Source: Flagellimonas nanhaiensis
GTDB taxonomy: Bacteria > Bacteroidota > Bacteroidia > Flavobacteriales > Flavobacteriaceae
Direction: 5' to 3'
Length of the DNA stretch: 64,000 nucleotides
Assembly: GCF_003382275.1 (NCBI RefSeq)
Contig: NZ_QTJX01000002.1
Location: 868,001-932,000, forward strand
Position numbers and translations under genes: made by a program
Shown here: in pieces, positions 1 to 64,000 of the stretch
Numbering within the stretch: position 1 is the stretch's first letter
Layout: every line of letters begins with the position of its first letter
The notes under the pieces: generated by a model
Database searches by the model: none
Seen by the model: only the letters and a program-made list of their open reading frames with translations
Told to the model about the DNA's origin: nothing

Positions 1-32
1 CCGACTAGTTTTTTCATAAATAAACTTTGCTC

Positions 33-1460
33 TTAAAACTTTCGATATTCTCCGGCTAAATATTTGTTGGCTTTCTCTTCGGCAAATTGGGCTTTTTCAG
101 CATCCCAGTGCAAGGTCTCCCCTGGAAACCTTCCGGCAATGGTACCCAATAAGATAGTTTCCGTTAATCTTGCTGCATACTCAAATGGAGCTGTACATTC
201 GGCTTTTCCCAAACAGGCATCAACAAATTGATGGTAGTGCTTGGGCCCTTCCGTTTCGTAATTTCTAATAGGCTCTCCCAAATTGTTGGCTTCGCTTACT
301 TTGGCAATTTGTTTTGAGATATCCACATACTTGCCTCGCACTATTTTCTTGGGAAGTTGCATGAAGTGGGGCAACAACAACCTTCCTTTTTCACCCACGA
401 ACATTGCTCCCTGTTCTGGAAGTTCACCTTCTCCTGCAGTTTTGGCATCCAAGGAGATTTTGTCTGCCATACTTTCCTCTTTTTGTTGCTTTTTGGTCAG
501 CTTGCCTTTTGCTCCTGGCAACACTAAATCTTCGTGCATGCTTGGGGCACCTTCTCCATCATACCAAATCCATTTTAGGGACTCGGTGGTGTATTTAGTG
601 GCGGGAAATTCGTAAGTAACCGTGTTTTTTTCGGGATAACCATACCCGTTTGATGGGCGGCAATCAGTTTTTATGGTTCGTGGAACATCCAATTCCAGGG
701 CGTTATAAGGGGTGTCAAAAATGTGTACTCCCATATCGCCCAAGGTACCACAACCGTACTCCATTAGTTTTCTCCAATTTCCCGGATGATACATACCCTC
801 TTTGTACGGTCTTTTGTTGGAAGTTCCCAACCATAGGTTCCAATCCAGTTGTGCTGGTACGGTATCTTCACCTTCTGGGATGGGACCATCATAACCCCAG
901 TTTTTAGGAGACCAAGCATGTACCGTATGAACTTTTCCAATGATTCCGGATTGAATCAAAAGGGTGGCCAACCTATAATCATAAAATGAGTGTACCTGAA
1001 TCCCCATTTGGGTGACCAATCCTTTTTCAGCGGCCAGTTTTTTCATGGCTCTAGATTCTGAAACATAATGTGTCAATGGTTTCTGGCAATACACAGGCTT
1101 GCCCATCTGCATGGCCAAAAGCGAAGCGGGCGCATGGGTATGGTCGGGAGTGGAAACGATTACAGCGTCTATTTCATCACTCATTTCCTCTAACATCACT
1201 CTGTAGTCAAAAAACACACGCGCGCCTTGGTGCAATTTATGTGCTTTGGACAAATTAATGGCATCAACATCGCAAAGTGCTACCACATCTACAGAACCAT
1301 GGGATGAAATGGCCTTGAGATCCTCAGCCCCCATATTTCCCACACCGATGTGCGCAGTTCTTAAACGTTCTTTGATTGTAGACCCTTTCAAAAGTGAAGG
1401 GGCCATCATGATTCCTAGGGCTCCCACACTACTTTTTTTAATGAATTCTCTTTTGTTCAT
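33..1460 (-). CDS. Gfo/Idh/MocA-family sugar oxidoreductase with Tat-like leader
   Basis: A 475-aa nucleotide-dependent oxidoreductase. The N-terminus NKREFIKKSSVGALG resembles a Tat/secretory leader, followed by a Rossmann fold with GVGNMG, the QKPLTH motif (the EKP-type catalytic-lysine motif of the family, with Q in place of E) and the C-terminal-half motif GTLGDMGVH. The open frame extends 69 codons upstream to 1667, but that extension lies inside the neighbouring DUF1080 gene and looks like read-through of the other frame, so ATG at 1460 is preferred. It is just downstream of the DUF1080 lipoprotein gene (19 bp gap) and probably co-transcribed. By family it oxidises or reduces a sugar or glycoside; with DUF1080 next door a 3-keto-glycoside step is a reasonable inference. 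The substrate cannot be read from sequence. Confidence 0.9.
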   Translation of the reverse strand: MNKREFIKKSSVGALGIMMAPSLLKGSTIKERLRTAHIGVGNMGAEDLKAISSHGSVDVVALCDVDAINLSKAHKLHQGARVFFDYRVMLEEMSDEIDAVIVSTPDHTHAPASLLAMQMGKPVYCQKPLTHYVSESRAMKKLAAEKGLVTQMGIQVHSFYDYRLATLLIQSGIIGKVHTVHAWSPKNWGYDGPIPEGEDTVPAQLDWNLWLGTSNKRPYKEGMYHPGNWRKLMEYGCGTLGDMGVHIFDTPYNALELDVPRTIKTDCRPSNGYGYPEKNTVTYEFPATKYTTESLKWIWYDGEGAPSMHEDLVLPGAKGKLTKKQQKEESMADKISLDAKTAGEGELPEQGAMFVGEKGRLLLPHFMQLPKKIVRGKYVDISKQIAKVSEANNLGEPIRNYETEGPKHYHQFVDACLGKAECTAPFEYAARLTETILLGTIAGRFPGETLHWDAEKAQFAEEKANKYLAGEYRKF

Positions 1461-1479
1461 TACCTTGGTTATTGGTTGA

Positions 1480-2262
1480 TTATAGTTTTTTGATTTTGAT
1501 GTTTCGGAACCAGATTGGACTAGCATAATCTTGCAGGGCAATATATCCTTTCTTGAATTTTCCATAATCTGGGGCATTTTCCCATTTTCCAGAATTTTTC
1601 TTTTTGTGCCAATCCTCGTTCCAAGGAACAAATGACAAGAGTAATTTTCCATTGAGCCAATGTTCAACTCTGTCTGGGGTAAACACTATTTTGGAGGAAT
1701 TCCATTCCCCAATAGGATTTAGTTCTTTCTTTGATTCATCCGCTACATGCATGGCATAGTCGGCACCAGTTTTTTGCCAGTCTTGCAATAGCTCTGGGTG
1801 CTCTTCTCCAAATTGGGAATTGTATCCTGTAAGATCATGGATCTTGGCATAATTTTCATCGTCTATCAGTTGGTATTCCGGAGCAACTGAGGGAGGGCCG
1901 TCATAACCTTCTTTTACATGGTAAAATATTCCACTGTTTCCGCCCTCAGGGAGTTTCCATTCTAGATAGAGCTCAAAGTTATCGAACTCCTCCGAGCCAT
2001 ACAGAATGTCTTTTCCGCCTTGATAATCTTGCTCCAATCCAAGTTGGATATCAAAGGTCAATGTACTATCCGTTATGGTCCACCCAGGAGGGAGGGAATC
2101 CATATTATAACCACGCCAACCATCTGTACTAGAGCCATCAAAAAGATAGAACCACTCAGCTTTTGTTTCTTGCGCTGTCTGTTGCTGTTTTTCTTGTTTG
2201 GGGTCGCTTTTGCATGCGGAAATCAGGAGCAACAAAAAGGAAAGTTTTAAATAATTATGCAT
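1480..2262 (-). CDS. DUF1080 (3-keto-disaccharide hydrolase family) lipoprotein
   Basis: A 260-aa protein with a lipoprotein signal (hydrophobic stretch ending LISAC, lipid attachment at about Cys17), so probably anchored in the cell envelope. The rest is one DUF1080/PF06439 concanavalin-like domain: opening motif YLFDGSSTDGW, central GGNSGIFYHV, then APEYQLIDDENY, and a C-terminal ALQDYASPIWFRNIKIK strand typical of the family. Characterised relatives cleave 3-keto-glycosides after oxidation of the sugar C3. It is the first gene of a two-gene minus-strand unit with the Gfo/Idh oxidoreductase, which fits an oxidise-then-cleave pair. Substrate unknown. Confidence 0.9.
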   Translation of the reverse strand: MHNYLKLSFLLLLISACKSDPKQEKQQQTAQETKAEWFYLFDGSSTDGWRGYNMDSLPPGWTITDSTLTFDIQLGLEQDYQGGKDILYGSEEFDNFELYLEWKLPEGGNSGIFYHVKEGYDGPPSVAPEYQLIDDENYAKIHDLTGYNSQFGEEHPELLQDWQKTGADYAMHVADESKKELNPIGEWNSSKIVFTPDRVEHWLNGKLLLSFVPWNEDWHKKKNSGKWENAPDYGKFKKGYIALQDYASPIWFRNIKIKKL

Positions 2263-2367
2263 GGCTTGGCTATTGGGTTCTATATAATTGGTTAAAGTAC
2301 AAAATATTGCAACCTTTTTTCTTCATTTTCCCTACATTTAATCCTGACTAATTCAACTTAATAGAAA

Positions 2368-5300
2368 ATGAAACTACAATTCTCCAGAGCCAGCTGGTTT
2401 TTGCTGGCATTTTGCTTTTTAATCTTTTCAAGCTACTCCCAAAGACGAAAGAAAACTACCCCAACTACTTCAGAATATCCCAAGGAACTTTATTCCAGTT
2501 TGGAATATCGTTTGGTAGGACCGTTTAGGGGTGGACGTTCTGCAGCTGTGACCGGTGTTCCGGGAGAACCCAACCTCTTTTATTTTGGTGCCACAGGTGG
2601 CGGGGTGTGGAAAACTGTGGATGGAGGTCATTCATGGGAAAATATCTCCGATGGTTATTTTGGAGGAAGTATTGGCGCGGTGGAAGTGTCCAAAAGCGAT
2701 CCAAATGTTATCTATGTAGGTGGAGGTGAAAAGACCCTTCGTGGAAATGTATCCAGTGGATATGGCATTTGGAAAACCGAAGATGCAGGAAAAACATGGA
2801 AGAAAGCAGGTCTGGAAAAAAGCAGACATGTTCCAAGGATTCGAATTCACCCTACAGATTACAATATTGTATATGCGGCTGTGCTTGGAAATATTTACAA
2901 GCCGACCAAGGAGCGTGGCGTATATAAAAGTACTGATGGAGGCAAGAGCTGGAAGCAAGTCCTGTTCGTTAATGACCAGGCTGGAGCAGTTGACCTTACT
3001 TTTGACCCCAATAACCCACGAATTTTATATGCATCTACCTGGCGTGCCAAAAGAACACCTTACAGTTTAAGTAGTGGAGGTGATGGTTCAGCCCTTTGGA
3101 AAAGCACGGATAGTGGCGAGACCTGGACCGAAATATCCAAAAACGAAGGCTTCCCAAAAGATACTTTGGGGATTATTGGTGTAACGGTTTCCCCAAAGAA
3201 CAGCAATCGGGTTTGGGCCATAGTAGAGAATAAGGAAAAAGGAGGATTGTATCGTTCAGAAGATGGAGGTAAAAAATGGACCCAGATTAATAGCGAGCGA
3301 AAGTTGAGACAACGAGCGTGGTACTACACTAGGGTGTACGCTGATACGGAAGACGTGGATGTTGTTTATGTGATGAATGTAAGATATCATAAATCCACAG
3401 ATGGTGGAAAAACGTTCAACACCTTCAACGCTCCCCATGGAGATCATCATGATCTTTGGATTTCTCCCGAAAACTCCAAACGTATGATTATTGGGGATGA
3501 TGGAGGTGCGCAGGTGAGTTACGATGGAGGTGAAACCTGGAGCACGTATTACAATCAACCTACCGCTCAATTTTATCGGGTGACTACGGACAATGCATTT
3601 CCTTATCGTATTTATGTGGCCCAGCAGGACAACTCTACAATCAGAATTAACCATAGAAGTGATGATGGATCCATTGGAGAAGATGATTGGGAGCCTACGG
3701 CTGGAGGTGAGTCTGCCCATATAGCGGTGGATCCCACTAACAATGATATTGTTTACGGAGGAAGTTACGGAGGGTTCCTGACCCGGGTAAACCACAAGAA
3801 TAAAACTGTTAGGGGAATCAATGTTTGGCCAGACAACCCTATGGGTTATGGTGCTGAGGGAATGAAGTACCGTTTCCAATGGAACTTCCCCATCATTTTC
3901 AGTAAGCACGACCCTAAAAAACTGTACACCTTTTCCAATCATGTACATTTAAGCACCAACGAAGGACAAAGTTGGGAGTTATTGAGTGATGACCTTACCA
4001 GAAATGACCCAGCCAAATTGGTTTCCAGTGGTGGGCCCATTACACAGGATAACACGGGAGTAGAATATTACTGTACCATTTTTGCAGCAAATGAGAGTCC
4101 GATAAAAGAAGGTTTGTTGTGGGTAGGAAGTGATGATGGATTGATCCATGTTACAAAAGATGGCGGAAGTACTTGGGAAAATGTGACTCCTGCCAACATG
4201 CCAGAATGGAGCATGGTCAATAGCATTGAGCCTTCGGCTTTTGATGAAGGCACTTGTTATGTAGCTGCCACAAGATATAAGCTGGGGGATTTTCAACCCT
4301 ATCTGTACAAGACAACCGATTATGGCAAAACTTGGACAAAGATTACCGCCGGCATAAATAACGAGCACTTCACCAGAGTGCTGAGAGAGGACCCTAAAAG
4401 AAAAGGATTGCTCTATGCAGGTACGGAGACTGGAATGTACATTTCTTTCAATGATGGTCAACGATGGGAAAAATTCCAATTGAATTTGCCAATTGTTCCT
4501 ATAACTGACCTGACCATAAAAGACAACAATTTGGTAGTGGCCACCCAGGGAAGAAGTGTATGGATTATAGATGACCTTACGGTGCTGCATCAATTGGATG
4601 CTTCCAAAAAAACAGCAGGGAGCATTTTGTATCAACCTAAAGATAGTTACAGAACTAAGGGAACTGCCGCTAGGGAACCTTCAAAGACAGAAGGACAAAA
4701 TCACCCCAATGGCGTCGTGACCCATTTTTATCTGAAAAACAAGTCGGAAAAAGATAGTATCAGTTTGACCTATACCACAATGAGTGGGGACACCTTGGCT
4801 TCATACAGCACGTTTGCTAAAGACAAGGACAAAAAGCTGAAGGCTAAAAAAGGAGGAAATACCCATGTTTGGAACACTAGAGGAAAAGGAGCAAAAAGGC
4901 TGGATGGGATGATTTTTTGGTGGGCAAATTTTAATGGTGCAAAAGCTGTACCTGGCTCGTACAAAGTGCATTTAAATGTAAATGGAGCTTCTCAGTCCCA
5001 AGATTTCAAGATTTTACCCGATCCTAGGGCAGAAGTCTCTGTGGCCGATATGAAAAAACAATACGATTTTATTTCAGACATCAACGAAACCATTGATAGG
5101 GCACATAAATCCATCAAGAAGATCAGAGGCATTAACAAAAAGCTCGATGCCTTTGCAGGCCAGTACAAGGATAATGAGCAGACCAAGGATTTGGTAGAAA
5201 AGGCAAAAGGAATGAAAGAGAAGTTCGGAGAAATAGAGAAGGCCTTGTATCAGACCAAAAACCGAAGTAATCAGGACCCCCTGAACTTTCCAATCCGATT

Positions 5301-5505
5301 GACCAATAAATTAGGTCACTTGAACAGCTTGGTTTCCATTGACGATTTTCCACCTACAGCACAGGATATTGCAGTTAAGAATGAGCTTTCTGCGAAAATA
5401 AAATCGCAGCTGGAAACCTTTGAAGCTATAGTGGATAAAGAAATGAAAGAGTTCAATGCAGAATTCAACAACCTAGGGTTGGATTATTTATCAATTGAAG
5501 AATAG
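2368..5505 (+). CDS. Secreted BNR/VPS10-like beta-propeller protein, copy 1
   Basis: A 1045-aa protein with a signal peptide (residues about 1-25, cleaved near SSYSQ). The body is made of many sortilin/BNR-type repeats, visible as recurrent S/T-x-D-x-G-K/E-x-W motifs ([47 protein letters not shown]), which form beta-propellers. Residues beyond about 760 form an Ig-like segment and then a helical, Lys/Glu-rich tail. Such proteins are often annotated as glycosyl hydrolase or WD40/YVTN repeat-like protein, but no catalytic site is evident. There is no type IX secretion C-terminal domain that I can recognise. It is followed after 2 bp by a full-length paralogue. Function unknown; an envelope or extracellular scaffold or binding role is inferred. 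Confidence 0.9.
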
Positions 5506-5507
5506 GG

Positions 5508-8500
5508 ATGATGAAAAAACTGATTTTCATGCTGGTTCTGGCTCTTGGAACCACTGTTTTTGCTCAAACGGCTAACGACTATTTTCAACCTGTAAAATAC
5601 CGCAACATTGGACCTTTCCGTGGTGGCCGTTCAGTTACCGCCAGTGGAGTTGTAGGTGACCCTTTGACCTATTATATGGGCACAACAGGCGGTGGTTTGT
5701 GGAAGACTACCGATGCAGGTCAAAGATGGACAAATATTTCAGATGGCTTTTTTGAAATGGGCTCCGTAGGAGCGGTTGCTGTTTCGGCATCCAATCCAAA
5801 TGTGGTCTATGTGGGCATGGGAGAGCATGCTCCACGAGGAGTAATGACGTCCTATGGTGATGGAGTTTACAAATCAAATGATGCTGGTAAAACCTGGGTA
5901 AAACTGGGGTTGGAAGCTACCCAGCATATCTCTAGAATTGTCATCCATCCAACCAATCCGGATTTGGTCTATGTAGCTGCGCAAGGAGCTTTGTATGGTC
6001 CAAACAAAGAACGTGGTCTATATCGGTCCAAGGATGGGGGCAAAACATGGAAGAACATTCTTTTCGTGAATGAATTGACAGGCGCAGCCGAACTTTCTAT
6101 GGATGCCCAAAATCCATTGGTACTTTATGCAGCTATGTGGGAGCATCAGCGCAAACCCAACATCGTGATCAGTGGAGGTAAGGGAAGTGGACTTTATAAA
6201 TCGACGGATGGAGGAGACACTTGGCACGAAATGACCAAAGGTCTTCCTGAAGAAAAGGGTAAAATGGCCATTGCGGTTAGTGCGGCCAATTCCAATAAGG
6301 TCTATGCCTTGATCGAAAGTGATTCCAATCAAGATAAGGGCGGATTGTTCGTTTCCAATAATGCGGGAAAAAGCTGGTCAATGGTCAGCGGGGACAATCG
6401 TTTGGTGCAGCGGGCCTGGTACTATATTGAAGTGTTCCCTGATCCCAATGATGAGAATACAGTTTACGTTCTGAGTGCACCAGCTTTGCGTTCAGAGGAT
6501 GGAGGAAAGACATGGTCTCGGATAACTGGGACGCATGGGGATTACCATGACTTGTGGATAAATCCGAAGAATTCAAAGAATATGGTCATTGCCAATGATG
6601 GTGGAGCGGCCATAAGCTTCAATTATGGAGAAACCTGGTCAACACAGAGCAATATGCCAACGGCCCAGTTTTATCGTATTAGTACTGACAACCTTTTTCC
6701 ATATAATGTTTATGGGGGGCAACAGGATAATACTTCCGTGAAAATTGCAAGTCTTTCAGTAGGGAGATGGAGCATAGGGCGCGAAGATTGGCATTACTCC
6801 GCAGGTGGAGAAAGTGCCTTTTTAGCCTTTGATCCAGACGATCCACGCTATGTAATGGGGGGTAGTTATTTAGGTACCATTGAATTGTTGGATATGGAGT
6901 CTAAGATGAGCACCCAGGTGATGGCTGCACCAATCCAATATTTAGGACGCGAAGCAAGGGATATGAAGTATCTCTATAATTGGAATGCCCCTATTATTTG
7001 GTCTAAACACGAACCAGGGACATTTTACCACTGTGCCCAATTGGTATTGCGGACCCGAGATAATGGATTGACATGGGAGGAGGTTTCACCGGACCTCACC
7101 CGCAATCAAGATGACAAACAAGGCAAAGGTGGAGGTCCTTACACCAATGAGGCCGTTGGGGCCGAAAACTATGGTACTATTGCCTACATGATTGAATCCC
7201 CACATGAAAAAGGAGTTTTCTACACAGGGAGTGATGATGGTTTGGTGAATGTGACCAAAAATGGTGGGGAAACATGGGAAAATATCACCCCAAAAGTATT
7301 GCAGGAATGTTTAGTGAATGCCATTGAGGTTTCACCGCATGACCCTGCTACGGTTTATATTGCTACTACCCGTTATAAGTTCAACGACCATACTCCAGCG
7401 ATTTATAAGAGCACAGATTATGGGAAAACATGGAAGAAAATCAGTACAGGGATTCCCTATGGGGCATTTACAAGGGTAGTTCGAGAAGATTCCAATAAAA
7501 AGGGGTTGCTTTATGCAGGAACGGAAAAGGGAGTTTATATTTCATGGAATGATGGCAGCTCTTGGGAACCACTTCAATTAAACTTACCCAAAACCCCGAT
7601 ACTTGATTTAAAAGTACATCAAGGAGATTTGATTGTGGCCACTTCAGGAAGGTCTTTTTGGATTTTGGACGACTTGTCCATTTTTTCCCAATATGAAAAA
7701 ACCCAGAACCAAATCAAATTGTATCAACCCGAAGAAACTGTTTATGGTTCCTGGGGAAGCCAATTAAATGGAAACAGCAAAACTTTCAAAGGAACGCATC
7801 CATTTGAAGGGGTGAATCCGGCCAACGGGATGGTGTTGTATTACCATTTACCTCAAAAAATGGATAGTACAGAATTGACCTTGGAAATTTTAAATGCCCA
7901 AGGTAAACTGATTCGAACGATTAGCTCCGAAAAGGATAAAACATACAAACCGCATAATGGAGGTGGACCTCCTCCAGCGCCTACTTTAGGTAAAGAAATG
8001 GGGTTGAACCGCTTTGTTTGGGATTTAAAACACCCCATACTTCCGGGAGTTCCTGATGTGTACATCGAAGCCAATTTTTCTGGTCACAAGGTACCGCCAG
8101 GGACTTATACCTTGCGACTCAAGGCAGGAGATAAAACGGTAACTACCACAGGAAAAGTAGTCGCTGCTCCAAATACTAATATCCCAGAGGCTCAGTTTAA
8201 GGAGCATGATATGTTCATGTCTCAGCTGGAGGCAAACCTCACGGATATGCACAACAAGGTAAACTCGCTTTTTAAGGCTAAGGGGGAGATAAAAGAGCTT
8301 TTGAAAACTGTTGAAGATGAAACTCTGAAGCAAGAAGGCAAGGCACTGCTTAAAAAGCTAAAAACTTGGGACGAAGAAATGGTGCAGCGAAAGTCAAAGG
8401 CCTATGATGATGTGGAAAACTTCCCCAACAAGTTTACCGCGGAATATCTCTTCTTGATGAATGCAACCACTAGTAGTATTCCTAGGGTAAATCAATCTTC

Positions 8501-8633
8501 AAAGGACAGAAAAGTAGAATTGGATACCCAATGGGCTGGATTGAAGAAAAGAGCTGAGGTCTTGATGAATACAGATATTCCAAACTTCAATAAAAAGCTT
8601 TGGGAAAAAGGCATCGGAGCGGTTCGTATGTAA
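5508..8633 (+). CDS. Secreted BNR/VPS10-like beta-propeller protein, copy 2
   Basis: A 1041-aa tandem paralogue of the preceding gene, only 2 bp after its stop and so almost certainly in the same operon. It has its own signal peptide ([18 protein letters not shown]). Blocks shared with copy 1 include [12 protein letters not shown] against [25 protein letters not shown] against [13 protein letters not shown], and GSDDGL. The BNR motifs ([47 protein letters not shown]) repeat through residues about 35-700. A Pro/Gly-rich stretch (GGGPPPAP) precedes the Ig-like part and the helical tail. The equal length and collinear domains indicate duplication of a whole gene. Function unknown. Confidence 0.9.
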
Positions 8634-8649
8634 AGTAAACAAAGGCAGT

Positions 8650-8688
8650 GGGTTAAAGGTGAAGAGAATTATTATTTACCTTTAGCCC
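8650..8688 (+). terminator. Hairpin after the propeller-protein operon (possible terminator)
   Basis: GGGTTAAAGGT (8650-8660) can pair with ACCTTTAGCCC (8678-8688), with one T-G wobble, around a 17-nt loop. It lies 17 bp after the copy-2 stop and 27 bp before the HemJ-like start. There is no T-tract, so it may be a transcript-end stabiliser or processing hairpin rather than a classical intrinsic terminator. Confidence 0.35.
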
Positions 8689-8715
8689 ATTACCTAAAAT
8701 ACCTTTGGTTCAAAA

Positions 8716-9264
8716 GTGGAACTCTACAATTACATAAAATCACTGCACCTAATTTTTGTAGTGACCTGGTTTGCCGGACTATTTTACATTCCACGACTTT
8801 TTATCTATCACATTGAGGCCACCCAAAAGCCATCACCGGACAAGGAAATCTTATCGGAACAATTAAAGTTGATGACCAAGAGGCTTTGGTATATCATTAC
8901 CTGGCCCTCTGCTATTCTATGTTCCTTATTTGCAATTTGGTTGTTGATCATAATACCAGAATGGCTCTATCAACCTTGGATGCAGGTAAAATTGGCATTT
9001 GTTTTCTTATTGTTTATCTATCATTTCAAATGCCATCAAATCTTTAAACAATTGCAGCAAGATGAGGTGAAATACACCTCTACCTTTATGCGTATATGGA
9101 ACGAAGTAGCCACCCTTGTACTTTTTGCAGTGGTCTTTCTGGTCATCTTAAAAAATGCAATTAACTGGATCTATGGTGTTGTGGGTATTTTTGTATTGGC
9201 CATTCTTTTGATGTTGGGAATTAGACTTTACAAAAGAATTCGAGAGAAAAACCCGAATGCATAA
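8716..9264 (+). CDS. hemJ: HemJ-like (UPF0093/CopD-fold) membrane protein
   Basis: A 182-aa protein with four or five predicted membrane segments. The N-terminal motif LHLIFVVTWFAGLFYIPRLF (residues 10-29, including conserved His11 and Arg27) is characteristic of the HemJ/UPF0093 family, the protoporphyrinogen IX oxidase of many bacteria lacking HemG or HemY. A conserved Lys sits in WMQVKLAFV. Start is GTG at 8716; no in-frame ATG lies upstream of the conserved motif. The last segment and basic tail are divergent, so a generic CopD-family annotation is the alternative. No other haem gene is nearby. Confidence 0.8.
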   Translation: MELYNYIKSLHLIFVVTWFAGLFYIPRLFIYHIEATQKPSPDKEILSEQLKLMTKRLWYIITWPSAILCSLFAIWLLIIIPEWLYQPWMQVKLAFVFLLFIYHFKCHQIFKQLQQDEVKYTSTFMRIWNEVATLVLFAVVFLVILKNAINWIYGVVGIFVLAILLMLGIRLYKRIREKNPNA

Positions 9265-9319
9265 AGGTTTTAAGTTTGTCCATGGATTTGGTTTTTAGAA
9301 TCTGCGATATAAACCTTTA

Positions 9320-10810
9320 ATGGCTCGATTATTGCTAACTTTATTCCCAAACTTTCAGGCATTGTTTAGAAAGCTATCGCTCCGATCCCGTATTTTTTTC
9401 ACCATGATCTTATTGGTGGTGATTGCGTCTGTGTTGATAGCCGGGGTCACCATTTATCAGTATCGAGAACAGAGCAGGGACTACCACGAAAAAAGATTGG
9501 AGCGTAAGGAAGAACAGATTCTTCAAAGTATCTCCTACGTGCTCAAAGAAACCACCTTTCCCATTAACGCGGAGAACTTGGAACATATTTTCAGCAATGA
9601 GATCTACAAAATCGCCGATGTTCAAAACGTAAATTTCAACATTTATGATCTTGAGGGGGGATTGGTAAAGAGTTCCAGACCAAGTTTTGAGGCCGATTCC
9701 ATTTCAAACTGTTTGGATGCAGAGATTCTCAATAACCTTAAACTTAGCTCAGACAGGCGTTATGTTGAAGAAAAGACTGCAGCTGGAGATAAGTATAAGG
9801 CATCCTACACATACATTAACGACAATAAGTTCAAGCCCGTAGGTATAATGAACCTTCCTTATTTTGAAGACAACTCCTTCAACAATATGGAGCTTAGGGA
9901 GTTTTTGTTCCGATTGGGAGCAGTGTACCTGGTTATGCTGTTGTCTGCAATTGCACTGGCGTATTTCGTTTCAAAATACATTACCCGATCACTGCAGACC
10001 ATTTCGGATAAAATGAAGCAGACCGATTTGACACAACGCAATGAAAAGATCAACATAAAAAATCCAGGAGAGGAGATAGGCAACTTGGTCGATTCCTATA
10101 ACAGAATGATCGATGAGCTCGAAGAGAGTGCAGCTCAATTGGCTCGTGGAGAACGGGAGCAAGCTTGGAGGGAAATGGCCCGTCAAGTAGCGCATGAGAT
10201 CAAGAACCCATTGACCCCTCTACGGCTTACTGTTCAGAATTTTGAACGCAAGTTTGACCCGGATGATCCAAAGGCACAGACCAAGCTCAAAGAGTTCTCA
10301 AAAAGTTTGATTCAGCAAATAGACACCATGAGCAATATTGCTGGGGCGTTCTCCAGTTTTGCCAAGATGCCTGCCCAGCAGAATGAGACCCTCAATGTGG
10401 TGAAAATTGTAAAATTGGCACTTGATATTTTTCACGAGGATTACATCCACTTTATTGCCGATGAAAAAGAGATTATAGCCAAATTGGATCGCACCCAATT
10501 GATAAGAATCATGACCAATCTGGTCAAAAATGCCATTCAGGCTGTACCCGATGTAGAGTCGCCCCGAATATTGGTTACCGTGGCCAGCGAAGGAAGTGCA
10601 GTAAAAATTTCTGTTGCCGATAATGGGGTGGGGATATCCGACGACCTAAAACATAAGATTTTTGAACCCAAGTTCACCACCAAATCCAGCGGAATGGGCC
10701 TTGGTCTTGGCATGGTAAAAAACATTGTGGAAAACTACAACGGGGCCATAGATTTTACTTCCCAACTCGGTAAGGGTACCGTGTTTACCATAAAATTTCC
10801 AAAAGAATAA
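9320..10810 (+). CDS. NtrY-like HAMP sensor histidine kinase
   Basis: A 496-aa membrane sensor kinase. Transmembrane segment 1 is at residues about 24-46, a periplasmic sensing region follows to about 190, segment 2 at about 195-215, then HAMP (about 216-270). The HisKA phospho-acceptor is His292 in QVAHEIKNPLTPL, and the HATPase domain shows N-box NLVKNAIQAV and G-boxes DNGVGIS and GMGLGLGMV. The NPLTP motif and the tight HAMP-HisKA arrangement place it with NtrY-type kinases. No response regulator is adjacent; the downstream gene is a crotonase, so the partner must be encoded elsewhere. Signal sensed unknown. Confidence 0.92.
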   Translation: MARLLLTLFPNFQALFRKLSLRSRIFFTMILLVVIASVLIAGVTIYQYREQSRDYHEKRLERKEEQILQSISYVLKETTFPINAENLEHIFSNEIYKIADVQNVNFNIYDLEGGLVKSSRPSFEADSISNCLDAEILNNLKLSSDRRYVEEKTAAGDKYKASYTYINDNKFKPVGIMNLPYFEDNSFNNMELREFLFRLGAVYLVMLLSAIALAYFVSKYITRSLQTISDKMKQTDLTQRNEKINIKNPGEEIGNLVDSYNRMIDELEESAAQLARGEREQAWREMARQVAHEIKNPLTPLRLTVQNFERKFDPDDPKAQTKLKEFSKSLIQQIDTMSNIAGAFSSFAKMPAQQNETLNVVKIVKLALDIFHEDYIHFIADEKEIIAKLDRTQLIRIMTNLVKNAIQAVPDVESPRILVTVASEGSAVKISVADNGVGISDDLKHKIFEPKFTTKSSGMGLGLGMVKNIVENYNGAIDFTSQLGKGTVFTIKFPKE

Positions 10811-10831
10811 AAGACAAGTTGAAAAATAGAT

Positions 10832-11614
10832 ATGGATTACGAGAACATTTACATTGAAGAAGAAAACAACATTGCAACCATAACCATCAACCGACCCAAA
10901 AAACTAAATGCCCTCAACAAAAGGACCATTGAAGAACTGCATGTGGCCTTCAAAGAATTGGAAGATGACAGGGAAATCAAAGTGATTATAATCACGGGAA
11001 GTGGGGAAAAAGCCTTTGTTGCCGGGGCGGACATCTCTGAGTTTGCCGAATTTTCGGTGGAGCAGGGTCGCGAGTTGGCCGCAAAGGGTCAACAAACCCT
11101 ATTTGATTTAGTGGATAACCTTTCAACACCTGTAATAGCGGCAGTAAATGGATTTGCCCTTGGAGGTGGATTGGAACTGGCCATGGCATGCCATTTTAGG
11201 GTGGCGAGCACCAATGCAAAAATGGGACTGCCAGAAGTTTCCCTTGGAGTAATCCCAGGATATGGGGGAACCCAACGCCTTCCGCAGCTCATTGGCAAGG
11301 GCAGGGCAATGGAACTGATCATGACAGCAGGTATGGTAAATGCTGAAAAAGCGCTGGAATATGGTTTGGTCAACCATGTGGTTTCTTTAGAGGAATTATT
11401 GCCGTTTTGTCTTAAAATAGCAAGCAGGATATCGAATAACTCTACTGTGGCCATAAAATATGCAATAAAAGCGGTAAATGCAGGTTTTAAGTATGATACT
11501 GATGGTTATGCCACGGAAATTGATGCTTTTGGAACCTGTTTCGGAACAGAGGATTTTAAAGAGGGCACAACGGCCTTTTTGGAAAAACGAAAAGCAGACT
11601 TCCCAGGATCATAG
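10832..11614 (+). CDS. Enoyl-CoA hydratase/isomerase (crotonase family)
   Basis: A 260-aa cytoplasmic crotonase of standard length. The CoA/oxyanion-hole motif AGADISEF is near residue 65, and both glutamates used by enoyl-CoA hydratases are present, in GGGLELAMACH and PEVSLGVIPGYGGTQRL. It likely hydrates trans-2-enoyl-CoA to 3-hydroxyacyl-CoA in fatty-acid or amino-acid breakdown. It follows the histidine kinase by 21 bp and precedes a secreted unknown by 24 bp, so all three may share a transcript, though no functional link is obvious. Confidence 0.93.
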   Translation: MDYENIYIEEENNIATITINRPKKLNALNKRTIEELHVAFKELEDDREIKVIIITGSGEKAFVAGADISEFAEFSVEQGRELAAKGQQTLFDLVDNLSTPVIAAVNGFALGGGLELAMACHFRVASTNAKMGLPEVSLGVIPGYGGTQRLPQLIGKGRAMELIMTAGMVNAEKALEYGLVNHVVSLEELLPFCLKIASRISNNSTVAIKYAIKAVNAGFKYDTDGYATEIDAFGTCFGTEDFKEGTTAFLEKRKADFPGS

Positions 11615-11638
11615 CCATTGGTTTAACCAAGCCAGACT

Positions 11639-13195
11639 ATGATGAAAAAACCAATTATCCTACTGTTCTTGTTTTTGGTGGGGTTTGCTACCGCGGAAGC
11701 GCAAAAAATGCCCATCTCCTATGATTTTGGTGAAAAATTCAATGATAGGTACCGATATTCCAACCTGTTGACCATCGATGAGGACGGCGCAGGAGGGTAC
11801 ATATTGGTCCGCGCCTATTTTCAAGGATTGATCTTAAAGCCAAAAGGATATTTGATCGAGCGGTACAACAAGGACCTGGAACTTGTCTCGGAATACAACT
11901 ATAAGCTTAAGGGACTCAATTTTGTGGATGGCTTTATTAAGAATGGTCAGCTCCATCTTCTTTTCCTCGATTACAATTACAACCGCGGACAATATGAATA
12001 TTGGGTACATACCAGTCCTACCATAAGCTTCAACTTTAAGCCCCAGAAATTGCTTTCCATTGTTTCCGAAGAGGTTAGCAATCCCGTTGGTAAGAACTAT
12101 TACAACCGTAATTTCTCAAGAGGGTTTACAACAACGGTTCTTTTTAATCAAGAAAAAACAGGCTTTATCATAAGTACCCACTTGAAGAAGGGTAAGAACA
12201 ACAAGCACGTTATCCATCTATATGATACCGGCCTGAACAAAAAATTTGAGCATGACTTTTCAGATGAAATTGAAGAAAAGAACTATGCCTTTGAAAATGT
12301 AGCATTTACTAATGACCTTCAGACCGCCTATATTGTGGGCAAGGCCTACTTTAAAAAGAAGCGTTTTCGGGTAGATGAGCGTAAATTTCAATACGAATTG
12401 ATCAAGATTTCCCAAAGTGGAAACCAGACCCAATCTTTTGTAGACCCCGGGAAATATCCAGAGGCTTTGTATCCTGTCATTCTGGATGACAGACTGGTCT
12501 GTGTAGGTTTTTATGCGGATAGAAAGGACAATCGCTATAATGGCATCTCCTATTTTGATGTAAACCCTTCCTCTTTGGAAGTCAATTCCAAAAAATACAA
12601 TCCGTTCTCGCAACAGTTCATGGAGGACAAGTTTGGTAGAGAAGAAGATAAGGTAGTCAAGAATTTGGTGTTCAAGGGAGTTGAGATAACCCGGGACAAT
12701 GAGATTTTCTTCAATGCCGAGGAATACTTTGTGACCACGGGCATGGAGGTTACAGGTGCTGGACAACGAGTACGGATAGAACGGTTCCACCACAACGATA
12801 TCGTGAGTGTCAAACTAAAGGCCGATGGAGAAATGGCTTGGGCCAGAAACATCAACAAGGCAGAGGTTACCCAAGGCGATGGAGCCTATGCATCCTACAG
12901 CTCCTACTGCAAGGATGGAAAAACCTATTTCTTTATCTGCACAGCAGCACAAAATCCGCAGCTTATCAATAACGAACGCCTCATCTTTAAACAAGGACTA
13001 AGCAGAAACCGCAATGTCTTTTTGATTTCCTTGGATGAAAATGGTGTTATGGACTATGAAAAAATCATTGACAACCAAGAAGCTCGTCTCCCCTTCATGG
13101 TTTCCAAACCATTTAAGAACCTACCAGAGAACAATATGCTCTTCTATGCCAAGCGGGGCAGTAAGAAGCAGCTGGTAAAAGTGGACTTCAAGTAG
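11639..13195 (+). CDS. Secreted protein of unknown function
   Basis: A 518-aa protein with a clear signal peptide (KKPIILLFLFLVGFATAEAQ, cleavage near residue 22). The mature part is rich in aromatic residues and beta-strand-like segments with alternating basic and aromatic residues (YNYNRGQYEYWVH, FNAEEYFVTTG), compatible with a beta-propeller or an outer-membrane-associated fold. I recognise no catalytic motif, no lipobox and no type IX sorting tail. It ends 28 bp before a good intrinsic terminator, so it is the last gene of the unit that may begin with the histidine kinase. Confidence 0.8.
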   Translation: MMKKPIILLFLFLVGFATAEAQKMPISYDFGEKFNDRYRYSNLLTIDEDGAGGYILVRAYFQGLILKPKGYLIERYNKDLELVSEYNYKLKGLNFVDGFIKNGQLHLLFLDYNYNRGQYEYWVHTSPTISFNFKPQKLLSIVSEEVSNPVGKNYYNRNFSRGFTTTVLFNQEKTGFIISTHLKKGKNNKHVIHLYDTGLNKKFEHDFSDEIEEKNYAFENVAFTNDLQTAYIVGKAYFKKKRFRVDERKFQYELIKISQSGNQTQSFVDPGKYPEALYPVILDDRLVCVGFYADRKDNRYNGISYFDVNPSSLEVNSKKYNPFSQQFMEDKFGREEDKVVKNLVFKGVEITRDNEIFFNAEEYFVTTGMEVTGAGQRVRIERFHHNDIVSVKLKADGEMAWARNINKAEVTQGDGAYASYSSYCKDGKTYFFICTAAQNPQLINNERLIFKQGLSRNRNVFLISLDENGVMDYEKIIDNQEARLPFMVSKPFKNLPENNMLFYAKRGSKKQLVKVDFK

Positions 13196-13222
13196 CAACG
13201 CCAATTTTAACGTATAAGAATA

Positions 13223-13247
13223 AGCCTCCATTGGGGGCTATTTTTTT
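13223..13247 (+). terminator. Intrinsic terminator
   Basis: A 7-bp stem AGCCTCC/GGGGGCT (one T-G wobble) with a 3-nt loop, followed by a run of seven T. It closes the unit ending at 13195. Confidence 0.85.
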
Positions 13248-13334
13248 GCGCTTCCGCAAGAATGAAAGAAAAATCCTATAAATTAATCTAATCCATCAAT
13301 CCTGCCGTGCAATCCGTCAACCCATACAAGGGAC

Positions 13335-13359
13335 AGGTCAACTATAACATAAATGACCT
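13335..13359 (+). promoter_or_regulatory. Inverted repeat in leader of lipoprotein copy 1
   Basis: AGGTCA (13335-13340) and TGACCT (13354-13359) form a perfect 6-bp inverted repeat around a 13-nt spacer, about 55 bp before the ATG. The same element with the same spacer sequence recurs before the next lipoprotein gene. It may be an operator or an mRNA leader hairpin. Confidence 0.45.
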
Positions 13360-13413
13360 GTTTTACCTTACTAGTTTTGGCGCCATAACCTTTTAAATAA
13401 TAAAAAAAGTATT

Positions 13414-14391
13414 ATGAAAGCATTAAAATTATTTAGCATTGTCATGATGGGCATGGCGATTACCTTAGCTTCTTGTTCCGGAGAAGACGGCAAGGATGGA
13501 CTTCCGGGAGAAGATGGAACCAATGGAACCAATGGAACCAATGGAACCAATGGGACTGACGGCGCAGATGGTGCAGATGGTGCTCCTGGCGAGGACAAAC
13601 CTAATGTGGATTTTTATTTCCAACAAGACTTTAAGGGATATCAGGGCACCCAAGATGCCATGATTAGTGATGCCCATGGAGACAGTAATGGTGAGACTTC
13701 GGTCATTTCATATGACGGAAATAATCCTGGGGATGAGAGATTTACACTGATGCGGTTTGATGGAATTTTTGATGAATTGACCACTGCATTGGTAGACCCT
13801 GAAAGTGGCTTGACGTGTGATGCATCTTTTGATGTAAACCAGGCTATTTTATACATATACATATCGGCACACACCACACAAGGTCTTGATCAATTAGCTA
13901 TACATCTTGGTTTTTACAATGAAACTGACCCATTGTTTGATGAGTCAAGTGCCATATGGGAAGGGCCAAATCAGGTTACTGAATGGCCAGGAGGAGTAGG
14001 AGGAGTAAGTGGAGAATGGGTAGGTCCTTTTCCAAATGAGGATTCCTATTCCATTGCCTATCAAGTTATTACGAATTCCACCAATAGACCCGGATGGGTT
14101 GCTATTCCTTTGCCTAGAAGTGTAGTGCATGAATGGATCTGCAACGAAGAGGCTAATAAGGGGATGCGTTTGGGATTATCTGGACATTCTGAAAATGTAG
14201 CTGGAATTGAGTTTTTCTCCAGTGAGAACCCAGTAAAAGATCTTAGACCTGTTCTTGTAATAGAAACTGAAAAGATGGATCCAGCTTCTGCCAATAAAGG
14301 TTCAATCGGTTCTTCTAAGAAGATGAGTTGGGAAGAAATGACCTATGAGGAAAAAATGGCGCCTTTGTACAGGTTCCTGTCCTCCAAATAA
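13414..14391 (+). CDS. Collagen-like repeat lipoprotein, copy 1
   Basis: A 325-aa lipoprotein: signal MKALKLFSIVMMGMAITLAS then Cys21. Directly after the lipid anchor come about 13 Gly-X-Y triplets (GEDGKDGLPGEDG, then NGT repeats, then DGADGADGAPGED; residues about 23-62), an extended collagen-like stalk. The remaining 260 residues are a domain I do not recognise, with motifs DFYFQQDFKGYQGT, LPRSVVHEWICN and a C-terminus MTYEEKMAPLYRFLS shared almost exactly with the next gene. Together they look like a surface-exposed head on a stalk. The gene has its own leader element and terminator. Function unknown; a role in surface adhesion or envelope structure is only inferred. Confidence 0.85.
   Translation: MKALKLFSIVMMGMAITLASCSGEDGKDGLPGEDGTNGTNGTNGTNGTDGADGADGAPGEDKPNVDFYFQQDFKGYQGTQDAMISDAHGDSNGETSVISYDGNNPGDERFTLMRFDGIFDELTTALVDPESGLTCDASFDVNQAILYIYISAHTTQGLDQLAIHLGFYNETDPLFDESSAIWEGPNQVTEWPGGVGGVSGEWVGPFPNEDSYSIAYQVITNSTNRPGWVAIPLPRSVVHEWICNEEANKGMRLGLSGHSENVAGIEFFSSENPVKDLRPVLVIETEKMDPASANKGSIGSSKKMSWEEMTYEEKMAPLYRFLSSK
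13516..13551 (+). repeat. Four perfect 9-bp tandem repeats inside the collagen-like stalk
   Basis: GGAACCAAT occurs four times head to tail, each unit coding for a Gly-Thr-Asn triplet. Because the unit is 9 bp, gain or loss of copies by slippage would change stalk length without shifting the frame. Confidence 0.9.
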
Positions 14392-14433
14392 GCTTTTTAG
14401 GTAAGGGGCATACTAAACATGTCCATTTAAACG

Positions 14434-14467
14434 GCCATAGTGTACCCATGCATTATGGCTTTTTTTT
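14434..14467 (+). terminator. Intrinsic terminator of lipoprotein copy 1
   Basis: GCCATA/TATGGC stem with a 14-nt loop containing TGTACCCATGCAT, followed by eight T. The loop is shared with the terminator of copy 2. Confidence 0.8.
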
Positions 14468-14539
14468 GGGAGATTTTTGCATGGTCCACTACGGTAAATA
14501 TCAATCCTCATATGCAATCCGTCAAACCATAGATGGGGC

Positions 14540-14564
14540 AGGTCAACTATAACATAAAAGACCT
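14540..14564 (+). promoter_or_regulatory. Duplicated inverted repeat in leader of lipoprotein copy 2
   Basis: AGGTC and GACCT around the same ACTATAACATAAA spacer as the element at 13335-13359, with one substitution that shortens the arms by one base pair each. About 20 bp of upstream sequence (CAATCCGTCAA and following) is also shared. Confidence 0.45.
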
Positions 14565-14613
14565 AGTTGGCCTCCCTAGATTTGGCTTCATAACCTTATT
14601 AAAATAAAAAATT

Positions 14614-15654
14614 ATGAAACTATTTAGATTATTTAATGTGGCCATATGTTGTATGGCTTTAACAATGGTGTCCTGTTCAGGAGAGGATGGTTTGGATGGT
14701 AAGAATGGCGACTCTGGAGCACCAGGTACCCCAGGTACCAATGGTGATGACGGTCTTGCGTGTTGGGACCTGAACGGCAACGGAGTTGGGGATGTCCCAG
14801 AGGATGTAAATGATGACGGTAACTTTGACGCGTTGGACTGCCAAGGAACGGAGGGACTTGACGGTGCAGACAAACCCAATATGGATTTTTATTTCCAAGA
14901 TGGGTTTAAAGGCTACATGGGTACTGTCGATGCAGGCATTATACCTCCTGATTTGGGGACAAATGATGAAGAAATGGGACTTTTATACATAAATAATGGT
15001 CAAATATCAGAGCGAAGAGCTGTTTTACGTTTTGATGGTATTGGCGAAGCCATTGCAGAAGCTCTGGTTGAGGAGGGTGAGGATTGTTCCAACTCTTTTT
15101 ATATGAGCAAGGCTACCTTATATATTTATATTGCAACGTATACCAACGTATATTACGACAATCTATCCATTAAGGTTGGTTTTTATGGCGATCAAGATCC
15201 TTTTTTTGCTGAAGATGAGGCAACCTGGACGGCGGCCAATGTAAATGATGATTGGGGAGATATTGGAGGAGAAAGCGAGCAATGGGCCGGGCCTTTGCAA
15301 TCTGATGATTACCCATCTTTACTGCCTAGAGGCTCAGGTGTAACCTATGGCTGGTTCCCCATTCTTTTACCTAGAAGCGTGGTGGAAGACTGGATTTGCA
15401 ATCCAGAAACCAATAAGGGGATGCGCTTAAGAATAGAACCTGGTTCGGATGAGCTTGGACAAGGCACAATCGATATTGTGACCAGCGACAATCTTTTGGA
15501 GGACTTTAGACCCCTGTTGGTCATTGAGACTGAGGATATAGAACCTGTATCTGCTAATAAAGGAGCAGTAGGTACTTCCAAACCAACTGATTGGGAAAGT
15601 ATGACCTATGAAGAAAAAATGGCGCCGTTGTACAGATTCCTGTCCTTAAAGTAA
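14614..15654 (+). CDS. Collagen-like repeat lipoprotein, copy 2, with Ca-binding-like insert
   Basis: A 346-aa paralogue of the previous gene. The lipoprotein signal ends at VSC (about Cys22). The stalk is shorter (GEDGLDGKNGDSG, APGTPGTNGDDG) and is interrupted by a Cys-bounded segment, residues about 49-75, with two Asp/Asn loops (DLNGNGVGD and DVNDDGNFD) that resemble EF-hand/dockerin calcium loops. The head domain matches copy 1 throughout: DFYFQDGFKGYMGT, LPRSVVEDWICNPETNKGMRL and C-terminal MTYEEKMAPLYRFLS. Leader and terminator are duplicated too, so a whole transcription unit was copied. Function unknown. Confidence 0.85.
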   Translation: MKLFRLFNVAICCMALTMVSCSGEDGLDGKNGDSGAPGTPGTNGDDGLACWDLNGNGVGDVPEDVNDDGNFDALDCQGTEGLDGADKPNMDFYFQDGFKGYMGTVDAGIIPPDLGTNDEEMGLLYINNGQISERRAVLRFDGIGEAIAEALVEEGEDCSNSFYMSKATLYIYIATYTNVYYDNLSIKVGFYGDQDPFFAEDEATWTAANVNDDWGDIGGESEQWAGPLQSDDYPSLLPRGSGVTYGWFPILLPRSVVEDWICNPETNKGMRLRIEPGSDELGQGTIDIVTSDNLLEDFRPLLVIETEDIEPVSANKGAVGTSKPTDWESMTYEEKMAPLYRFLSLK

Positions 15655-15699
15655 AATGTTTTTAGGGTTGGGGATTGTCCAAAAAGAAGAAAGAACGTC

Positions 15700-15792
15700 A
15701 TTCTGAATTCATTTCAGAATCTCAAAAGGATTGATTTTTGATTTAGATGAGAACCTGAAACAAGCCTGCCTGTTGGCAGACAGGTTCAGGTT
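15700..15792. repeat. Intergenic double-hairpin repeat element
   Basis: Two palindromes in tandem: ATTCTGAA (15700-15707)/TTCAGAAT (15713-15720), and AACCTGAA (15752-15759)/TTCAGGTT (15785-15792), the latter enclosing a further CCTG/CAGG hairpin. The composition resembles short repeat elements scattered in flavobacterial intergenic regions. It lies between the lipoprotein copy 2 stop and its distal terminator. Confidence 0.6.
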
Positions 15793-15829
15793 AGCTTGAC
15801 AACAAGGACTTTTAGGATGATCTCATATA

Positions 15830-15869
15830 ACTGGCCGTAATGTACCCATGCATTTCGGCCAGTTTTTTT
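15830..15869 (+). terminator. Intrinsic terminator of lipoprotein copy 2
   Basis: Perfect 8-bp stem ACTGGCCG (15830-15837)/CGGCCAGT (15856-15863), then a T-run. The loop TGTACCCATGCATT matches the copy 1 terminator. It sits about 175 bp after the stop, apparently pushed away by the inserted repeat element at 15700-15792. Confidence 0.85.
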
Positions 15870-15929
15870 ATTGTTTTCAATTTATTCTTTTAATGGATAA
15901 AATCCATAAATTTGGAATAAATCCAACTA

Positions 15930-17003
15930 ATGCAATCCAATAAAACAATCAAGGGGAGGGGAGCCCAAAAAAATACACCCAACAAATTCTTGCAGCACAT
16001 TTATGAGATGCGGGAGGATTTTTTGGAGTTCTGCCGCCATGAAGGAGAGGAGCCAGAGAGCAATAAGACCCAATATATTCCCATTTTTCCCAAGACCATT
16101 GTCAACAAAGTTGACAGTCCGGATGTGGGGATGCTCTATTCCATGAATCCCTACCAAGGTTGTGAACATGGATGTATCTACTGCTACGCTCGCAATACCC
16201 ACGAGTATTGGGGCTACAGTGCCGGACTGGATTTTGAACGTAGGATTTTGGTAAAAAAATCGGCCCCGGAGTTGTTGGAGGCCAAGATCAAACATAAAAA
16301 ATGGGTGGCCCAGACCATTGTGCTCTCTGGCAATACGGATTGCTATCAACCCGCAGAACAAAAATTTGAAATCACGAGAAAATGCTTGGAAGTGTTTCTC
16401 AAATACCGTCACCCTGTGGGCATCATCACCAAGAATGCCGTAATTCTCCGTGATTTGGATATTTTAAAAGAGCTCAATGCCCATCAATTGGTAGGGGTCA
16501 ATATTTCCATCACCTCTTTATCGGAAAAAACAAGGAGAAAACTGGAACCCAGAACAGCCTCGATTCAAAAGAAGTTGAAAACCATAAAGGTCCTTTCGGA
16601 AAACAACATTCCCGTAAATGCCATGCTTGCCCCAATGATTCCCGGAATCAATAGCCATGAGTTGTTAAAGCTGGCCAAAGCCGTTTCAGAACATGGGGCG
16701 CTGTCCTTTGGCTTTACCGTAGTGCGTTTAAATGGCGCCATTGGTCAAATATTTTCGGATTGGATCAAAAAGGCCATGCCGGACAGGGCGGAGAAGGTTC
16801 TCCATTTGATTCAGGATTGCCATGGAGGTTCCATAAACGATAGCAGATTTGGACTTAGAACCCGTGGGGAAGGAAAAATAGCGGATCAAATTCATGACAT
16901 GGCCAAACTGGCTAGGCAACGGTATTTTAAAGGGCGTGTTTTTCCGGCGCTCAACCATGAATTGCACGAGCAGTACAAAAATGGGCAGATGAAATTGTTT
17001 TAG
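15930..17003 (+). CDS. PA0069-family radical SAM protein (SplB-like)
   Basis: A 357-aa cytoplasmic radical S-adenosylmethionine protein of the COG1533/SplB-related PA0069 group. The [4Fe-4S] motif is GCEHGCIYCYARNTHEYWG (CxxxCxxC, near residue 80), with YSAGLDFERRILVKK just after and LSGNTDCYQPAE as a second conserved block; the C-terminus carries FGFTVVRLNG. These proteins are widespread but their reaction is not established; the relation to spore photoproduct lyase suggests nucleic-acid or radical repair chemistry, which is an inference. A palindromic repeat begins at the base right after its stop codon. Confidence 0.9.
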   Translation: MQSNKTIKGRGAQKNTPNKFLQHIYEMREDFLEFCRHEGEEPESNKTQYIPIFPKTIVNKVDSPDVGMLYSMNPYQGCEHGCIYCYARNTHEYWGYSAGLDFERRILVKKSAPELLEAKIKHKKWVAQTIVLSGNTDCYQPAEQKFEITRKCLEVFLKYRHPVGIITKNAVILRDLDILKELNAHQLVGVNISITSLSEKTRRKLEPRTASIQKKLKTIKVLSENNIPVNAMLAPMIPGINSHELLKLAKAVSEHGALSFGFTVVRLNGAIGQIFSDWIKKAMPDRAEKVLHLIQDCHGGSINDSRFGLRTRGEGKIADQIHDMAKLARQRYFKGRVFPALNHELHEQYKNGQMKLF

Positions 17004-17075
17004 TTGTCATTTCGAAGGAGCTGGCGACTGAGAAATCTGGACTATCAGATTTCTCACATACGTTCGAAATGACAA
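17004..17075. repeat. Nested palindromic repeat element
   Basis: Outer arms TTGTCATTTCGAA (17004-17016) and TTCGAAATGACAA (17063-17075) are a perfect 13-bp inverted repeat; inside, GAGAAATCT (17030-17038) pairs with AGATTTCTC (17047-17055). The 72-bp element starts immediately after the radical SAM stop codon. It resembles dispersed flavobacterial intergenic palindromes and could act as a bidirectional transcript-end hairpin. Confidence 0.75.
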
Positions 17076-17104
17076 TAGTATTTTTTAAATAAATTTATAG
17101 AGAT

Positions 17105-17131
17105 TGTCCAATCCATATTTAAGTCTTCGTC
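17105..17131 (+). promoter_or_regulatory. Candidate ECF-type promoter of the DGPF/sigma cassette
   Basis: TGTCCA (17105-17110) and CGTC (17128-17131) are separated by 17 bp, about 58 bp before the first DGPF gene. This resembles a -35/-10 pair recognised by ECF sigma factors, in particular the TGTCGA / CGA-TC type reported for the ECF42 group, with one mismatch in the -35 box. Autoregulation is an inference. Confidence 0.4.
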
Positions 17132-17188
17132 AATAAGGCGTAAACAAAGTATAAACCAGTCCAATTTTAAGGACACAAAACAAAACCC

Positions 17189-17542
17189 ATGAGTAATTTT
17201 TTGTATTTATTTAGAGGAGGTAACGACGCCTACGACAGACTATCCCAAGAAGAAAAACAGGCCCATATGCAAGTTTGGGGAGAATGGATGGGAGGCTTAA
17301 AAGAAAAGGGAACGCTTTTGGATGGCCTTCCTCTGGATAGGGACGGCAAGGTTGTCCACAAACAGGGAACAGTGGTAACCAACGGCCCATTTGCAGAAGG
17401 TGCTGAAATAGTGGGCGGTTACTTGATCGTTTCTGCCAATGACCTTGATGAAGCCGTGGAAATCTCAAAAGGATGCCCCATTTTTGATTATGATGGAGCT
17501 TTTGTGGAAGTACGCGAGATACTATCCATGGACGGACACTAA
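17189..17542 (+). CDS. DGPF/YCII-domain protein 1
   Basis: A 117-aa YCII-related (DGPF) protein. The core motif TNGPFAEGAEIVGGYLIV corresponds to the DGPF signature, here with N in place of D. The N-terminus NFLYLFRGG is identical in the next gene. YCII-like proteins have a dimeric alpha-beta barrel fold; DGPF proteins are the standard partners of ECF42 sigma factors and are thought to be signalling or response proteins of unknown activity. The gene starts a cassette DGPF-DGPF-sigma, 8 bp before the second copy. Confidence 0.92.
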   Translation: MSNFLYLFRGGNDAYDRLSQEEKQAHMQVWGEWMGGLKEKGTLLDGLPLDRDGKVVHKQGTVVTNGPFAEGAEIVGGYLIVSANDLDEAVEISKGCPIFDYDGAFVEVREILSMDGH

Positions 17543-17550
17543 GGAAGTAT

Positions 17551-17907
17551 ATGAGCAACTTCTTATATCTTTTTAGAGGAGGTTATGGTGAATATAACCA
17601 GCTATCCGAAGAAGAAAAAGGAAACTTGACCCAAGAATGGATAGTGTGGTTGGAACGTCTAAAAGAACAGGGAAAACTAATTGAAGGGCTTCCACTATCG
17701 CAAGAAGGAAAAGTGGTGCGCAAAAGAGGAGAGTTAATAACAAACGGGCCTTTCGCGGAAGGAGCAGAGGTAATTGGCGGATACACCATTATAGTGGCCA
17801 AAGATATGGACGAGGCTTTTCTGCTTTCCCAGAACAATCCTCATGCCGCTTTTACAGATGCCAGTCTTGAGATTAGAGAAATAGTAAACATAGATGATCA
17901 CTCTTAA
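17551..17907 (+). CDS. DGPF/YCII-domain protein 2
   Basis: A 118-aa paralogue of the preceding gene with the same N-terminus (NFLYLFRGG) and signature TNGPFAEGAEVIGGYTIIV. It is 8 bp downstream, so the pair is co-transcribed. Divergence in the middle and in the C-terminal helix (AFLLSQNNPHAAF against AVEISKGCPIFDY) suggests the two are not redundant and might form a heterodimer. A terminator hairpin begins 20 bp after its stop, before the sigma factor gene. Confidence 0.92.
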   Translation: MSNFLYLFRGGYGEYNQLSEEEKGNLTQEWIVWLERLKEQGKLIEGLPLSQEGKVVRKRGELITNGPFAEGAEVIGGYTIIVAKDMDEAFLLSQNNPHAAFTDASLEIREIVNIDDHS

Positions 17908-17926
17908 CATATTAGGACTTATAAAG

Positions 17927-17950
17927 GCCCGACTTCTATCGGGCTTTTTT
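17927..17950 (+). terminator. Intrinsic terminator between DGPF genes and sigma gene
   Basis: Perfect 6-bp stem GCCCGA (17927-17932)/TCGGGC (17939-17944) with a 6-nt loop and a T-run of six. It ends only 11 bp before the sigma factor ATG, so sigma transcription from the upstream promoter would need read-through. Confidence 0.85.
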
Positions 17951-17960
17951 AATTTTAACC

Positions 17961-19211
17961 ATGGCCCAAGGTAATGTAACCAACACAGTAGATCATTTGT
18001 TTAGGAACGAGTACGGAAAAGTTGTCGCCGTATTGACCAGTAAATTTGGTGTTTCCTATTTGGAGCAGATAGAAGATGTTACCCAAGATACTTTTTTAAA
18101 GGCCATGCAGGTTTGGGGATATAAAGCCATTCCTGATAACCCAACGGCATGGCTGTACAAGGTGGCCAGAAATGCCTTGATAGACGTGCTGCGTAGGGAC
18201 CAAAAAATGACCTACCAAGAAAAAGAAGGTCCACCGGTTTTAGATGAAGCCGATCAGGAAGATACATTTGCCCTGGATGATTCCATTACCGACAGTCAGT
18301 TAAAAATGATTTTTGCGTGCTGTCACCCCGCCCTTTCCCAAGAACATCAGATAATCTTAAGTCTGAAACTTATAGGAGGCTTTAGCAATAAGGAACTGGC
18401 CGAAGCTTTGCTGAAAAAGGAGGAAACTGTTGCCAAATCTTTTACAAGGGCCAAAAAGAAGTTTAGAGGTGAGGTAAAGATGCTCAGCATTCCTGTGCAA
18501 ATGGGACTACAATCCAGGTTGTTCAGGGTTCTTCAGGTAATCTATCTGATGTTCACCGAAGGATACGCAGCTACCTCCGGCTCTCAGATTATAAAAAGGG
18601 ATATTTGCTATGAATCGCTCCGTTTAGCTTTGTTACTTCAGCAGAACAAATACTGTAAGCATCCCAATTTGGAAGCCTTGATAGCCCTAATGTGTTTTCA
18701 TGCTTCCCGTTTTGATGCCCGGTTGGACGAAAATGGAGAACTCGTCACCTTGGAATTTCAAGATCGATCCAAGTACAACCAAGAATTGATCTCTATTGGG
18801 ATTCAACATTTGGAAAATGCGGGTACCCAGGATAAATTGCCTTCAAACTATCATTTGGAGGCTGCGCGATCCTATTACCACAGCATCGCCAAAAAATATC
18901 AAGAAACGGACTGGAAGAGTATTTTGTATTTGTATGACACCCAGTTACAGTTGTACTACTCACCTATGGTGGCCTTGAACAGAATAGTTCCCTATACCAA
19001 AATCCATGGAGCTGAAGCGGCGCTCACGGAACTGGATAATTTGTCGCAAAAAACGGATTTTTCCACCACAGGGTTATACTACGCTATTAAGGCCGAACTG
19101 CTAAAGGAAACCAACTCGATGCAAGATTATGCCAAAACATTGCATAAAGCTGTTGAGTTATCAGAAAATGAATTGGTAAAAACCCATCTCAAGAAGAAAT
19201 TTCAAGAATGA
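17961..19211 (+). CDS. ECF42-type RNA polymerase sigma factor with C-terminal extension
   Basis: A 416-aa sigma factor, far longer than a minimal ECF (about 190 aa). Region 2 is at residues about 10-80 (VTQDTFLKAMQVWG, NPTAWLYKVARNALIDVLRR), region 4 at about 115-175 (LSLKLIGGFSNKELAEALL, KEETVAKSFTRAKKK), then a helical extension of about 240 residues (DUF6596/TPR-like: LFRVLQVIYLMFTEGY, RLALLLQQN, LYDTQLQLYYSPMVALNRIV). This architecture plus adjacent DGPF genes defines the ECF42 group, which has no anti-sigma factor; the extension is thought to control activity. No separate promoter is evident in the 53-bp gap, which is mostly terminator. Confidence 0.93.
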   Translation: MAQGNVTNTVDHLFRNEYGKVVAVLTSKFGVSYLEQIEDVTQDTFLKAMQVWGYKAIPDNPTAWLYKVARNALIDVLRRDQKMTYQEKEGPPVLDEADQEDTFALDDSITDSQLKMIFACCHPALSQEHQIILSLKLIGGFSNKELAEALLKKEETVAKSFTRAKKKFRGEVKMLSIPVQMGLQSRLFRVLQVIYLMFTEGYAATSGSQIIKRDICYESLRLALLLQQNKYCKHPNLEALIALMCFHASRFDARLDENGELVTLEFQDRSKYNQELISIGIQHLENAGTQDKLPSNYHLEAARSYYHSIAKKYQETDWKSILYLYDTQLQLYYSPMVALNRIVPYTKIHGAEAALTELDNLSQKTDFSTTGLYYAIKAELLKETNSMQDYAKTLHKAVELSENELVKTHLKKKFQE

Positions 19212-19370
19212 TTGAATCATTCTTTACTATTCTCTAGACTCAATTTTCAATTTGATTTTTTCAGTTCACCTTCATTTTTATATCGCTCCATTACATTTTC
19301 ATTCGTGATTCTTTATTGAACTTCGGGTGTTCGCTTATTTAGCATCATCAATCAATAAAAAATCATAGTC

Positions 19371-21113
19371 ATGAAATCATTTTTAAAAACTGCGTTGCTT
19401 TTTGTTCTTATTGCATCAAGCTCCCATGCCCAGAATCAAACTTCAGATTTAAAAGAGTTCGAGGAATCATTTAAGGCGTTTATCTCCAACAAAATGAAAA
19501 AGCACAATGTAGTTGGGGCTAGTGTCACATTTGTTGCGGACAATGAGGTTGTGGTAAATGAGGGATTTGGTTTTTCCGATAAGACTGGAGAAATAAGAAC
19601 AAATGAAAACACCACATATCCCATTGGCTCTGTGTCCAAAATTGTGACTTCAACAGCTGTTCTAAAGTTGTATTCTGATGGTTTGATAGATATTGATAAA
19701 CCTTATACAGCGTATGTTCCAGATTTTAAAATAAAAAGTCATTTTGATGGACCTCCATCATTTACAGTAAGGCATTTATTGTCCCATTATTCAGGATTAC
19801 CGCGTTTAATAGCAAAGGGCTTTCTAAAAAAGGAACAAGAACCTTTGGAGACAATTCTGACTTACAGCGAAGATGAATATCTAGCATCGAGTGCCGGCAA
19901 ATCGTACCAGTACTCAGATTGGGGGGTGGACCTTTTGGCGGTTTTGGTACAGCGAGTATCTGGTACCACCTTTGAGAATTACGTCAAGACTGCAGTTTTT
20001 GAACCTTTGGGAATGGAGCATTCCTATTTTGGCAAGACTCCTACCAAAGGTTATATTAATAATAACGAGACAGAAACCTATGAGTTCAGTTATTCCGGAT
20101 CAGATGGTGTAATTTCTACCCCGTCAGATTTATCTAAACTTTGCTCTGTTTATTTCAAGTCTTCCACTCTTGCGGAAGATGCATTTCTAAAACACGAAGT
20201 TGTTACTGATGCCCTTACCCGTCAGTTTACGGATGCTCCTTTGAGCTACGACACAGAAATAGGACTAATGTGGGAAATAAAGCAGCTTAATGGATTTAAA
20301 CGGGTAAAGAAAGCCGGCATACACGAACCCTTTTATACCTATATCTTTTTTATACCGGAGTATAATTCTTCCATTGTCATATGTTCCAATTCCAATTCTT
20401 CAAGTAAGCTTCATTGGGATGCATGGTCCAAAGCCTACAGTTTTATGGGCAAGAAATTTAAATTGGATAGAAGTCCAAACCCTATCCATAAAAAGAGGAA
20501 AGCCAAAAAAGTAAAATTGCCCCAAGAGCAAATGAAAAAGCTGGAAGGTGTCTACAATACAGGTATTGGCATGTTGAAATTACAGGCAAATGGAGAAAAA
20601 TTTGATGCAGAACTTTTGTCGGAGGGATTAAAGGGAACTGGAATTCCTTACTCTGAGAACCTTATCAAACTATATGTGAAAAAACTCGGGATAAAGATAC
20701 ATGCCATGGATATCTTTTGGGATGAGATAGCTGGTGAGGTTGTAGTGGGAGAGCAATACAAAAGCGGGAGAAGGCTGATAGGCGGAGCTAAAATTGGGGA
20801 TAATCCCATTCCAGAATCTTGGAAAAATGCAATTGGCCAGTATGAAGTCTCCAAATATGGAGACAATGAATATAGAACTTTTGAGCACATAACAGTTTCA
20901 ATGAACAAATCTGGTATTTTGCAACTCAATGCAAAGGTTGGATACCCAAGTGAAATGGAATTTGCTCTGGGACTTAGACCATTATCTGATGAGATGGCTA
21001 TAATTCCAGGGTATAATTTTGAGTTTTTTGCAGGAGAAACAATACAACTGCTCAACAGAAGGGGCAGGCCTCAGTTAAAGTTTTCGGGGTATATCTTTGA
21101 AAAGAAAAACTAA
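19371..21113 (+). CDS. Secreted serine hydrolase (class C beta-lactamase/PBP-like)
   Basis: A 580-aa exported serine hydrolase. Signal peptide residues 1-20 end SSSHAQ. The beta-lactamase-like fold carries the nucleophile motif S87-V-S-K90 and a tyrosine motif Y181-S-D183, where the family more often has Y-x-N. The region up to about residue 370 is the catalytic domain; the last 200 residues are a beta-rich extension as in D-aminopeptidase-type or esterase-type members. Substrate cannot be told: peptides, esters or peptidoglycan fragments are all possible. It sits 20 bp before a membrane-bound LytTR regulator and probably shares its transcript. Confidence 0.9.
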   Translation: MKSFLKTALLFVLIASSSHAQNQTSDLKEFEESFKAFISNKMKKHNVVGASVTFVADNEVVVNEGFGFSDKTGEIRTNENTTYPIGSVSKIVTSTAVLKLYSDGLIDIDKPYTAYVPDFKIKSHFDGPPSFTVRHLLSHYSGLPRLIAKGFLKKEQEPLETILTYSEDEYLASSAGKSYQYSDWGVDLLAVLVQRVSGTTFENYVKTAVFEPLGMEHSYFGKTPTKGYINNNETETYEFSYSGSDGVISTPSDLSKLCSVYFKSSTLAEDAFLKHEVVTDALTRQFTDAPLSYDTEIGLMWEIKQLNGFKRVKKAGIHEPFYTYIFFIPEYNSSIVICSNSNSSSKLHWDAWSKAYSFMGKKFKLDRSPNPIHKKRKAKKVKLPQEQMKKLEGVYNTGIGMLKLQANGEKFDAELLSEGLKGTGIPYSENLIKLYVKKLGIKIHAMDIFWDEIAGEVVVGEQYKSGRRLIGGAKIGDNPIPESWKNAIGQYEVSKYGDNEYRTFEHITVSMNKSGILQLNAKVGYPSEMEFALGLRPLSDEMAIIPGYNFEFFAGETIQLLNRRGRPQLKFSGYIFEKKN

Positions 21114-21133
21114 AGGTTGGGATTTCATTTAAG

Positions 21134-21988
21134 ATGGACTTTCTAAAGCGAAATAGGAAAAATAAAATTCAAACGGGAAATCAAGACCTCTTGTTTAGAA
21201 GGCCCTACATAGGACTGATTACCTTCACCATTACCTTTTTGAACTTTTTGATTACGTACAACTTAAGGAATGTTGAAACAACCTATGTGGCATATTTTGG
21301 AGTTGATCTGATCATCACCTATCTGACCATTATATTTTATGCATTAGGGATTCGTGTTCTGGATAAAAAAGTACCGCTTGAAGAGGATTTCCTGAAAAGG
21401 ATAATGTATCAATTTACATTACACACGATTTCCGTGGTTATTTTTAATATTCTGTTGAATGAGCTCTTTGACAATATTTTCTTTGGAGGGGGACTACTTT
21501 CGTTGTCATTTGGCTATTATACCCAGGATGTACCTTTGGCGGTGGTATTCGTTTTATTGTTTCATTCAATTTACTTTGCACTTTATCTAGTATCAGAACG
21601 GGGAAAGAAACAGCAAATGAATCTCTCCAATAAAAGAATCAAAGTTTTGGACGGTAATGCCAATATCTTTATTTCTTTTGATGAAATACTCTGTATTTAT
21701 AGTGAATATGGCGGAACCTTTGTTATTACTAATGATTTAAATAAGTATGGCACAGAAAAGACATTAAAGGATTTTGAAGAAGTATTGCCCCATAATTTTT
21801 ATAGGGCAAACAGACAGATAATTATCTCACTTTCCGCCATAGACGGTTATCAAAGTTCTACATACGGCAAAATAGAGGTTATGCTTAAACCCTTGAAGCC
21901 CTTACAAATGCCTGAAACTATTTTTATCAGCAGAGATAAGGCATCTTCCTTTAGATCTTGGTTTAGGCGCGCAAACAATATACAATGA
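21134..21988 (+). CDS. Membrane-anchored LytTR-family transcription regulator
   Basis: A 284-aa protein. Four hydrophobic segments at residues about 27-45, 55-78, 95-115 and 130-155 are followed by a LytTR DNA-binding domain from about residue 175 (INGE-type core here NIFISFDEILCIYSEYGGTFVI, with FYRANRQIIISLSAIDGY). There is no receiver domain, so a signal would be perceived by the membrane part and passed directly to the DNA-binding domain. It follows the serine hydrolase by 20 bp; control of the hydrolase gene or sensing of its product is a plausible inference. Confidence 0.9.
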   Translation: MDFLKRNRKNKIQTGNQDLLFRRPYIGLITFTITFLNFLITYNLRNVETTYVAYFGVDLIITYLTIIFYALGIRVLDKKVPLEEDFLKRIMYQFTLHTISVVIFNILLNELFDNIFFGGGLLSLSFGYYTQDVPLAVVFVLLFHSIYFALYLVSERGKKQQMNLSNKRIKVLDGNANIFISFDEILCIYSEYGGTFVITNDLNKYGTEKTLKDFEEVLPHNFYRANRQIIISLSAIDGYQSSTYGKIEVMLKPLKPLQMPETIFISRDKASSFRSWFRRANNIQ

Positions 21989-22002
21989 ACTTTTGCATTT
22001 GA

Positions 22003-22344
22003 TCAAAGCTGTTCAAAAATGTTGATTCCGGATTCACCATCCCTGGATTTCCATTCAAAGTGTTCGGTAAGGACAATTTTCCCGACTGAGTTTTTGCTGA
22101 GCTTACATTTTGAGACTCCATTGTCCAAACGATGATCCGTTTGGATTTGGCAATAGCTGAATTCGAGCATATCCCCATCGAGTTTCCCTACCAAAAATCC
22201 TTTAACGATTTTTCCTCCTGAATAAGTAGCGTGAACCAGGTTGCCCTCTTGACCAAAATTGAAAACGGTCTCCTGGTTCACCACCCCATTCGGAGCTGTT
22301 TGGATGACGTTCATGCGGATATTGTCCAAATCAAAGCTTTCCAT
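22003..22344 (-). CDS. Small cytoplasmic protein of unknown function
   Basis: A 113-aa protein with no signal peptide. It is built of short beta strands with conserved motifs VFNFGQEG, YSGGKIVKGFLVG and HFEWKSRDG. Homologues are often labelled n-acetylglutamate synthase in databases, but it has no GNAT acetyltransferase or amino-acid-kinase motif, so that label is not supported here. It is a lone minus-strand gene converging on the LytTR gene and diverging from the M28 peptidase. Confidence 0.75.
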   Translation of the reverse strand: MESFDLDNIRMNVIQTAPNGVVNQETVFNFGQEGNLVHATYSGGKIVKGFLVGKLDGDMLEFSYCQIQTDHRLDNGVSKCKLSKNSVGKIVLTEHFEWKSRDGESGINIFEQL

Positions 22345-22418
22345 GGGAGAAAATTTGAAAGAAGAGTGTTACGATTTCCAATTTTTTGGGTATTAAAGAT
22401 GAACCAAAATTAATTGAA

Positions 22419-23396
22419 ATGGCTCGATTTATACAATTCATGATGATTCTGGCGGTTGTCGCAGCTGGCGACACGAGTGTTTGTGCACAGGTAAACGAGC
22501 GTGTAAAAAACCATACAGAGTATCTTGCTTCAGACGAGTTAGAAGGAAGGGGAAGAGGTAGTACTGGTGCTGAATTGGCTGCTACATACATAGCTGAACA
22601 GTTCCGAGGAATGGGACTTAAGTCCTGGAAGAGGGATTCATATCTTCAAAGATTTGACATTCCTGGTCTGGAAAAAATGGAGTCCAATGTTGTAGGATAT
22701 ATTGGTTCCAAATACTCCAGTGATAGATCAATCGTCTTTACCGCCCATTATGATGCCTATGGCATCAGGAAAAAAGAGGGCGAAATCGATTCCATCTACA
22801 ATGGAGCACGGGATAACGCGGTTGGAGTGGCCGCTTTGATAGAGTTGGCAAGAAATTTTACAAAGCAGAAAGCACCAAGGTACAATTTGGTTTTTGTGGC
22901 CACAGCAGCTGAAGAATTTGGCCTATATGGAAGCAAATTTTACTTGAAGAACCCTATTTTTCCCACCAAAGAGATTATCATTTGCCTAAATATCGATGGG
23001 TTCAATGTTTCTGGAAAGCGGCAAGATTATTTTGTGCTACCTCGTCAAGGGATTGATTTTTTGGATGAAATCCAATCTGCTCTAAAACCTCAAGGATGGA
23101 TATACAACAGTCCGGATTGGGAGGACGGGTTGAACAAAAGTTTTGATACCGCGGTGTTCCTCGAGAAAGGAATTCCCGCCGTGACCATTTGGACTGGTGA
23201 CCGGAAAAAAGATGGCACTCAGGCAGATCCGATTCCTTTTGGACCTATCCACTCCCCAGAAGATGAAATCACTGAGCATTGGAACTGGGAAGGGGTGGAA
23301 GAACACCTCCAGCTTTATCAGTTGTTGGCCAATTTCTTTCTAGAAAACCCAGATGGAATCGAGGTCACTGACCCTACATTATTTTCACAAAATTAG
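22419..23396 (+). CDS. Secreted M28-family zinc aminopeptidase
   Basis: A 325-aa peptidase when started at ATG 22419, which gives a proper signal peptide (ARFIQFMMILAVVAAGDTSV to CAQ); an in-frame TTG at 22386 adds 11 unlikely residues. Zinc ligands of the M28 fold are all visible: His in FTAHYDAYG, Asp in ARDNAVGV, Glu pair in TAAEEFGLYG, Asp in LNIDGFNV and His in IHSPEDE. By family it removes N-terminal amino acids in the periplasm or outside the cell. Its stop is beside a palindrome shared with the convergent gene. Confidence 0.92.
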   Translation: MARFIQFMMILAVVAAGDTSVCAQVNERVKNHTEYLASDELEGRGRGSTGAELAATYIAEQFRGMGLKSWKRDSYLQRFDIPGLEKMESNVVGYIGSKYSSDRSIVFTAHYDAYGIRKKEGEIDSIYNGARDNAVGVAALIELARNFTKQKAPRYNLVFVATAAEEFGLYGSKFYLKNPIFPTKEIIICLNIDGFNVSGKRQDYFVLPRQGIDFLDEIQSALKPQGWIYNSPDWEDGLNKSFDTAVFLEKGIPAVTIWTGDRKKDGTQADPIPFGPIHSPEDEITEHWNWEGVEEHLQLYQLLANFFLENPDGIEVTDPTLFSQN

Positions 23397-23397
23397 G

Positions 23398-23419
23398 GCT
23401 CACTTAATTTTAAGTGAGC
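23398..23419. terminator. Palindrome between convergent genes
   Basis: GCTCACTTAA (23398-23407)/TTAAGTGAGC (23410-23419) is a perfect 10-bp inverted repeat with a 2-nt centre. It overlaps the stop codon of the minus-strand oxidoreductase and starts one base after the M28 peptidase stop. T-tracts are weak, so its use as a bidirectional terminator is likely but not certain. Confidence 0.6.
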
Positions 23420-24834
23420 TCCCAACCAGGTCTGTATTCACGAGAGACCCATTCATTGGCTTTCTCGTAATTTGTGATTTTCATGTTTTCTCCATCCCAA
23501 AGTAGCTTGCGCCTACCAGGATAATCGTACGGAGCCCAATCGCCAGGTTGTTTGCCTTCCTGCAATACTTTGTATTGATAGGCTTTGACCGCCAAGTTCC
23601 CCATGAGTACAGTTTCGGTCAATGGACCGGCCTTGGCAAAATCAGAGGAAGTAGCAGCTCCGTTGAGGCAACCATCCACAAAGTTGGCAATGTGGCCACC
23701 CATGCTTCCTGGAATTCTTGGATATTTAGGTTCGGGAGATTTGTAGAGTCCCATCATTTCAGAGGGCAGCAAACGGGCATTTCTTGAGTAGGTATCGCAA
23801 ACCAAGGTACCTTTATCGCCATACATGATGGTTCCACCACTACCATCTCCGAGAGCCTCATCATCCTTAAGTTCATCCGGAATATCTGGTTTTAAACCTC
23901 CGTCATACCAGTTTAATTGGATGTCGCCATGATAATCGTGCTTAAACTTTAAATGAATTTTTGAAGAAGGAGGACATGAAGGACTATAATCGGCTTCCAC
24001 AAAATCTCCAACCCAAACGGTTGTACAACTTGCCTCAGCTTCAGTAGGGTAACCCAAATCCAAAACACTGAACGGGGTTTCCATAATATGGCATCCCATA
24101 TCACCTAATGCTCCGGTTCCAAAATCCCACCAACCTCTCCACTTAAATGGAAGATAAGCGGCATTATAATCACGCATGGCCGCAGGGCCCAACCAAAGGT
24201 CCCAATCCAGTTCTTTAGGAACGCGTTGCTTTTCTGAAGGAATGGGGACACCTTGAGGCCAAACAGGCCTGTTCGTCCAGCATTCAATGGTGTGTACTTT
24301 ACCAATGATACCAGATTCTACCCATTCCCGGGCAATTCTGCTATCATCACTAGAGGCCCCTTGATTACCCATTTGGGTAACTATACCTTTTTCCGCGGCT
24401 ACCTTGGTCATTAATCGCGCCTCATGGATATTGTGGGTCAAGGGTTTTTCAACATAGGCATGTTTCTTTTCGCGCATAAATGGTAACGCAATGGAGGCAT
24501 GCGTATGGTCTGGAGTGGCGACCATTACAGCATCAATATCCTTTAAATGTTTATCGTAGACTTTCCTATAATCCTTATACCGCTTCACATCAGGGAAAAG
24601 TTCATAGGTGCTTTGGGCACGTCGATCATCCACATCACAGAAGGCCACAAATTTTACCCTTTCTGTAGCGGCTAGACCCTTGATGACTCCTTGACCACGT
24701 CCGCCAACACCAAAGGCACCAACATAGAGGGTATCACTTGGAGGTACATGGGTTTTTCCTAGAACATGACTTGGTACAATTGAAAAAGCGGCTGAGGCAG
24801 CCGCAGCATTTTTGAGGAATTTTCTTCTTTGCAT
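23410..24834 (-). CDS. Tat-type Gfo/Idh/MocA oxidoreductase
   Basis: A 474-aa oxidoreductase. The N-terminus QRRKFLKNAAAASAAFSIV is a good Tat signal (RRKFLK), so the protein is probably exported folded with its nucleotide cofactor. The Rossmann motif is GVGGRG; further motifs are YVEKPLTHN (catalytic Lys) and GTGALGDMGCHIMETPF. Architecture resembles the protein at 33-1460 and exported glycoside-modifying members of this family, such as those that keep NAD bound during catalysis. It is not in an obvious operon: an HD hydrolase lies 54 bp upstream on the same strand. Substrate unknown. Confidence 0.92.
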   Translation of the reverse strand: MQRRKFLKNAAAASAAFSIVPSHVLGKTHVPPSDTLYVGAFGVGGRGQGVIKGLAATERVKFVAFCDVDDRRAQSTYELFPDVKRYKDYRKVYDKHLKDIDAVMVATPDHTHASIALPFMREKKHAYVEKPLTHNIHEARLMTKVAAEKGIVTQMGNQGASSDDSRIAREWVESGIIGKVHTIECWTNRPVWPQGVPIPSEKQRVPKELDWDLWLGPAAMRDYNAAYLPFKWRGWWDFGTGALGDMGCHIMETPFSVLDLGYPTEAEASCTTVWVGDFVEADYSPSCPPSSKIHLKFKHDYHGDIQLNWYDGGLKPDIPDELKDDEALGDGSGGTIMYGDKGTLVCDTYSRNARLLPSEMMGLYKSPEPKYPRIPGSMGGHIANFVDGCLNGAATSSDFAKAGPLTETVLMGNLAVKAYQYKVLQEGKQPGDWAPYDYPGRRKLLWDGENMKITNYEKANEWVSREYRPGWELT

Positions 24835-24888
24835 TTTGGTCGGATTAGTTGAAGCATTGAAGATATGAAAAAAAGCATAGCGGGACTG

Positions 24889-25548
24889 TTAAGATTCCCC
24901 ATTCCACTCACTATAGAATTGATTTAAATAATCGAGCATAAACTCATGTCTTTTGTGGGCCAAGCTTCTTCCCGTTTCCGTATTCATCTTGTCCTTTAGC
25001 AACAACAATTTTTCGTAAAAGTGGTTGATGGTTGGCGCATTGGATTTTTTATACTCTTCTTTGGTCATGTTAAGGTTAGGGGGAATGTCAGGGTCGTGGA
25101 GAGGTCTGTTTTTAAAACCACCATAGTTAAAAGTTCTGGCTATGCCAATCGCTCCAATCGCGTCTAGCCGATCAGCATCTTGCACGACTTGGAGTTCAAG
25201 GGAAGAGAATTTGGCACCCCCTTTTTCAAAGGTGTTCTTAAAGGACATGTGCAGGATAATGTTGACCACATGATCTATCACTTTAGGGTCCACTTTTTTA
25301 GCTTCAAGGAACGTTCTTGCAATTTTTGGCCCCAGGCCCTCATCGCCATTATGGAATTTAGCATCGGCCACATCGTGCAACAAAGCAGCCAATTCCACCA
25401 CCAAGGAATCCACTTCCTCGGATTTAGAAATTAATTGTGCTGTTTTGAACACCCTTTCCGTATGAAACCAGTCATGCCCACCTTCAGCATTTTTAAGTTT
25501 TCCTTTTACAAAGGCAATAGTGGATTCAATGAGTAAGTGCTCATCCAT
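24889..25548 (-). CDS. HD-domain phosphohydrolase
   Basis: A 219-aa metal-dependent phosphohydrolase of the YedJ/COG1418-like group. The HD signature residues are His in GGHDWFHTERV and the HD pair in LAALLHDVADAKF, with a third Asp in VVQDADRLDAIGAIG. Size and motif spacing are normal. It follows the acyltransferase gene by 2 bp and is probably co-transcribed. The substrate is probably a nucleotide or phosphate ester, unknown. Confidence 0.9.
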   Translation of the reverse strand: MDEHLLIESTIAFVKGKLKNAEGGHDWFHTERVFKTAQLISKSEEVDSLVVELAALLHDVADAKFHNGDEGLGPKIARTFLEAKKVDPKVIDHVVNIILHMSFKNTFEKGGAKFSSLELQVVQDADRLDAIGAIGIARTFNYGGFKNRPLHDPDIPPNLNMTKEEYKKSNAPTINHFYEKLLLLKDKMNTETGRSLAHKRHEFMLDYLNQFYSEWNGES

Positions 25549-25550
25549 AA

Positions 25551-26282
25551 TTATGGGATTATGTCTTTTTTTATTTGCTGCTCTACTAGGGCAATTAGAG
25601 TGTCTGGGTCTCCTTTGTTCTCAATAGGAGGGTGGACCTTAAGTTTAAGATGGGTTCCCAATCCCATCGGAAATTTGCCATAGCGAACCATTTTCCATGA
25701 ATTATTGATGCTAATGGGAACGATCAATGCAGATGGTGCTTCCTTCATCAACACCTTTAAACCAGTAGTGCGAAAATCTTTCGGAACACCAGTACGACTT
25801 CGAGTACCTTCCGGAAAGATTACAGCACTCCTTGAATTTTTTTCAATATACCTTCCAAGTTCTTCCAAAGCAGCTATGGATTGTTTGGGGTCTTTTCTAT
25901 TGATAAGGGCCGAGCCTCCATGTCTAAGGTTAAAAGAAACACTGGGAATGCCTTTTCCCAGTTCAATCTTACTTACGAATTTTGGATGATGTTTTCGCAT
26001 GAACCAAATAATTGGAGGGATATCGTACATACTTTGATGGTTTGAGACTATGATCAATGGCCTGTTGGAAGGGATATCAGACATTTTTTTAAAAGTATAC
26101 CAGGTACCAAGGAAATGGGTGCATCGCACAATGAACCAATTGAGTATTGATACGCTTCGTTTATGCGCATCGTACCCAAAAAGATTTAGGCAGAGCCATT
26201 GTATAGGATGGAATATGACGAGTGTCAATCCAAAGAAAATGAAAAAGAGTACCGTTAAAGGGTATGAGAGTATTTTTTGCAC
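25551..26282 (-). CDS. plsC: 1-acyl-sn-glycerol-3-phosphate acyltransferase
   Basis: A 243-aa membrane acyltransferase that makes phosphatidic acid from lysophosphatidic acid. Motif I is NHQSMYD (His and Asp catalytic), motif III FPEGTRSRTG; the N-terminus KILSYPLTVLFFIFFG is a membrane helix. The frame is open to a GTG at 26330, but that codon is inside the terminator hairpin of the gene upstream, and homologues as I recall them start at the QKILSYPLTV block, so GTG 26282 is preferred. The HD hydrolase gene begins 2 bp downstream. Confidence 0.88.
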   Translation of the reverse strand: MQKILSYPLTVLFFIFFGLTLVIFHPIQWLCLNLFGYDAHKRSVSILNWFIVRCTHFLGTWYTFKKMSDIPSNRPLIIVSNHQSMYDIPPIIWFMRKHHPKFVSKIELGKGIPSVSFNLRHGGSALINRKDPKQSIAALEELGRYIEKNSRSAVIFPEGTRSRTGVPKDFRTTGLKVLMKEAPSALIVPISINNSWKMVRYGKFPMGLGTHLKLKVHPPIENKGDPDTLIALVEQQIKKDIIP

Positions 26283-26320
26283 TCGCCGAAGTTTTTTAAG
26301 CCAATTTGTGGTATAAAAAT

Positions 26321-26343
26321 AAAAAACCACCCGAAAGGGTGGT
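26321..26343 (-). terminator. Intrinsic terminator of the bacilliredoxin gene
   Basis: On the minus strand: 7-bp stem ACCACCC/GGGTGGT (26326-26332/26337-26343) with a 4-nt loop, then T-rich sequence (26321-26326 and beyond). It ends transcription of the gene at 26368-26778. Confidence 0.88.
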
Positions 26344-26367
26344 CTATTTTCTTTTCACTTGGTTGCC

Positions 26368-26778
26368 TTAACAAAATTCGTTGTAGGCTTCCATTAGATT
26401 TTCTGCTATCAATTCTGCAGGTCTACCTTCAATATGGTGCCTTTCAATCATGTGGACTAGCTCACCATCCTTAAAAAGTGCCATACTTGGTGAAGAAGGC
26501 GGGAATGGTACCATATGATTTCTTGCTGTTTCAACAGCTTCCATGTCTACTCCGGCAAAAACCGTGACCAAATGGTTTGGGCTTTTACTGTTTTGAAGGC
26601 TTAGTTTGGCCGCAGGTCTGGCGTTGGCCGCAGCACACCCGCATACTGAATTTACCACTACCAAAGTGGTTCCTTCCTTTTTAAGGGCATCTTCCACAGC
26701 CTCACTTGTATATAGTTCTTCAAACCCTGCGGAGGCCAAATCTTCACGCATCGGTTTTACCAATTCTTCTGGATACAT
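26368..26778 (-). CDS. BrxA/BrxB-family bacilliredoxin-like protein
   Basis: A 136-aa thioredoxin-fold protein of the YphP/YqiW family. The active-site CGC motif is in VNSVCGCAAANARPA, the defining feature of bacilliredoxins, which reduce mixed disulfides on proteins. Flavobacteria are not known for bacillithiol in general, so the physiological thiol is uncertain. Single-gene unit with a strong terminator; divergent from the DnaJ-domain gene. Confidence 0.92.
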   Translation of the reverse strand: MYPEELVKPMREDLASAGFEELYTSEAVEDALKKEGTTLVVVNSVCGCAAANARPAAKLSLQNSKSPNHLVTVFAGVDMEAVETARNHMVPFPPSSPSMALFKDGELVHMIERHHIEGRPAELIAENLMEAYNEFC

Positions 26779-26902
26779 AGTCTATTTTTTTATTTGGTTT
26801 CCAAAGATACGGTTTTTGTCCTATTTTTTTCATGGGACTTAACATCCTGTAAGGCTTTCTTTCTAGGTCAAAGCCCTATATTTGGGCTTTAATGTTTTTG
26901 GG

Positions 26903-27640
26903 ATGATCAAATGGATGGCCGCCTTATTGGGCTATTTTTTATTTCGCTTTCCTGGAGCGATATTAGGATTTCTGGTTGGAAGCTTTTTGGACAATGCTGG
27001 AGGATCTAATAGAGGGGCAAGAACAGTGTTTGAAGACTTCACCAGACAATCTGTTTCTCCTGCAGATTTTGAACTCAATTTGCTCTCCTTGTGCTCCATC
27101 ATCATTAAGGCGGATGGGCAGGTGAACCAACGCGAGCTGGATTATGTAAGGCAATATTTTTTGAGTACTTATGGTAAGGAAAAAGCCAATGCCATCTTTA
27201 GGACCTTTAACGAAGTCATTAAAAAAAGGGAGATTTCCGCTCAGCGCATTTGCACTTATTTAGTACAACGAACGCGCTATGAGGTGAGGTTACAGCTGTT
27301 GCATTTTCTGTTTGGTATAGCAAGTTCGGATGGGCAAGTCAGCAAAGCTGAGGCCAGCAAACTAAAAGAAATAGCAGGGTATTTACGTGTTGGCCAATAT
27401 GATTTTGAAAGCATCATGGCCATGTTCATCAAGTCTGCGGACAATGCCTATAAGATTCTGGAAATCGAGAGATCGGCCACAGATGATGAGGTAAAGAAAG
27501 CATATAGAAAAATGGCCAAAAAATACCACCCTGATCGGGTGGTAACGGAAAATGAAGCCATACGCAAGGGAGCTGAGGAGAAATTCAAAGAAGTACAAAA
27601 GGCCTACGAGACCATTCAAAAAGAAAGAGGAATATCATAA
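26903..27640 (+). CDS. TerB-like and DnaJ-domain membrane protein (DjlA-like)
   Basis: A 245-aa protein. One N-terminal hydrophobic, Gly-rich segment ([18 protein letters not shown], residues about 14-31) anchors it, then a TerB-like helical domain (about 60-165) and a C-terminal J domain with [20 protein letters not shown] and KYHPDR (HPD motif). This is the DjlA arrangement: a membrane-bound co-chaperone that stimulates DnaK. Start at ATG 26903 is preferred over TTG 26882. The HupE-like gene follows 9 bp later. Confidence 0.92.
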
Positions 27641-27649
27641 TGTTAAACT

Positions 27650-28234
27650 ATGCAAGAATTTTGGTTTTACGTTAAATTGGGATTGGATCATGTGCTAGAT
27701 TTTGGAGCTTATGATCATATCCTATTTTTATCCGCTTTGGCAATTCCGTTTACGTTTAAGCACTGGAAACGAGTGGTCATCTTGGCAACTATTTTTACCA
27801 TTGCCCATTGTACCTCCTTGGCACTTTCTGTTTACGAAGTGGCCACAGTTGATGTTGGGCTTATTGAATTTCTAATCCCTGTGACCATTTTATTGACGGC
27901 ACTTTTCAATTTTGTCTATGTTTTTCGTGAAGCCATGCAGGTAGGCTTGCTGTTACATGTGGTGGCCACTGCGTTTTTTGGTCTTATCCATGGTTTTGGA
28001 TTTTCAAACTATTTTAAAATGATGATGGCCGAAGAGGAGGACAAGGTTACCCCACTTTTAGGTTTTGCAACAGGAATTGAACTTTCTCAGGTGACGGTTA
28101 TATTGGTTATTCTGGCCCTTGCTTTTTTGTTTTTGAACGTGTTCAAGTTAAAAAGACCAATTTTTATTGCTGCGGCCTCAATTTTGATCATTGCCATTAC
28201 AATACCGTTGCTCATTGCCACGTTTCCCTCTTAG
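27650..28234 (+). CDS. HupE/UreJ-family membrane protein
   Basis: A 194-aa integral membrane protein with about six helices. Family hallmarks are GLDHVLDFGAYDHILFL at the N-terminus, HWKRVVILATIFTIAHC, and HGFGFS around residue 121. HupE/UreJ members are secondary permeases, several for nickel or cobalt. No urease or hydrogenase gene is present in the window, so the metal substrate is not supported here. Co-transcribed with the DnaJ-domain gene. Confidence 0.85.
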   Translation: MQEFWFYVKLGLDHVLDFGAYDHILFLSALAIPFTFKHWKRVVILATIFTIAHCTSLALSVYEVATVDVGLIEFLIPVTILLTALFNFVYVFREAMQVGLLLHVVATAFFGLIHGFGFSNYFKMMMAEEEDKVTPLLGFATGIELSQVTVILVILALAFLFLNVFKLKRPIFIAAASILIIAITIPLLIATFPS

Positions 28235-28312
28235 GGTCTTAGTTAAATTTAATCGAATAAGGTTGTACGGCTATTCCAAAGCGGGTATATTTATTAAGTC
28301 ATCTTCTATTTT

Positions 28313-28756
28313 ATGGGAATGAAGGAGAGAAAACAAGAGAAATACGATAAAGCTTACTTGCGAATGGCTCAAGAATGGGGCAAGCTATCGTATTGCGAAC
28401 GAAAACAGGTAGGTGCAATCATTGTTAAAGACCGTATGATTATATCCGATGGATATAACGGCACACCAACCGGCTTTGAGAACATTTGCGAGGACGATGA
28501 AGGGTATACCAAGTGGTATGTTCTGCATGCAGAAGCCAATGCGATTTCAAAGGTTGCATCCTCTACCCAATCCTGCGAAGGTGCTACCCTGTATATTACC
28601 TTATCGCCATGTAGGGAATGCAGTAAATTAATTCATCAATCTGGCATAAAACGTGTTGTGTACCAAACAGCTTATAAAGATGATTCGGGATTAAAGTTTT
28701 TGCAAAGAGCAGGTGTGGAAACACTTCACTTGCCCGTATTGGAGGAAATGGTATAA
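28313..28756 (+). CDS. dCMP deaminase family protein
   Basis: A 147-aa zinc deaminase of the ComEB/dCMP deaminase type. The zinc site is HAEANAISK (His, catalytic Glu) plus PCRECSKL (two Cys). It would convert dCMP to dUMP for thymidylate synthesis. Nearby blocks include GYNGTPTGFENICED, diagnostic of dCMP rather than cytidine or tRNA deaminases. The S41 peptidase gene starts 16 bp downstream and may be in the same operon. Confidence 0.94.
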   Translation: MGMKERKQEKYDKAYLRMAQEWGKLSYCERKQVGAIIVKDRMIISDGYNGTPTGFENICEDDEGYTKWYVLHAEANAISKVASSTQSCEGATLYITLSPCRECSKLIHQSGIKRVVYQTAYKDDSGLKFLQRAGVETLHLPVLEEMV

Positions 28757-28772
28757 CAACCATCAAAAGAAA

Positions 28773-30407
28773 ATGGAGAAAAAGAACAGTTATATTTGGC
28801 CAACCTTGCTAGCCCTTGCGGTGGCAATAGGGGTATTTATTGGGGGCAAGCTTCACTTCAATGACACTCCGGAAAAGTTGTTCACCACCAATTCCAAAAA
28901 AGACAAGCTCAATAGACTTATTGATTACATAGACTATGAATATGTAGATGATATTGATACGGACAGCATTGTAGATGTGACCGTAAACAATATCCTTGGC
29001 AAATTGGATCCCCATTCCGTTTATATTCCAAAAAGTGAGATGGAGGAAATCTCGGAAAACATGAAAGGGGACTTTGGCGGTATTGGCGTAAGCTTTTATA
29101 TGTATAGAGATACCATTACGGTAATTAGGACCATTAAAAATGGACCAAGTTATATTAGTGGGATTAAACCCGGAGATCGAATATTGACCGCGGATAACGA
29201 TACGCTTTTTGGACGTAGAATTGCCAATAGCGAAGTGGTTTCTAAACTAAAAGGGCAAGTGGGGACCAAAGTGGACCTTAAGGTCTACAGGAAATCCGAA
29301 AATAAGATGATGGATGTAACGGTGACCCGAAACAAAATACCCATTAAAAGTGTGGAGGCCTACTACATGGTTACACCTGATATGGGATTCATTAAAATCA
29401 ATCGCTTTGCCGAATCCACTTTTAAAGAGTTCAAGGATGCACTTAGAAAGCTAAAATTGCGTGGAGCCAAAAAGCTTATTCTTGATTTAAGGGATAATCC
29501 AGGAGGTTATTTGGGTATTGCAGAAAAATTGGCCGACGAATTTTTGGAAGATGACAAGTTGATTCTCTACACCAAAAACAAAAAGGGCAGAATAAAGAAA
29601 GCATTTGCCACCAAGAAAGGTGATTTTGAAAACAAACCAGTCTATGTGCTCATCAATGAGCGCTCTGCTTCGGCCAGTGAGATTATTGCCGGTGCTCTAC
29701 AGGATAACGATATCGGTACCATAGTGGGAAGACGTTCCTTTGGAAAAGGATTGGTACAGCGGGAGATGGACCTAGGTGATGGTTCGGCGGTAAGGCTTAC
29801 GGTTTCCCGATACTATACCCCAACGGGCCGCTCCATTCAAAAATCCTATAAAAATGGGGAGCATAAGGATTACTATCAAAAATTTATGGAACGCTATAAC
29901 AGCGGGGAACTGATTTCCGTGGATAGCATCAAAGTAGCCGACTCCTTAAAATTTGTAACTCCAAAGGGAAAAGTTGTTTATGGAGGTGGTGGAATTATTC
30001 CAGATGTTTTTGTTCCCATCGGAAGTAATGAGGAAGAGGCCATAGAAAGCATGGATGACACTTACCAGTTCTTTTCACGTTTTGTGTTTGAACATTTGGA
30101 GAAAGACAGAAAACGCTATTTCGATTATACCAGAAACGAGTTTATGGAAGGGTACAGGGTAGATGACATCCTTTTTGATGAATTCATACAGTTTGTGCTC
30201 AACAGAAAAATCCGTCTTGATTTCTACGCGCAAGAAGAAAAAATAAAAGCTTATATAAAGGCCAATATAGCTGAGCAGCTTTTTTCACCCAATATTTCGG
30301 CGCAAATTAAAGGCGACTTTGATTCTATGCTTCAAAAGGTAAAGGAATTGGATGCCATAGATTTGGACATATCCGAAAAAATGGAAATATCGCAGCGTAA
30401 AGATTAA
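28773..30407 (+). CDS. S41-family C-terminal processing peptidase
   Basis: A 544-aa periplasmic protease anchored by an N-terminal helix (WPTLLALAVAIGVFIGG). The PDZ domain is at residues about 85-175 (GIGVSF, GIKPGDRI), followed by the S41 catalytic domain with NERSASASEI (catalytic Ser) and RRSFGKGLVQ (catalytic Lys). A C-terminal helical tail completes the CtpA/Prc-like layout. Start chosen at ATG 28773; the longer frame from 28713 overlaps the deaminase gene. It cuts proteins from their C-termini; substrates unknown. Its 3' end overlaps the convergent small gene by 4 bp. Confidence 0.94.
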   Translation: MEKKNSYIWPTLLALAVAIGVFIGGKLHFNDTPEKLFTTNSKKDKLNRLIDYIDYEYVDDIDTDSIVDVTVNNILGKLDPHSVYIPKSEMEEISENMKGDFGGIGVSFYMYRDTITVIRTIKNGPSYISGIKPGDRILTADNDTLFGRRIANSEVVSKLKGQVGTKVDLKVYRKSENKMMDVTVTRNKIPIKSVEAYYMVTPDMGFIKINRFAESTFKEFKDALRKLKLRGAKKLILDLRDNPGGYLGIAEKLADEFLEDDKLILYTKNKKGRIKKAFATKKGDFENKPVYVLINERSASASEIIAGALQDNDIGTIVGRRSFGKGLVQREMDLGDGSAVRLTVSRYYTPTGRSIQKSYKNGEHKDYYQKFMERYNSGELISVDSIKVADSLKFVTPKGKVVYGGGGIIPDVFVPIGSNEEEAIESMDDTYQFFSRFVFEHLEKDRKRYFDYTRNEFMEGYRVDDILFDEFIQFVLNRKIRLDFYAQEEKIKAYIKANIAEQLFSPNISAQIKGDFDSMLQKVKELDAIDLDISEKMEISQRKD

Positions 30408-30607
30408 TTCTCCTTTAGCTTCTTCTCCACTTTTTTTGATGTCAAGAATATCAGCAACAAAACAATAGCACACAAAGAGGCTACAATACCTATTAGGGCA
30501 ATGGTACTATCTCCTTGAAAAGGATCTTTAAAATCGATCAAGGTGACATTGAAGGCTATTAGGCCCAAGGCCAATACAATCAGGACTATACTAAAGGTTT
30601 TGTTCAT
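30404..30607 (-). CDS. Small two-helix membrane protein
   Basis: A 67-aa protein with two hydrophobic segments (residues about 6-24 and 37-56), an acidic loop between them and a basic C-terminal tail (SKKVEKKLKEN). It looks like a real gene because of its membrane-protein composition, its ATG start and its close packing with the MarC gene 18 bp upstream on the same strand. Function unknown. Confidence 0.75.
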   Translation of the reverse strand: MNKTFSIVLIVLALGLIAFNVTLIDFKDPFQGDSTIALIGIVASLCAIVLLLIFLTSKKVEKKLKEN

Positions 30608-30625
30608 GCGACTGTTTGTTTCAGA

Positions 30626-31204
30626 TTATTGAGACAACAATTGGTTAATGTTGGCGGCAAATAATTTTACTGCTATGGCCAAAAGAATTACCCCAAAGAC
30701 CTTGCGGATGACACTAAGTCCGTTTTTACCCAATACGCGTTCTATTTTTCCGCTGGACTTAAGCACTATATACACAAAGATAATGTTTACCACAATGGCG
30801 ACCACGATGTTTTCAACATGGTATTCCGCCCGTAGGGCCAAAATGGAGGTCAAGGTCCCTGCACCTGCGATCAACGGAAAGGCAATGGGGACTATTGATG
30901 CAGTTTCAGGCTCATCATCTTTGTAAAGAGTAATCCCTAAAATCATTTCAATAGCAAGAAAAAATAGAATAAAAGCACCGGCCACTGCAAAGGAATTCAC
31001 ATCTATTCCTATGAGATTTAAAATCCTTTCGCCCACAAAGAGAAAGGCCACCATTATGCATGCTGCTACAATGGACGCCTTTTCAGACTGCACATGGCCT
31101 ACCTTATTTCGTAAAGAAATTATAATCGGGATGCTTCCAACAATATCGATTACTGCAAAAAGGACCATACTGGCCGTAACTATCTCCTTAAAACTGAAGT
31201 TCAT
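30626..31204 (-). CDS. MarC-family integral membrane protein
   Basis: A 192-aa protein with about six membrane helices. It matches the MarC/UPF0056 family: DIVGSIPIIISL in helix 1, GAFILFFLAIEMILG in the middle, and VPIAFPLIAGAGTLTSIL, the most conserved block. Once linked to multiple antibiotic resistance, the family is now of unknown function. Upstream of a small membrane protein in a two-gene unit. Confidence 0.92.
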   Translation of the reverse strand: MNFSFKEIVTASMVLFAVIDIVGSIPIIISLRNKVGHVQSEKASIVAACIMVAFLFVGERILNLIGIDVNSFAVAGAFILFFLAIEMILGITLYKDDEPETASIVPIAFPLIAGAGTLTSILALRAEYHVENIVVAIVVNIIFVYIVLKSSGKIERVLGKNGLSVIRKVFGVILLAIAVKLFAANINQLLSQ

Positions 31205-31323
31205 CGGTATAAATTTTCAATCTGCAAATCTACGGTGAAAAAACAATTTTGGATTACAAGAAAATGCAGATAGAACGTAATTTTTATGTTTGAATTAACT
31301 TTGGCAAAAAGTAACTATTCAAA

Positions 31324-31890
31324 ATGTTCCAAATAGGTAAGACCATAGTTTCAGAAGAGATTATTGAGAACGACTTTGTCTGCAACCTTAACGCATGTAA
31401 AGGAGCCTGCTGCATAGATGGGGAATATGGAGCTCCGGTAGAGGAAAATGAAACGGATATATTGGTCAATATTTTTGAAAATGTAAAACCTTATTTAAGA
31501 CCGGAAGGTGTTTCGGCCATTTTAGAGCAAGGTGCTGTGGTAAAAGGAGCAGACGGAGAGTGGGAGACCCCTTTGGTGAACAACAGCGAGTGTGCCTATG
31601 TGACCTTCACGGAAAAAGGGGTGGCCAAGTGCGGTTTGGAATTGGCGTATGAGGATGGTGCAACAGAATGGAAAAAACCCATTTCGTGCCATTTATACCC
31701 CATACGTACCCGAGAGTATTCAGAGTTCACTGCGGTCAACTACCATAAATGGGAAATATGTGATTCGGCATGCAGTTTGGGGCAAGAACTTAAAGTCCCG
31801 ATATATAAGTTCGTAAAGGAAGCATTGATAAGAAAATTTGGGGAAGCTTGGTACAAAGAACTTGAAGAAGTGGCCCTTGAAACTAAATAG
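31324..31890 (+). CDS. DUF3109-family cysteine-rich protein
   Basis: A 188-aa cytoplasmic protein with a cysteine pattern typical of DUF3109: CNLNACKGACCIDG near residue 20, a Cys in NNSECAYV, KCGLE, and ISCHLYPIR. The spacing suggests a bound metal or iron-sulfur cluster, as in the wider YkgJ-like cysteine cluster families. Role unknown. Its stop region overlaps by 8 bp the end of the convergent histidine kinase gene. Confidence 0.9.
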   Translation: MFQIGKTIVSEEIIENDFVCNLNACKGACCIDGEYGAPVEENETDILVNIFENVKPYLRPEGVSAILEQGAVVKGADGEWETPLVNNSECAYVTFTEKGVAKCGLELAYEDGATEWKKPISCHLYPIRTREYSEFTAVNYHKWEICDSACSLGQELKVPIYKFVKEALIRKFGEAWYKELEEVALETK

Positions 31891-33850
31891 TGGGGATGTC
31901 CAGGATAACCTTAGTGCCTTTGGGATTTCCATTTTCGTCAAAAAGGTCCACAATATCCACATCAAAACTGTTTTGATAGTCCTTTGAAAAATTGGCCAAG
32001 CGTTCTTTGGTAATTCTAATGCCAACCGATTTTCTTTTGAGGATTCTATTTTCCTTGTTGATTTCAGCAGCACCTCTTCCAACCCCATTATCTTCAATCT
32101 CAATGGATACGTAGCCTTGATTTTTTTGCTTGACCCAAATATGGATTTTCTTTTCACCATTCTTGGGCGAAAGACCATGCCAAAGAGAGTTTTCCAAAAA
32201 GGGTTGCAGTGCCAATGATGGCACTTTTACAACATCGGGGCTGATATTGTCATCTACATTGATCTTAAAATCAATTTCGTTTGAGAATCGTATGTTTTCT
32301 ATGTTCATATAGAGCTCTACGGTCTCCAATTCTTCCGCCAATGATATTTCTTTAAGTGAGGAGGCTTCCAGAATTTTTCGGACCAGTTTTGAAAATTTGT
32401 TCAAATAGTGGACAGCATTTTTTTGCTCGTTGTTGATGATATAGAGCTTGATAGAATTTAAGGAGTTGAACAAAAAATGAGGATTCATTTGACTGCGCAG
32501 CATGTTTTGCTCCAGAGAAAGCACTCTTTTTTCGTTTTTGTTCTGATACTGTCTATATAAAATATATAGAATGGATGCTACCAGACCAACAATAAGGGCA
32601 CTGACCAAAAGGGTGGTCTGGTTTTTACGAAGTCTCAGCCTAACAATTTCATTCTCCTTGGCCAAGACCGAGATTTGGTTGTTTTTCTTTTCCGCTTCAT
32701 AACGGACAATGATATCGTTCATGTACCGAACATTGGTAGCACTGATAATTTCATTGTTCTGCTCATCGGCTTTTTTGTAAAACTCGTAAGCTCTTCTAAA
32801 ATCCCCCTTTTTAATTTCAAGATCAGATAGTTTTCGATAACCATAGAGTACATTACTGGGCATATTATGGTTTTGGGCCATTTCTAACCCTTCTTGAATA
32901 AATGTTTTTGCTTTGTCATATTGACCCAGTTGGGTATGGGCCCATCCGGTATTTATGAAGACAGCCGAGGTAATATAAAAATCCCCAATGGTTTTGGATT
33001 GCTCATGAAGAGGCTCCAACAACACCAGTGCTGCATAGGGCATGTCTTGTTTCAGGTATACTTGGGCCAGACTGTTCTTGCAGATGACCCTTCCGTAATC
33101 CGAATTGATTTCTTCGTTATATGCCAAAGATTTACGATAACTTTCGAGGGCACCTTCCAAGTCCCCTTTGAGTTCAAGACAATCTCCAATATTCTGATGG
33201 TTTATGGCCAGACCAAGCTTGTTGCCCAACTCTTCCTCAAGTCTTAGCGCGCGCTTAAACTGGAGTATGGCAAGATCGTACTGCTCTAGAGTTTGGTACA
33301 GGTTCCCTATGGAATTCAGGGAAACATTTATGCTTCGTTGGATATGGTGGGAAGGATTTTCTACCTGTTCGGCAAGCTCCAAAGCTTGCTGGTTGTAATC
33401 CAGTGCGGTCTTGATGGCATCTGTCCTGCGGTACACAACGCCAAGCATATTAAGACTTAGCACCTTTAGTTCTGTATTGTTGGCTTTTTCAGCAATTTTC
33501 AATGCTTTTTGGTGAAGCGCAGCAGCTTTTTCATATTGGGAAGTGTTCCTATATTTTGTGCCAATCTGATCTAGAGCATAGGATTCTCCGTCTAGATAAC
33601 CTGCTTCGTTGCACAGATTTGCAAAATAGCGTAGTAGAGTAGTGTCCCGTTTTTCGGCTTTGAGCTCAGAGTCCAGGACCAAATAGGTCTTGGGGGCCAT
33701 ACGCACAATGCGTTCAGCTTTTTCTTTGAACGCTTCCGGAATGACCTCTTGGGAAACCAACCGGGTAGCCGCTAAAAACAAAACCGAAAAGAGAAAGATT
33801 CTCTGCCCCAGATGTAGGTTTATGATTTTTATGGATTCTATTTTGAACAC
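31883..33850 (-). CDS. TPR-containing LytS-type sensor histidine kinase
   Basis: A 655-aa sensor kinase. N-terminal signal/membrane segment (residues about 16-34), about seven TPR repeats (about 60-380) on the outer side, one transmembrane helix near 410-432 (VSALIVGLVASILYILY), then a His_kinase domain with His458 in QMNPHFLFNSLNS and ATPase motifs PSLALQPFLENSLWHG and IEDNGVGRG. This kinase class pairs with LytTR response regulators, one of which is 15 bp upstream on the same strand. The TPR region would bind a peptide or protein ligand; the ligand is unknown. Confidence 0.94.
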   Translation of the reverse strand: MFKIESIKIINLHLGQRIFLFSVLFLAATRLVSQEVIPEAFKEKAERIVRMAPKTYLVLDSELKAEKRDTTLLRYFANLCNEAGYLDGESYALDQIGTKYRNTSQYEKAAALHQKALKIAEKANNTELKVLSLNMLGVVYRRTDAIKTALDYNQQALELAEQVENPSHHIQRSINVSLNSIGNLYQTLEQYDLAILQFKRALRLEEELGNKLGLAINHQNIGDCLELKGDLEGALESYRKSLAYNEEINSDYGRVICKNSLAQVYLKQDMPYAALVLLEPLHEQSKTIGDFYITSAVFINTGWAHTQLGQYDKAKTFIQEGLEMAQNHNMPSNVLYGYRKLSDLEIKKGDFRRAYEFYKKADEQNNEIISATNVRYMNDIIVRYEAEKKNNQISVLAKENEIVRLRLRKNQTTLLVSALIVGLVASILYILYRQYQNKNEKRVLSLEQNMLRSQMNPHFLFNSLNSIKLYIINNEQKNAVHYLNKFSKLVRKILEASSLKEISLAEELETVELYMNIENIRFSNEIDFKINVDDNISPDVVKVPSLALQPFLENSLWHGLSPKNGEKKIHIWVKQKNQGYVSIEIEDNGVGRGAAEINKENRILKRKSVGIRITKERLANFSKDYQNSFDVDIVDLFDENGNPKGTKVILDIPTI

Positions 33851-33865
33851 AATTTGATTGGGAAG

Positions 33866-34600
33866 TTACAACATATCCAAAAAGTCGGATTTTTTTTGAC
33901 GAGAAACTGGGATTTTGTGATTGGATTCCAAAACAACATAACCATCTGTTTTAAGGAATTCCTTGATCTTGTTGAGGTTTATTATGTAGGAATTGTGGAT
34001 TCGGAAGAAACTATTATCTGGCAAGAGGTTGTTGACTTCCTTCAATTTTTTGGTAAGCAATATTTTTTGACCGTCACTCAAGAATATGGTACTATAGTTA
34101 CCATCAGATTCCGCGTAGAGGATATCATCGCTATTCAGAAATACCAGCTTGCCATCCGTATTGATGGTAATCTTTTTGCTATGGGATTCCGAATTAAAAT
34201 TCAATAGAATTTTCTCAAGCTTCTCGGCTGTTAAATTCTTAGCGTTGAACTTTTTTATTTTGGCAATGGTCTCATGGAGATCGTCGGTGTCAATAGGCTT
34301 CAATAGATAATCGATGGCCTCATTCTTGAGAGCTTTTAACGCGTATTGGTTATAAGCGGTGGTAATGACTACCGGAAAGTTTTTGTTTTTCAGATTTTTT
34401 ATGAACTGGAATCCGTCCATTGCAGGCATTTCAATATCAAGGAACAAACAATCCGGGGTGTTATGCTCCAAATAATTAAGGGCTTCATGGGCATCCGTAA
34501 AAGAGGCAACAATATCAACCTCATCACTGAGATTGGTAAGTTCCCAACTTAAGCTTTGGAGCGCCTTAATTTCGTCGTCTACAATTACAGCTTCTAGCAT
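33866..34600 (-). CDS. LytTR-family response regulator
   Basis: A 244-aa regulator: receiver domain residues 1-120 with acidic pair D8/D9, phospho-acceptor Asp55 in LFLDIEMPAMDG and Lys in LLKPID, then a LytTR DNA-binding domain (about 140-240; LVFLNSDDILYAESDGNYSTI and FFRIHNSYIINLNKI). It is the first gene of a two-gene unit with the TPR histidine kinase. LytTR proteins bind direct repeats about two helical turns apart; such repeats occur upstream at 34784-34815. Confidence 0.95.
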   Translation of the reverse strand: MLEAVIVDDEIKALQSLSWELTNLSDEVDIVASFTDAHEALNYLEHNTPDCLFLDIEMPAMDGFQFIKNLKNKNFPVVITTAYNQYALKALKNEAIDYLLKPIDTDDLHETIAKIKKFNAKNLTAEKLEKILLNFNSESHSKKITINTDGKLVFLNSDDILYAESDGNYSTIFLSDGQKILLTKKLKEVNNLLPDNSFFRIHNSYIINLNKIKEFLKTDGYVVLESNHKIPVSRQKKSDFLDML

Positions 34601-34679
34601 CCTAATAGAAAATCAATTTCAAATTTAGGATTATTCTGTTTAGGGCTTTAAAATATTGTGCTAATGGGTATGATACGCG

Positions 34680-34816
34680 TATAACTGGTAGAAAACAACA
34701 GGTTACAGGAAAAATAACCTTATTTCCTACTAGTTTTACTGTTTATTCTTACATTTTGGAGTGATATTGATTTTTTTTCAAACCAGTTATACATAAATCA
34801 TCGCAGTTTATACATA
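34680..34816. promoter_or_regulatory. Candidate LytTR-binding region (three CAGTTATA-like motifs)
   Basis: ACCAGTTATA (34782-34791) and GCAGTTTATA (34803-34812) are direct repeats 20 bp apart, both followed by CATA. An exact inverted copy TATAACTGGT is at 34680-34689. Spacing and the CAGTT core resemble sites of AgrA/LytTR regulators. The nearest LytTR gene starts at 34600 (minus). Confidence 0.4.
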
Positions 34817-34889
34817 CCAACACCGCAAAAGTAGCGTGGTTGCCTATCTTGGCAGCACCAAAAATTTTGGGAACCTAATCAATACTATA

Positions 34890-34961
34890 ATGAGAAAGTG
34901 CATTGTACTATTCGTTTTTTTTATCGTTGCCCTGGTTTTTGCAGCTTTTTTGCTGGAGTAG
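34890..34961 (+). CDS. Candidate 23-aa hydrophobic peptide
   Basis: A short ORF from ATG to TAG coding for a basic N-terminus (MRKC) and about 18 hydrophobic residues (IVLFVFFIVALVFAAFLL) ending in Glu. This is one membrane helix in perfect shape, unusual for random frame. It lies about 75 bp downstream of the LytTR-like direct repeats, with a possible TATCTT box at 34845-34850, and 226 bp before a strong terminator with no other gene in between. Its expression is unproven; a Cys near the N-terminus could also make it a signal-like leader. Low-confidence candidate for a small membrane or signalling peptide. Confidence 0.3.
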   Translation: MRKCIVLFVFFIVALVFAAFLLE

Positions 34962-35021
34962 GAAAACAGAAAAGGAGAAAATCCTTTTCCATATAAGTTC
35001 ATAATGTATTGCCAATTTACG

Positions 35022-35226
35022 GTACGGCCAAAGCAACCAATCTTTGTTATATAGGAAACGCTTGTACAAAATACCTTCGGTTTGGTCATGGTTTAAAGGT
35101 TTGGTTTTAGGTTTCGGGGGAACTACCTAGAATTAAGACATAATCCAAATGTCAAACGTGGAGTGGCCGTACGGTTTGGTAATATGGACCAAAAAGTATT
35201 TAGAAAAATACTCTTTGGTCTTTTTT
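35022..35226 (+). ncRNA. Candidate structured RNA ending at a strong terminator
   Basis: GTACGGCCA (35022-35030) pairs perfectly with TGGCCGTAC (35164-35172), closing a 133-nt interior that holds TAGGT/ACCTA and other small stems; 14 nt later comes the terminator hairpin. It may be an independent small RNA or the 3' part of a transcript that starts near 34850, or a leader attenuator of nrdB. I do not recognise 6S, RNase P, SRP, tmRNA or a known riboswitch in it. Confidence 0.3.
35187..35226 (+). terminator. Strong intrinsic terminator without an obvious gene upstream
   Basis: GACCAAAAAGTATTT (35187-35201) pairs with AAATACTCTTTGGTC (35206-35220), 15 bp with a single A-C mismatch, loop AGAA, then six T. 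It points rightward. The nearest plus-strand gene upstream ends at 31890, so it must serve an unannotated transcript or attenuate nrdB. Confidence 0.85.
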
Positions 35227-35443
35227 GTTTCTGTTCAATTTTCCGAAAAAACTTATTGATTTTCAAAAACTTCCGAAATCCAAGTAATATCGATTCCCAC
35301 CCTAGATTTCAACATGTTGTGTTAAAAACTTTGCCGGGCTTTTAATAAAACAAACTTTACAATCTGGTAACATTTTTGAATCTTTGTTAGCCCTGTTCAC
35401 AGGGAAATTTCCGTCCGATTTTTAAACATTTTAACCAGCGATT

Positions 35444-36430
35444 ATGTCAGCAGCTATAGAACCCATATTACAAGAAAACAAGGATAGATTCGTCATTTTT
35501 CCAATACAGCACCATGACTTATGGGAATGGTATAAGAAACAAGAAGCATGTTTTTGGACTGCCGAAGAAATTGATCTTCATCAGGACTTGTCCGATTGGA
35601 ACACCAAATTAAATGATGATGAAAAATACTTTATCAAGCATATCCTTGCCTTTTTCGCTGCTTCTGATGGAATTGTAAATGAAAATCTAGCTGAGAATTT
35701 CGTGAACGAAGTGCAATACTCTGAGGCCAAGTTCTTTTATGGGTTCCAGATCATGATGGAGAACATCCACTCAGAAACCTATTCCTTGCTTATTGATACT
35801 TATGTGAAGGATGAAAAGGAAAAAAATGTGTTGTTCAAGGCAATTGAAAATTTTCCGGCCATAAAAAAGAAGGCAGATTGGGCCCTAAAATGGATTGAGT
35901 CCCCAAGTTTTGCAGAGCGACTGATTGCTTTTGCTGCTGTCGAGGGAATTTTCTTCTCAGGAGCTTTTTGCTCTATCTTTTGGTTGAAGAAAAGAGGCTT
36001 AATGCCTGGACTTACATTTTCCAATGAATTGATTTCAAGGGATGAGGGTATGCACTGTGACTATGCCGTGCACCTGCACAACAATCATTTGGTGAACAAG
36101 GTGCCCAAAGAAAGAATCAAAGAGATTATTGTGGACGCACTTAACATTGAAAGGGAATTCATCACAGAATCACTACCTGTGAGCCTGATTGGGATGAATG
36201 CCAAATTAATGACCCAGTACCTGGAGTTTGTAACAGACAGACTGTTGGTTGAACTACAGTGCGAAAAAGTATACAATGCCAGCAATCCATTTGACTTTAT
36301 GGATATGATTTCGCTTCAGGGCAAGACCAATTTCTTTGAAAAACGCGTGTCCGAATATCAAAAAGCAGGCGTTTTGAACACGGAAAAAGATTCTGATGCC
36401 CAAAAAATAAGTTTCGACGCGGACTTTTAG
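35444..36430 (+). CDS. nrdB: Ribonucleotide reductase class Ia, beta subunit
   Basis: A 328-aa R2 subunit that carries the di-iron tyrosyl radical for deoxyribonucleotide synthesis. By alignment with the eukaryotic-type R2 pattern the metal ligands are Asp75 ([10 protein letters not shown]), Glu106 and His109 ([10 protein letters not shown]), Glu167 (VEGIFF), Glu201 and His204 ([10 protein letters not shown]), and the radical tyrosine is Tyr113, so the enzyme appears intact. nrdA follows after 130 bp and is probably co-transcribed. The long leader with a terminator at 35187-35226 might affect its expression. Confidence 0.97.
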
Positions 36431-36560
36431 ATAAAAAACATCCGAGACCCCTGCCCCAAGGAGTCAATGGACTTGACCTCAGGTGATGGACGTTTCCGCC
36501 ATTATCAAAATGCAAAAATGGTATAACCAACAAACGTATCACTAAAAATATTCGTAGCAC

Positions 36561-39038
36561 ATGTATGTAGTAAAAAGAGATGGAAGAAAGGAGCCAATGA
36601 TGTTCGACAAGATCACGGCTCGAGTTAGAAAACTTTGTTATGGCCTAAACGGCCTTGTAGATCCCGTTAAAGTGGCCATGAGGGTCATTGAAGGGCTGTA
36701 TGATGGGGTAACAACCTCCGAATTGGACAATTTGGCTGCCGAAATTGCGGCTACCATGACCACCACCCACCCGGATTATGCAAAGTTGGCTGCGCGAATC
36801 TCAGTTTCCAACCTACATAAAAACACCAAAAAATCCTTCTCCGAAACCATGAAGGATTTGTACGAATACGTTAATCCAAGAACAGGTAAAAAAGCTCCAT
36901 TGCTGTCTGATGAGGTGTTCAAGGTAATTTCTGAAAATGCCGAAAAACTGGACTCCACTATTATCTATAACCGAGATTTTGGCTACGACTATTTCGGGTT
37001 TAAGACGCTTGAACGTTCGTACCTGCTCAAGATAAACGGTAAGATTGCCGAAAGACCCCAGCACATGTTGATGAGGGTCGCGGTCGGCATCCACTTGGAT
37101 GATATAGACGCTGCAGTTGAGACTTATGAATTGATGTCTAAGAAGTACTTCACACATGCTACACCGACACTTTTCAACTCGGGAACACCCAAACCTCAAA
37201 TGTCTTCCTGTTTTCTTCTGGCAATGAAAGATGACAGTATTGATGGTATTTATGATACATTGAAGCAAACTGCAAAAATTTCCCAATCGGCCGGCGGAAT
37301 AGGCCTTTCAATTCATAATGTAAGAGCAACAGGGTCCTATATTGCGGGAACCAATGGCACATCCAACGGAATTGTACCTATGTTGCGTGTTTTTAATGAT
37401 ACCGCTCGCTACGTTGATCAAGGTGGTGGAAAAAGAAAAGGAAGTTTTGCCATCTATGTAGAACCATGGCATGCCGATATTTACGATTTCTTAGATCTTA
37501 AAAAGAACCACGGAAAGGAAGAAATGCGTGCACGCGATTTGTTCTATGCCATGTGGATTCCGGATTTGTTCATGAAACGAGTTGAAGCAGATGCCGAATG
37601 GACCTTGATGTGCCCAAATGAATGCCCTGATTTGTTCAATACACATAGTGAGGAATTCGAAGCACTTTATACAAAATATGAAGCTGAAGGAAAAGGTCGC
37701 AAGACTATCAAGGCCCGAGACCTTTGGGAAAAGATTTTGGAGTCCCAAATAGAAACAGGGACCCCATACATGTTGTACAAAGATGCGGCCAACAGAAAAA
37801 GCAACCAGAAAAATTTGGGGACCATACGATCCTCCAACCTATGTACGGAGATTTTGGAATATACTTCCCCAGACGAGGTGGCGGTTTGTAATCTGGCTTC
37901 CATTGCACTCCCAATGTTCGTGAAGAATGGAAAGTTTGACCATAAAGAACTTTTCAAAGTAACCAAAAGGGTAACCAAAAACTTGAATAAGGTCATAGAC
38001 CGTAACTACTATCCTGTAAAAGAGGCCGAAAATTCAAACATGAGGCACAGACCGGTAGGTTTAGGTGTTCAGGGGCTGGCAGATACCTTTATTATGCTTC
38101 GCTTGCCTTTTACCAGTGATGAGGCCAAACAATTGAACCAGGAGATTTTTGAAACGCTTTATTTTGCTGCGGTATCCGCTTCTGTGGAAGAAGCCAAAAC
38201 GGATGGAGTATACTCAAGCTATGAAGGTTCTCCCATTTCACAGGGAGAATTCCAGCACAACCTGTGGGGAATAAAAGATGAGGAACTATCAGGAAGATGG
38301 GATTGGGCCAAATTAAGGAAGGATGTCAAAAAGCATGGAGTAAGAAATTCACTTTTGGTTGCACCAATGCCCACGGCATCAACCTCGCAGATTTTAGGAA
38401 ATAACGAATGCTTTGAGCCCTATACTTCCAATATCTATACCCGAAGGGTATTATCAGGAGAATTTATTGTAGTAAACAAACACCTTCTGGAAGATTTGGT
38501 GAAACTGGGTCTTTGGAACGAGAGTCTAAAACAGGAATTGATGCGGGCCAATGGTTCCATTCAACACATCGATGTAATCCCAGAAGACATCAAAGAACTG
38601 TATAAGACAGTATGGGAACTCAGTATGAAGGATATTATTGACATGAGTAGACAGCGGGGCTATTTCATAGACCAGAGTCAGTCCTTGAACCTGTTCATGG
38701 AAAATGCCAACTATTCAAAGCTTACCTCCATGCATTTTTACGCATGGAAGAGCGGACTCAAAACAGGAATGTATTACTTAAGAACCAAAGCGGCAGTAGA
38801 TGCCATTAAGTTTACTTTGGACAATACCAAGAAGAAAGAAGTTCCGGTAAGCGTGGCCGCCGAAGCAGAGGCAGTAGCTGCGGCACCAAAAGCGGCAGAG
38901 GGCATTCAGGTGGAACCTACACCAGTAGAGCAACAAGATGTGGATGTCCAGCCAATGACTGCTGAGGAAATGAAAGAACTGATTGCACGGGCCAAAGAAG
39001 GCCAAGCGGACGATGACTGCTTAATGTGCGGATCATAG
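36561..39038 (+). CDS. nrdA: Ribonucleotide reductase class Ia, alpha subunit
   Basis: An 825-aa R1 subunit. The ATP-cone regulatory domain occupies residues 1 to about 90 ([17 protein letters not shown]). Catalytic residues are Cys217 and Cys443 (redox pair, in SSCFL and VAVCNL) with Asn426, Cys428 and Glu430 in NLCTEI; the C-terminal CLMC pair re-reduces the site. Between the barrel and CLMC is a linker of about 60 residues rich in Ala, Glu, Pro and Val ([17 protein letters not shown]), longer than in most homologues I know. Forms the active complex with nrdB upstream. Confidence 0.97.
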
Positions 39039-39084
39039 TTTGTACTGAACTAATCAGTATGTGATAGTGTTTATTATTGATTAG

Positions 39085-39132
39085 ATACCTCGGAATGCCC
39101 ACCCCACCAAGAACGGCTTCCGAGGTATTTTT
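39085..39132 (+). terminator. Intrinsic terminator of nrdBA
   Basis: Perfect 11-bp stem ATACCTCGGAA (39085-39095)/TTCCGAGGTAT (39118-39128) with a 22-nt loop and a T-run. Confidence 0.8.
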
Positions 39133-39153
39133 GTGTTGAGGTACGAAAACAAA

Positions 39154-39178
39154 AAAACCTCCTTAAAAAGGAGGTTTT
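39154..39178. terminator. Bidirectional terminator between convergent units
   Basis: AAAACCTCCTT (39154-39164)/AAGGAGGTTTT (39168-39178), with A-rich sequence on the left and T-rich on the right, so it works on both strands. It closes nrdBA rightward and the GMC/subunit 3 unit leftward. Confidence 0.88.
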
Positions 39179-39201
39179 CTCTATTTTCAAAGTTTTAGTT
39201 T

Positions 39202-39855
39202 TTAGAGCGACCAGGCTTTACCTCCTGTAAGCTCGTTTACGTCCCCACAAGCGACGTACTCGCCTGGTATGGGGAGATAGGCCAAAACCTCTTCTCCAAT
39301 GTACTTAGAAGACTTGTAGGCCCAAGTAGAAATATCGCGTACATTTTGAGCAAATGTGAAACAAGCGACTTCTTCATCCAACTCGGCATCTCCACCTTCC
39401 ATTTTGACTTTCATGTACTCTTCAATGGCCTTTTGCTGAGCTTCTTCCTCCTCATCTGTTCTTTTGCTCAGATATTTGGTAAGGGCAGCTTCAAAATCTT
39501 CGCCCTCGATATCCATTAAAGATTCTTTTCCGGAACCTGCCAAGACCTTGCCCATAAATTTATCCATGACCATGGTCATAAAGCCTTGCTGTTCTTCTGG
39601 CAAGACACTTTTGGCAAACTCATCAATAAAAACATGAACGTTGAGCTCAGTGGCCGAAGGAGTATCTGTTTTGGGCAAGATAACATCCACCATTTGTGCC
39701 AAGGCATACCCTTTGTCCTGTTCAAAATGGCTGGGAACCCAATTTGCATAGGCAGGCTTTCCCTTACAACTTTGCAAAACTCCGAGTAGCGTTGGGGTGG
39801 CAACGGCATAACCGAATACCATACCCATATTCTTAAGTGCTGATCGTCTTTCCAT
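39202..39855 (-). CDS. Gluconate 2-dehydrogenase subunit 3-like protein
   Basis: A 217-aa small subunit of a membrane or periplasmic GMC dehydrogenase. The N-terminus ERRSALKNMGMVFGYAVATP is a Tat-like leader ending in a lipobox-like LQSC (Cys29). The body has WVPSHFEQDKGYALAQMVDVILPKTDTPSA, typical of the subunit 3 family (PF13618). Its start codon shares one base with the stop of the GMC gene (TAATG), giving translational coupling. In related enzymes the small subunit supplies the export signal for a signal-less GMC partner. No cytochrome c subunit is in the window. Confidence 0.92.
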   Translation of the reverse strand: MERRSALKNMGMVFGYAVATPTLLGVLQSCKGKPAYANWVPSHFEQDKGYALAQMVDVILPKTDTPSATELNVHVFIDEFAKSVLPEEQQGFMTMVMDKFMGKVLAGSGKESLMDIEGEDFEAALTKYLSKRTDEEEEAQQKAIEEYMKVKMEGGDAELDEEVACFTFAQNVRDISTWAYKSSKYIGEEVLAYLPIPGEYVACGDVNELTGGKAWSL

Positions 39856-41573
39856 TAGATATTTCCTTTTTTAAGTTCTTGAGCGGCATGGTTGGCGGCC
39901 CTTGCCGTAAAAGCCATATAGGTCAAAGATGGATTTACACAACTTGCAGAGGTCATAAATGCTCCATCTGTAACATATACATTTTTGCAAGTGTGTACTT
40001 GGTTGTATCCATTTACTACCGAAGTCTTGGGGTCACGTCCCATACGGGCAGTTCCCATTTCATGTATTCCAAGACCCAGGGCATACGGGCGATCATAGGG
40101 CTCAATATCCCTGGCGCCAGCTTTTTCAAGCATTTGTACCGCCTGATCTTGCATATCCTTTCTCATGTTCAATTCGTTCTGCTTGATTTCGGCATCAAAA
40201 GTAACCGTAGGCAGTCCCCATTGGTCCTTTTGGTCGTAATCCAGAATCATTTTGTTGTCGTGATAGGGGAGGATTTCACCAAACGCCAACATATTCATGT
40301 TCCATCCTCCAGGACTTAAGACAGCGTCTTTATATCCTTTTCCAAAGGAAGCTTCGGCAACCATTTCTTCATAGTCCCCTCTTCCGGCTCCACCCTGGTA
40401 ACCATATCCTCTGGTAAAGTCCTTCATGTCAGAAGCACCTCCCAAGTTTCGGAACCTTGGAATATAAATGCCATTGGGCTTTCTTCCTTTGTAGTATTTG
40501 TCATCAAACCCGTCCATTTTACCCCTTGCACCAACCAAAAAGTGATGGTCCATGATGTTGTGTCCAAGTTCTCCTGAGTCATTACCCAATCCATTGGGGA
40601 ATCTATCTGACTTGGATTGCATCAATATGGAAGTAGAGGCTACAGCCGAAGCACACAAGAAAATCACCTTGGCTTTGAACTCATAAGTTTCCTTGGTTTC
40701 CCTGTCTATTACTTTAACACCGGTTGCCTTTTGGGTATCTGGGTCGTAAATGATTTCGTGTACAATGGAATCCGGTCTTAGGGTCATGTTTGCGGTTCGC
40801 TCGGCCGCTGGAAGCGTTGAGGACAAACTGCTGAAATAAGCTCCAAAAGGACATCCCCTGATACATCGGTTCCTGAATTGACAACGTACTCGTCCGTTGC
40901 CATCAAATTTTTTGTCACTGTTGATGTGGGCAACCCGTCCGGCTGTAATGACCCTTCCATCAAAACCTTCTGCCACTTTTTCGCGAACATGTTGTTCAAC
41001 ACAGTTAAGTTCCATCATGGGTTCAAATTGCCCATCTGGCAATTGGGGAAGTCCCAAAAGTTCCCCAGAAACACCAATATATGATTCAACCTTGTCGTAC
41101 CAAGGCGCAATATCTTTATAACGAACCGGCCAGTCTACTGCAATACCTTCCTTCTTGTTGGCATCAAAATCCAAATCACTCCATCTATAACTGTGTCTTC
41201 CCCACATAATGGAACGTCCACCAACATGGTAACCGCGCATCCAATCAAATCTTTTTACTTCGTTGTAAGGATGGTCCACATCGTCTACAAACCAGAAATG
41301 ATGAGGTGCTTTTACGGTGTATCCTGTTCTGGCCTGCTTTTCCTGTCTGGCCACCATTTCTTTGGGCAATTCCCCTCCATGGGGAAAATCCCAAGGGTCA
41401 TCTTGGGCGGTCTTATAGTCTTCTCTATGTTTGACCATAGGACCACGTTCCAGGACCAAGGTCTTGAGGCCATTCTCACAGAGTTCCTTAGCGGCCCAAC
41501 CCCCGCTAATACCTGTTCCTACTACAATGGCATCGTAAGATTCTTGCTCCTGATTGTAATAAAATTTGCTCAT
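39855..41573 (-). CDS. GMC-family FAD-dependent sugar dehydrogenase, copy 1
   Basis: A 572-aa flavoprotein. FAD-binding GTGISGGWAAKELCENG and LVLERG are at the N-terminus (no signal peptide). A cysteine pair CIRGCPFGAYFSS follows near residue 240; the C-terminal catalytic part has GLGIHEMGTARMG (His) and SCVNPSLTYMAF (Asn), the His/Asn pair of the superfamily. With the coupled subunit 3 it resembles glucoside 3-dehydrogenases and gluconate or sorbitol dehydrogenases. Position beside TIM-barrel and DUF1080 genes supports oxidation of glycosides at C3, an inference. Confidence 0.93.
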   Translation of the reverse strand: MSKFYYNQEQESYDAIVVGTGISGGWAAKELCENGLKTLVLERGPMVKHREDYKTAQDDPWDFPHGGELPKEMVARQEKQARTGYTVKAPHHFWFVDDVDHPYNEVKRFDWMRGYHVGGRSIMWGRHSYRWSDLDFDANKKEGIAVDWPVRYKDIAPWYDKVESYIGVSGELLGLPQLPDGQFEPMMELNCVEQHVREKVAEGFDGRVITAGRVAHINSDKKFDGNGRVRCQFRNRCIRGCPFGAYFSSLSSTLPAAERTANMTLRPDSIVHEIIYDPDTQKATGVKVIDRETKETYEFKAKVIFLCASAVASTSILMQSKSDRFPNGLGNDSGELGHNIMDHHFLVGARGKMDGFDDKYYKGRKPNGIYIPRFRNLGGASDMKDFTRGYGYQGGAGRGDYEEMVAEASFGKGYKDAVLSPGGWNMNMLAFGEILPYHDNKMILDYDQKDQWGLPTVTFDAEIKQNELNMRKDMQDQAVQMLEKAGARDIEPYDRPYALGLGIHEMGTARMGRDPKTSVVNGYNQVHTCKNVYVTDGAFMTSASCVNPSLTYMAFTARAANHAAQELKKGNI

Positions 41574-41708
41574 TTATTAGTATTGTTTAGTTGCTAAATG
41601 TATTAATTATTAAATTAATTTTCTACATTTAAACCCTATGTTTATTGAGAATTCGTTACTATAACGTTGTAGTTTTTAGAATCACCATAATTTACCAATC
41701 CACATATC

Positions 41709-42707
41709 ATGAAGAGAAAAAATTTCATTAGAAATGCAGCCCAAGTAGGAATTGCACTTTTATTATTGGGAACTTACGCCTGTAAACAAAATCAAAAAAA
41801 AGAGGGAGAAGCCAGCGATGTTGCCCAAGTTGAACCAGAGGTTGTAGAACCGACACTCAAACTGTCATTGGCACAATGGTCAATACATAAAATGATATGG
41901 GAAGAAGGATTAGATCCGTATCAATTTGCAGCAAAAGCAAAAGGTTGGGGCTTTGAAGGGTTGGAGTACGTAAGTGGCTTATACTATCAAGAACTTGAAA
42001 AGGATAATTTTTCTGAGGCAGCCATGAAATCATTTGTGGATAAAAGTAATGCCGAAGCAGAAAAACACGGCATGAAAAATCTTCTTATTATGATTGATGG
42101 CCAAGGAGCTATCGCTGCTGAAGACGCTGAAGAAAGAAAAGCAGCAGTTGAAAACCACTATAAGTGGGTAGACGCGGCAGCGGCCATGGGATGCCACTCC
42201 ATTAGGGTAAACCTTCAAGGAAGTATGGACCCGGAGACATGGGTAGAGGCTTCTGTGGATGGACTTACCCAATTATCCACCTATGCAAAAGACAAAAATG
42301 TAAACGTCATTGTTGAGAATCATGGAGGTCCCTCATCCAATGCAGAATGGTTGGCCAATGTGATGAAAAAAGTGAACATGGACAATTGCGGTACGCTTCC
42401 AGACTTTGGTAATTTTTGTGTGAAGCGCAAAGATGGCTCTTACTATGGCTCAGAATGTATTGAGGAATACGACAAGTACAAAGGGGTTGAGGAATTGATG
42501 CCATTTGCAAAAGCAGTTAGCGCCAAGTCTTACAATTTTGATGAAGAGGGAAATGAGACCGTAATAGATTTTGGCAAAATGATAAAAATAGTCGATGATG
42601 CCGGATACGAAGGTTTCATTGGGGTTGAATATGAAGGAAGCGAACTAAGTGAAGAGGAGGGCATTCTTGCGACAAAGGACTTGTTGTTGAAGCACATAGG
42701 AGCATAG
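41709..42707 (+). CDS. Sugar phosphate isomerase/epimerase-like TIM-barrel lipoprotein
   Basis: A 332-aa protein with a lipoprotein-type signal (basic KRKNFIRNAAQ, hydrophobic GIALLLLG, then TYAC, Cys25), so it is probably outside the cytoplasm. The rest is a xylose-isomerase-like TIM barrel (PF01261): SLAQWSIHKMI, VIVENHGGPSSN (metal Glu and His), GTLPDFGNF and FIGVEYEG. Relatives act as 3-keto-glycoside or 2-hydroxy-3-keto-glucal hydratases or epimerases beside DUF1080 and GMC genes, rather than on sugar phosphates. It leads a rightward unit of five genes. Confidence 0.9.
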   Translation: MKRKNFIRNAAQVGIALLLLGTYACKQNQKKEGEASDVAQVEPEVVEPTLKLSLAQWSIHKMIWEEGLDPYQFAAKAKGWGFEGLEYVSGLYYQELEKDNFSEAAMKSFVDKSNAEAEKHGMKNLLIMIDGQGAIAAEDAEERKAAVENHYKWVDAAAAMGCHSIRVNLQGSMDPETWVEASVDGLTQLSTYAKDKNVNVIVENHGGPSSNAEWLANVMKKVNMDNCGTLPDFGNFCVKRKDGSYYGSECIEEYDKYKGVEELMPFAKAVSAKSYNFDEEGNETVIDFGKMIKIVDDAGYEGFIGVEYEGSELSEEEGILATKDLLLKHIGA

Positions 42708-42725
42708 GCTCAGAAGAACACGTTT

Positions 42726-43169
42726 ATGAAGGGATTTCTACAGCAACTTTTTGACTATAACTTTTTTTGCAATAAAAAGTTGATAGAGCAGTCTATTGCG
42801 CTTAAGGAAGTCCCGCAGGAATCGCAAAAGTTATTTAGCCATATCCTTAATGCACATCATATTTGGAATCATCGCATTCTTGAAGAAGACTCCAAGTTTG
42901 GGGTTTGGCAGGAACACGATTTGGATACCTGGCAAGACCTGCATTATGATAACCAACGTACTTCTTTCGAAATAATAACAAATACAGAGGATTTTGGAAA
43001 ACGGATTGCCTACGAAAACAGTGAAGGCAGGGCCCACGCCAATGAGCTCAAGGATATCCTGGTTCATATCGTTAACCATTCCACCCATCACCGAGGTCAG
43101 ATTTTGACCAATTTTAGGGAGTCGGGAATTGTGCCGGAACCCTTGGACTACATTTTTTATAAAAGATAA
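42726..43169 (+). CDS. DinB-like four-helix protein
   Basis: A 147-aa DinB/YfiT-type protein. The metal-binding histidines are visible in HILNAHHIWNHRIL and HIVNHSTHHRGQ, as in the family's three-His site. DinB-like enzymes include thiol-dependent transferases; which reaction is used here is unknown. It lies 18 bp after the TIM-barrel gene and 7 bp before a transporter gene, inside the sugar cluster. Confidence 0.88.
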   Translation: MKGFLQQLFDYNFFCNKKLIEQSIALKEVPQESQKLFSHILNAHHIWNHRILEEDSKFGVWQEHDLDTWQDLHYDNQRTSFEIITNTEDFGKRIAYENSEGRAHANELKDILVHIVNHSTHHRGQILTNFRESGIVPEPLDYIFYKR

Positions 43170-43176
43170 TTTTAAT

Positions 43177-44406
43177 ATGACACTTAAGACAAAGTTTCAG
43201 CTTTCTTTCATGATGTTTCTGGAGTTCTTCATCTGGGGAGGCTGGTTTGTTACTTTGGGCACTTTTTTGGGAAACAATTTAAATGCCAATGGAGGTGAGA
43301 TTGCGCAGGCTTTTTCAACCCAATCGTGGGGAGCCATCATAGCTCCTTTTATCATTGGCCTTATTGCAGACCGCTATTTTAATGCCGAACGGATATTGGG
43401 AATTCTTCATTTACTTGGAGCATTTTTGATGTACCAAATGTATAATGCAGATGGATTTTCTGTGTTTTACCCCTATGTGCTGGGTTATATGATCATTTAT
43501 ATGCCCACTTTGGCCCTGGTGAACTCCATTTCGTTCAACCAGATGTCCGATCCTGCCAAAGAGTTTTCCCCTATTCGGGTTTTTGGAACTATAGGTTGGA
43601 TAGTTGCCGGTCTTGTCATCAGCTATGCATTTTTATGGGATTCTCCTGAGGGAATCCAATCGGGCATGCTAAAGAACACCTTTTTAATGGTGGCTATTGC
43701 TTCAGCTTTACTCGGGATATTTAGTTTCACTTTGCCCAAAACTCCTCCAAGGGTAAAAAAAGATGAAAAAGTAAGTGTTTCGAGGCTCTTGGGTTTGGAT
43801 GCTTTAAAGCTGTTGAATGACAGGAATTTCTTGATATTTTTCTTTTCATCAGTCCTGATTTGTATTCCCTTGGCGTTTTACTATCAGAATGCCAATCCAT
43901 TCCTGTCCGAGATTGGAATGCAGAATCCAACTGGAAAAATGACCATTGGTCAGGCCTCTGAAGTTGTTTTTATGCTATTGCTACCGTACTTCTTTAAGAA
44001 GTATGGCTTCAAAAAAACAATAATGGCGGGCATGTTGGCATGGACATTACGCTATTTGTTGTTTGCCTATGGCAATGCCGGTGAGATGGCATTTATGTTG
44101 CTGACGGGAATTGCACTGCACGGCATATGCTATGACTTTTTCTTCGTATCCGGCCAAATATATACCGACTCAAAAGCTGGTGAAAAATATAAGAGCGCAG
44201 CGCAGGGACTCATTACCTTGGCCACTTATGGAGTAGGGATGTTGATCGGATTCTGGATTGCAGGTAAAATCACGGACATGTACCTAATTTCAGAAAATGT
44301 ACACAACTGGGAGAAAATCTGGATTATACCATCGCTTTTTGCTTTGGTAGTACTCTTTTTGTTCATGATCCTATTTAAAAAGGAAGAGGTTTCCTATAAA
44401 TCGTAA
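43177..44406 (+). CDS. Nucleoside:H+ symporter-type MFS transporter
   Basis: A 409-aa MFS protein with about 12 membrane helices. Motifs MMFLEFFIWGGWFVTLGTFL, FIIGLIADRYF and VFGTIGWIVAGL are hallmarks of the NupG/nucleoside H+ symporter group, of which many Bacteroidota members sit in sugar clusters and may take other substrates. Start ATG 43177 is chosen because the longer frame from 43129 overlaps the DinB gene. It is followed by a second MFS gene after 24 bp. Substrate inferred to be a sugar or nucleoside. Confidence 0.9.
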   Translation: MTLKTKFQLSFMMFLEFFIWGGWFVTLGTFLGNNLNANGGEIAQAFSTQSWGAIIAPFIIGLIADRYFNAERILGILHLLGAFLMYQMYNADGFSVFYPYVLGYMIIYMPTLALVNSISFNQMSDPAKEFSPIRVFGTIGWIVAGLVISYAFLWDSPEGIQSGMLKNTFLMVAIASALLGIFSFTLPKTPPRVKKDEKVSVSRLLGLDALKLLNDRNFLIFFFSSVLICIPLAFYYQNANPFLSEIGMQNPTGKMTIGQASEVVFMLLLPYFFKKYGFKKTIMAGMLAWTLRYLLFAYGNAGEMAFMLLTGIALHGICYDFFFVSGQIYTDSKAGEKYKSAAQGLITLATYGVGMLIGFWIAGKITDMYLISENVHNWEKIWIIPSLFALVVLFLFMILFKKEEVSYKS

Positions 44407-44430
44407 CTAAACCAAAAACTAATATCAACC

Positions 44431-45606
44431 ATGGAAAACGTTAACAAGAATCGATTATTTGTAGCATCATGTATAGCCTTGCTGGTCACGGCTATGACTT
44501 TTGCCATACGGGCACGACTGGAAACGGTCTTTGGTCCTGAAGGTATAGGACTGACCCTGGAACAGATAGGATGGGCCTTTACACCTGCGTTTTTTGGATT
44601 TACCCTGGCCATGATCTTTGGTGGAATCTTAGTGGACACCTTAGGGATTAAAAAAATTACATGGTTGGCCTTTATTACCCATGCCATTGGGATAACATGG
44701 ACTTTGTTGGCAAGAGACCAGACCTCACTTTTTTTGGCAACCCTTTTTGTGGGTATAGGAAATGGAATGGTGGAAGCCGCGCTCAACCCGATGATTGCTT
44801 CAATGTATTCGGAGAATAAAACCAAAATGCTGAACAGGTTCCACATATGGTTCCCAGGGGGAATTGTTATTGGATCTATAGTGGGTTGGTTGATTATGGA
44901 TGTCCTTGGCCTTAGCTGGCAGATTATGGTAGGAGTACTTTATATTCCATTGGTAATATATGGTCTTATGTTTTGGGGGCAACTTTTTCCTGTTACCGAA
45001 AGGGTGAAACTTGGGGTGAGCAATAAGAAAATGTTCGCCAGTGTTGCAAAGCCGTTGTTCATTTTTATGGTCATTTGCATGTTTCTGACCGCTGCCACCG
45101 AATTGGGCACCAACCAGCGAATAGAGTCCTTATTAAAATCTACCGTTGCTGTTCCGTTATTGGTATTGGCTTTTATAAATGGCATTATGGCGGCCGGACG
45201 AGCCTTTGCGGGTCAGGTGGTCCACAAGTTAAAGCCTGAAGGGATGTTACTTTTCTCAGCGGTCTTTGCTTTTCTAGGTCTGTGGTTGCTTACCATAACC
45301 AGTGGTCCAATGACATTTTTTGCAGCGGCCGTTTTTGCAGTAGGAATCACGTTCTTTTGGCCTACAATGCTTTCCTTTGTGGCTGAATATATACCTGAGA
45401 GTGGAGCTTTGGGACTGTCCATAATGGGAGGGGCCGGAATGTTCTCGGTTTCCTTGATTTTACCGATTATGGGAAATATTATTGACAACGCAAGTGCTAA
45501 TGATGCACTTAAAATCATGTCGGCCTTACCGGCAATTCTTATTGTTCTGTTCATAGCATTGAACGTATATATGAGAAAAAGAAAAACTAACACAAAAGCA
45601 GCTTAA
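44431..45606 (+). CDS. MFS transporter
   Basis: A 391-aa major facilitator with about 12 helices (FVASCIALLVTAMTFAIRA at the start, GGILVDTLGIKK in loop 2-3, MVEAALNPMIASMYSE). It resembles sugar transporters of the FucP-like group but no substrate residue set is readable. In the same rightward unit as a TIM-barrel protein, a nucleoside-type symporter and the Gfo/Idh oxidoreductase (14 bp downstream), so import of the cluster's substrate or product is likely. Confidence 0.88.
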   Translation: MENVNKNRLFVASCIALLVTAMTFAIRARLETVFGPEGIGLTLEQIGWAFTPAFFGFTLAMIFGGILVDTLGIKKITWLAFITHAIGITWTLLARDQTSLFLATLFVGIGNGMVEAALNPMIASMYSENKTKMLNRFHIWFPGGIVIGSIVGWLIMDVLGLSWQIMVGVLYIPLVIYGLMFWGQLFPVTERVKLGVSNKKMFASVAKPLFIFMVICMFLTAATELGTNQRIESLLKSTVAVPLLVLAFINGIMAAGRAFAGQVVHKLKPEGMLLFSAVFAFLGLWLLTITSGPMTFFAAAVFAVGITFFWPTMLSFVAEYIPESGALGLSIMGGAGMFSVSLILPIMGNIIDNASANDALKIMSALPAILIVLFIALNVYMRKRKTNTKAA

Positions 45607-45619
45607 AAAAGAAAAACAA

Positions 45620-46756
45620 ATGCCCAAAAAAATTAGACTTGGAATCCTTGGAGGAGGAGGGGACTCCCTTATTGGTGTGCTACATAGAGTAGCATCTTTC
45701 ATCAATGACAATTATGAAATTGTTGGTGCGGTCTTCAATCCAAATTTTGAGGAAAACGTAAACTTTGCAAAAGAAATAGACGTTCCTACAAACCGTATCT
45801 ATAAAGATTTTGATACGTTGGTCGAGGAGGAGATGAAGCTTCCTCCGGAGGAGCGTATTCAGGTCTGCTCCATTTTGACTCCAAACTTTCTTCATTTTCC
45901 CATGGCTAAAAAGTTATTGGAAAATGGATTTCACGTTATCTGTGAAAAACCCATGACCACTACCTATGAAGAAGCCAAAATTCTTCAAGATACATTGACA
46001 AAGGCCGGAACTGTATTTGCTGTTACCCATACCTATACTGGGTATCCTATGGTTCGTCAAATGCGGGAAATGATCAAGGAAGGTGTATTGGGAAAAATCC
46101 ATAAGGTGGATGCCCGATACTATCAAGGATGGATAAATGAGATTATTCATGACAAGGAAAAACGCTCTACGGTATGGAGATTAGATCCCAAAAAAGCAGG
46201 AATCAGTTCCTGTATGGGAGATATTGGGGTACACGCTTTCAATATGATTGAATTTACTACAGGACTACAGGTAAAATCGTTGCTTTGCGATTTCAACTAT
46301 CTCTATGATGATAACCAAATGGATGTGGATGGAACCGTTCTAATTCGGATGGACGAACATGTTAAAGGAATTATTAGGGCAAGTCAGGTGGCCACCGGTG
46401 AAGAAAATGGTTTGGCCATTGCCATTTATGGTGAAAAGGGAGCCTTTAGGTGGGAACAGGAGAAGCCCAATTTTCTATATAGACTGAGTGACACTGAGCC
46501 AGTTCAAATTTATAAGCCTGGGCATGCGTATAATTCCAAGCTTTCCTTGGATGGTACAAAACTACCCCCAGGTCACCCAGAAGGAATATTTGATGCTATG
46601 GCAAACATCTATTTAGGAGTTGCCAGAGCAATCCGTGGCGAAGAGTACAATGATGGTGAGTTTCCAACAATGTTGGACGGGGTACGGGGATTGAATTTCA
46701 TTGAAAATACAGTCGCTTCCCACAAACAAGGAAATGTTTGGGTAGAGATGGATTAG
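45620..46756 (+). CDS. Cytoplasmic Gfo/Idh/MocA oxidoreductase
   Basis: A 378-aa NAD(P)-dependent oxidoreductase without a signal peptide. Motifs: GILGGGGDSLIGVLH (nucleotide binding), CEKPMTTTY (catalytic Lys), and SCMGDIGVHAFNMIE. Unlike the Tat-type relatives at 33-1460 and 23410-24834 it is cytoplasmic, which fits the two transporters in front of it: the imported keto-sugar could be reduced inside. It is the last gene of the unit, before a strong terminator. Confidence 0.92.
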   Translation: MPKKIRLGILGGGGDSLIGVLHRVASFINDNYEIVGAVFNPNFEENVNFAKEIDVPTNRIYKDFDTLVEEEMKLPPEERIQVCSILTPNFLHFPMAKKLLENGFHVICEKPMTTTYEEAKILQDTLTKAGTVFAVTHTYTGYPMVRQMREMIKEGVLGKIHKVDARYYQGWINEIIHDKEKRSTVWRLDPKKAGISSCMGDIGVHAFNMIEFTTGLQVKSLLCDFNYLYDDNQMDVDGTVLIRMDEHVKGIIRASQVATGEENGLAIAIYGEKGAFRWEQEKPNFLYRLSDTEPVQIYKPGHAYNSKLSLDGTKLPPGHPEGIFDAMANIYLGVARAIRGEEYNDGEFPTMLDGVRGLNFIENTVASHKQGNVWVEMD

Positions 46757-46788
46757 ACACTATTGTATATTTTAATTGATATTAGCAG

Positions 46789-46816
46789 ATGGCCGCTTTA
46801 AGCGGCCATTATTTTT
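46789..46816 (+). terminator. Intrinsic terminator
   Basis: ATGGCCGCT (46789-46797)/AGCGGCCAT (46801-46809), perfect 9-bp stem, loop of three, then TATTTTT. It closes the unit from 41709 and touches the stop codon of the convergent ASCH gene. Confidence 0.88.
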
Positions 46817-47273
46817 GAAAAAGTTTTTCAAACTCCTCAAAAACTACGATCATACTTTCTCTCGGAGTTTTTCCAAATTCCTCTAATTCGCGGTTATAGT
46901 AATCCCAATGGGTTTTTTTCCAATGTTCCAGGCTTTTATCACCTTCGCCTTCCAAACGGGCATGTTCCTCTCGGATGGCAAAATAAGGTACCAATCGCAC
47001 TGCTGTAGTGCGGATAACACATTTTGCCTTACCGCTCCAATCGGTAACCACGGCAAAATCACCTATTTTCGGAAGGTCTTCATGTCTCAATTGCAATCCC
47101 AAAAGAGAATGTGAAGTAGCTCTTTTAACGTCTTTACAAACTAAGTCTAAACAAGTATTTGCATCCTTTTCATTATCACAAAAATGAATGACTTTTGGGG
47201 CGTCCTCAGAAGCAAATTCCAAATGTTTGTCTAAAAAGTCCCCCCACAGATTTCGGGCAGAAGCGTTTTCCAT
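46809..47273 (-). CDS. ASCH-domain protein
   Basis: A 154-aa ASCH/YqfB-like RNA-binding-fold protein. Visible motifs are KDVKRATSHSLLGLQLRHEDLPKIGDFAVVTDWSGKAKCVI, where the usual GxKxxTxR signature appears in degenerate form, followed by VRLVPYFAIREEHARLEGEGD and WKKTHWDYY near the C-terminus. Family members bind or process nucleic acids or modified nucleosides. It shares the leftward unit with a GMC gene (9 bp upstream), with no obvious biochemical link. Confidence 0.88.
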   Translation of the reverse strand: MENASARNLWGDFLDKHLEFASEDAPKVIHFCDNEKDANTCLDLVCKDVKRATSHSLLGLQLRHEDLPKIGDFAVVTDWSGKAKCVIRTTAVRLVPYFAIREEHARLEGEGDKSLEHWKKTHWDYYNRELEEFGKTPRESMIVVFEEFEKLFQK

Positions 47274-47282
47274 AAGTAGAGT

Positions 47283-48986
47283 TTAAGAAAATTTATGTTG
47301 TTTAAATTGTTGGGCTGCATGGTTGGCCGCTCTCGCGGTGAATGCCATATAGGTCAATGAAGGATTAACACAACTGGCAGAGGTCATAAAAGCTCCATCG
47401 GTAACATACACATTGGGAACATCATGAACCTGATTGTTTCTATTGACCACCGAAGTTTTGGAACTATGCCCCATTCTGGCTCCTCCCATTTCGTGAATAC
47501 CGAGACCGGGACCTGTATCATTGTCATATTCTTGAACATCTCTAAAACCAGCTGCTTCTAGCATTGCTTTGGCCTCTTTTTTAATAGATTCCCTCATGTT
47601 CAGTTCATTTTCTTTGAATTCTACATCAAAGTCCAGTTGAGGGAGTCCCCATTTATCCTTTTTATCATTGCTCAAGGTTACGCGATTGTCATGATAGGGT
47701 AATATTTCGCCAAAGCCGGACATTCCAATTTCCCAGCCACCTGGTTTGGCAAGCACTTCTTTCAACGCTTCGCCATAACCCACTTCGGCTACCATTTCTG
47801 ACCAATTACCTCTACTAGCTCCACCTTGGTATCCAAAGCCACGTATAAAGCTTTCTCTCTCGGTGTTTGCACCAAGATTCACAAAACGCGGAATATAGAA
47901 TCCATTAGGTCTTCTCCCTTTATAATATTTATCCAAATAGCCATCAACTTTGGCTGAAGCACCAACTTGGTAGTGATGATCCATAATATTTCTACCTACC
48001 TGATCATGGTTGTTTCCCATGCCATTGGGGAAGGACTTGGATTTCGACTGCAATAATATTCCGACCGAGGCCATGGCCGAGGCACACAAGAACACTATTT
48101 TACCCTTGAACTCATGTTTTTTATGGGTGATAGCATCAATTACTCTAACGCCTGTGGCTTTTTTCAAGTTTTCATCATAGATGACTTCATGTACAATGGA
48201 GTTGGGGCGCAAGGTCATGTTTCCGGTACGCTCGGCAGCTGGAAGCGTGGACGAATTACTGCTAAAATACCCGCCAAAGGGGCATCCGCGCCAACATCTA
48301 TTTCGGTATTGACAAGTACCCCTGCCTTCAAATCTTGTGGTTTTTTCCGTGATATGTGCAGCTCTTCCTATGGTGAGCAATCTACCATCATCAAAGTTAT
48401 TCCCCAGTGACTCTTGAAATTCCTTTTCAACACAATTGAGTTCCATCGGAGGCTGAAACTTTCCATCTGGCAGCTGTTCAAGCCCCAAATTTTGACCACT
48501 TACTCCAATAAAGGTTTCCACTTTGTCATACCAAGGGGAGATGTCCTTATAGCGTACCGGCCAATCCACTCCATGACCATCTTTCTTGTTGGCTTCAAAG
48601 TCAATATCACTCCAACGATAACTTTGTTTTCCCCAGGTAATGGAACGCCCGCCAACATGGTATCCCCTGATCCAATCAAAGCGTTTGGTTTCTTGATATG
48701 GATGCTCTAGGTCATTTACAAAAAAGTGCTTAACATCGTCTTTGGGAGCCCAACCTAATCGACCCTGTTTTGGATATTTTTCCTTGTCCTCCCTGGACAG
48801 TTCTCCTTTGTAGGGCATGTCCCAAGGGTCCCAGTTCATGGTCTTATAATCCACAATGTGTTCCACCATGGGGCCACGCTCCAGAACAAGAGTTTTGAGC
48901 CCGTTTTCACAAAGCTCTTTGGCTGCCCATCCACCACTTATTCCAGTACCTACAACAATGGCGTCATAAACAATATTTTCGTTCAC
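47283..48986 (-). CDS. GMC-family FAD-dependent sugar dehydrogenase, copy 2
   Basis: A 567-aa close paralogue of the GMC gene at 39855-41573: same FAD motif GTGISGGWAAKELCENG, Cys pair CWRGCPFGGYFSS, catalytic GLGIHEMGGARMG and SCVNPSLTYMAF. It has no signal peptide and, unlike copy 1, no subunit 3 gene beside it. Either it uses the copy 1 small subunit or works in the cytoplasm. The many small changes in the substrate-side region suggest a different glycoside. Confidence 0.93.
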   Translation of the reverse strand: MNENIVYDAIVVGTGISGGWAAKELCENGLKTLVLERGPMVEHIVDYKTMNWDPWDMPYKGELSREDKEKYPKQGRLGWAPKDDVKHFFVNDLEHPYQETKRFDWIRGYHVGGRSITWGKQSYRWSDIDFEANKKDGHGVDWPVRYKDISPWYDKVETFIGVSGQNLGLEQLPDGKFQPPMELNCVEKEFQESLGNNFDDGRLLTIGRAAHITEKTTRFEGRGTCQYRNRCWRGCPFGGYFSSNSSTLPAAERTGNMTLRPNSIVHEVIYDENLKKATGVRVIDAITHKKHEFKGKIVFLCASAMASVGILLQSKSKSFPNGMGNNHDQVGRNIMDHHYQVGASAKVDGYLDKYYKGRRPNGFYIPRFVNLGANTERESFIRGFGYQGGASRGNWSEMVAEVGYGEALKEVLAKPGGWEIGMSGFGEILPYHDNRVTLSNDKKDKWGLPQLDFDVEFKENELNMRESIKKEAKAMLEAAGFRDVQEYDNDTGPGLGIHEMGGARMGHSSKTSVVNRNNQVHDVPNVYVTDGAFMTSASCVNPSLTYMAFTARAANHAAQQFKQHKFS

Positions 48987-49080
48987 TTTTAAGCTGTTTT
49001 AATTGTCCGTTATACCTATATTTATGTCATTCTACGAGAATCGTGAAAATATCATAGTTTTTTTCTTAAATATAGAAGAT

Positions 49081-49103
49081 AAATCCTAATGTTTTAAGGA
49101 TTT
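49081..49103. promoter_or_regulatory. Inverted repeat before the TIM-barrel/DUF1080 operon
   Basis: AAATCCT (49081-49087)/AGGATTT (49097-49103) with a 9-nt spacer, 25 bp before the ATG of the sugar isomerase-like gene and within the divergent promoter region of the GMC gene. A candidate operator or leader hairpin, weakly supported. Confidence 0.25.
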
Positions 49104-49127
49104 ACGTACTCTAAAAAAACAATTTCG

Positions 49128-50180
49128 ATGAAAACAATAAAGGGACCGGCTGTATTTTTAGCACAATTTGTGGACAGCCAACCTCCGTTCAATTCTTTGG
49201 ATGGATTATGTAAGTGGGCTTCAGATCTGGGATACAAGGGAATACAAATTCCTACATGGGAGAAGTTTCTGATAGATTTGGACAAAGCTGCCGAGAGTCA
49301 AGACTATTGTGATGAGCTCAAGGGAAAAATAAATTCCTATGGGCTGGAAATTACTGAGCTGTCCACCCATTTACAGGGCCAATTGGTAGCCGTGCACCCC
49401 GCCTATGATATCATGTTCGACAACTTTGCTCCTGATTCCCTTAAAGGGAAACCTAAAGAGCGCACCCAATGGGCCATTGAAACTGTAAAGAAGGCCGCAA
49501 CAGCGAGTCGAAGACTGGGCATAAAAGCGCATGCTACATTTTCCGGTGCTTTACTCTGGCATACTTGGCACCCTTGGCCTCAAAGACCAGCAGGATTGGT
49601 TGAAATGGGATTTGAAGAACTGGCCAAAAGATGGATGCCAATTTTGAACCATTTTGATGAAGAAGGCGTGGATGTGTGCTATGAAATTCATCCGGGAGAG
49701 GATTTGCATGACGGAGATACCTTTGAACGGTTTCTTGAAGCTACCGGGAACCATAAAAGAGTAAACATTCTGTATGATCCCAGCCATTTTGTGCTTCAGC
49801 AATTGGACTATATCACATATATAGATCACTATCATGAATTCATCAAATCTTTCCATGTGAAGGATTCCGAATTTAATCCAACGGGAAAAAAAGGAGCTTT
49901 TGGAGGATATAATGATTGGGGAGATAGAGCAGGTCGCTATAGATCTTTGGGTGATGGACAAATTGATTTTAAGACCATTTTTTCCAAACTTACCCAATAT
50001 GGATGCGATGTCTGGGCAGTAATGGAGTGGGAGTGCTGCATTAAAAGTCCGGAGCAGGGAGCCCGTGAGGGTGCCAAGTTTATACAAGATCACATCATAG
50101 AGGCAACCACAAAGACCTTTGACGATTTTGCAGGTGCCGAAATAGACAAAGAAAACCTTAAAAAAATACTTGGACTATGA
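49128..50180 (+). CDS. Sugar phosphate isomerase/epimerase-like TIM-barrel protein
   Basis: A 350-aa cytoplasmic xylose-isomerase-like protein without signal peptide. Metal-site motifs are CYEIHPGEDLHDG (Glu, His), ILYDPSHF (Asp, His) and VMEWECC (Glu). These match TIM-barrel enzymes acting on keto-sugars next to DUF1080 and GMC genes, for example hydratases of enone sugar intermediates. The next gene starts inside its stop codon (ATGA), so the DUF1080 partner is translationally coupled, which strongly supports a joint pathway. Confidence 0.92.
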   Translation: MKTIKGPAVFLAQFVDSQPPFNSLDGLCKWASDLGYKGIQIPTWEKFLIDLDKAAESQDYCDELKGKINSYGLEITELSTHLQGQLVAVHPAYDIMFDNFAPDSLKGKPKERTQWAIETVKKAATASRRLGIKAHATFSGALLWHTWHPWPQRPAGLVEMGFEELAKRWMPILNHFDEEGVDVCYEIHPGEDLHDGDTFERFLEATGNHKRVNILYDPSHFVLQQLDYITYIDHYHEFIKSFHVKDSEFNPTGKKGAFGGYNDWGDRAGRYRSLGDGQIDFKTIFSKLTQYGCDVWAVMEWECCIKSPEQGAREGAKFIQDHIIEATTKTFDDFAGAEIDKENLKKILGL

Positions 50181-50932
50181 ATAAAGTAATTGGAATACTT
50201 CTAGTAATATTCATTATGGGCTGTAAGGAAAAAAATAAAAATCAAGAAGTGGATTCCGATCCACTTTCTGGAACTGAAATGGAAACTCCAAAAGCATCCA
50301 ATGAGGAATGGTCTGTTTTGTTTGATGGATCTTCATTTGATAGTTGGCATTTCTACAATGGCGGGGATATCGAAGAACCTTGGAAGTTAGAGGATGGCGC
50401 CATGACCTTTTATCCGCCGGCGGAAAGACAAGAAGGTGTAAGTTATAATATTGTGACGGACAAGGAATACACAAATTTTGTACTTTCCTTGGAATGGAAA
50501 ATCTCAGAAGGGGGCAACAGCGGTATTTTCTGGGGCGTTGCGGAAGACGAAAAATTTGGACAACCCTACTTGACAGGACCAGAAATCCAGGTATTGGATG
50601 ATGAGGCACATCCCGATGCCAAAAATGGTACCACGCATCAGGCTGGAGCATTATATGATATGATTGCTCCTTCGGAGAAAGTTGTAAAAGCAGCGGGAGA
50701 ATGGAATCAGGTTGAATTAATGGTCAACCATGAGACCAATTCAGGCCATGTGATTCTCAATGGTAAAAAGATTGTTGAATTTCCAGTTCATGGTCCGGAT
50801 TGGGATGCTATGGTGGCCAATTCCAAATTTGCGGATTGGGAAGGTTTTGGAGCCTACACCACAGGAAAAATTGGACTACAAGACCATGGCGATATTGTGT
50901 CGTACAGAAATATTAAAATAAAAGAACTTTAA
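50177..50932 (+). CDS. DUF1080 (3-keto-disaccharide hydrolase family) lipoprotein
   Basis: A 251-aa lipoprotein (IGILLVIFIMGC, Cys15) with a full DUF1080 domain: VLFDGSSFDSWHFYNGG, WKISEGGNSGIFWGV, PEIQVLDDEAHPDA and C-terminal GKIGLQDHGDIVSYRNIKIK. Overlaps the previous gene by 4 bp (ATGA). Presumed to split 3-keto-glycosides by elimination or hydrolysis in the envelope; its partner barrel protein would act on the resulting intermediate. The lipoprotein location and the apparently cytoplasmic partner do not match, which is an open point. Confidence 0.92.
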   Translation: MNKVIGILLVIFIMGCKEKNKNQEVDSDPLSGTEMETPKASNEEWSVLFDGSSFDSWHFYNGGDIEEPWKLEDGAMTFYPPAERQEGVSYNIVTDKEYTNFVLSLEWKISEGGNSGIFWGVAEDEKFGQPYLTGPEIQVLDDEAHPDAKNGTTHQAGALYDMIAPSEKVVKAAGEWNQVELMVNHETNSGHVILNGKKIVEFPVHGPDWDAMVANSKFADWEGFGAYTTGKIGLQDHGDIVSYRNIKIKEL

Positions 50933-50936
50933 TCCA

Positions 50937-51689
50937 TTGAAAAAAAAGAACATTGTTTTAGCACTATGCGCCTTTGTTGGGGCCATAACATTTGGCCAGG
51001 AAAAGGAACCTACAGTGCCAGAAGCAACGGAGATCTATGAGCCTGTTCCTCCAAAAGTGATTCCAGGAAAGAACGGGTCGGCTCCAAGCGATGCCATTGT
51101 CCTTTTTGATGGAAGCAATCTAGACCAATGGATCAGCGCAGTGGACAGCACTGTAGCCAAATGGCACCTCAACAGGGATGGTAGTATGACCGTTAAGGAT
51201 AAAACAGGGGATATCCAGACCAAACAGAATTTTGGGAGTGTGCAGCTCCACATTGAGTGGAGGTCACCCGCTGAAGTAAATGGGGAAGGGCAAAGCAGGG
51301 CAAACAGCGGTGTTTTTCTGTCAGGCCTGTACGAAATACAGGTATTGGACAACAATGATAATTCCACTTATGTGAATGGTCAGGTGGGGTCTATTTACAA
51401 ACAGCATGTACCACTGGCCATGGCCTCGGTGCCTTCAGGTGAATGGAATTCTTACGATATCATCTATCATGCTCCAGAGTTTGAAAAAGGCCAAAAAGTA
51501 AAGTCAGGTACCCTTACAGTTATCCAGAATGGAGTGTTGATTCAGGATAATGTTGAAATCAAGGGAACTACACCGTACATTGGATGGCCCAAGAACCCGC
51601 CACATGGGAAAGGACCCCTTAGGCTTCAAGACCATAGGGACAATAGCAGGGTGAGCTATAGAAACATCTGGCTACGGGAACTCGATTAA
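50937..51689 (+). CDS. Secreted DUF1080-family protein
   Basis: A 250-aa DUF1080 protein with a cleavable signal peptide (KKKNIVLALCAFVGAITFGQ) and no lipobox. Start is TTG at 50937, since the signal peptide begins there and no ATG is available. Motifs: IVLFDGSNLDQWIS, RANSGVFLSGLYEIQVLDN, and GPLRLQDHRDNSRVSYRNIWLREL. It differs from its neighbour in the substrate-side loops, so the tandem pair may cover different linkages. Last gene of the three-gene unit starting at 49128. Confidence 0.9.
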   Translation: MKKKNIVLALCAFVGAITFGQEKEPTVPEATEIYEPVPPKVIPGKNGSAPSDAIVLFDGSNLDQWISAVDSTVAKWHLNRDGSMTVKDKTGDIQTKQNFGSVQLHIEWRSPAEVNGEGQSRANSGVFLSGLYEIQVLDNNDNSTYVNGQVGSIYKQHVPLAMASVPSGEWNSYDIIYHAPEFEKGQKVKSGTLTVIQNGVLIQDNVEIKGTTPYIGWPKNPPHGKGPLRLQDHRDNSRVSYRNIWLRELD

Positions 51690-51772
51690 AAGAACTGCTT
51701 CGAAAACCTAATCTCAGCAGCAAAGGGCCAATGGCTATTTTGGTTACCTTTGCCAAAATTTAACCATTCTGT

Positions 51773-52630
51773 ATGATTCAATCCATGACAGGCTTCGGAA
51801 AGCATGTGGTACAACTGCCTTCCAAAAAAATTACCGTGGAACTTAAATCGCTCAACAGTAAAAATCTGGATATCAATGCCAGAATCCCCCAGGCCTATCG
51901 AGAAAAAGAACTGGAGATACGCAAAATGATTGCTGATTCCTTGGTTCGTGGCAAGGTGGACTTGGGACTTTATGTTGAGATTACTGGAGAAGACACCACC
52001 GCAGAGGTCAATGAGGGAGTAGTCAGAAAGTACATGAACCAACTTTCCAATATCGCGAAAGGAGATGACCTAAAGTTAATGGAAATTGCACTCCGGATGC
52101 CGGATACCTTAAAGACGGACAAGGACGATATTGATGAGGCCGAATACAAAGCCATAAAGGATGCTGTAAAAAAGGCCCTATTGGAAATAGGATCTTTTAG
52201 AAGTGAAGAGGGCAAGGTGTTGGAAAAAGACTTTGTAGATCGCCTAAAGACGTTGAACGATTTGTTGAAAAAAGTGGATGCCCTAGATCCAGAACGATTG
52301 GGAACCATTAGGGAAAGGTTGGAGCGTGCCGTATCTGAACTCGAGGTAGAAGTTGATGCCAATAGGTTTGAACAGGAGCTAATCTACTATCTGGAAAAGT
52401 ATGACATCACCGAAGAAAAGGTAAGATTGACCAACCACTTGAACTATTTTGAGACCACATTGCATTCAAAGGATTCCAACGGAAAAAAACTCGGATTCAT
52501 TGCTCAGGAAATTGGTAGGGAGATCAACACTATTGGTTCCAAGGCCAATTATGCCCCAATGCAACAACTGGTAGTGCAGATGAAGGACGAATTGGAGAAG
52601 ATCAAAGAACAAATGTTGAACGTGCTATGA
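51773..52630 (+). CDS. yicC: YicC-family endoribonuclease
   Basis: A 285-aa member of the YicC family (now regarded as an endoribonuclease). The N-terminus MIQSMTGFGK and the C-terminal block EIGREINTIGSKA are diagnostic; central residues form a long coiled-coil-like helix region. First gene of a conserved housekeeping unit yicC-gmk-nadD; gmk starts inside its stop codon (ATGA). Confidence 0.94.
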   Translation: MIQSMTGFGKHVVQLPSKKITVELKSLNSKNLDINARIPQAYREKELEIRKMIADSLVRGKVDLGLYVEITGEDTTAEVNEGVVRKYMNQLSNIAKGDDLKLMEIALRMPDTLKTDKDDIDEAEYKAIKDAVKKALLEIGSFRSEEGKVLEKDFVDRLKTLNDLLKKVDALDPERLGTIRERLERAVSELEVEVDANRFEQELIYYLEKYDITEEKVRLTNHLNYFETTLHSKDSNGKKLGFIAQEIGREINTIGSKANYAPMQQLVVQMKDELEKIKEQMLNVL

Positions 52631-53223
52631 CGAAGGGAGGAAAACTAATTATTTTTTCTGCTCCTTCGGGCAGTGGAAAAACTACCATTGTTAGACACCT
52701 TTTGAATCAACCTGAACTTAATCTGGCCTTTTCGGTCTCCGCTACGTCCAGACCTCCCAGAGGGGAAGAGAAGGATGGAGTGAACTACTATTTCATATCC
52801 ATTTCAGAATTTAAGCAACATATTAAAAATGATGATTTTTTGGAATGGGAAGAGGTGTATCGGGACAATTTCTACGGCACCTTGAAAAGCGAAGTAGAGC
52901 GACTTTGGGCAGAGGGCAAAAATGTGATTTTTGATATTGACGTGGTAGGCGGACTTCGAATAAAAAAGAAGTTCCCTGATGAAACTTTAGCCGTATTTGT
53001 GAAGCCCCCAAGTGTGGATGAGCTCAAAATTCGACTTAAGAAGCGCAGTACGGAGAGCGAGGACAAGATCAACATGAGAGTAGCCAAGGCATCAGTTGAA
53101 CTAGCTACGGCTCCGCAATTTGACAAGGTAATCAAGAACTACGACCTAAATATTGCCCTTGAGGAAGCCCATAGGTTGGTAGCCGATTATGTTGGGGCAG
53201 AAATGAGTTCAGAAGAGGAATAG
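52627..53223 (+). CDS. gmk: Guanylate kinase
   Basis: A 198-aa kinase converting GMP to GDP. The P-loop is SAPSGSGKTT (residues 10-19), with SATSRPPRGEEKDGVNYYFIS in the GMP-binding region and VIFDIDVVGG at the Walker-B position. Length is normal. Overlaps yicC by 4 bp and nadD follows after 4 bp. Confidence 0.97.
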   Translation: MTKGGKLIIFSAPSGSGKTTIVRHLLNQPELNLAFSVSATSRPPRGEEKDGVNYYFISISEFKQHIKNDDFLEWEEVYRDNFYGTLKSEVERLWAEGKNVIFDIDVVGGLRIKKKFPDETLAVFVKPPSVDELKIRLKKRSTESEDKINMRVAKASVELATAPQFDKVIKNYDLNIALEEAHRLVADYVGAEMSSEEE

Positions 53224-53227
53224 AAAA

Positions 53228-53812
53228 ATGAAAAAAGTAGGTCTGTTCTTTGGCACATTCAATCCCATACACATTGGCCATTTGGCCATAGCAAACCATA
53301 TGGCCGAGTTTTCAGACCTAGATGAAGTCTGGTTTGTTATTACACCGCAAAGTCCTTTTAAAACCAAGCAGTCTTTGTTGGATAACCATCATCGTCATCA
53401 AATGGTTTATGAGGCCGTAAAGGAGTATCCCAAACTTAAGCCCAGTAAAATAGAATTTGATCTTCGCCAACCCAATTATACCATTAACACACTGGTTCAT
53501 TTAGAAGAACAGTATGGGGAAGATTACCAATTTTGTCTTATTATGGGAGAGGACAATTTAAAAGGGTTCCATAAATGGAAAAACTATGAGACCATTTTAG
53601 AAAATTACTCTATTTATGTGTACCCCAGAATTTCAAGCGGAAAAGTGGAACACAGCTTTAAAGACCATCCTAAAATCACCAAAATTGATGCTCCGATTAT
53701 GGAAGTCTCGTCCACATTTATTCGAAAAGCCCATAATGCTGGACAAAATATCAGGCCACTTCTTCCTGAATCCGTTTGGAAGTACATGGATGAAATGAAT
53801 TTCTACCGATAA
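53228..53812 (+). CDS. nadD: Nicotinate-nucleotide adenylyltransferase
   Basis: A 194-aa enzyme of NAD synthesis that adenylates nicotinate mononucleotide. The N-terminal nucleotidyltransferase motif FFGTFNPIHIGHLAIA and the C-terminal EVSSTFIRKA (ISSTxIR motif) are intact, with GEDNLKGFHKWKN in between. Last gene of yicC-gmk-nadD. Confidence 0.97.
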   Translation: MKKVGLFFGTFNPIHIGHLAIANHMAEFSDLDEVWFVITPQSPFKTKQSLLDNHHRHQMVYEAVKEYPKLKPSKIEFDLRQPNYTINTLVHLEEQYGEDYQFCLIMGEDNLKGFHKWKNYETILENYSIYVYPRISSGKVEHSFKDHPKITKIDAPIMEVSSTFIRKAHNAGQNIRPLLPESVWKYMDEMNFYR

Positions 53813-53821
53813 GAAATTGGA

Positions 53822-54931
53822 TTAATCTTGTTGGGCGGTTACAACCCCAACCATACTGTCCGCTGTTCCATAGTACAAATACCAAGTTCCGTTGAACAAC
53901 ACCAAACCTTCCAAGAAAGTGGTTCCGTCTTTGTACTGCCCAGATTTTTCAAATGGCAGTTCCGGTTTTATGAAAGGGTTCTCGGTACGGTCCAATAATT
54001 TCCAGGGCTCCTTGGAATCATAAAGAGCTTGTCCGCCAGTATAAATACGATTTCCCAGCTCTTTTACTCCAATGTTTTTAGAATTTCCCGCATTGTAAAG
54101 GACTACAATACCATCTTCGGTAAGCAGTGGTGGTGGTCCGGCCTCTACCAACCAAGAATCAAAATAACCCGGTCTTGGGCTTAATACCGGAGCTAAACTC
54201 CCTTCATAGGTTTCCACGGGTTCCCAATCTATTAGATTGTCAGAGCTGGCCAACCAAATGTGGGGCACGCCATAGTACATCCAATATTTTCCATTGATTT
54301 TGGCAGCTACCAACTTTCCATTCTTGAGTTCGGTTACGATGGCACCTGACTTTGTCTCTCGATTTAGGTATTGCCCATTTTTGTGCTTTTGAAAAACAGG
54401 GCCATGCTTTTCCCAATGAACAAGATCTTTGGAAGTTGCCACCGCCAATCTTGGGACCTCTCTGTTCCATTGGGTATAGGTTAGGACGTAAAGTCCTTCA
54501 GAAGTTTCAACAATCCTGGGGTCTTCGGTACCTCCAGGCCATTCATTGCCTTTTTGGTTGTCTGGACCCGGGTAAAAGACTGGGGTAGTTCTTTTGGAGT
54601 ATGAAGCGCCATCTTTGGAAACAGCCAATCCAATTCTTGACCGATGTCCGCCAATTTCTTTGTCACCTAACTTTTCTTCTGCCCGATAAAGAACATGGAT
54701 AGTGCCATCCTTTACTATGGCAGCTGGATTAAAGGTAGCCATGGACTCCCAATGTGCAGTCTCACCTGTAATCGGGTCTTTAAATGATGATTTTGAATCC
54801 TTTTGAAGAATGGGTTGGGCATTCGATGGACGTTCAAAAGGCCCCATCATCCAGGATTTCTCTTTTTCTTGGGAATAGATAGTGGCGACTGAAATCAGCC
54901 CCACATAGAAAAGTAGGTATAAACGTGTCAT
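53822..54931 (-). CDS. Secreted GH130-like glycosidase/phosphorylase
   Basis: A 369-aa protein with a signal peptide (LYLLFYVGLISVATIYSQ). The five-bladed propeller motifs include FNPAAIVKDGTIHVLYRA, GGTEDPRIVE (the family's conserved acid region) and VVLYNAGNS. This matches GH130, which contains mannoside phosphorylases and hydrolases; secreted members are often hydrolases. The substrate (beta-mannoside or other) is inferred. Its start shares a base with the upstream gene's stop (TAATG), so it is translationally coupled to the DUF6503 gene. Confidence 0.82.
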   Translation of the reverse strand: MTRLYLLFYVGLISVATIYSQEKEKSWMMGPFERPSNAQPILQKDSKSSFKDPITGETAHWESMATFNPAAIVKDGTIHVLYRAEEKLGDKEIGGHRSRIGLAVSKDGASYSKRTTPVFYPGPDNQKGNEWPGGTEDPRIVETSEGLYVLTYTQWNREVPRLAVATSKDLVHWEKHGPVFQKHKNGQYLNRETKSGAIVTELKNGKLVAAKINGKYWMYYGVPHIWLASSDNLIDWEPVETYEGSLAPVLSPRPGYFDSWLVEAGPPPLLTEDGIVVLYNAGNSKNIGVKELGNRIYTGGQALYDSKEPWKLLDRTENPFIKPELPFEKSGQYKDGTTFLEGLVLFNGTWYLYYGTADSMVGVVTAQQD

Positions 54932-55644
54932 TATTTGGTTGTTTTTTGAAGAATATCAGTTCCTAAGTGCCTATCATCACTATTTACATACCAGGCCCGT
55001 GTCTTGGGCATCTTAATACCGTTAATCTCTTCCAATCCTTTCAACAGGATATATTCGCCATCGTTTTTGCTTTCATCATGATAGAATTGATAAATTTCCA
55101 TAGCATAGGAATTCGGGTCAAAATAAAAATACCAGACATCTTTGCCGACGCTTTCTTCGTAATCAACCTTAAGCACCAAATATTCCTTTCCCTTAAAAGT
55201 TTTGGTCTGAACTTTCGGGTCCAACTTGGTTCCAGGGTCGTTTAACTTCATAGGTAACCCATAGAGGTAGGTATAGTAATTACGCATCATGGTTCCCCGC
55301 TCACAGGTCAATCTGTAGGTTTTCCTGTCCGCTTCCGATATGTCCGTGGATCCATTAAGGGTAGTTTTGCACGACTGTTTGTCAAAGGTATAGGCATAGG
55401 ACGCTCCGTCTTTTTCAACCTGAAGGTTGAACTGCTGATTGGGATTGTCCATGGTTATGGTACTCAATCTATCGCTAGAATTGGGTGTTTCCATAAGGAC
55501 CTGGAAATTGCCTTCAAAGGATTTCCATTTACCGTCTGGGTCATGAAAGGCAATGGCCTTTTCTAAAAGTTCTTTACCAGTAAGGTTCTGTGCTTGAGAT
55601 ACGGTGCAACAACAAAATGCTGCTAGTAGAATGAAATAACGCAT
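54931..55644 (-). CDS. DUF6503-family secreted protein
   Basis: A 237-aa protein with a signal peptide (RYFILLAAFCCCTVSQAQ). The mature part resembles the DUF6503 family: ELLEKAIAFHDPDGKWKSFEG at the start, YYTYLYGLPMKLNDPGTKLDPK and FDPNSYAMEIYQFYHDE further on, ending in INGIKMPKTRAWY. The fold is probably LolA-like, but function is unknown. The coupled gene downstream is GH130-like, suggesting both act in the envelope. Confidence 0.85.
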   Translation of the reverse strand: MRYFILLAAFCCCTVSQAQNLTGKELLEKAIAFHDPDGKWKSFEGNFQVLMETPNSSDRLSTITMDNPNQQFNLQVEKDGASYAYTFDKQSCKTTLNGSTDISEADRKTYRLTCERGTMMRNYYTYLYGLPMKLNDPGTKLDPKVQTKTFKGKEYLVLKVDYEESVGKDVWYFYFDPNSYAMEIYQFYHDESKNDGEYILLKGLEEINGIKMPKTRAWYVNSDDRHLGTDILQKTTK

Positions 55645-55673
55645 GCAGCAAAAATAAACAAAACTATGAGTTC

Positions 55674-57953
55674 TTATTGCTTATCTATTCTTGCAGGCTC
55701 CACGGTACTATCATGTTCCGTGTAATATAGCTCAAGGAGCTTCATGGTAGACTTTACCAAATCTTTGCTTTCGGTCAAAAAGGAAAAGTACAGGGTGGTG
55801 TTTTTGGGGCTGGATTCCTCTGTTCGGGTTCTGGCCACCTGTTTTTCGATTTTGTCAGAAACCAAATCAAAAAGCTCATCTTTTTGCCCGAGAATCGACC
55901 CGATTTTTTCGAAAGTCCTGGCTTGAAAAATCTCTTGTGTCCCTTCAAAAAGTTCCTCCATGGCCACATCAAGCTCTTTAAGTTCCTTTATCTGGGTGTA
56001 TTTGAGCTTTTTATGGTTGTTGTGTACATGTTTGTAGCCCAATGTGCCGATGTATTCAAGGGATTGGGAAAGATCCTGCAAATGCCCAAGCAAGGTAATG
56101 TAGAAGTTACTGGCACCTCCCACACTGGACTCATCCAAATTCTTTATGAAATAAAAGATGTTGTTTTTTAAGTCATCAATCTCTTTGGACATTTTATTGA
56201 TTCCTTTCCTGTTCTTTCTCAAGGTTTCAATATCATGTCTGGCCAGACCATTTACAGAATTGGTGTAGATCCTGTTGCTTCTTTTAATCATGTTGCCGAT
56301 GTTGTCGGCACTTTCCTCAATAACACCTTGTATCGAGCTGCTTTCGGCTTTTCTTAGGCTATCTTCGGCCTTTATTACCTTGGTTTTCTTATTGTGGGAA
56401 ATGTAGTTGCGCAACAGAATAGTGGCGGCAATGACCAATAGCAGGACTAAGGAAACAGCTTTGCCAATATGCAACAGGTATGCGATTACGGCAGCTGCTG
56501 CAAAAGCGCTTAAGGCGGTAAAGAACCATCCTCCGATTACATTCAATACACCTGCAACTCTATAAACAGCGCTCTCTGCGCCCCATGCCCTATCTGCCAG
56601 GGAAGTACCCATGGCTACCATAAAGGTAACATAGGTGGTGGATAAAGGCAGCTTCATTGAAGTGGCAATTGAAATAAGTACACTTGCCACCATAAGGTTT
56701 ACAGAGGCCCTTACCATATCAAAAGCAGGCATATCCTGAACCTTGCTCTTGGGAACATACACATAGGGTACCACAAATCGCTTGTCCACCTTACTTTGAA
56801 GTGAAGCAGGGATAACTTTGGATAGGTTTTCAAAAGCTGCAATGCTGAACTTAACAATTTGTCTGGATAGATAGTTGGGTTGAAAACGCTCCTCTCCTTC
56901 ATCTTGCCTTGCCAAATCTACGCTTGTCTTTACCACACTTTTGGCTTTTGAAGAAAACCAAAGGGTTACTACCATGATTATGCCTGAAAACAGAAGAAGC
57001 AATGTAGGGGTTCTTACCGCTGCAGAAAGACCGCTCATGTTGAATTCTGCCGGAGCTATCCCCGAAGCCTGCCAATCTTGAAAAGATTGAAGCGCAGCAA
57101 TAGGCACACCAATAAAATTCACCAAATCATTACCGGCAAACGCCATGGCCAAAGCAAAAGTTCCGAAACCAATGACCAAACGGTATACGTTAAACTTGAG
57201 GAAAGTTGCAAACGCATAGGAAATCAGGGTCCATACAACACAGTTCAATAAAATAAAGAGTTCTGGTTGCGAAGAAACAAAATCAGACAGCCCGCCATTA
57301 AAAATGGCAGCACTTTTTAGACCTTTTACCAAGATGAAATAGACAATGGCTGTAATGGCCAGTCCCCCAAAAACGGATTCCACCCATTTTGATTTGTCCT
57401 TGTAATCAAAAGATATCAGCAATCTGGATATAAACTGAACAATCGCACCAATAGTAAATGCTATAAAAACAGATAAAAGAATTCCGAAGATAATTTCTGC
57501 GGCCTTATCTGTGTTGATATAGGTTCCCAAGTCGGAAAACCCACCGTCAATCTTAACTATTTTAACCAATGAAATGGCTACCGAAGCACCCAGTAATTCA
57601 AATACAATGGATACGGTGGTTGATGTGGGCATTCCTAGGGTGTTGAAGAAATCCAACAGCAGGATATCCGTAATCATCACGGCCATAAAAATGAACATGA
57701 TTTCTTCGAAAACGAATTCACCAGGGTTAAAGATTCCTTTTCTTGCTACCTCCATCATGCCGCTTGATGACAGCGCACCAAAAGCAATACCAACACTTGC
57801 AACGATCATAATGGTCCTAAAGGATATGGCCTTGGAACCTATGGCTGAGTTCAAGAAGTTAACAGCATCATTACTAACACCAACGACCAAATCTGTTATT
57901 GCCAAAATTCCCAAGGCAACAACCATAAAAATGTAGATATTCTCCCCCATCAA
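55674..57953 (-). CDS. PiT-family inorganic phosphate transporter with PhoU-like tail
   Basis: A 759-aa protein. The first 520 residues are a PiT transporter (about 12 helices) with signature VGVSNDAVNFLNSAIGSKA and its internal repeat FAGNDLVNFIGVPIAALQS. The last 230 residues form a soluble helical domain resembling PhoU/DUF47 (DNIGNMIKRSNRIYTNSVNGLA, KEIDDLKNNIFYFIKNLDE). PiT imports metal-phosphate with H+ or Na+; a PhoU-like domain in cis may regulate uptake. Single-gene unit on the minus strand, divergent from dgt. Confidence 0.94.
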   Translation of the reverse strand: MMGENIYIFMVVALGILAITDLVVGVSNDAVNFLNSAIGSKAISFRTIMIVASVGIAFGALSSSGMMEVARKGIFNPGEFVFEEIMFIFMAVMITDILLLDFFNTLGMPTSTTVSIVFELLGASVAISLVKIVKIDGGFSDLGTYINTDKAAEIIFGILLSVFIAFTIGAIVQFISRLLISFDYKDKSKWVESVFGGLAITAIVYFILVKGLKSAAIFNGGLSDFVSSQPELFILLNCVVWTLISYAFATFLKFNVYRLVIGFGTFALAMAFAGNDLVNFIGVPIAALQSFQDWQASGIAPAEFNMSGLSAAVRTPTLLLLFSGIIMVVTLWFSSKAKSVVKTSVDLARQDEGEERFQPNYLSRQIVKFSIAAFENLSKVIPASLQSKVDKRFVVPYVYVPKSKVQDMPAFDMVRASVNLMVASVLISIATSMKLPLSTTYVTFMVAMGTSLADRAWGAESAVYRVAGVLNVIGGWFFTALSAFAAAAVIAYLLHIGKAVSLVLLLVIAATILLRNYISHNKKTKVIKAEDSLRKAESSSIQGVIEESADNIGNMIKRSNRIYTNSVNGLARHDIETLRKNRKGINKMSKEIDDLKNNIFYFIKNLDESSVGGASNFYITLLGHLQDLSQSLEYIGTLGYKHVHNNHKKLKYTQIKELKELDVAMEELFEGTQEIFQARTFEKIGSILGQKDELFDLVSDKIEKQVARTRTEESSPKNTTLYFSFLTESKDLVKSTMKLLELYYTEHDSTVEPARIDKQ

Positions 57954-58099
57954 TTAAGAAATATGACAAAAATGCCACTATAATTCTGCACCAAGGTTAA
58001 TAAAATGTTACCAAATAATACGCATTAAAAGGGAATAATTCTGCAGTGCTGGGCCAAAAACTATCTTTTGATATATCTTCGCCACAAATAGGACTGACC

Positions 58100-59458
58100 A
58101 TGGACTGGGAACGTTTACTTTCCTTAAAACGATTTGGAGATACTCATAAAAGACTTCGCAAAGAACAGCAAGAAACCCGATTGGGTTTTGAGGTAGATTA
58201 TGACCGTATTATTTTCTCCTCTGCATTCAGAAGTCTTCAGGACAAGACCCAGGTAATTCCCATGCCGATCAATGTTGGGTCTTCCAAGGATTTTGTGCAC
58301 ACTCGACTAACCCATAGTCTCGAGGTGTCTGTTGTGGGCCGAAGTCTGGGAAGAATTGCAGGGCAGCAAATTTTGGCCAAACATCCGTATTTAGCTGAGG
58401 TGCATGGATATCATTTTAATGATTTTGGGGCTATTGTTGCTGCAGCGGCACTTGCCCATGACATTGGCAACCCTCCGTTTGGGCATAGTGGTGAAAAGGC
58501 TATCGGCAATTATTTTGAGCAAGGAAACGGAAAGAAATACCGGTCAGTACTTTCTAAGGAAGAATATCAGGATTTAATTGATTTTGAAGGGAATGCCAAT
58601 GGGTTTAAACTGCTTACAGAGTCTAAGGAAGGCGTTCCCGGGGGACTTAGACTCAGTTATGCTACTTTGGGAGCCTTTATGAAGTACCCCAAAGCATCAT
58701 TGCCCAAAAAACCATCACCTCATATTGCTGACAAGAAATTTGGATTTTTTCAATCAGAACAGGATTCTTTTAAAGAGGTTGTGGAGGAAATAGGTCTGGT
58801 GGCCAATCCAAATAACCCTGGTATAGGATTCTACAGGCACCCTTTGACCTATTTGGTGGAAGCGGCCGATGATATTTGCTATACGATCATAGATTTTGAG
58901 GACGGTATTAATTTGGGGCTTGTTCCCGAGGAATATGCGTTGGAATATCTCATCAACTTGGTAAAAGACAAAATCAACGTAAAAAAGTACAATGCCATAG
59001 CCAATTCCAGTGACAGATTAAGCTATTTAAGAGCTTTGTCCATTAATGCATTGATTACGGATGCCGTGGATGTTTTTGTTCAGCACGAAGAGGAAATATT
59101 AAATGGAAGTTTTGACTGTGCATTGCTGGACAAGGGCAAGTATCAGGCCCAAATATCCGATGTAATCAAATTAAGCGTTGAAAAAATCTATCAGTCCAAT
59201 GAAGTAATCGATAAGGAATTGGCAGGATACAAAATAATCTCTGACTTGCTCGATATATACACTACGGCTTTGGTGAACCAGAGTGAAGGTATTGATACCA
59301 ATTACGACCGACTACTTATCAAAAGCCTACCGGAAGATTATCGAAATACAGAGTTGTCCCTGTACCAGATTTTACTGAATACGTGTTGTTTTGTCGCCAG
59401 TCTTTCCGACAGTGCCGCCGTACGCATCCATAACAAAGTTATGGGGAGACAGGTTTAG
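58100..59458 (+). CDS. dgt: Deoxyguanosinetriphosphate triphosphohydrolase-like protein
   Basis: A 452-aa HD-domain dNTPase. Motifs: SSAFRSLQDKTQVIP, HTRLTHSLEVS (first His), ALAHDIGNPPFGHSGE (HD pair and catalytic His). It hydrolyses dGTP or other dNTPs to nucleosides and triphosphate. ATG 58100 is preferred because homologues start at MDWERLLSLKRFG; a GTG at 58046 would add 18 residues. It lies between the PiT gene (divergent) and a convergent DUF3078 gene, 2 bp from the latter. Confidence 0.92.
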   Translation: MDWERLLSLKRFGDTHKRLRKEQQETRLGFEVDYDRIIFSSAFRSLQDKTQVIPMPINVGSSKDFVHTRLTHSLEVSVVGRSLGRIAGQQILAKHPYLAEVHGYHFNDFGAIVAAAALAHDIGNPPFGHSGEKAIGNYFEQGNGKKYRSVLSKEEYQDLIDFEGNANGFKLLTESKEGVPGGLRLSYATLGAFMKYPKASLPKKPSPHIADKKFGFFQSEQDSFKEVVEEIGLVANPNNPGIGFYRHPLTYLVEAADDICYTIIDFEDGINLGLVPEEYALEYLINLVKDKINVKKYNAIANSSDRLSYLRALSINALITDAVDVFVQHEEEILNGSFDCALLDKGKYQAQISDVIKLSVEKIYQSNEVIDKELAGYKIISDLLDIYTTALVNQSEGIDTNYDRLLIKSLPEDYRNTELSLYQILLNTCCFVASLSDSAAVRIHNKVMGRQV

Positions 59459-59460
59459 GT

Positions 59461-60519
59461 TTAGAAAGTATAAAGGAACCCCACGCCCAACAATTGCTTA
59501 AACTGTATTCTGGGGATGCCAGGGTCTATTATGGTTCCATTATCTGCCACCACCTCATCAAACTTAATATCGTCATCAAAAATGAGGTGCGTTCCTATAT
59601 TGGCGTTGATATATTGATTGACCTTTAGATTGAAATTGAGCTCCCAATCCACATCAATGTTCCCAAAACTCCGTAGATAATCGGTATAAAGATTGATCCT
59701 GTGATTCATGAGCACGTTTTTCAGGATTTCTTTTTCCCATGTATTGGTGACCAAAAATCCAAGTTCCAGGAAAAGATGCTCTCCTTCATTAACTCCGAAA
59801 GCACCCTGATTGGAAAGTCTATCATCCAAAACAAAGGTAGATTTCATAGTGGCAGGGGAGATGTATAGATTGAATTTCTTTTCGGCCGGAATGTATGACG
59901 TACCCATACCTACGAAAAGATATCCTGGAGACATGAACCTTGAGATGGGAGTGTCCCTATCCGGATATTTGAAACCATTGGAGAACTGCGTATTGAAGTT
60001 CATCTTTACGGAATAGTACCAATTGGTAATGGTATCCTTTCGGAAACTTATAGTGGATGACAATCTAATTTGGTCATCCGTTTTTCTCAATTTCCTTCCC
60101 TCTTGCGCATTGAGTCCGTACCGTAACGTAGCCTGATTGTTCCAGTTGAAATACCGGAATTTGTAATTTCTTGAAAAACGGGCACTTGCCAGGGCCGATA
60201 CCGAATTGTCTCCACCCGCGTTCCAGTTTACAAAAGCGACTTCATTGATATTGAGTCCAAACTCATTCACTTTGTCCCAGAAAGAGGTGGGAACAAAGCG
60301 CTTGTACCATCTGCTCAGTGGTTTTACCCTGTTCAGCACAGTCCTAGGGTCCGTTAGCTTTGCACTTCGGGTAAGGTATTTTAGTTTAACATCTTTGATG
60401 CGGACTACTTGAAAACCAGTTTCAGTGCTGTCCGGCTCAAAAGCTTGTATTCGGTTTATTTGGGCATTGGTAGAAAAAGAAAGAAAAACAAAAAGGATTA
60501 AAAGACATAGTTTTCTCAT
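59461..60519 (-). CDS. DUF3078-family outer-membrane-type protein
   Basis: A 352-aa protein with a signal peptide (KLCLLILFVFLSFSTNAQ). The mature sequence shows the DUF3078 pattern: FWDKVNEFGLNINEVAFVNWNAGGDNSVSALAS followed by alternating beta strands (RYFNWNNQATLRYG, WELNFNLKVNQYIN), compatible with a beta-barrel. It ends with an aromatic residue (F) typical of outer membrane proteins. Role unknown. Overlaps the dxs stop by 4 bp (ATGA), so the pair is coupled. Confidence 0.9.
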   Translation of the reverse strand: MRKLCLLILFVFLSFSTNAQINRIQAFEPDSTETGFQVVRIKDVKLKYLTRSAKLTDPRTVLNRVKPLSRWYKRFVPTSFWDKVNEFGLNINEVAFVNWNAGGDNSVSALASARFSRNYKFRYFNWNNQATLRYGLNAQEGRKLRKTDDQIRLSSTISFRKDTITNWYYSVKMNFNTQFSNGFKYPDRDTPISRFMSPGYLFVGMGTSYIPAEKKFNLYISPATMKSTFVLDDRLSNQGAFGVNEGEHLFLELGFLVTNTWEKEILKNVLMNHRINLYTDYLRSFGNIDVDWELNFNLKVNQYINANIGTHLIFDDDIKFDEVVADNGTIIDPGIPRIQFKQLLGVGFLYTF

Positions 60520-62288
60520 TGGTTTAAGGTTGATTGTATATAGGATTTTATTGCCTCAAAATCTATACCAGCCATGCGATGTGTCTCTAGAATTGTTCCA
60601 TGTTCAACAAACCTGTCCGGAACCCCAAAAATCTTAACGGATTTGTTCAGTTTTTCTTTGTTGGCAAACTCTAGAATCGCTGATCCAAATCCGCCCATGG
60701 CACAACCATCTTCCACTGTAATAATATGGTCGTATTGAGTATAGATTCTAAGAAGTGTTTTTTCATCCAAGGGTTTTACAAAACGCATATCGTAGTGGCC
60801 TATGCTTTCTGGCTGGTTTATTTCCGTTAGCATTTTGGCGACTACATTTCCGATATGACCTATGGTCAACACCGCAATTTTTGAACCTTCCTTAAGACAA
60901 CGTGCAGTACCTATTGCAATGGGTTCAAAATTATTATCCCACTCCAACAGTACTCCTCGCCCTCTGGGGTATCGTATTGCAATTGGACCATCAAGTCCGA
61001 GTTGAGCCGTGTACATGATGTTTCGAAGTTCCATTTCGTTCATGGGAGAAAAAATGGTCAGGTTGGGGATGCATCTCAGATAGGCCAAATCAAATACTCC
61101 GTGATGCGTGGGTCCATCTTGACCCACAAGACCGGCTCTATCCAAACAAAAAATGACAGGTAGTTTTTGAAGAGCTACATCATGAATGACCTGATCATAT
61201 GCCCGTTGTAAAAAAGTTGAGTAGATATTGCAGAAAGGAATCAATCCTTGTGTGGCCATTCCGGCGGCCAAAGTTACTGCGTGTTGTTCCGCAATACCCA
61301 CATCAAATGCTCTTTCTGGAATCTTTTCCATCATAAACTTAAGAGAACTGCCTGTTGGCATGGCTGGAGTGATGCCCACAATTTTTTTGTTTTTTTCTGC
61401 AAGCTCAACCAAAGTATGCCCAAAAACATCTTGATATTTTGGAGGAAGTGGTTCTACTGTTTTTTTGATGCGCTCTCCTGTTACTTTGTCAAATTTTCCA
61501 GGCGCATGATAGACCACTTGATTTTCTTCTGCTTTTTTTAAGCCTTTTCCTTTTGTGGTTATAATATGAAGCAGTTTAGGACCCTTAACAGATTTTAATC
61601 GCTCTAACTCCTGTATCAACAATGGTAGGTTATGCCCATCAATTGGACCGGAATAATCAAGGTTGAGGCATTCAAAGATGTTTTCATCCTTGGCCGTTCC
61701 AGATTTTACATTGGTGAGGTATTTTTTCAGAGCGCCAACACTTGGATCTATTCCAATGGCATTGTCATTGAGCACAATTAGGGCATTTACATCGGTGACC
61801 CCAAGGTGGTTCAATCCTTCAAAGGCCATTCCACTGGCAATGGAAGCGTCTCCAACTACCGCAATATGTTGTCTGTTATTTTCTCCATTTAACTTGGAAG
61901 CCAGAGCCATGCCCAAAATAGCAGAAATGGAGGTAGAGCTATGCCCAGTTCCAAAGTCATCGTATTCACTTTCACTTCGTTTTGGAAAACCACTGATGCC
62001 TCCTAACTGTCTATTGGTATCAAAGATTTCTTTCCTTCCTGTCAAAATCTTATGGCCATAAGCTTGATGGCCCACATCCCAAATGAGCTTGTCGTTTGGA
62101 ACATCAAATACGTAGTGGAGTGCAATAGTAAGTTCCACTACGCCCAAACTGGCTCCTAGATGGCCTTCTTTGACAGCAACGATATCAATAATAAATTCCC
62201 GGAGATCTTGTGCAAGTTGTGGTAGCTTTTCCAAAGGTAGCTTTTGAAGATCAGCGGGAGAGTTGATATGTGTTAAAAGTTTTTTCAA
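60516..62288 (-). CDS. dxs: 1-deoxy-D-xylulose-5-phosphate synthase
   Basis: A 590-aa thiamine-diphosphate enzyme that condenses pyruvate and glyceraldehyde 3-phosphate in the first step of the MEP isoprenoid pathway. Motifs: GHLGASLGVVELTIALH, GDASIASGMAFEGLNH with NDNAIGID (ThDP/Mg site), and LDRAGLVGQDGPTHHG. Start is TTG at 62288 (the KKLLTHINSPADLQ block begins there) or TTG 62303; no ATG is available. Its partner downstream by 4-bp overlap is a DUF3078 gene. Confidence 0.96.
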   Translation of the reverse strand: MKKLLTHINSPADLQKLPLEKLPQLAQDLREFIIDIVAVKEGHLGASLGVVELTIALHYVFDVPNDKLIWDVGHQAYGHKILTGRKEIFDTNRQLGGISGFPKRSESEYDDFGTGHSSTSISAILGMALASKLNGENNRQHIAVVGDASIASGMAFEGLNHLGVTDVNALIVLNDNAIGIDPSVGALKKYLTNVKSGTAKDENIFECLNLDYSGPIDGHNLPLLIQELERLKSVKGPKLLHIITTKGKGLKKAEENQVVYHAPGKFDKVTGERIKKTVEPLPPKYQDVFGHTLVELAEKNKKIVGITPAMPTGSSLKFMMEKIPERAFDVGIAEQHAVTLAAGMATQGLIPFCNIYSTFLQRAYDQVIHDVALQKLPVIFCLDRAGLVGQDGPTHHGVFDLAYLRCIPNLTIFSPMNEMELRNIMYTAQLGLDGPIAIRYPRGRGVLLEWDNNFEPIAIGTARCLKEGSKIAVLTIGHIGNVVAKMLTEINQPESIGHYDMRFVKPLDEKTLLRIYTQYDHIITVEDGCAMGGFGSAILEFANKEKLNKSVKIFGVPDRFVEHGTILETHRMAGIDFEAIKSYIQSTLNQ

Positions 62289-62367
62289 GAAATCAAAAGA
62301 CAAAAATACCCATTATCGCCAAAATTATTTTATGTTTAGTTTAGCTGACTCAAACCTTTTTAAAATT

Positions 62368-62817
62368 GTGGAAAACCCCTTTGACGATACATACTTCATG
62401 AAAAAAGCCCTACAAGAGGCAGAACTGGCCTTTGAAAGTGGGGAAGTCCCAGTAGGTGCTGTGGTTACCGTTGACAATAGAATTATTGGCAGAGCGCATA
62501 ACCTTACCGAACGGTTAATGGATGTAACCGCCCATGCAGAAATGCAGGCCATTACCGCGGCCTCCAATTTTTTGGGAGGGAAGTATCTCCATGGATGCAC
62601 GCTGTATGTAACCTTGGAACCGTGTCAAATGTGTGCGGGGGCATTGTACTGGAGCCAGATTTCCAGAATTGTCTATGGCGCACCAGATTTAGAAAGGGGG
62701 TTTAATGTTATGGGAGGGCACCTTCATCCAAAAACAGAGATAGTTGGAGGCATTCTTGAGTACGAGGCATCAGAATTGTTGAAGCGCTTTTTTATTCAAA
62801 AAAGAAACCTGAACTAA
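62368..62817 (+). CDS. tadA: tRNA-specific adenosine deaminase
   Basis: A 149-aa zinc deaminase that makes inosine-34 in tRNA-Arg. The zinc site is HAEMQAI (His, catalytic Glu) plus PCQMCAG (two Cys); GEVPVGAVV at the front is typical. The frame is open upstream to ATG 62332, but homologues begin at the block ENPFDDTYFMKKAL, which follows GTG 62368, so that start is favoured. It diverges from dxs. Confidence 0.93.
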   Translation: MENPFDDTYFMKKALQEAELAFESGEVPVGAVVTVDNRIIGRAHNLTERLMDVTAHAEMQAITAASNFLGGKYLHGCTLYVTLEPCQMCAGALYWSQISRIVYGAPDLERGFNVMGGHLHPKTEIVGGILEYEASELLKRFFIQKRNLN

Positions 62818-62818
62818 A

Positions 62819-62845
62819 CAAAAAAACCCTGGTGATGTACCAGGG
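62819..62845 (-). terminator. Intrinsic terminator of the cold shock gene
   Basis: On the minus strand: 7-bp stem CCCTGGT/ACCAGGG (62827-62833/62839-62845) with a 5-nt loop, then a run of T (62819-62826). Lies between tadA and the convergent csp gene. Confidence 0.87.
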
Positions 62846-62875
62846 CTTGTTCATAATCAAAATAAAATATTGTTG

Positions 62876-63067
62876 TTAGATTACTTGCACTTGTGCAGCA
62901 ACCACTCCTTTTCTTCCTTCTTCTTCTTGGTATTCTACTTTGTCACCTTCGTTTAATTCAACTCCGTTCAATGCAGTAACATGAACAAAGATGTCTTTTC
63001 CTGTTTCGTCGTTGGTAATGAATCCGTAACCTTTGGATTCATTAAAAAATTTTACTGTGCCAGTCAT
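62876..63067 (-). CDS. Cold shock domain protein (CspA family)
   Basis: A 63-aa single-domain OB-fold protein. RNA-binding motifs KGYGFI (RNP1) and DIFVHV (RNP2) are intact; start TGTVKFFNESKG. It binds single-stranded RNA as an RNA chaperone. An 81-bp leader between its ATG and the next gene upstream is A/T-rich, with a long poly-A/T run right before the start. Confidence 0.96.
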   Translation of the reverse strand: MTGTVKFFNESKGYGFITNDETGKDIFVHVTALNGVELNEGDKVEYQEEEGRKGVVAAQVQVI

Positions 63068-63148
63068 TAAAAAAAAATAAATGTTAAAACGCGAAGGTAG
63101 GTTATTTTGTGTGCCCTTGGATAAAAAGGGCTTTAAATCTTTGGAAAA

Positions 63149-63412
63149 TTATTGATTTTCGGATTTTTTCTGCTCCTTGGCCTGCATTTTCTTAATATTC
63201 TCTTTGGTCAACATATAATCTTTCATGTCTTTGCCCTTACTTTCTTTGAACAAAAAGAGGGGCATGGCAATCAAAAACAGACCAACGGTTCCCATTCCGA
63301 TGTATTTGTTGGCAGTACTCAAATCTTCTTCTTTTATGGAGAAACCATATATGATAGAACCAAAGGAAATGAGAACTACGAAGACAACAATATATTTTAA
63401 CCAGGTTTTCAT
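63149..63412 (-). CDS. Small membrane protein of unknown function
   Basis: An 87-aa protein with two hydrophobic helices (residues about 5-24 and 39-55) and a charged, Lys-rich C-terminal tail (KENIKKMQAKEQKKSE). It overlaps the ClC channel stop by 4 bp (ATGA), so the two are translationally coupled. I do not recognise a named family; possibly an accessory of the channel. Confidence 0.78.
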   Translation of the reverse strand: MKTWLKYIVVFVVLISFGSIIYGFSIKEEDLSTANKYIGMGTVGLFLIAMPLFLFKESKGKDMKDYMLTKENIKKMQAKEQKKSENQ

Positions 63413-64000
63413 CGGGTATTGGTGATTAATTTTCTACGATATGCGGTCAACAGCTTGGATTTTGAAATAAACCCAAGATATTTTCCATCTTTTATTACAG
63501 GGAGGTTCCAAGCTCCACTGTCCTGAAACTTTTGCATTACCTGTTTCATGTTATCAGTTTCATAGAAAATATGTTCTGGTGCTCCGTGCATTAAATTTTC
63601 TACAAAAATGGAATCATAGAGCTCAATATTGAACATGAAGTCCCTAATGTCGTCCAAAACAATAATTCCCATTAGCTTTTCTTCGTCATCCAACACTGGA
63701 AAAATATTTCTTTTGGATTTGGAAACAGATTCATGCAACATTTCTCCAAGGGACATCTTTGGGTGTACCGGCTTAAAGTTCTTTTCAATCACGGCGTCCA
63801 TTTCCATAAGACCCAATACCATATGATCCTTATCGTGGGTCAGAAGTGCTCCGATTTTGGCCAACTCTTTGGTATAAATGGTATAGTCCAACGCATTTTT
63901 GGTCATTAAATAGGATATGGAAGCGGTAATCATCAAGGGGACAAAAAGCTGATAGCCCCCGGTAATTTCTGCAATTAAGAAAATTGCCGTCAAAGGGGCA
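63409..64000 (-). CDS. ClC-type chloride channel, C-terminal part with CBS domains (cut by window end)
   Basis: The visible 197 residues begin in the last membrane helices (PLTAIFLIAEITGG, typical of ClC channels and transporters) and continue as two CBS domains (about residues 50-190: LDDEEKLMGIIVLDDIR and VIKDGKYLGFISKSKL). The frame runs through the right window edge, so the N-terminus is not seen. ClC proteins exchange chloride or related anions; CBS domains may bind nucleotides. Confidence 0.9.
   Translation of the reverse strand, partial: APLTAIFLIAEITGGYQLFVPLMITASISYLMTKNALDYTIYTKELAKIGALLTHDKDHMVLGLMEMDAVIEKNFKPVHPKMSLGEMLHESVSKSKRNIFPVLDDEEKLMGIIVLDDIRDFMFNIELYDSIFVENLMHGAPEHIFYETDNMKQVMQKFQDSGAWNLPVIKDGKYLGFISKSKLLTAYRRKLITNTR

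Follow-up and report, generated by a model that had tools for sequence, protein, structure and literature searches.

A probable 3-keto-glycoside catabolic cluster of Flavobacteriaceae, predicted to be split across the inner membrane

A segment of the Flagellimonas nanhaiensis genome, positions 39202 to 51689 of the 64,000-nucleotide stretch analysed here (the window), very probably encodes a flavobacterial gene cluster for glycoside breakdown by the 3-keto route, with its steps divided between the two sides of the inner membrane; for the full model, including the steps set out below, we estimate a probability of about 0.83. Export signals, predicted by applying a simple signal rule to the N-termini of relatives, gave almost every locus the same division of proteins between compartments. 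This suggests that oxidation and cleavage take place outside the inner membrane and hydration and reduction inside, and a keto-sugar intermediate would therefore probably cross the membrane. The 3-keto-glycoside reading, already put forward in a preliminary description of the sequence, is well supported by the match of the predicted hydratase to PDB 8ro4, by co-occurrence and by conserved gene order. The title of that description named oxidation, elimination and hydration, which we retain, and left out the reduction step, which we add.

A non-hydrolytic route that has been studied in few bacteria is thereby placed in roughly one in two of the family's sampled genera (71/149 by the hydratase), where the genes mostly keep one arrangement and their products one distribution over the compartments. 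With such a cluster so widespread, counting glycoside hydrolases does not suffice to judge how these bacteria use glycosides. Further, the compartment plan opens to experiment the questions of which keto sugar passes the inner membrane and whether species share it.

Gene content of the cluster

The following features were located in the region:

39202..39855, minus strand: S3, gluconate 2-dehydrogenase subunit 3-like protein (Pfam PF13618, 3.5e-19; twin-arginine signal)
39855..41573, minus strand: GMC1, FAD-dependent dehydrogenase, proposed glycoside 3-dehydrogenase (Pfam GMC domains)
41709..42707, plus strand: TIM1, exported lipoprotein-like xylose-isomerase-like barrel (PF01261)
42726..43169, plus strand: DinB-family protein (PF05163)
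43171..44406, plus strand: MFS symporter of the NupG type, candidate importer for the keto intermediate (PF03825, 2.7e-117)
44431..45606, plus strand: MFS2, second MFS transporter (PF07690)
45620..46756, plus strand: Gfo/Idh/MocA oxidoreductase, proposed cytoplasmic 3-keto-glucose reductase (Pfam)
46788..46810, no strand assigned: terminator-like hairpin between Gfo and ASCH, 10 pairs, 6 of them GC (consensus scan only)
46809..47273, minus strand: ASCH-domain protein (PF04266)
47283..48986, minus strand: GMC2, paralogue of GMC1 (Pfam; 65% identity)
49128..50180, plus strand: HYD, predicted cytoplasmic 2-hydroxy-3-keto-glucal hydratase (PDB 8ro4 match)
50177..50932, plus strand: DUFa, exported DUF1080 protein, proposed 3-keto-glycoside lyase (PF06439, 1.1e-48)
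50937..51689, plus strand: DUFb, exported protein from a different DUF1080 subfamily, candidate for a second 3-keto-glycoside lyase (PF06439, 3.9e-38)

The ten proteins of the preliminary description (two GMC dehydrogenases, one subunit 3, two barrels, two DUF1080 proteins, one Gfo/Idh oxidoreductase and two MFS transporters) were all encoded by intact reading frames and matched Pfam families significantly, and its two coupled overlaps, TAATG at 39855 and ATGA at 50177, were found in the sequence. The DinB (42726-43169) and ASCH (46809-47273) genes, which lie inside the cluster, had been omitted from that inventory. When NCBIfam models were run on the ten proteins (DinB and ASCH left out), none scored above its own cut-off. 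The genes lie on both strands and the terminator-like hairpin at 46788-46810 falls between them, from which we infer several transcripts rather than one operon; terminator-like sites across the region were not enriched (12 observed vs. 14.5 in shuffles).

In agreement with the earlier description, no SusC/SusD pair was present among the cluster proteins and no regulator was encoded within 39202-51689. An AraC-type gene, called by eye from its sequence, was seen near the cluster in 13/70 other loci. A GH130 gene at 53822-54931 was rejected as part of the cluster; three housekeeping genes stand between it and the cluster, and none of the relatives' loci (0/70) had it.

Conservation across the family

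Co-occurrence was assessed in 149 genomes of the window's family, and gene order in 70 loci from other genera, several of which end at contig ends. The co-occurrence check proposed in the preliminary description gave a strong result: HYD and GMC1-like genes were found together in 69 genomes, HYD only in 2, GMC only in 8 and neither in 70 (Fisher p 2e-30). A similar profile was obtained for HYD and TIM1 (both 68, HYD only 3, TIM1 only 4, neither 74).

The order barrel-MFS-Gfo-hydratase was kept in 62/70 loci; it was followed by a DUF1080 gene in 53/70 and preceded by a divergent subunit 3-GMC pair in 56/70, the complete order being present in 49/70. As this order recurs in loci from other genera, the cluster is not a chance assembly. 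The DinB and ASCH genes, which were found in 20/70 and 19/70 loci, respectively, are probably passengers of a close lineage. Outside this arrangement, HYD was found with neither GMC nor DUF1080 nearby in several Proteobacteria, and with no nearby Gfo homologue in Pantoea and in Saprospiraceae loci. The loci where a Gfo homologue was absent (L159 and L163-L167, from Saprospiraceae and Flammeovirgaceae) include several with little sequence on one side.

Oxidation and electron transfer

The best PDB relatives of GMC1 were large subunits of fructose dehydrogenase, the nearest solved relative thus acting on fructose. The catalytic residues were kept, with His504 in 58/58 and Asn547 in 57/58 sequences (one gap; window counted). 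An export signal was absent in 57/57 GMC1 relatives, and a Tat-like N-terminus was found in 61/61 S3 relatives, with residues R3 and R4 invariant in the 17/17 aligned. GMC1 is a putative glycoside 3-dehydrogenase, with S3 as its probable export escort. For S3, no PDB sequence relative was found at E 0.01, and a Foldseek search with a model of moderate confidence (mean pLDDT 76.5) gave no hit with an E-value up to 0.001.

GMC2 likewise lacked a signal (0/16 relatives). Its catalytic His and Asn were kept in an alignment of 13 sequences, on which the claim rests; strict regular expressions matched the motifs in 12 and 10 of 17 sequences, one of the misses, L067, being cut at the locus end.

No cytochrome c was found among the proteins of 39202-51689, and two lipoprotein cytochrome c homologues are encoded elsewhere in the genome, unlinked to the cluster. 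Azurin was rejected as the electron carrier, since a search of the window's genome with an E-value limit of 1e-5 detected no homologue, while the positive control in G077 worked. The preliminary view of a stand-alone pathway is weakened accordingly: the cluster encodes neither an electron acceptor (cytochrome c or azurin) nor a regulator.

Cleavage and hydration

Over its whole length, HYD was identical to PDB 8ro4 ('2-hydroxy-3-keto-glucal hydratase'), presumably AtHYD of Agrobacterium tumefaciens, at 228/350 residues (65%). Residues E186, H188, D217, H220, H243, D246, E300 and E302 were kept in 71/71 sequences (window counted), and no signal was detected in 70/70 relatives. HYD is hence predicted to be a 2-hydroxy-3-keto-glycal hydratase.

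Conserved positions noted for the DUF1080 proteins are E136, D141 and H237, the last being present in 49/49 DUFa sequences (window counted). DUFa had 14 PDB relatives, including 4jqt, 8v31, 8rr2 and 8tda, and an export signal in 49/49. For DUFb, a single PDB relative was found (4qhz, 2.3e-74); the LQDH motif was present in 34/36 sequences (window counted) and a signal in 18/35 at the predicted start and in 33/35 from some start. The 3-keto-O-glycoside lyase of Bacteroides thetaiotaomicron is, we assume, a DUF1080 protein as well, and its H275 could not be mapped onto DUFa or DUFb from the alignments at hand.

The fold of TIM1 was nearest to 4ovx, followed by the Art22 isomerase and C-glycoside deglycosidases. 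An export signal was found in 50/61 relatives, and E203, H205, D232, K273 and E307 were present in 62/62 sequences (window counted). In the AtOGE/CGE-type Mn barrel, as described in passages of PMC10628242, the metal ligands lie on strands 5, 6, 7 and 8 with an additional catalytic His. TIM1 fails this pattern at strand 7, where the invariant Lys273 stands in place of the metal-binding His of characterised lyases; strands were matched by their order in the model, not by superposition. The TIM1 of the window has no further His between 205 and 329. TIM1 is a candidate lyase or epimerase-like exported enzyme. With regard to active sites, the candidate residues are kept in both GMCs, HYD and the DUF1080 proteins, and TIM1 departs from the characterised metal site; taken with the co-occurrence, the conditions that the preliminary description named as refuting its reading turned out largely in its favour.

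Uptake and reduction

A NupG-type MFS gene was present in 53/70 loci, MFS2 in 18/70 and either of them in 67/70; MFS2 replaces or joins NupG. Relatives of NupG also adjoin the hydratase in Xanthomonas and on Pantoea plasmids. The Gfo/Idh gene was found in 69/70 loci, its product matching PDB 3v5n best (5e-86), and a hydrophobic signal was absent at the predicted start in 71/71. Lipobox motifs in 17/18 MFS2 proteins and, with no hydrophobic stretch, in 5/71 Gfo proteins were taken as motif artefacts.

Proposed pathway and alternatives

The analysis shows which genes are present, the match to a named hydratase, the conserved residues, the predicted compartments and the co-occurrence; what each enzyme does, that oxidation is at C3, the substrate and the intermediate passing the membrane we infer, as in the following scheme. 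Outside, GMC1, carried by S3 through the Tat route, would oxidise the sugar of a glycoside at C3 and pass its electrons to a carrier encoded away from the cluster. DUFa, DUFb or both would then eliminate the aglycone or second sugar, giving a 2-hydroxy-3-keto-glycal, and NupG or MFS2 would take in this glycal, hydrated or not. In the cytoplasm, HYD would add water to yield a 3-keto sugar, which Gfo would reduce with NAD(P)H to a plain hexose. GMC2 may broaden oxidation, and TIM1 may act in a further exported step. The Lys in place of a metal His in TIM1, the lack of an electron acceptor in the cluster and the occurrence of HYD elsewhere with no GMC, DUF1080 or Gfo gene nearby, as noted above, count against this model.

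The lyase of B. thetaiotaomicron also hydrates, an activity lost in its H275N variant (PMC13273386), so a periplasmic DUF1080 protein could finish hydration. The MFS proteins would then import 3-keto-glucose, and HYD would be a backup or serve another sugar. We consider this rather unlikely: HYD ranked first in conservation among the cluster proteins, alone or jointly, at 65/69 loci and is nearly always kept with a GMC1-like gene (69/71 HYD genomes), which would be unexplained if HYD were redundant. Still less likely are the two parallel branches suggested by the preliminary description, in which each GMC, barrel and DUF1080 pair would handle its own substrate class. There are indeed two GMCs and two DUF1080 subfamilies, the latter varying partly independently (DUFa in 49/70 loci, DUFb in 35/70), and separate specificities of DUFa and DUFb are possible. 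However, only the GMCs (65% identical) are clear duplicates: identity is 23% between the barrels, which are predicted in different compartments, 29% between the DUF1080 proteins and 23% between the MFS transporters. GMC2 has no subunit 3 of its own adjoining, an extra GMC between Gfo and hydratase was found in 9/70 loci, and the cluster holds one HYD and one Gfo.

That the same protein families serve to break down something else, such as cyclitols, amino sugars or nucleosides, appears very improbable. Models for inosose dehydratase, levoglucosan dehydrogenase and a nucleoside permease did match, all below their curated cut-offs, the nucleoside permease coming closest (383 vs. 446 bits). Against this, HYD scored 546 bits to the named glycal hydratase and 59 bits to the inosose dehydratase model (cut-off 290), and passages of PMC9007349 link similar gene company to growth of Caulobacter on lactose and partly on raffinose and salicin.

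In a more far-reaching reading, 2-hydroxy-3-keto-glucal (or its galacto form) might be a metabolite that is transported and shared. A cytoplasmic uptake module made up of HYD, in most cases together with Gfo and an importer, would then be portable and combine with various oxidases on the outside (GMC-S3, possibly a PQQ dehydrogenase). Where the module lies on plasmids (several Rhodobacterales and Rhizobiales, Azospirillum, Pantoea; the plasmid stretches alone were covered), it would work with no oxidase in the neighbourhood and scavenge keto-glycals released by other bacteria. We hold this idea to be speculative and doubtful.

Comparison with known systems

Systems of the same kind have already been described in Agrobacterium, Caulobacter and Bacteroidota. 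A Nature report by Nasseri from 2024 is said to describe a 3-keto pathway of the BT2157-BT2159 type in Bacteroides thetaiotaomicron, with oxidation by Gfo-type glycoside 3-dehydrogenases. A DUF1080 protein is common to that system and the window; in contrast, the Gfo of the window scored 35.1 bits against the NCBIfam model of the BT_2158-family glycoside 3-dehydrogenase (cut-off 750). In the passages of PMC9007349, BT2157 is termed 3-ketotrehalose hydrolase. A literature search on Flavobacteria with DUF1080 and GMC returned nothing on the cluster as judged by titles and the start of abstracts, a search that cannot show the cluster to be unpublished.

Passages of PMC7676230 describe the Bacillus smithii levoglucosan pathway LgdA-B1-B2-C, reconstituted with four enzymes, which resembles the proposed scheme in its sequence of oxidation, elimination, hydration and reduction and has two dissimilar isomerase-like proteins. 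Unlike in the window, its first enzyme is NAD-dependent, its substrate is levoglucosan and ABC transporter genes lie alongside; those passages name neither GMC nor DUF1080.

The GlycDH-OGE-HYD-Gfo operon of A. tumefaciens, as presented in passages of PMC10628242, shares with the scheme proposed for the window FAD-GMC oxidation, elimination, barrel hydration and Gfo reduction; the paper itself calls its hydration evidence preliminary. Cleavage is carried out there by the barrel AtOGE and in the window presumably by DUF1080 proteins, the TIM1 of the window, unlike AtOGE, lacking the beta-7 metal His. The window also differs in its two MFS transporters and extra GMC.

Traits of the LacABC type in the window are the GMC with a Tat subunit 3 and, alongside, the DUF1080, transporter, two barrel and reductase genes. 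The third LacABC component is a cytochrome c, which is missing from the cluster of the window. Relatives among the Bacteroidota named in the passages of PMC9007349 are Pedobacter, Indibacter and Algoriphagus. The same passages describe lacABC of Caulobacter crescentus together with DUF1080, a transporter, two epimerases and a reductase, and, compared by described gene content, the window resembles that system in its GMC with subunit 3, two DUF1080 proteins, transporter, two epimerase-like proteins and sugar reductase.

Organization of the Cluster

The genes at 39202-51689 of the window were found in the following order (strand in brackets):

S3 (-), gluconate 2-dehydrogenase subunit 3-like protein
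GMC1 (-), FAD-dependent GMC dehydrogenase
TIM1 (+), probably exported xylose-isomerase-like barrel
DinB (+), DinB-family protein
NupG-type MFS (+), transporter
MFS2 (+), transporter
Gfo (+), Gfo/Idh/MocA oxidoreductase
46788-46810, terminator-like hairpin between the convergent Gfo and ASCH ends
ASCH (-), ASCH-domain protein
GMC2 (-), FAD-dependent GMC dehydrogenase
HYD (+), predicted 2-hydroxy-3-keto-glucal hydratase, the second barrel
DUFa (+), DUF1080 protein
DUFb (+), DUF1080 protein

The protein families and both coupled overlaps named in the preliminary description were correct, as judged from the sequence and from family matches; its gene list held for those families and had overlooked DinB and ASCH inside the cluster. 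The hairpin between convergent genes, together with the divergent start regions at 41574-41708 and 48987-49127, makes four or more transcripts likely. Elsewhere in the window, short collagen-like repeats occur in a pair of adjacent proteins (13414-15654, +), of which the second scored below Pfam's cut-off.

Conservation within and beyond the Flavobacteriaceae

The distribution of the cluster was analyzed in a set of 149 Flavobacteriaceae genomes, each from a different genus and with the window's own included. HYD (E <= 1e-40), GMC1-like proteins (E <= 1e-150, a threshold that also takes in GMC2 and other paralogues) and TIM1 (E <= 1e-50) were matched in 71, 77 and 72 genomes, respectively. HYD and a GMC1-like match occurred together in 69 genomes, HYD only in 2, GMC only in 8 and neither in 70 (Fisher p 2e-30, where independence is overstated as the genomes are related); the corresponding values for HYD and TIM1 were 68, 3, 4 and 74. 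The co-occurrence in related genomes that had been proposed as a check was hence observed, with a GMC1-like match in 69 of the 71 HYD genomes.

For the 70 other HYD genomes, the surroundings of HYD were extracted (at most 20 kb, some truncated by contig ends); one of the two HYD copies of G004 was taken. These loci contained Gfo (69), an MFS (67), TIM1 (63), a GMC (61), DUFa or DUFb (59) and S3 (56). TIM1-MFS-Gfo-HYD lay in the same order and strand in 62/70, followed by a DUF1080 gene in 53/70, and S3-GMC preceded HYD on the opposite strand in 56/70; the complete arrangement was present in 49/70. Exceptions were L037, with HYD alone, and L083, with a different order. DinB (20/70) and ASCH (19/70) were limited to closer relatives. 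HYD identity was 68-94% (at least 76% in 68/70 loci), and HYD was the most conserved member, or tied, in 65 of the 69 loci with at least two members, MFS2 being higher in the remaining four. Just past the cluster, the window encodes a GH130-like protein (53822-54931, -); its N-terminus is hydrophobic, and it was found in 0/70 of the relatives' loci.

At the phylum level, HYD (E <= 1e-80) was detected in 57 of 296 sampled genomes, the window's own included. HYD proteins of Saprospiraceae and Flammeovirgaceae (L159, L163-L167) were 71-75% identical, with no Gfo homologue nearby in loci of which several were short on one side. HYD was also found in 310 plasmid records of PLSDB, whose gene table is incomplete, the ten commonest genera all being Proteobacteria. 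Twelve of the 310 plasmid stretches, picked by genus rather than at random and covering plasmid sequence only, were read. Whole sets were present in Pseudoalteromonas donghaensis (Gfo, HYD, MFS, DUF1080, GMC, S3, barrel) and Xanthomonas sacchari (HYD, NupG-type permease, Gfo, barrel, cytochrome c; on the other strand DUF1080, S3, GMC, barrel). Croceicoccus carried Gfo-HYD-S3-GMC, and Sphingobium a NupG-type permease, Gfo and HYD, then a PQQ-dependent dehydrogenase and cytochrome c. HYD and Gfo accompanied a sugar ABC importer in Phyllobacterium, Sulfitobacter, Phaeobacter, Azospirillum, Paracoccus, Pseudosulfitobacter and Neorhizobium; in all of these stretches but the last (6/7), neither GMC nor DUF1080 was found by annotation or tblastn at E 1e-4; in Neorhizobium, a GMC and a c-type cytochrome were located 6-8 kb away. 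In Pantoea, the partner of HYD was a NupG-type permease, and the stretch yielded no Gfo homologue. An MFS or ABC transporter gene was located within 2.5 kb of HYD in 12/12 stretches.

Proposed Hydration and Reduction Steps

Over its full length, HYD shared 228 of 350 residues (65%) with PDB 8ro4 (molecule name 2-hydroxy-3-keto-glucal hydratase). We infer that 8ro4 is AtHYD of Agrobacterium tumefaciens, presented on preliminary evidence as a putative hydratase acting after elimination in a GlycDH-OGE-HYD-Gfo operon (PMC10628242). Residues E186, H188, D217, H220, H243, D246, E300 and E302 were kept in 71/71 sequences, the window's included, as well as in the 8ro4 alignment. The nearest named relatives belonged to Flagellimonas, Muricauda, Maribacter and other Flavobacteriaceae.

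Export was scored with a simple hydrophobicity and motif rule rather than a trained predictor, which gave a signal in 0/70 HYD relatives. Gfo had a hydrophobic signal at the predicted start in 0/71, one protein having a hydrophobic stretch from another start, and reached 35 bits against the Gfo-type glycoside 3-dehydrogenase family (cut-off 750). A reductase role is described for LgdC of B. smithii (PMC7676230) and for Gfo of A. tumefaciens (PMC10628242), and the distance of the cluster's Gfo from the known dehydrogenase family would be consistent with a reductase of this kind.

Proposed Oxidation Step and Candidate Electron Carriers

The closest solved relatives of GMC1 were fructose dehydrogenase large subunits. 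His504 aligned with the position mutated in 8k6j (H1147A), and 8xcn has Ala at the position of Asn547; the two residues were kept in 58/58 and 57/58 GMC1 sequences (window included; one gap at Asn547), and the pair in 13/13 sequences of a mixed alignment with GMC2 and two proteobacterial proteins. A Tat-like signal was present at the S3 N-terminus in 61/61 relatives, whereas 0/57 GMC1 and 0/16 GMC2 relatives bore a signal. In hitch-hiker export, a signal-less partner is carried out by a Tat-signal subunit, and the predicted signals fit such an export of GMC by S3.

Elsewhere in the genome (L088:7713-10147), a separate subunit 3 gene accompanies a third GMC that is 35% identical to GMC1. In the list examined, GMC1-like matches with an internal stop were seen only in G136 and G142, both without HYD, as if the oxidase had decayed after hydratase loss; sequencing error or incomplete assembly (G136 is 84% complete) is also possible.

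Neither cytochrome nor azurin was found among the genes at 39202-51689. Near S3 in other genera, a lipoprotein azurin (14/70 loci) or cytochrome c (6/70) was named by eye from the sequence; in the four loci worked out (L035, L038, L041, L059), its gene was convergent to S3 and therefore outside the S3 operon. The window's genome holds two homologues of that cytochrome c (C8:501171 and C1:20914), and no homologue of that azurin was found in it. By eye, the azurins (L035, L041, L059) and cytochromes c (L038, L042, L050) share a similar N-terminal linker directly following the lipid cysteine, as though a common anchor bore electron carriers of two unrelated kinds.

Proposed Cleavage Step and Gene Doubling

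DUFa and DUFb were 29% identical and, by sequence, belong to different subfamilies; PDB matches comprised 14 distinct sequences for DUFa and 4qhz only for DUFb. Three residues were kept in both proteins in the alignment: E136, D141 and the histidine of the QDH motif (DUFa numbering). Among 49 DUFa sequences, window included, E136 was found in 49, D141 in 48 and H237 in 49, and the LQDH motif in 34/36 DUFb sequences. Both proteins look exported, the simple rule giving a signal in 49/49 DUFa relatives and, for DUFb, in 18/35 at the predicted start and 33/35 from any start. We take the 3-keto-O-glycoside lyase of B. thetaiotaomicron to be a DUF1080 protein. According to PMC13273386, that lyase eliminates 3-keto-O-glycosides and its H275N variant has lost hydration, and the DUF1080 protein BT2157 of this species has been termed 3-ketotrehalose hydrolase (PMC9007349).

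The window's genome has 9 DUF1080 matches in total. One (1480-2262) occurs with a Gfo/Idh protein (33-1667) at 33-2262 (-), an arrangement of another possible 3-keto pathway. Two adjoining matches at C8:71000-90000, near two Gfo/Idh genes, a GHMP kinase, a sodium:solute symporter and glucuronate isomerase, form a separate sugar cluster.

The doubling of gene families had been read as suggesting two branches. Identities within pairs were 65% for the GMCs, which alone are clearly duplicated, and 23% each for the barrels and the MFS transporters (forced global alignment). GMC2 lay between Gfo and HYD in 9/70 loci; in L066, L068 and L070, a GMC2-like gene with its own S3 was found beside the S3-GMC1 pair. 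The two-branch picture is therefore not supported, although the two DUF1080 proteins may well have distinct specificities.

Pathway Assignment and the Barrel TIM1

The cluster most likely performs the known oxidation-elimination-hydration-reduction route, and the 3-keto-glycoside pathway of the preliminary description is thus most likely right, given the 65% identity of HYD to 8ro4 and its joint occurrence with GMC1-like matches in 69/149 genomes. What the window contributes is a well-conserved example that recurs across the family, with a predicted compartment plan: oxidation and cleavage would take place outside the inner membrane and hydration and reduction inside, a keto-sugar intermediate probably crossing between them, and TIM1 may perform a further exported step.

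TIM1 had a hydrophobic N-terminus in 50/61 relatives (simple rule). For its structure model (mean pLDDT 88.7), the best structural match was 4ovx (Z 40.7, rmsd 1.2 A, 267 aligned), followed by the isomerase Art22 (Z 28.8, rmsd 2.2, 247 aligned) and DgpC-type C-glycoside deglycosidases (Z 26.6, rmsd 3.2, 259 aligned), with sugar epimerases and isomerases shortly behind. An additional isomerase-like barrel with a Tat signal (named by eye; e.g., L026:2604-3524) was near the cluster in 25/70 loci and absent from the window's. At strand 7, as judged by strand order in the model, where AtOGE and CGEs are described as having a metal histidine (PMC10628242), TIM1 has Lys273 in 62/62 sequences, and between H205 and residue 329 the window's TIM1 has no histidine to substitute for it. 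In contrast, E203, H205, D232 and E307, kept in 62/62, agree with the residues reported at strands 5, 6 and 8 of these enzymes (PMC10628242).
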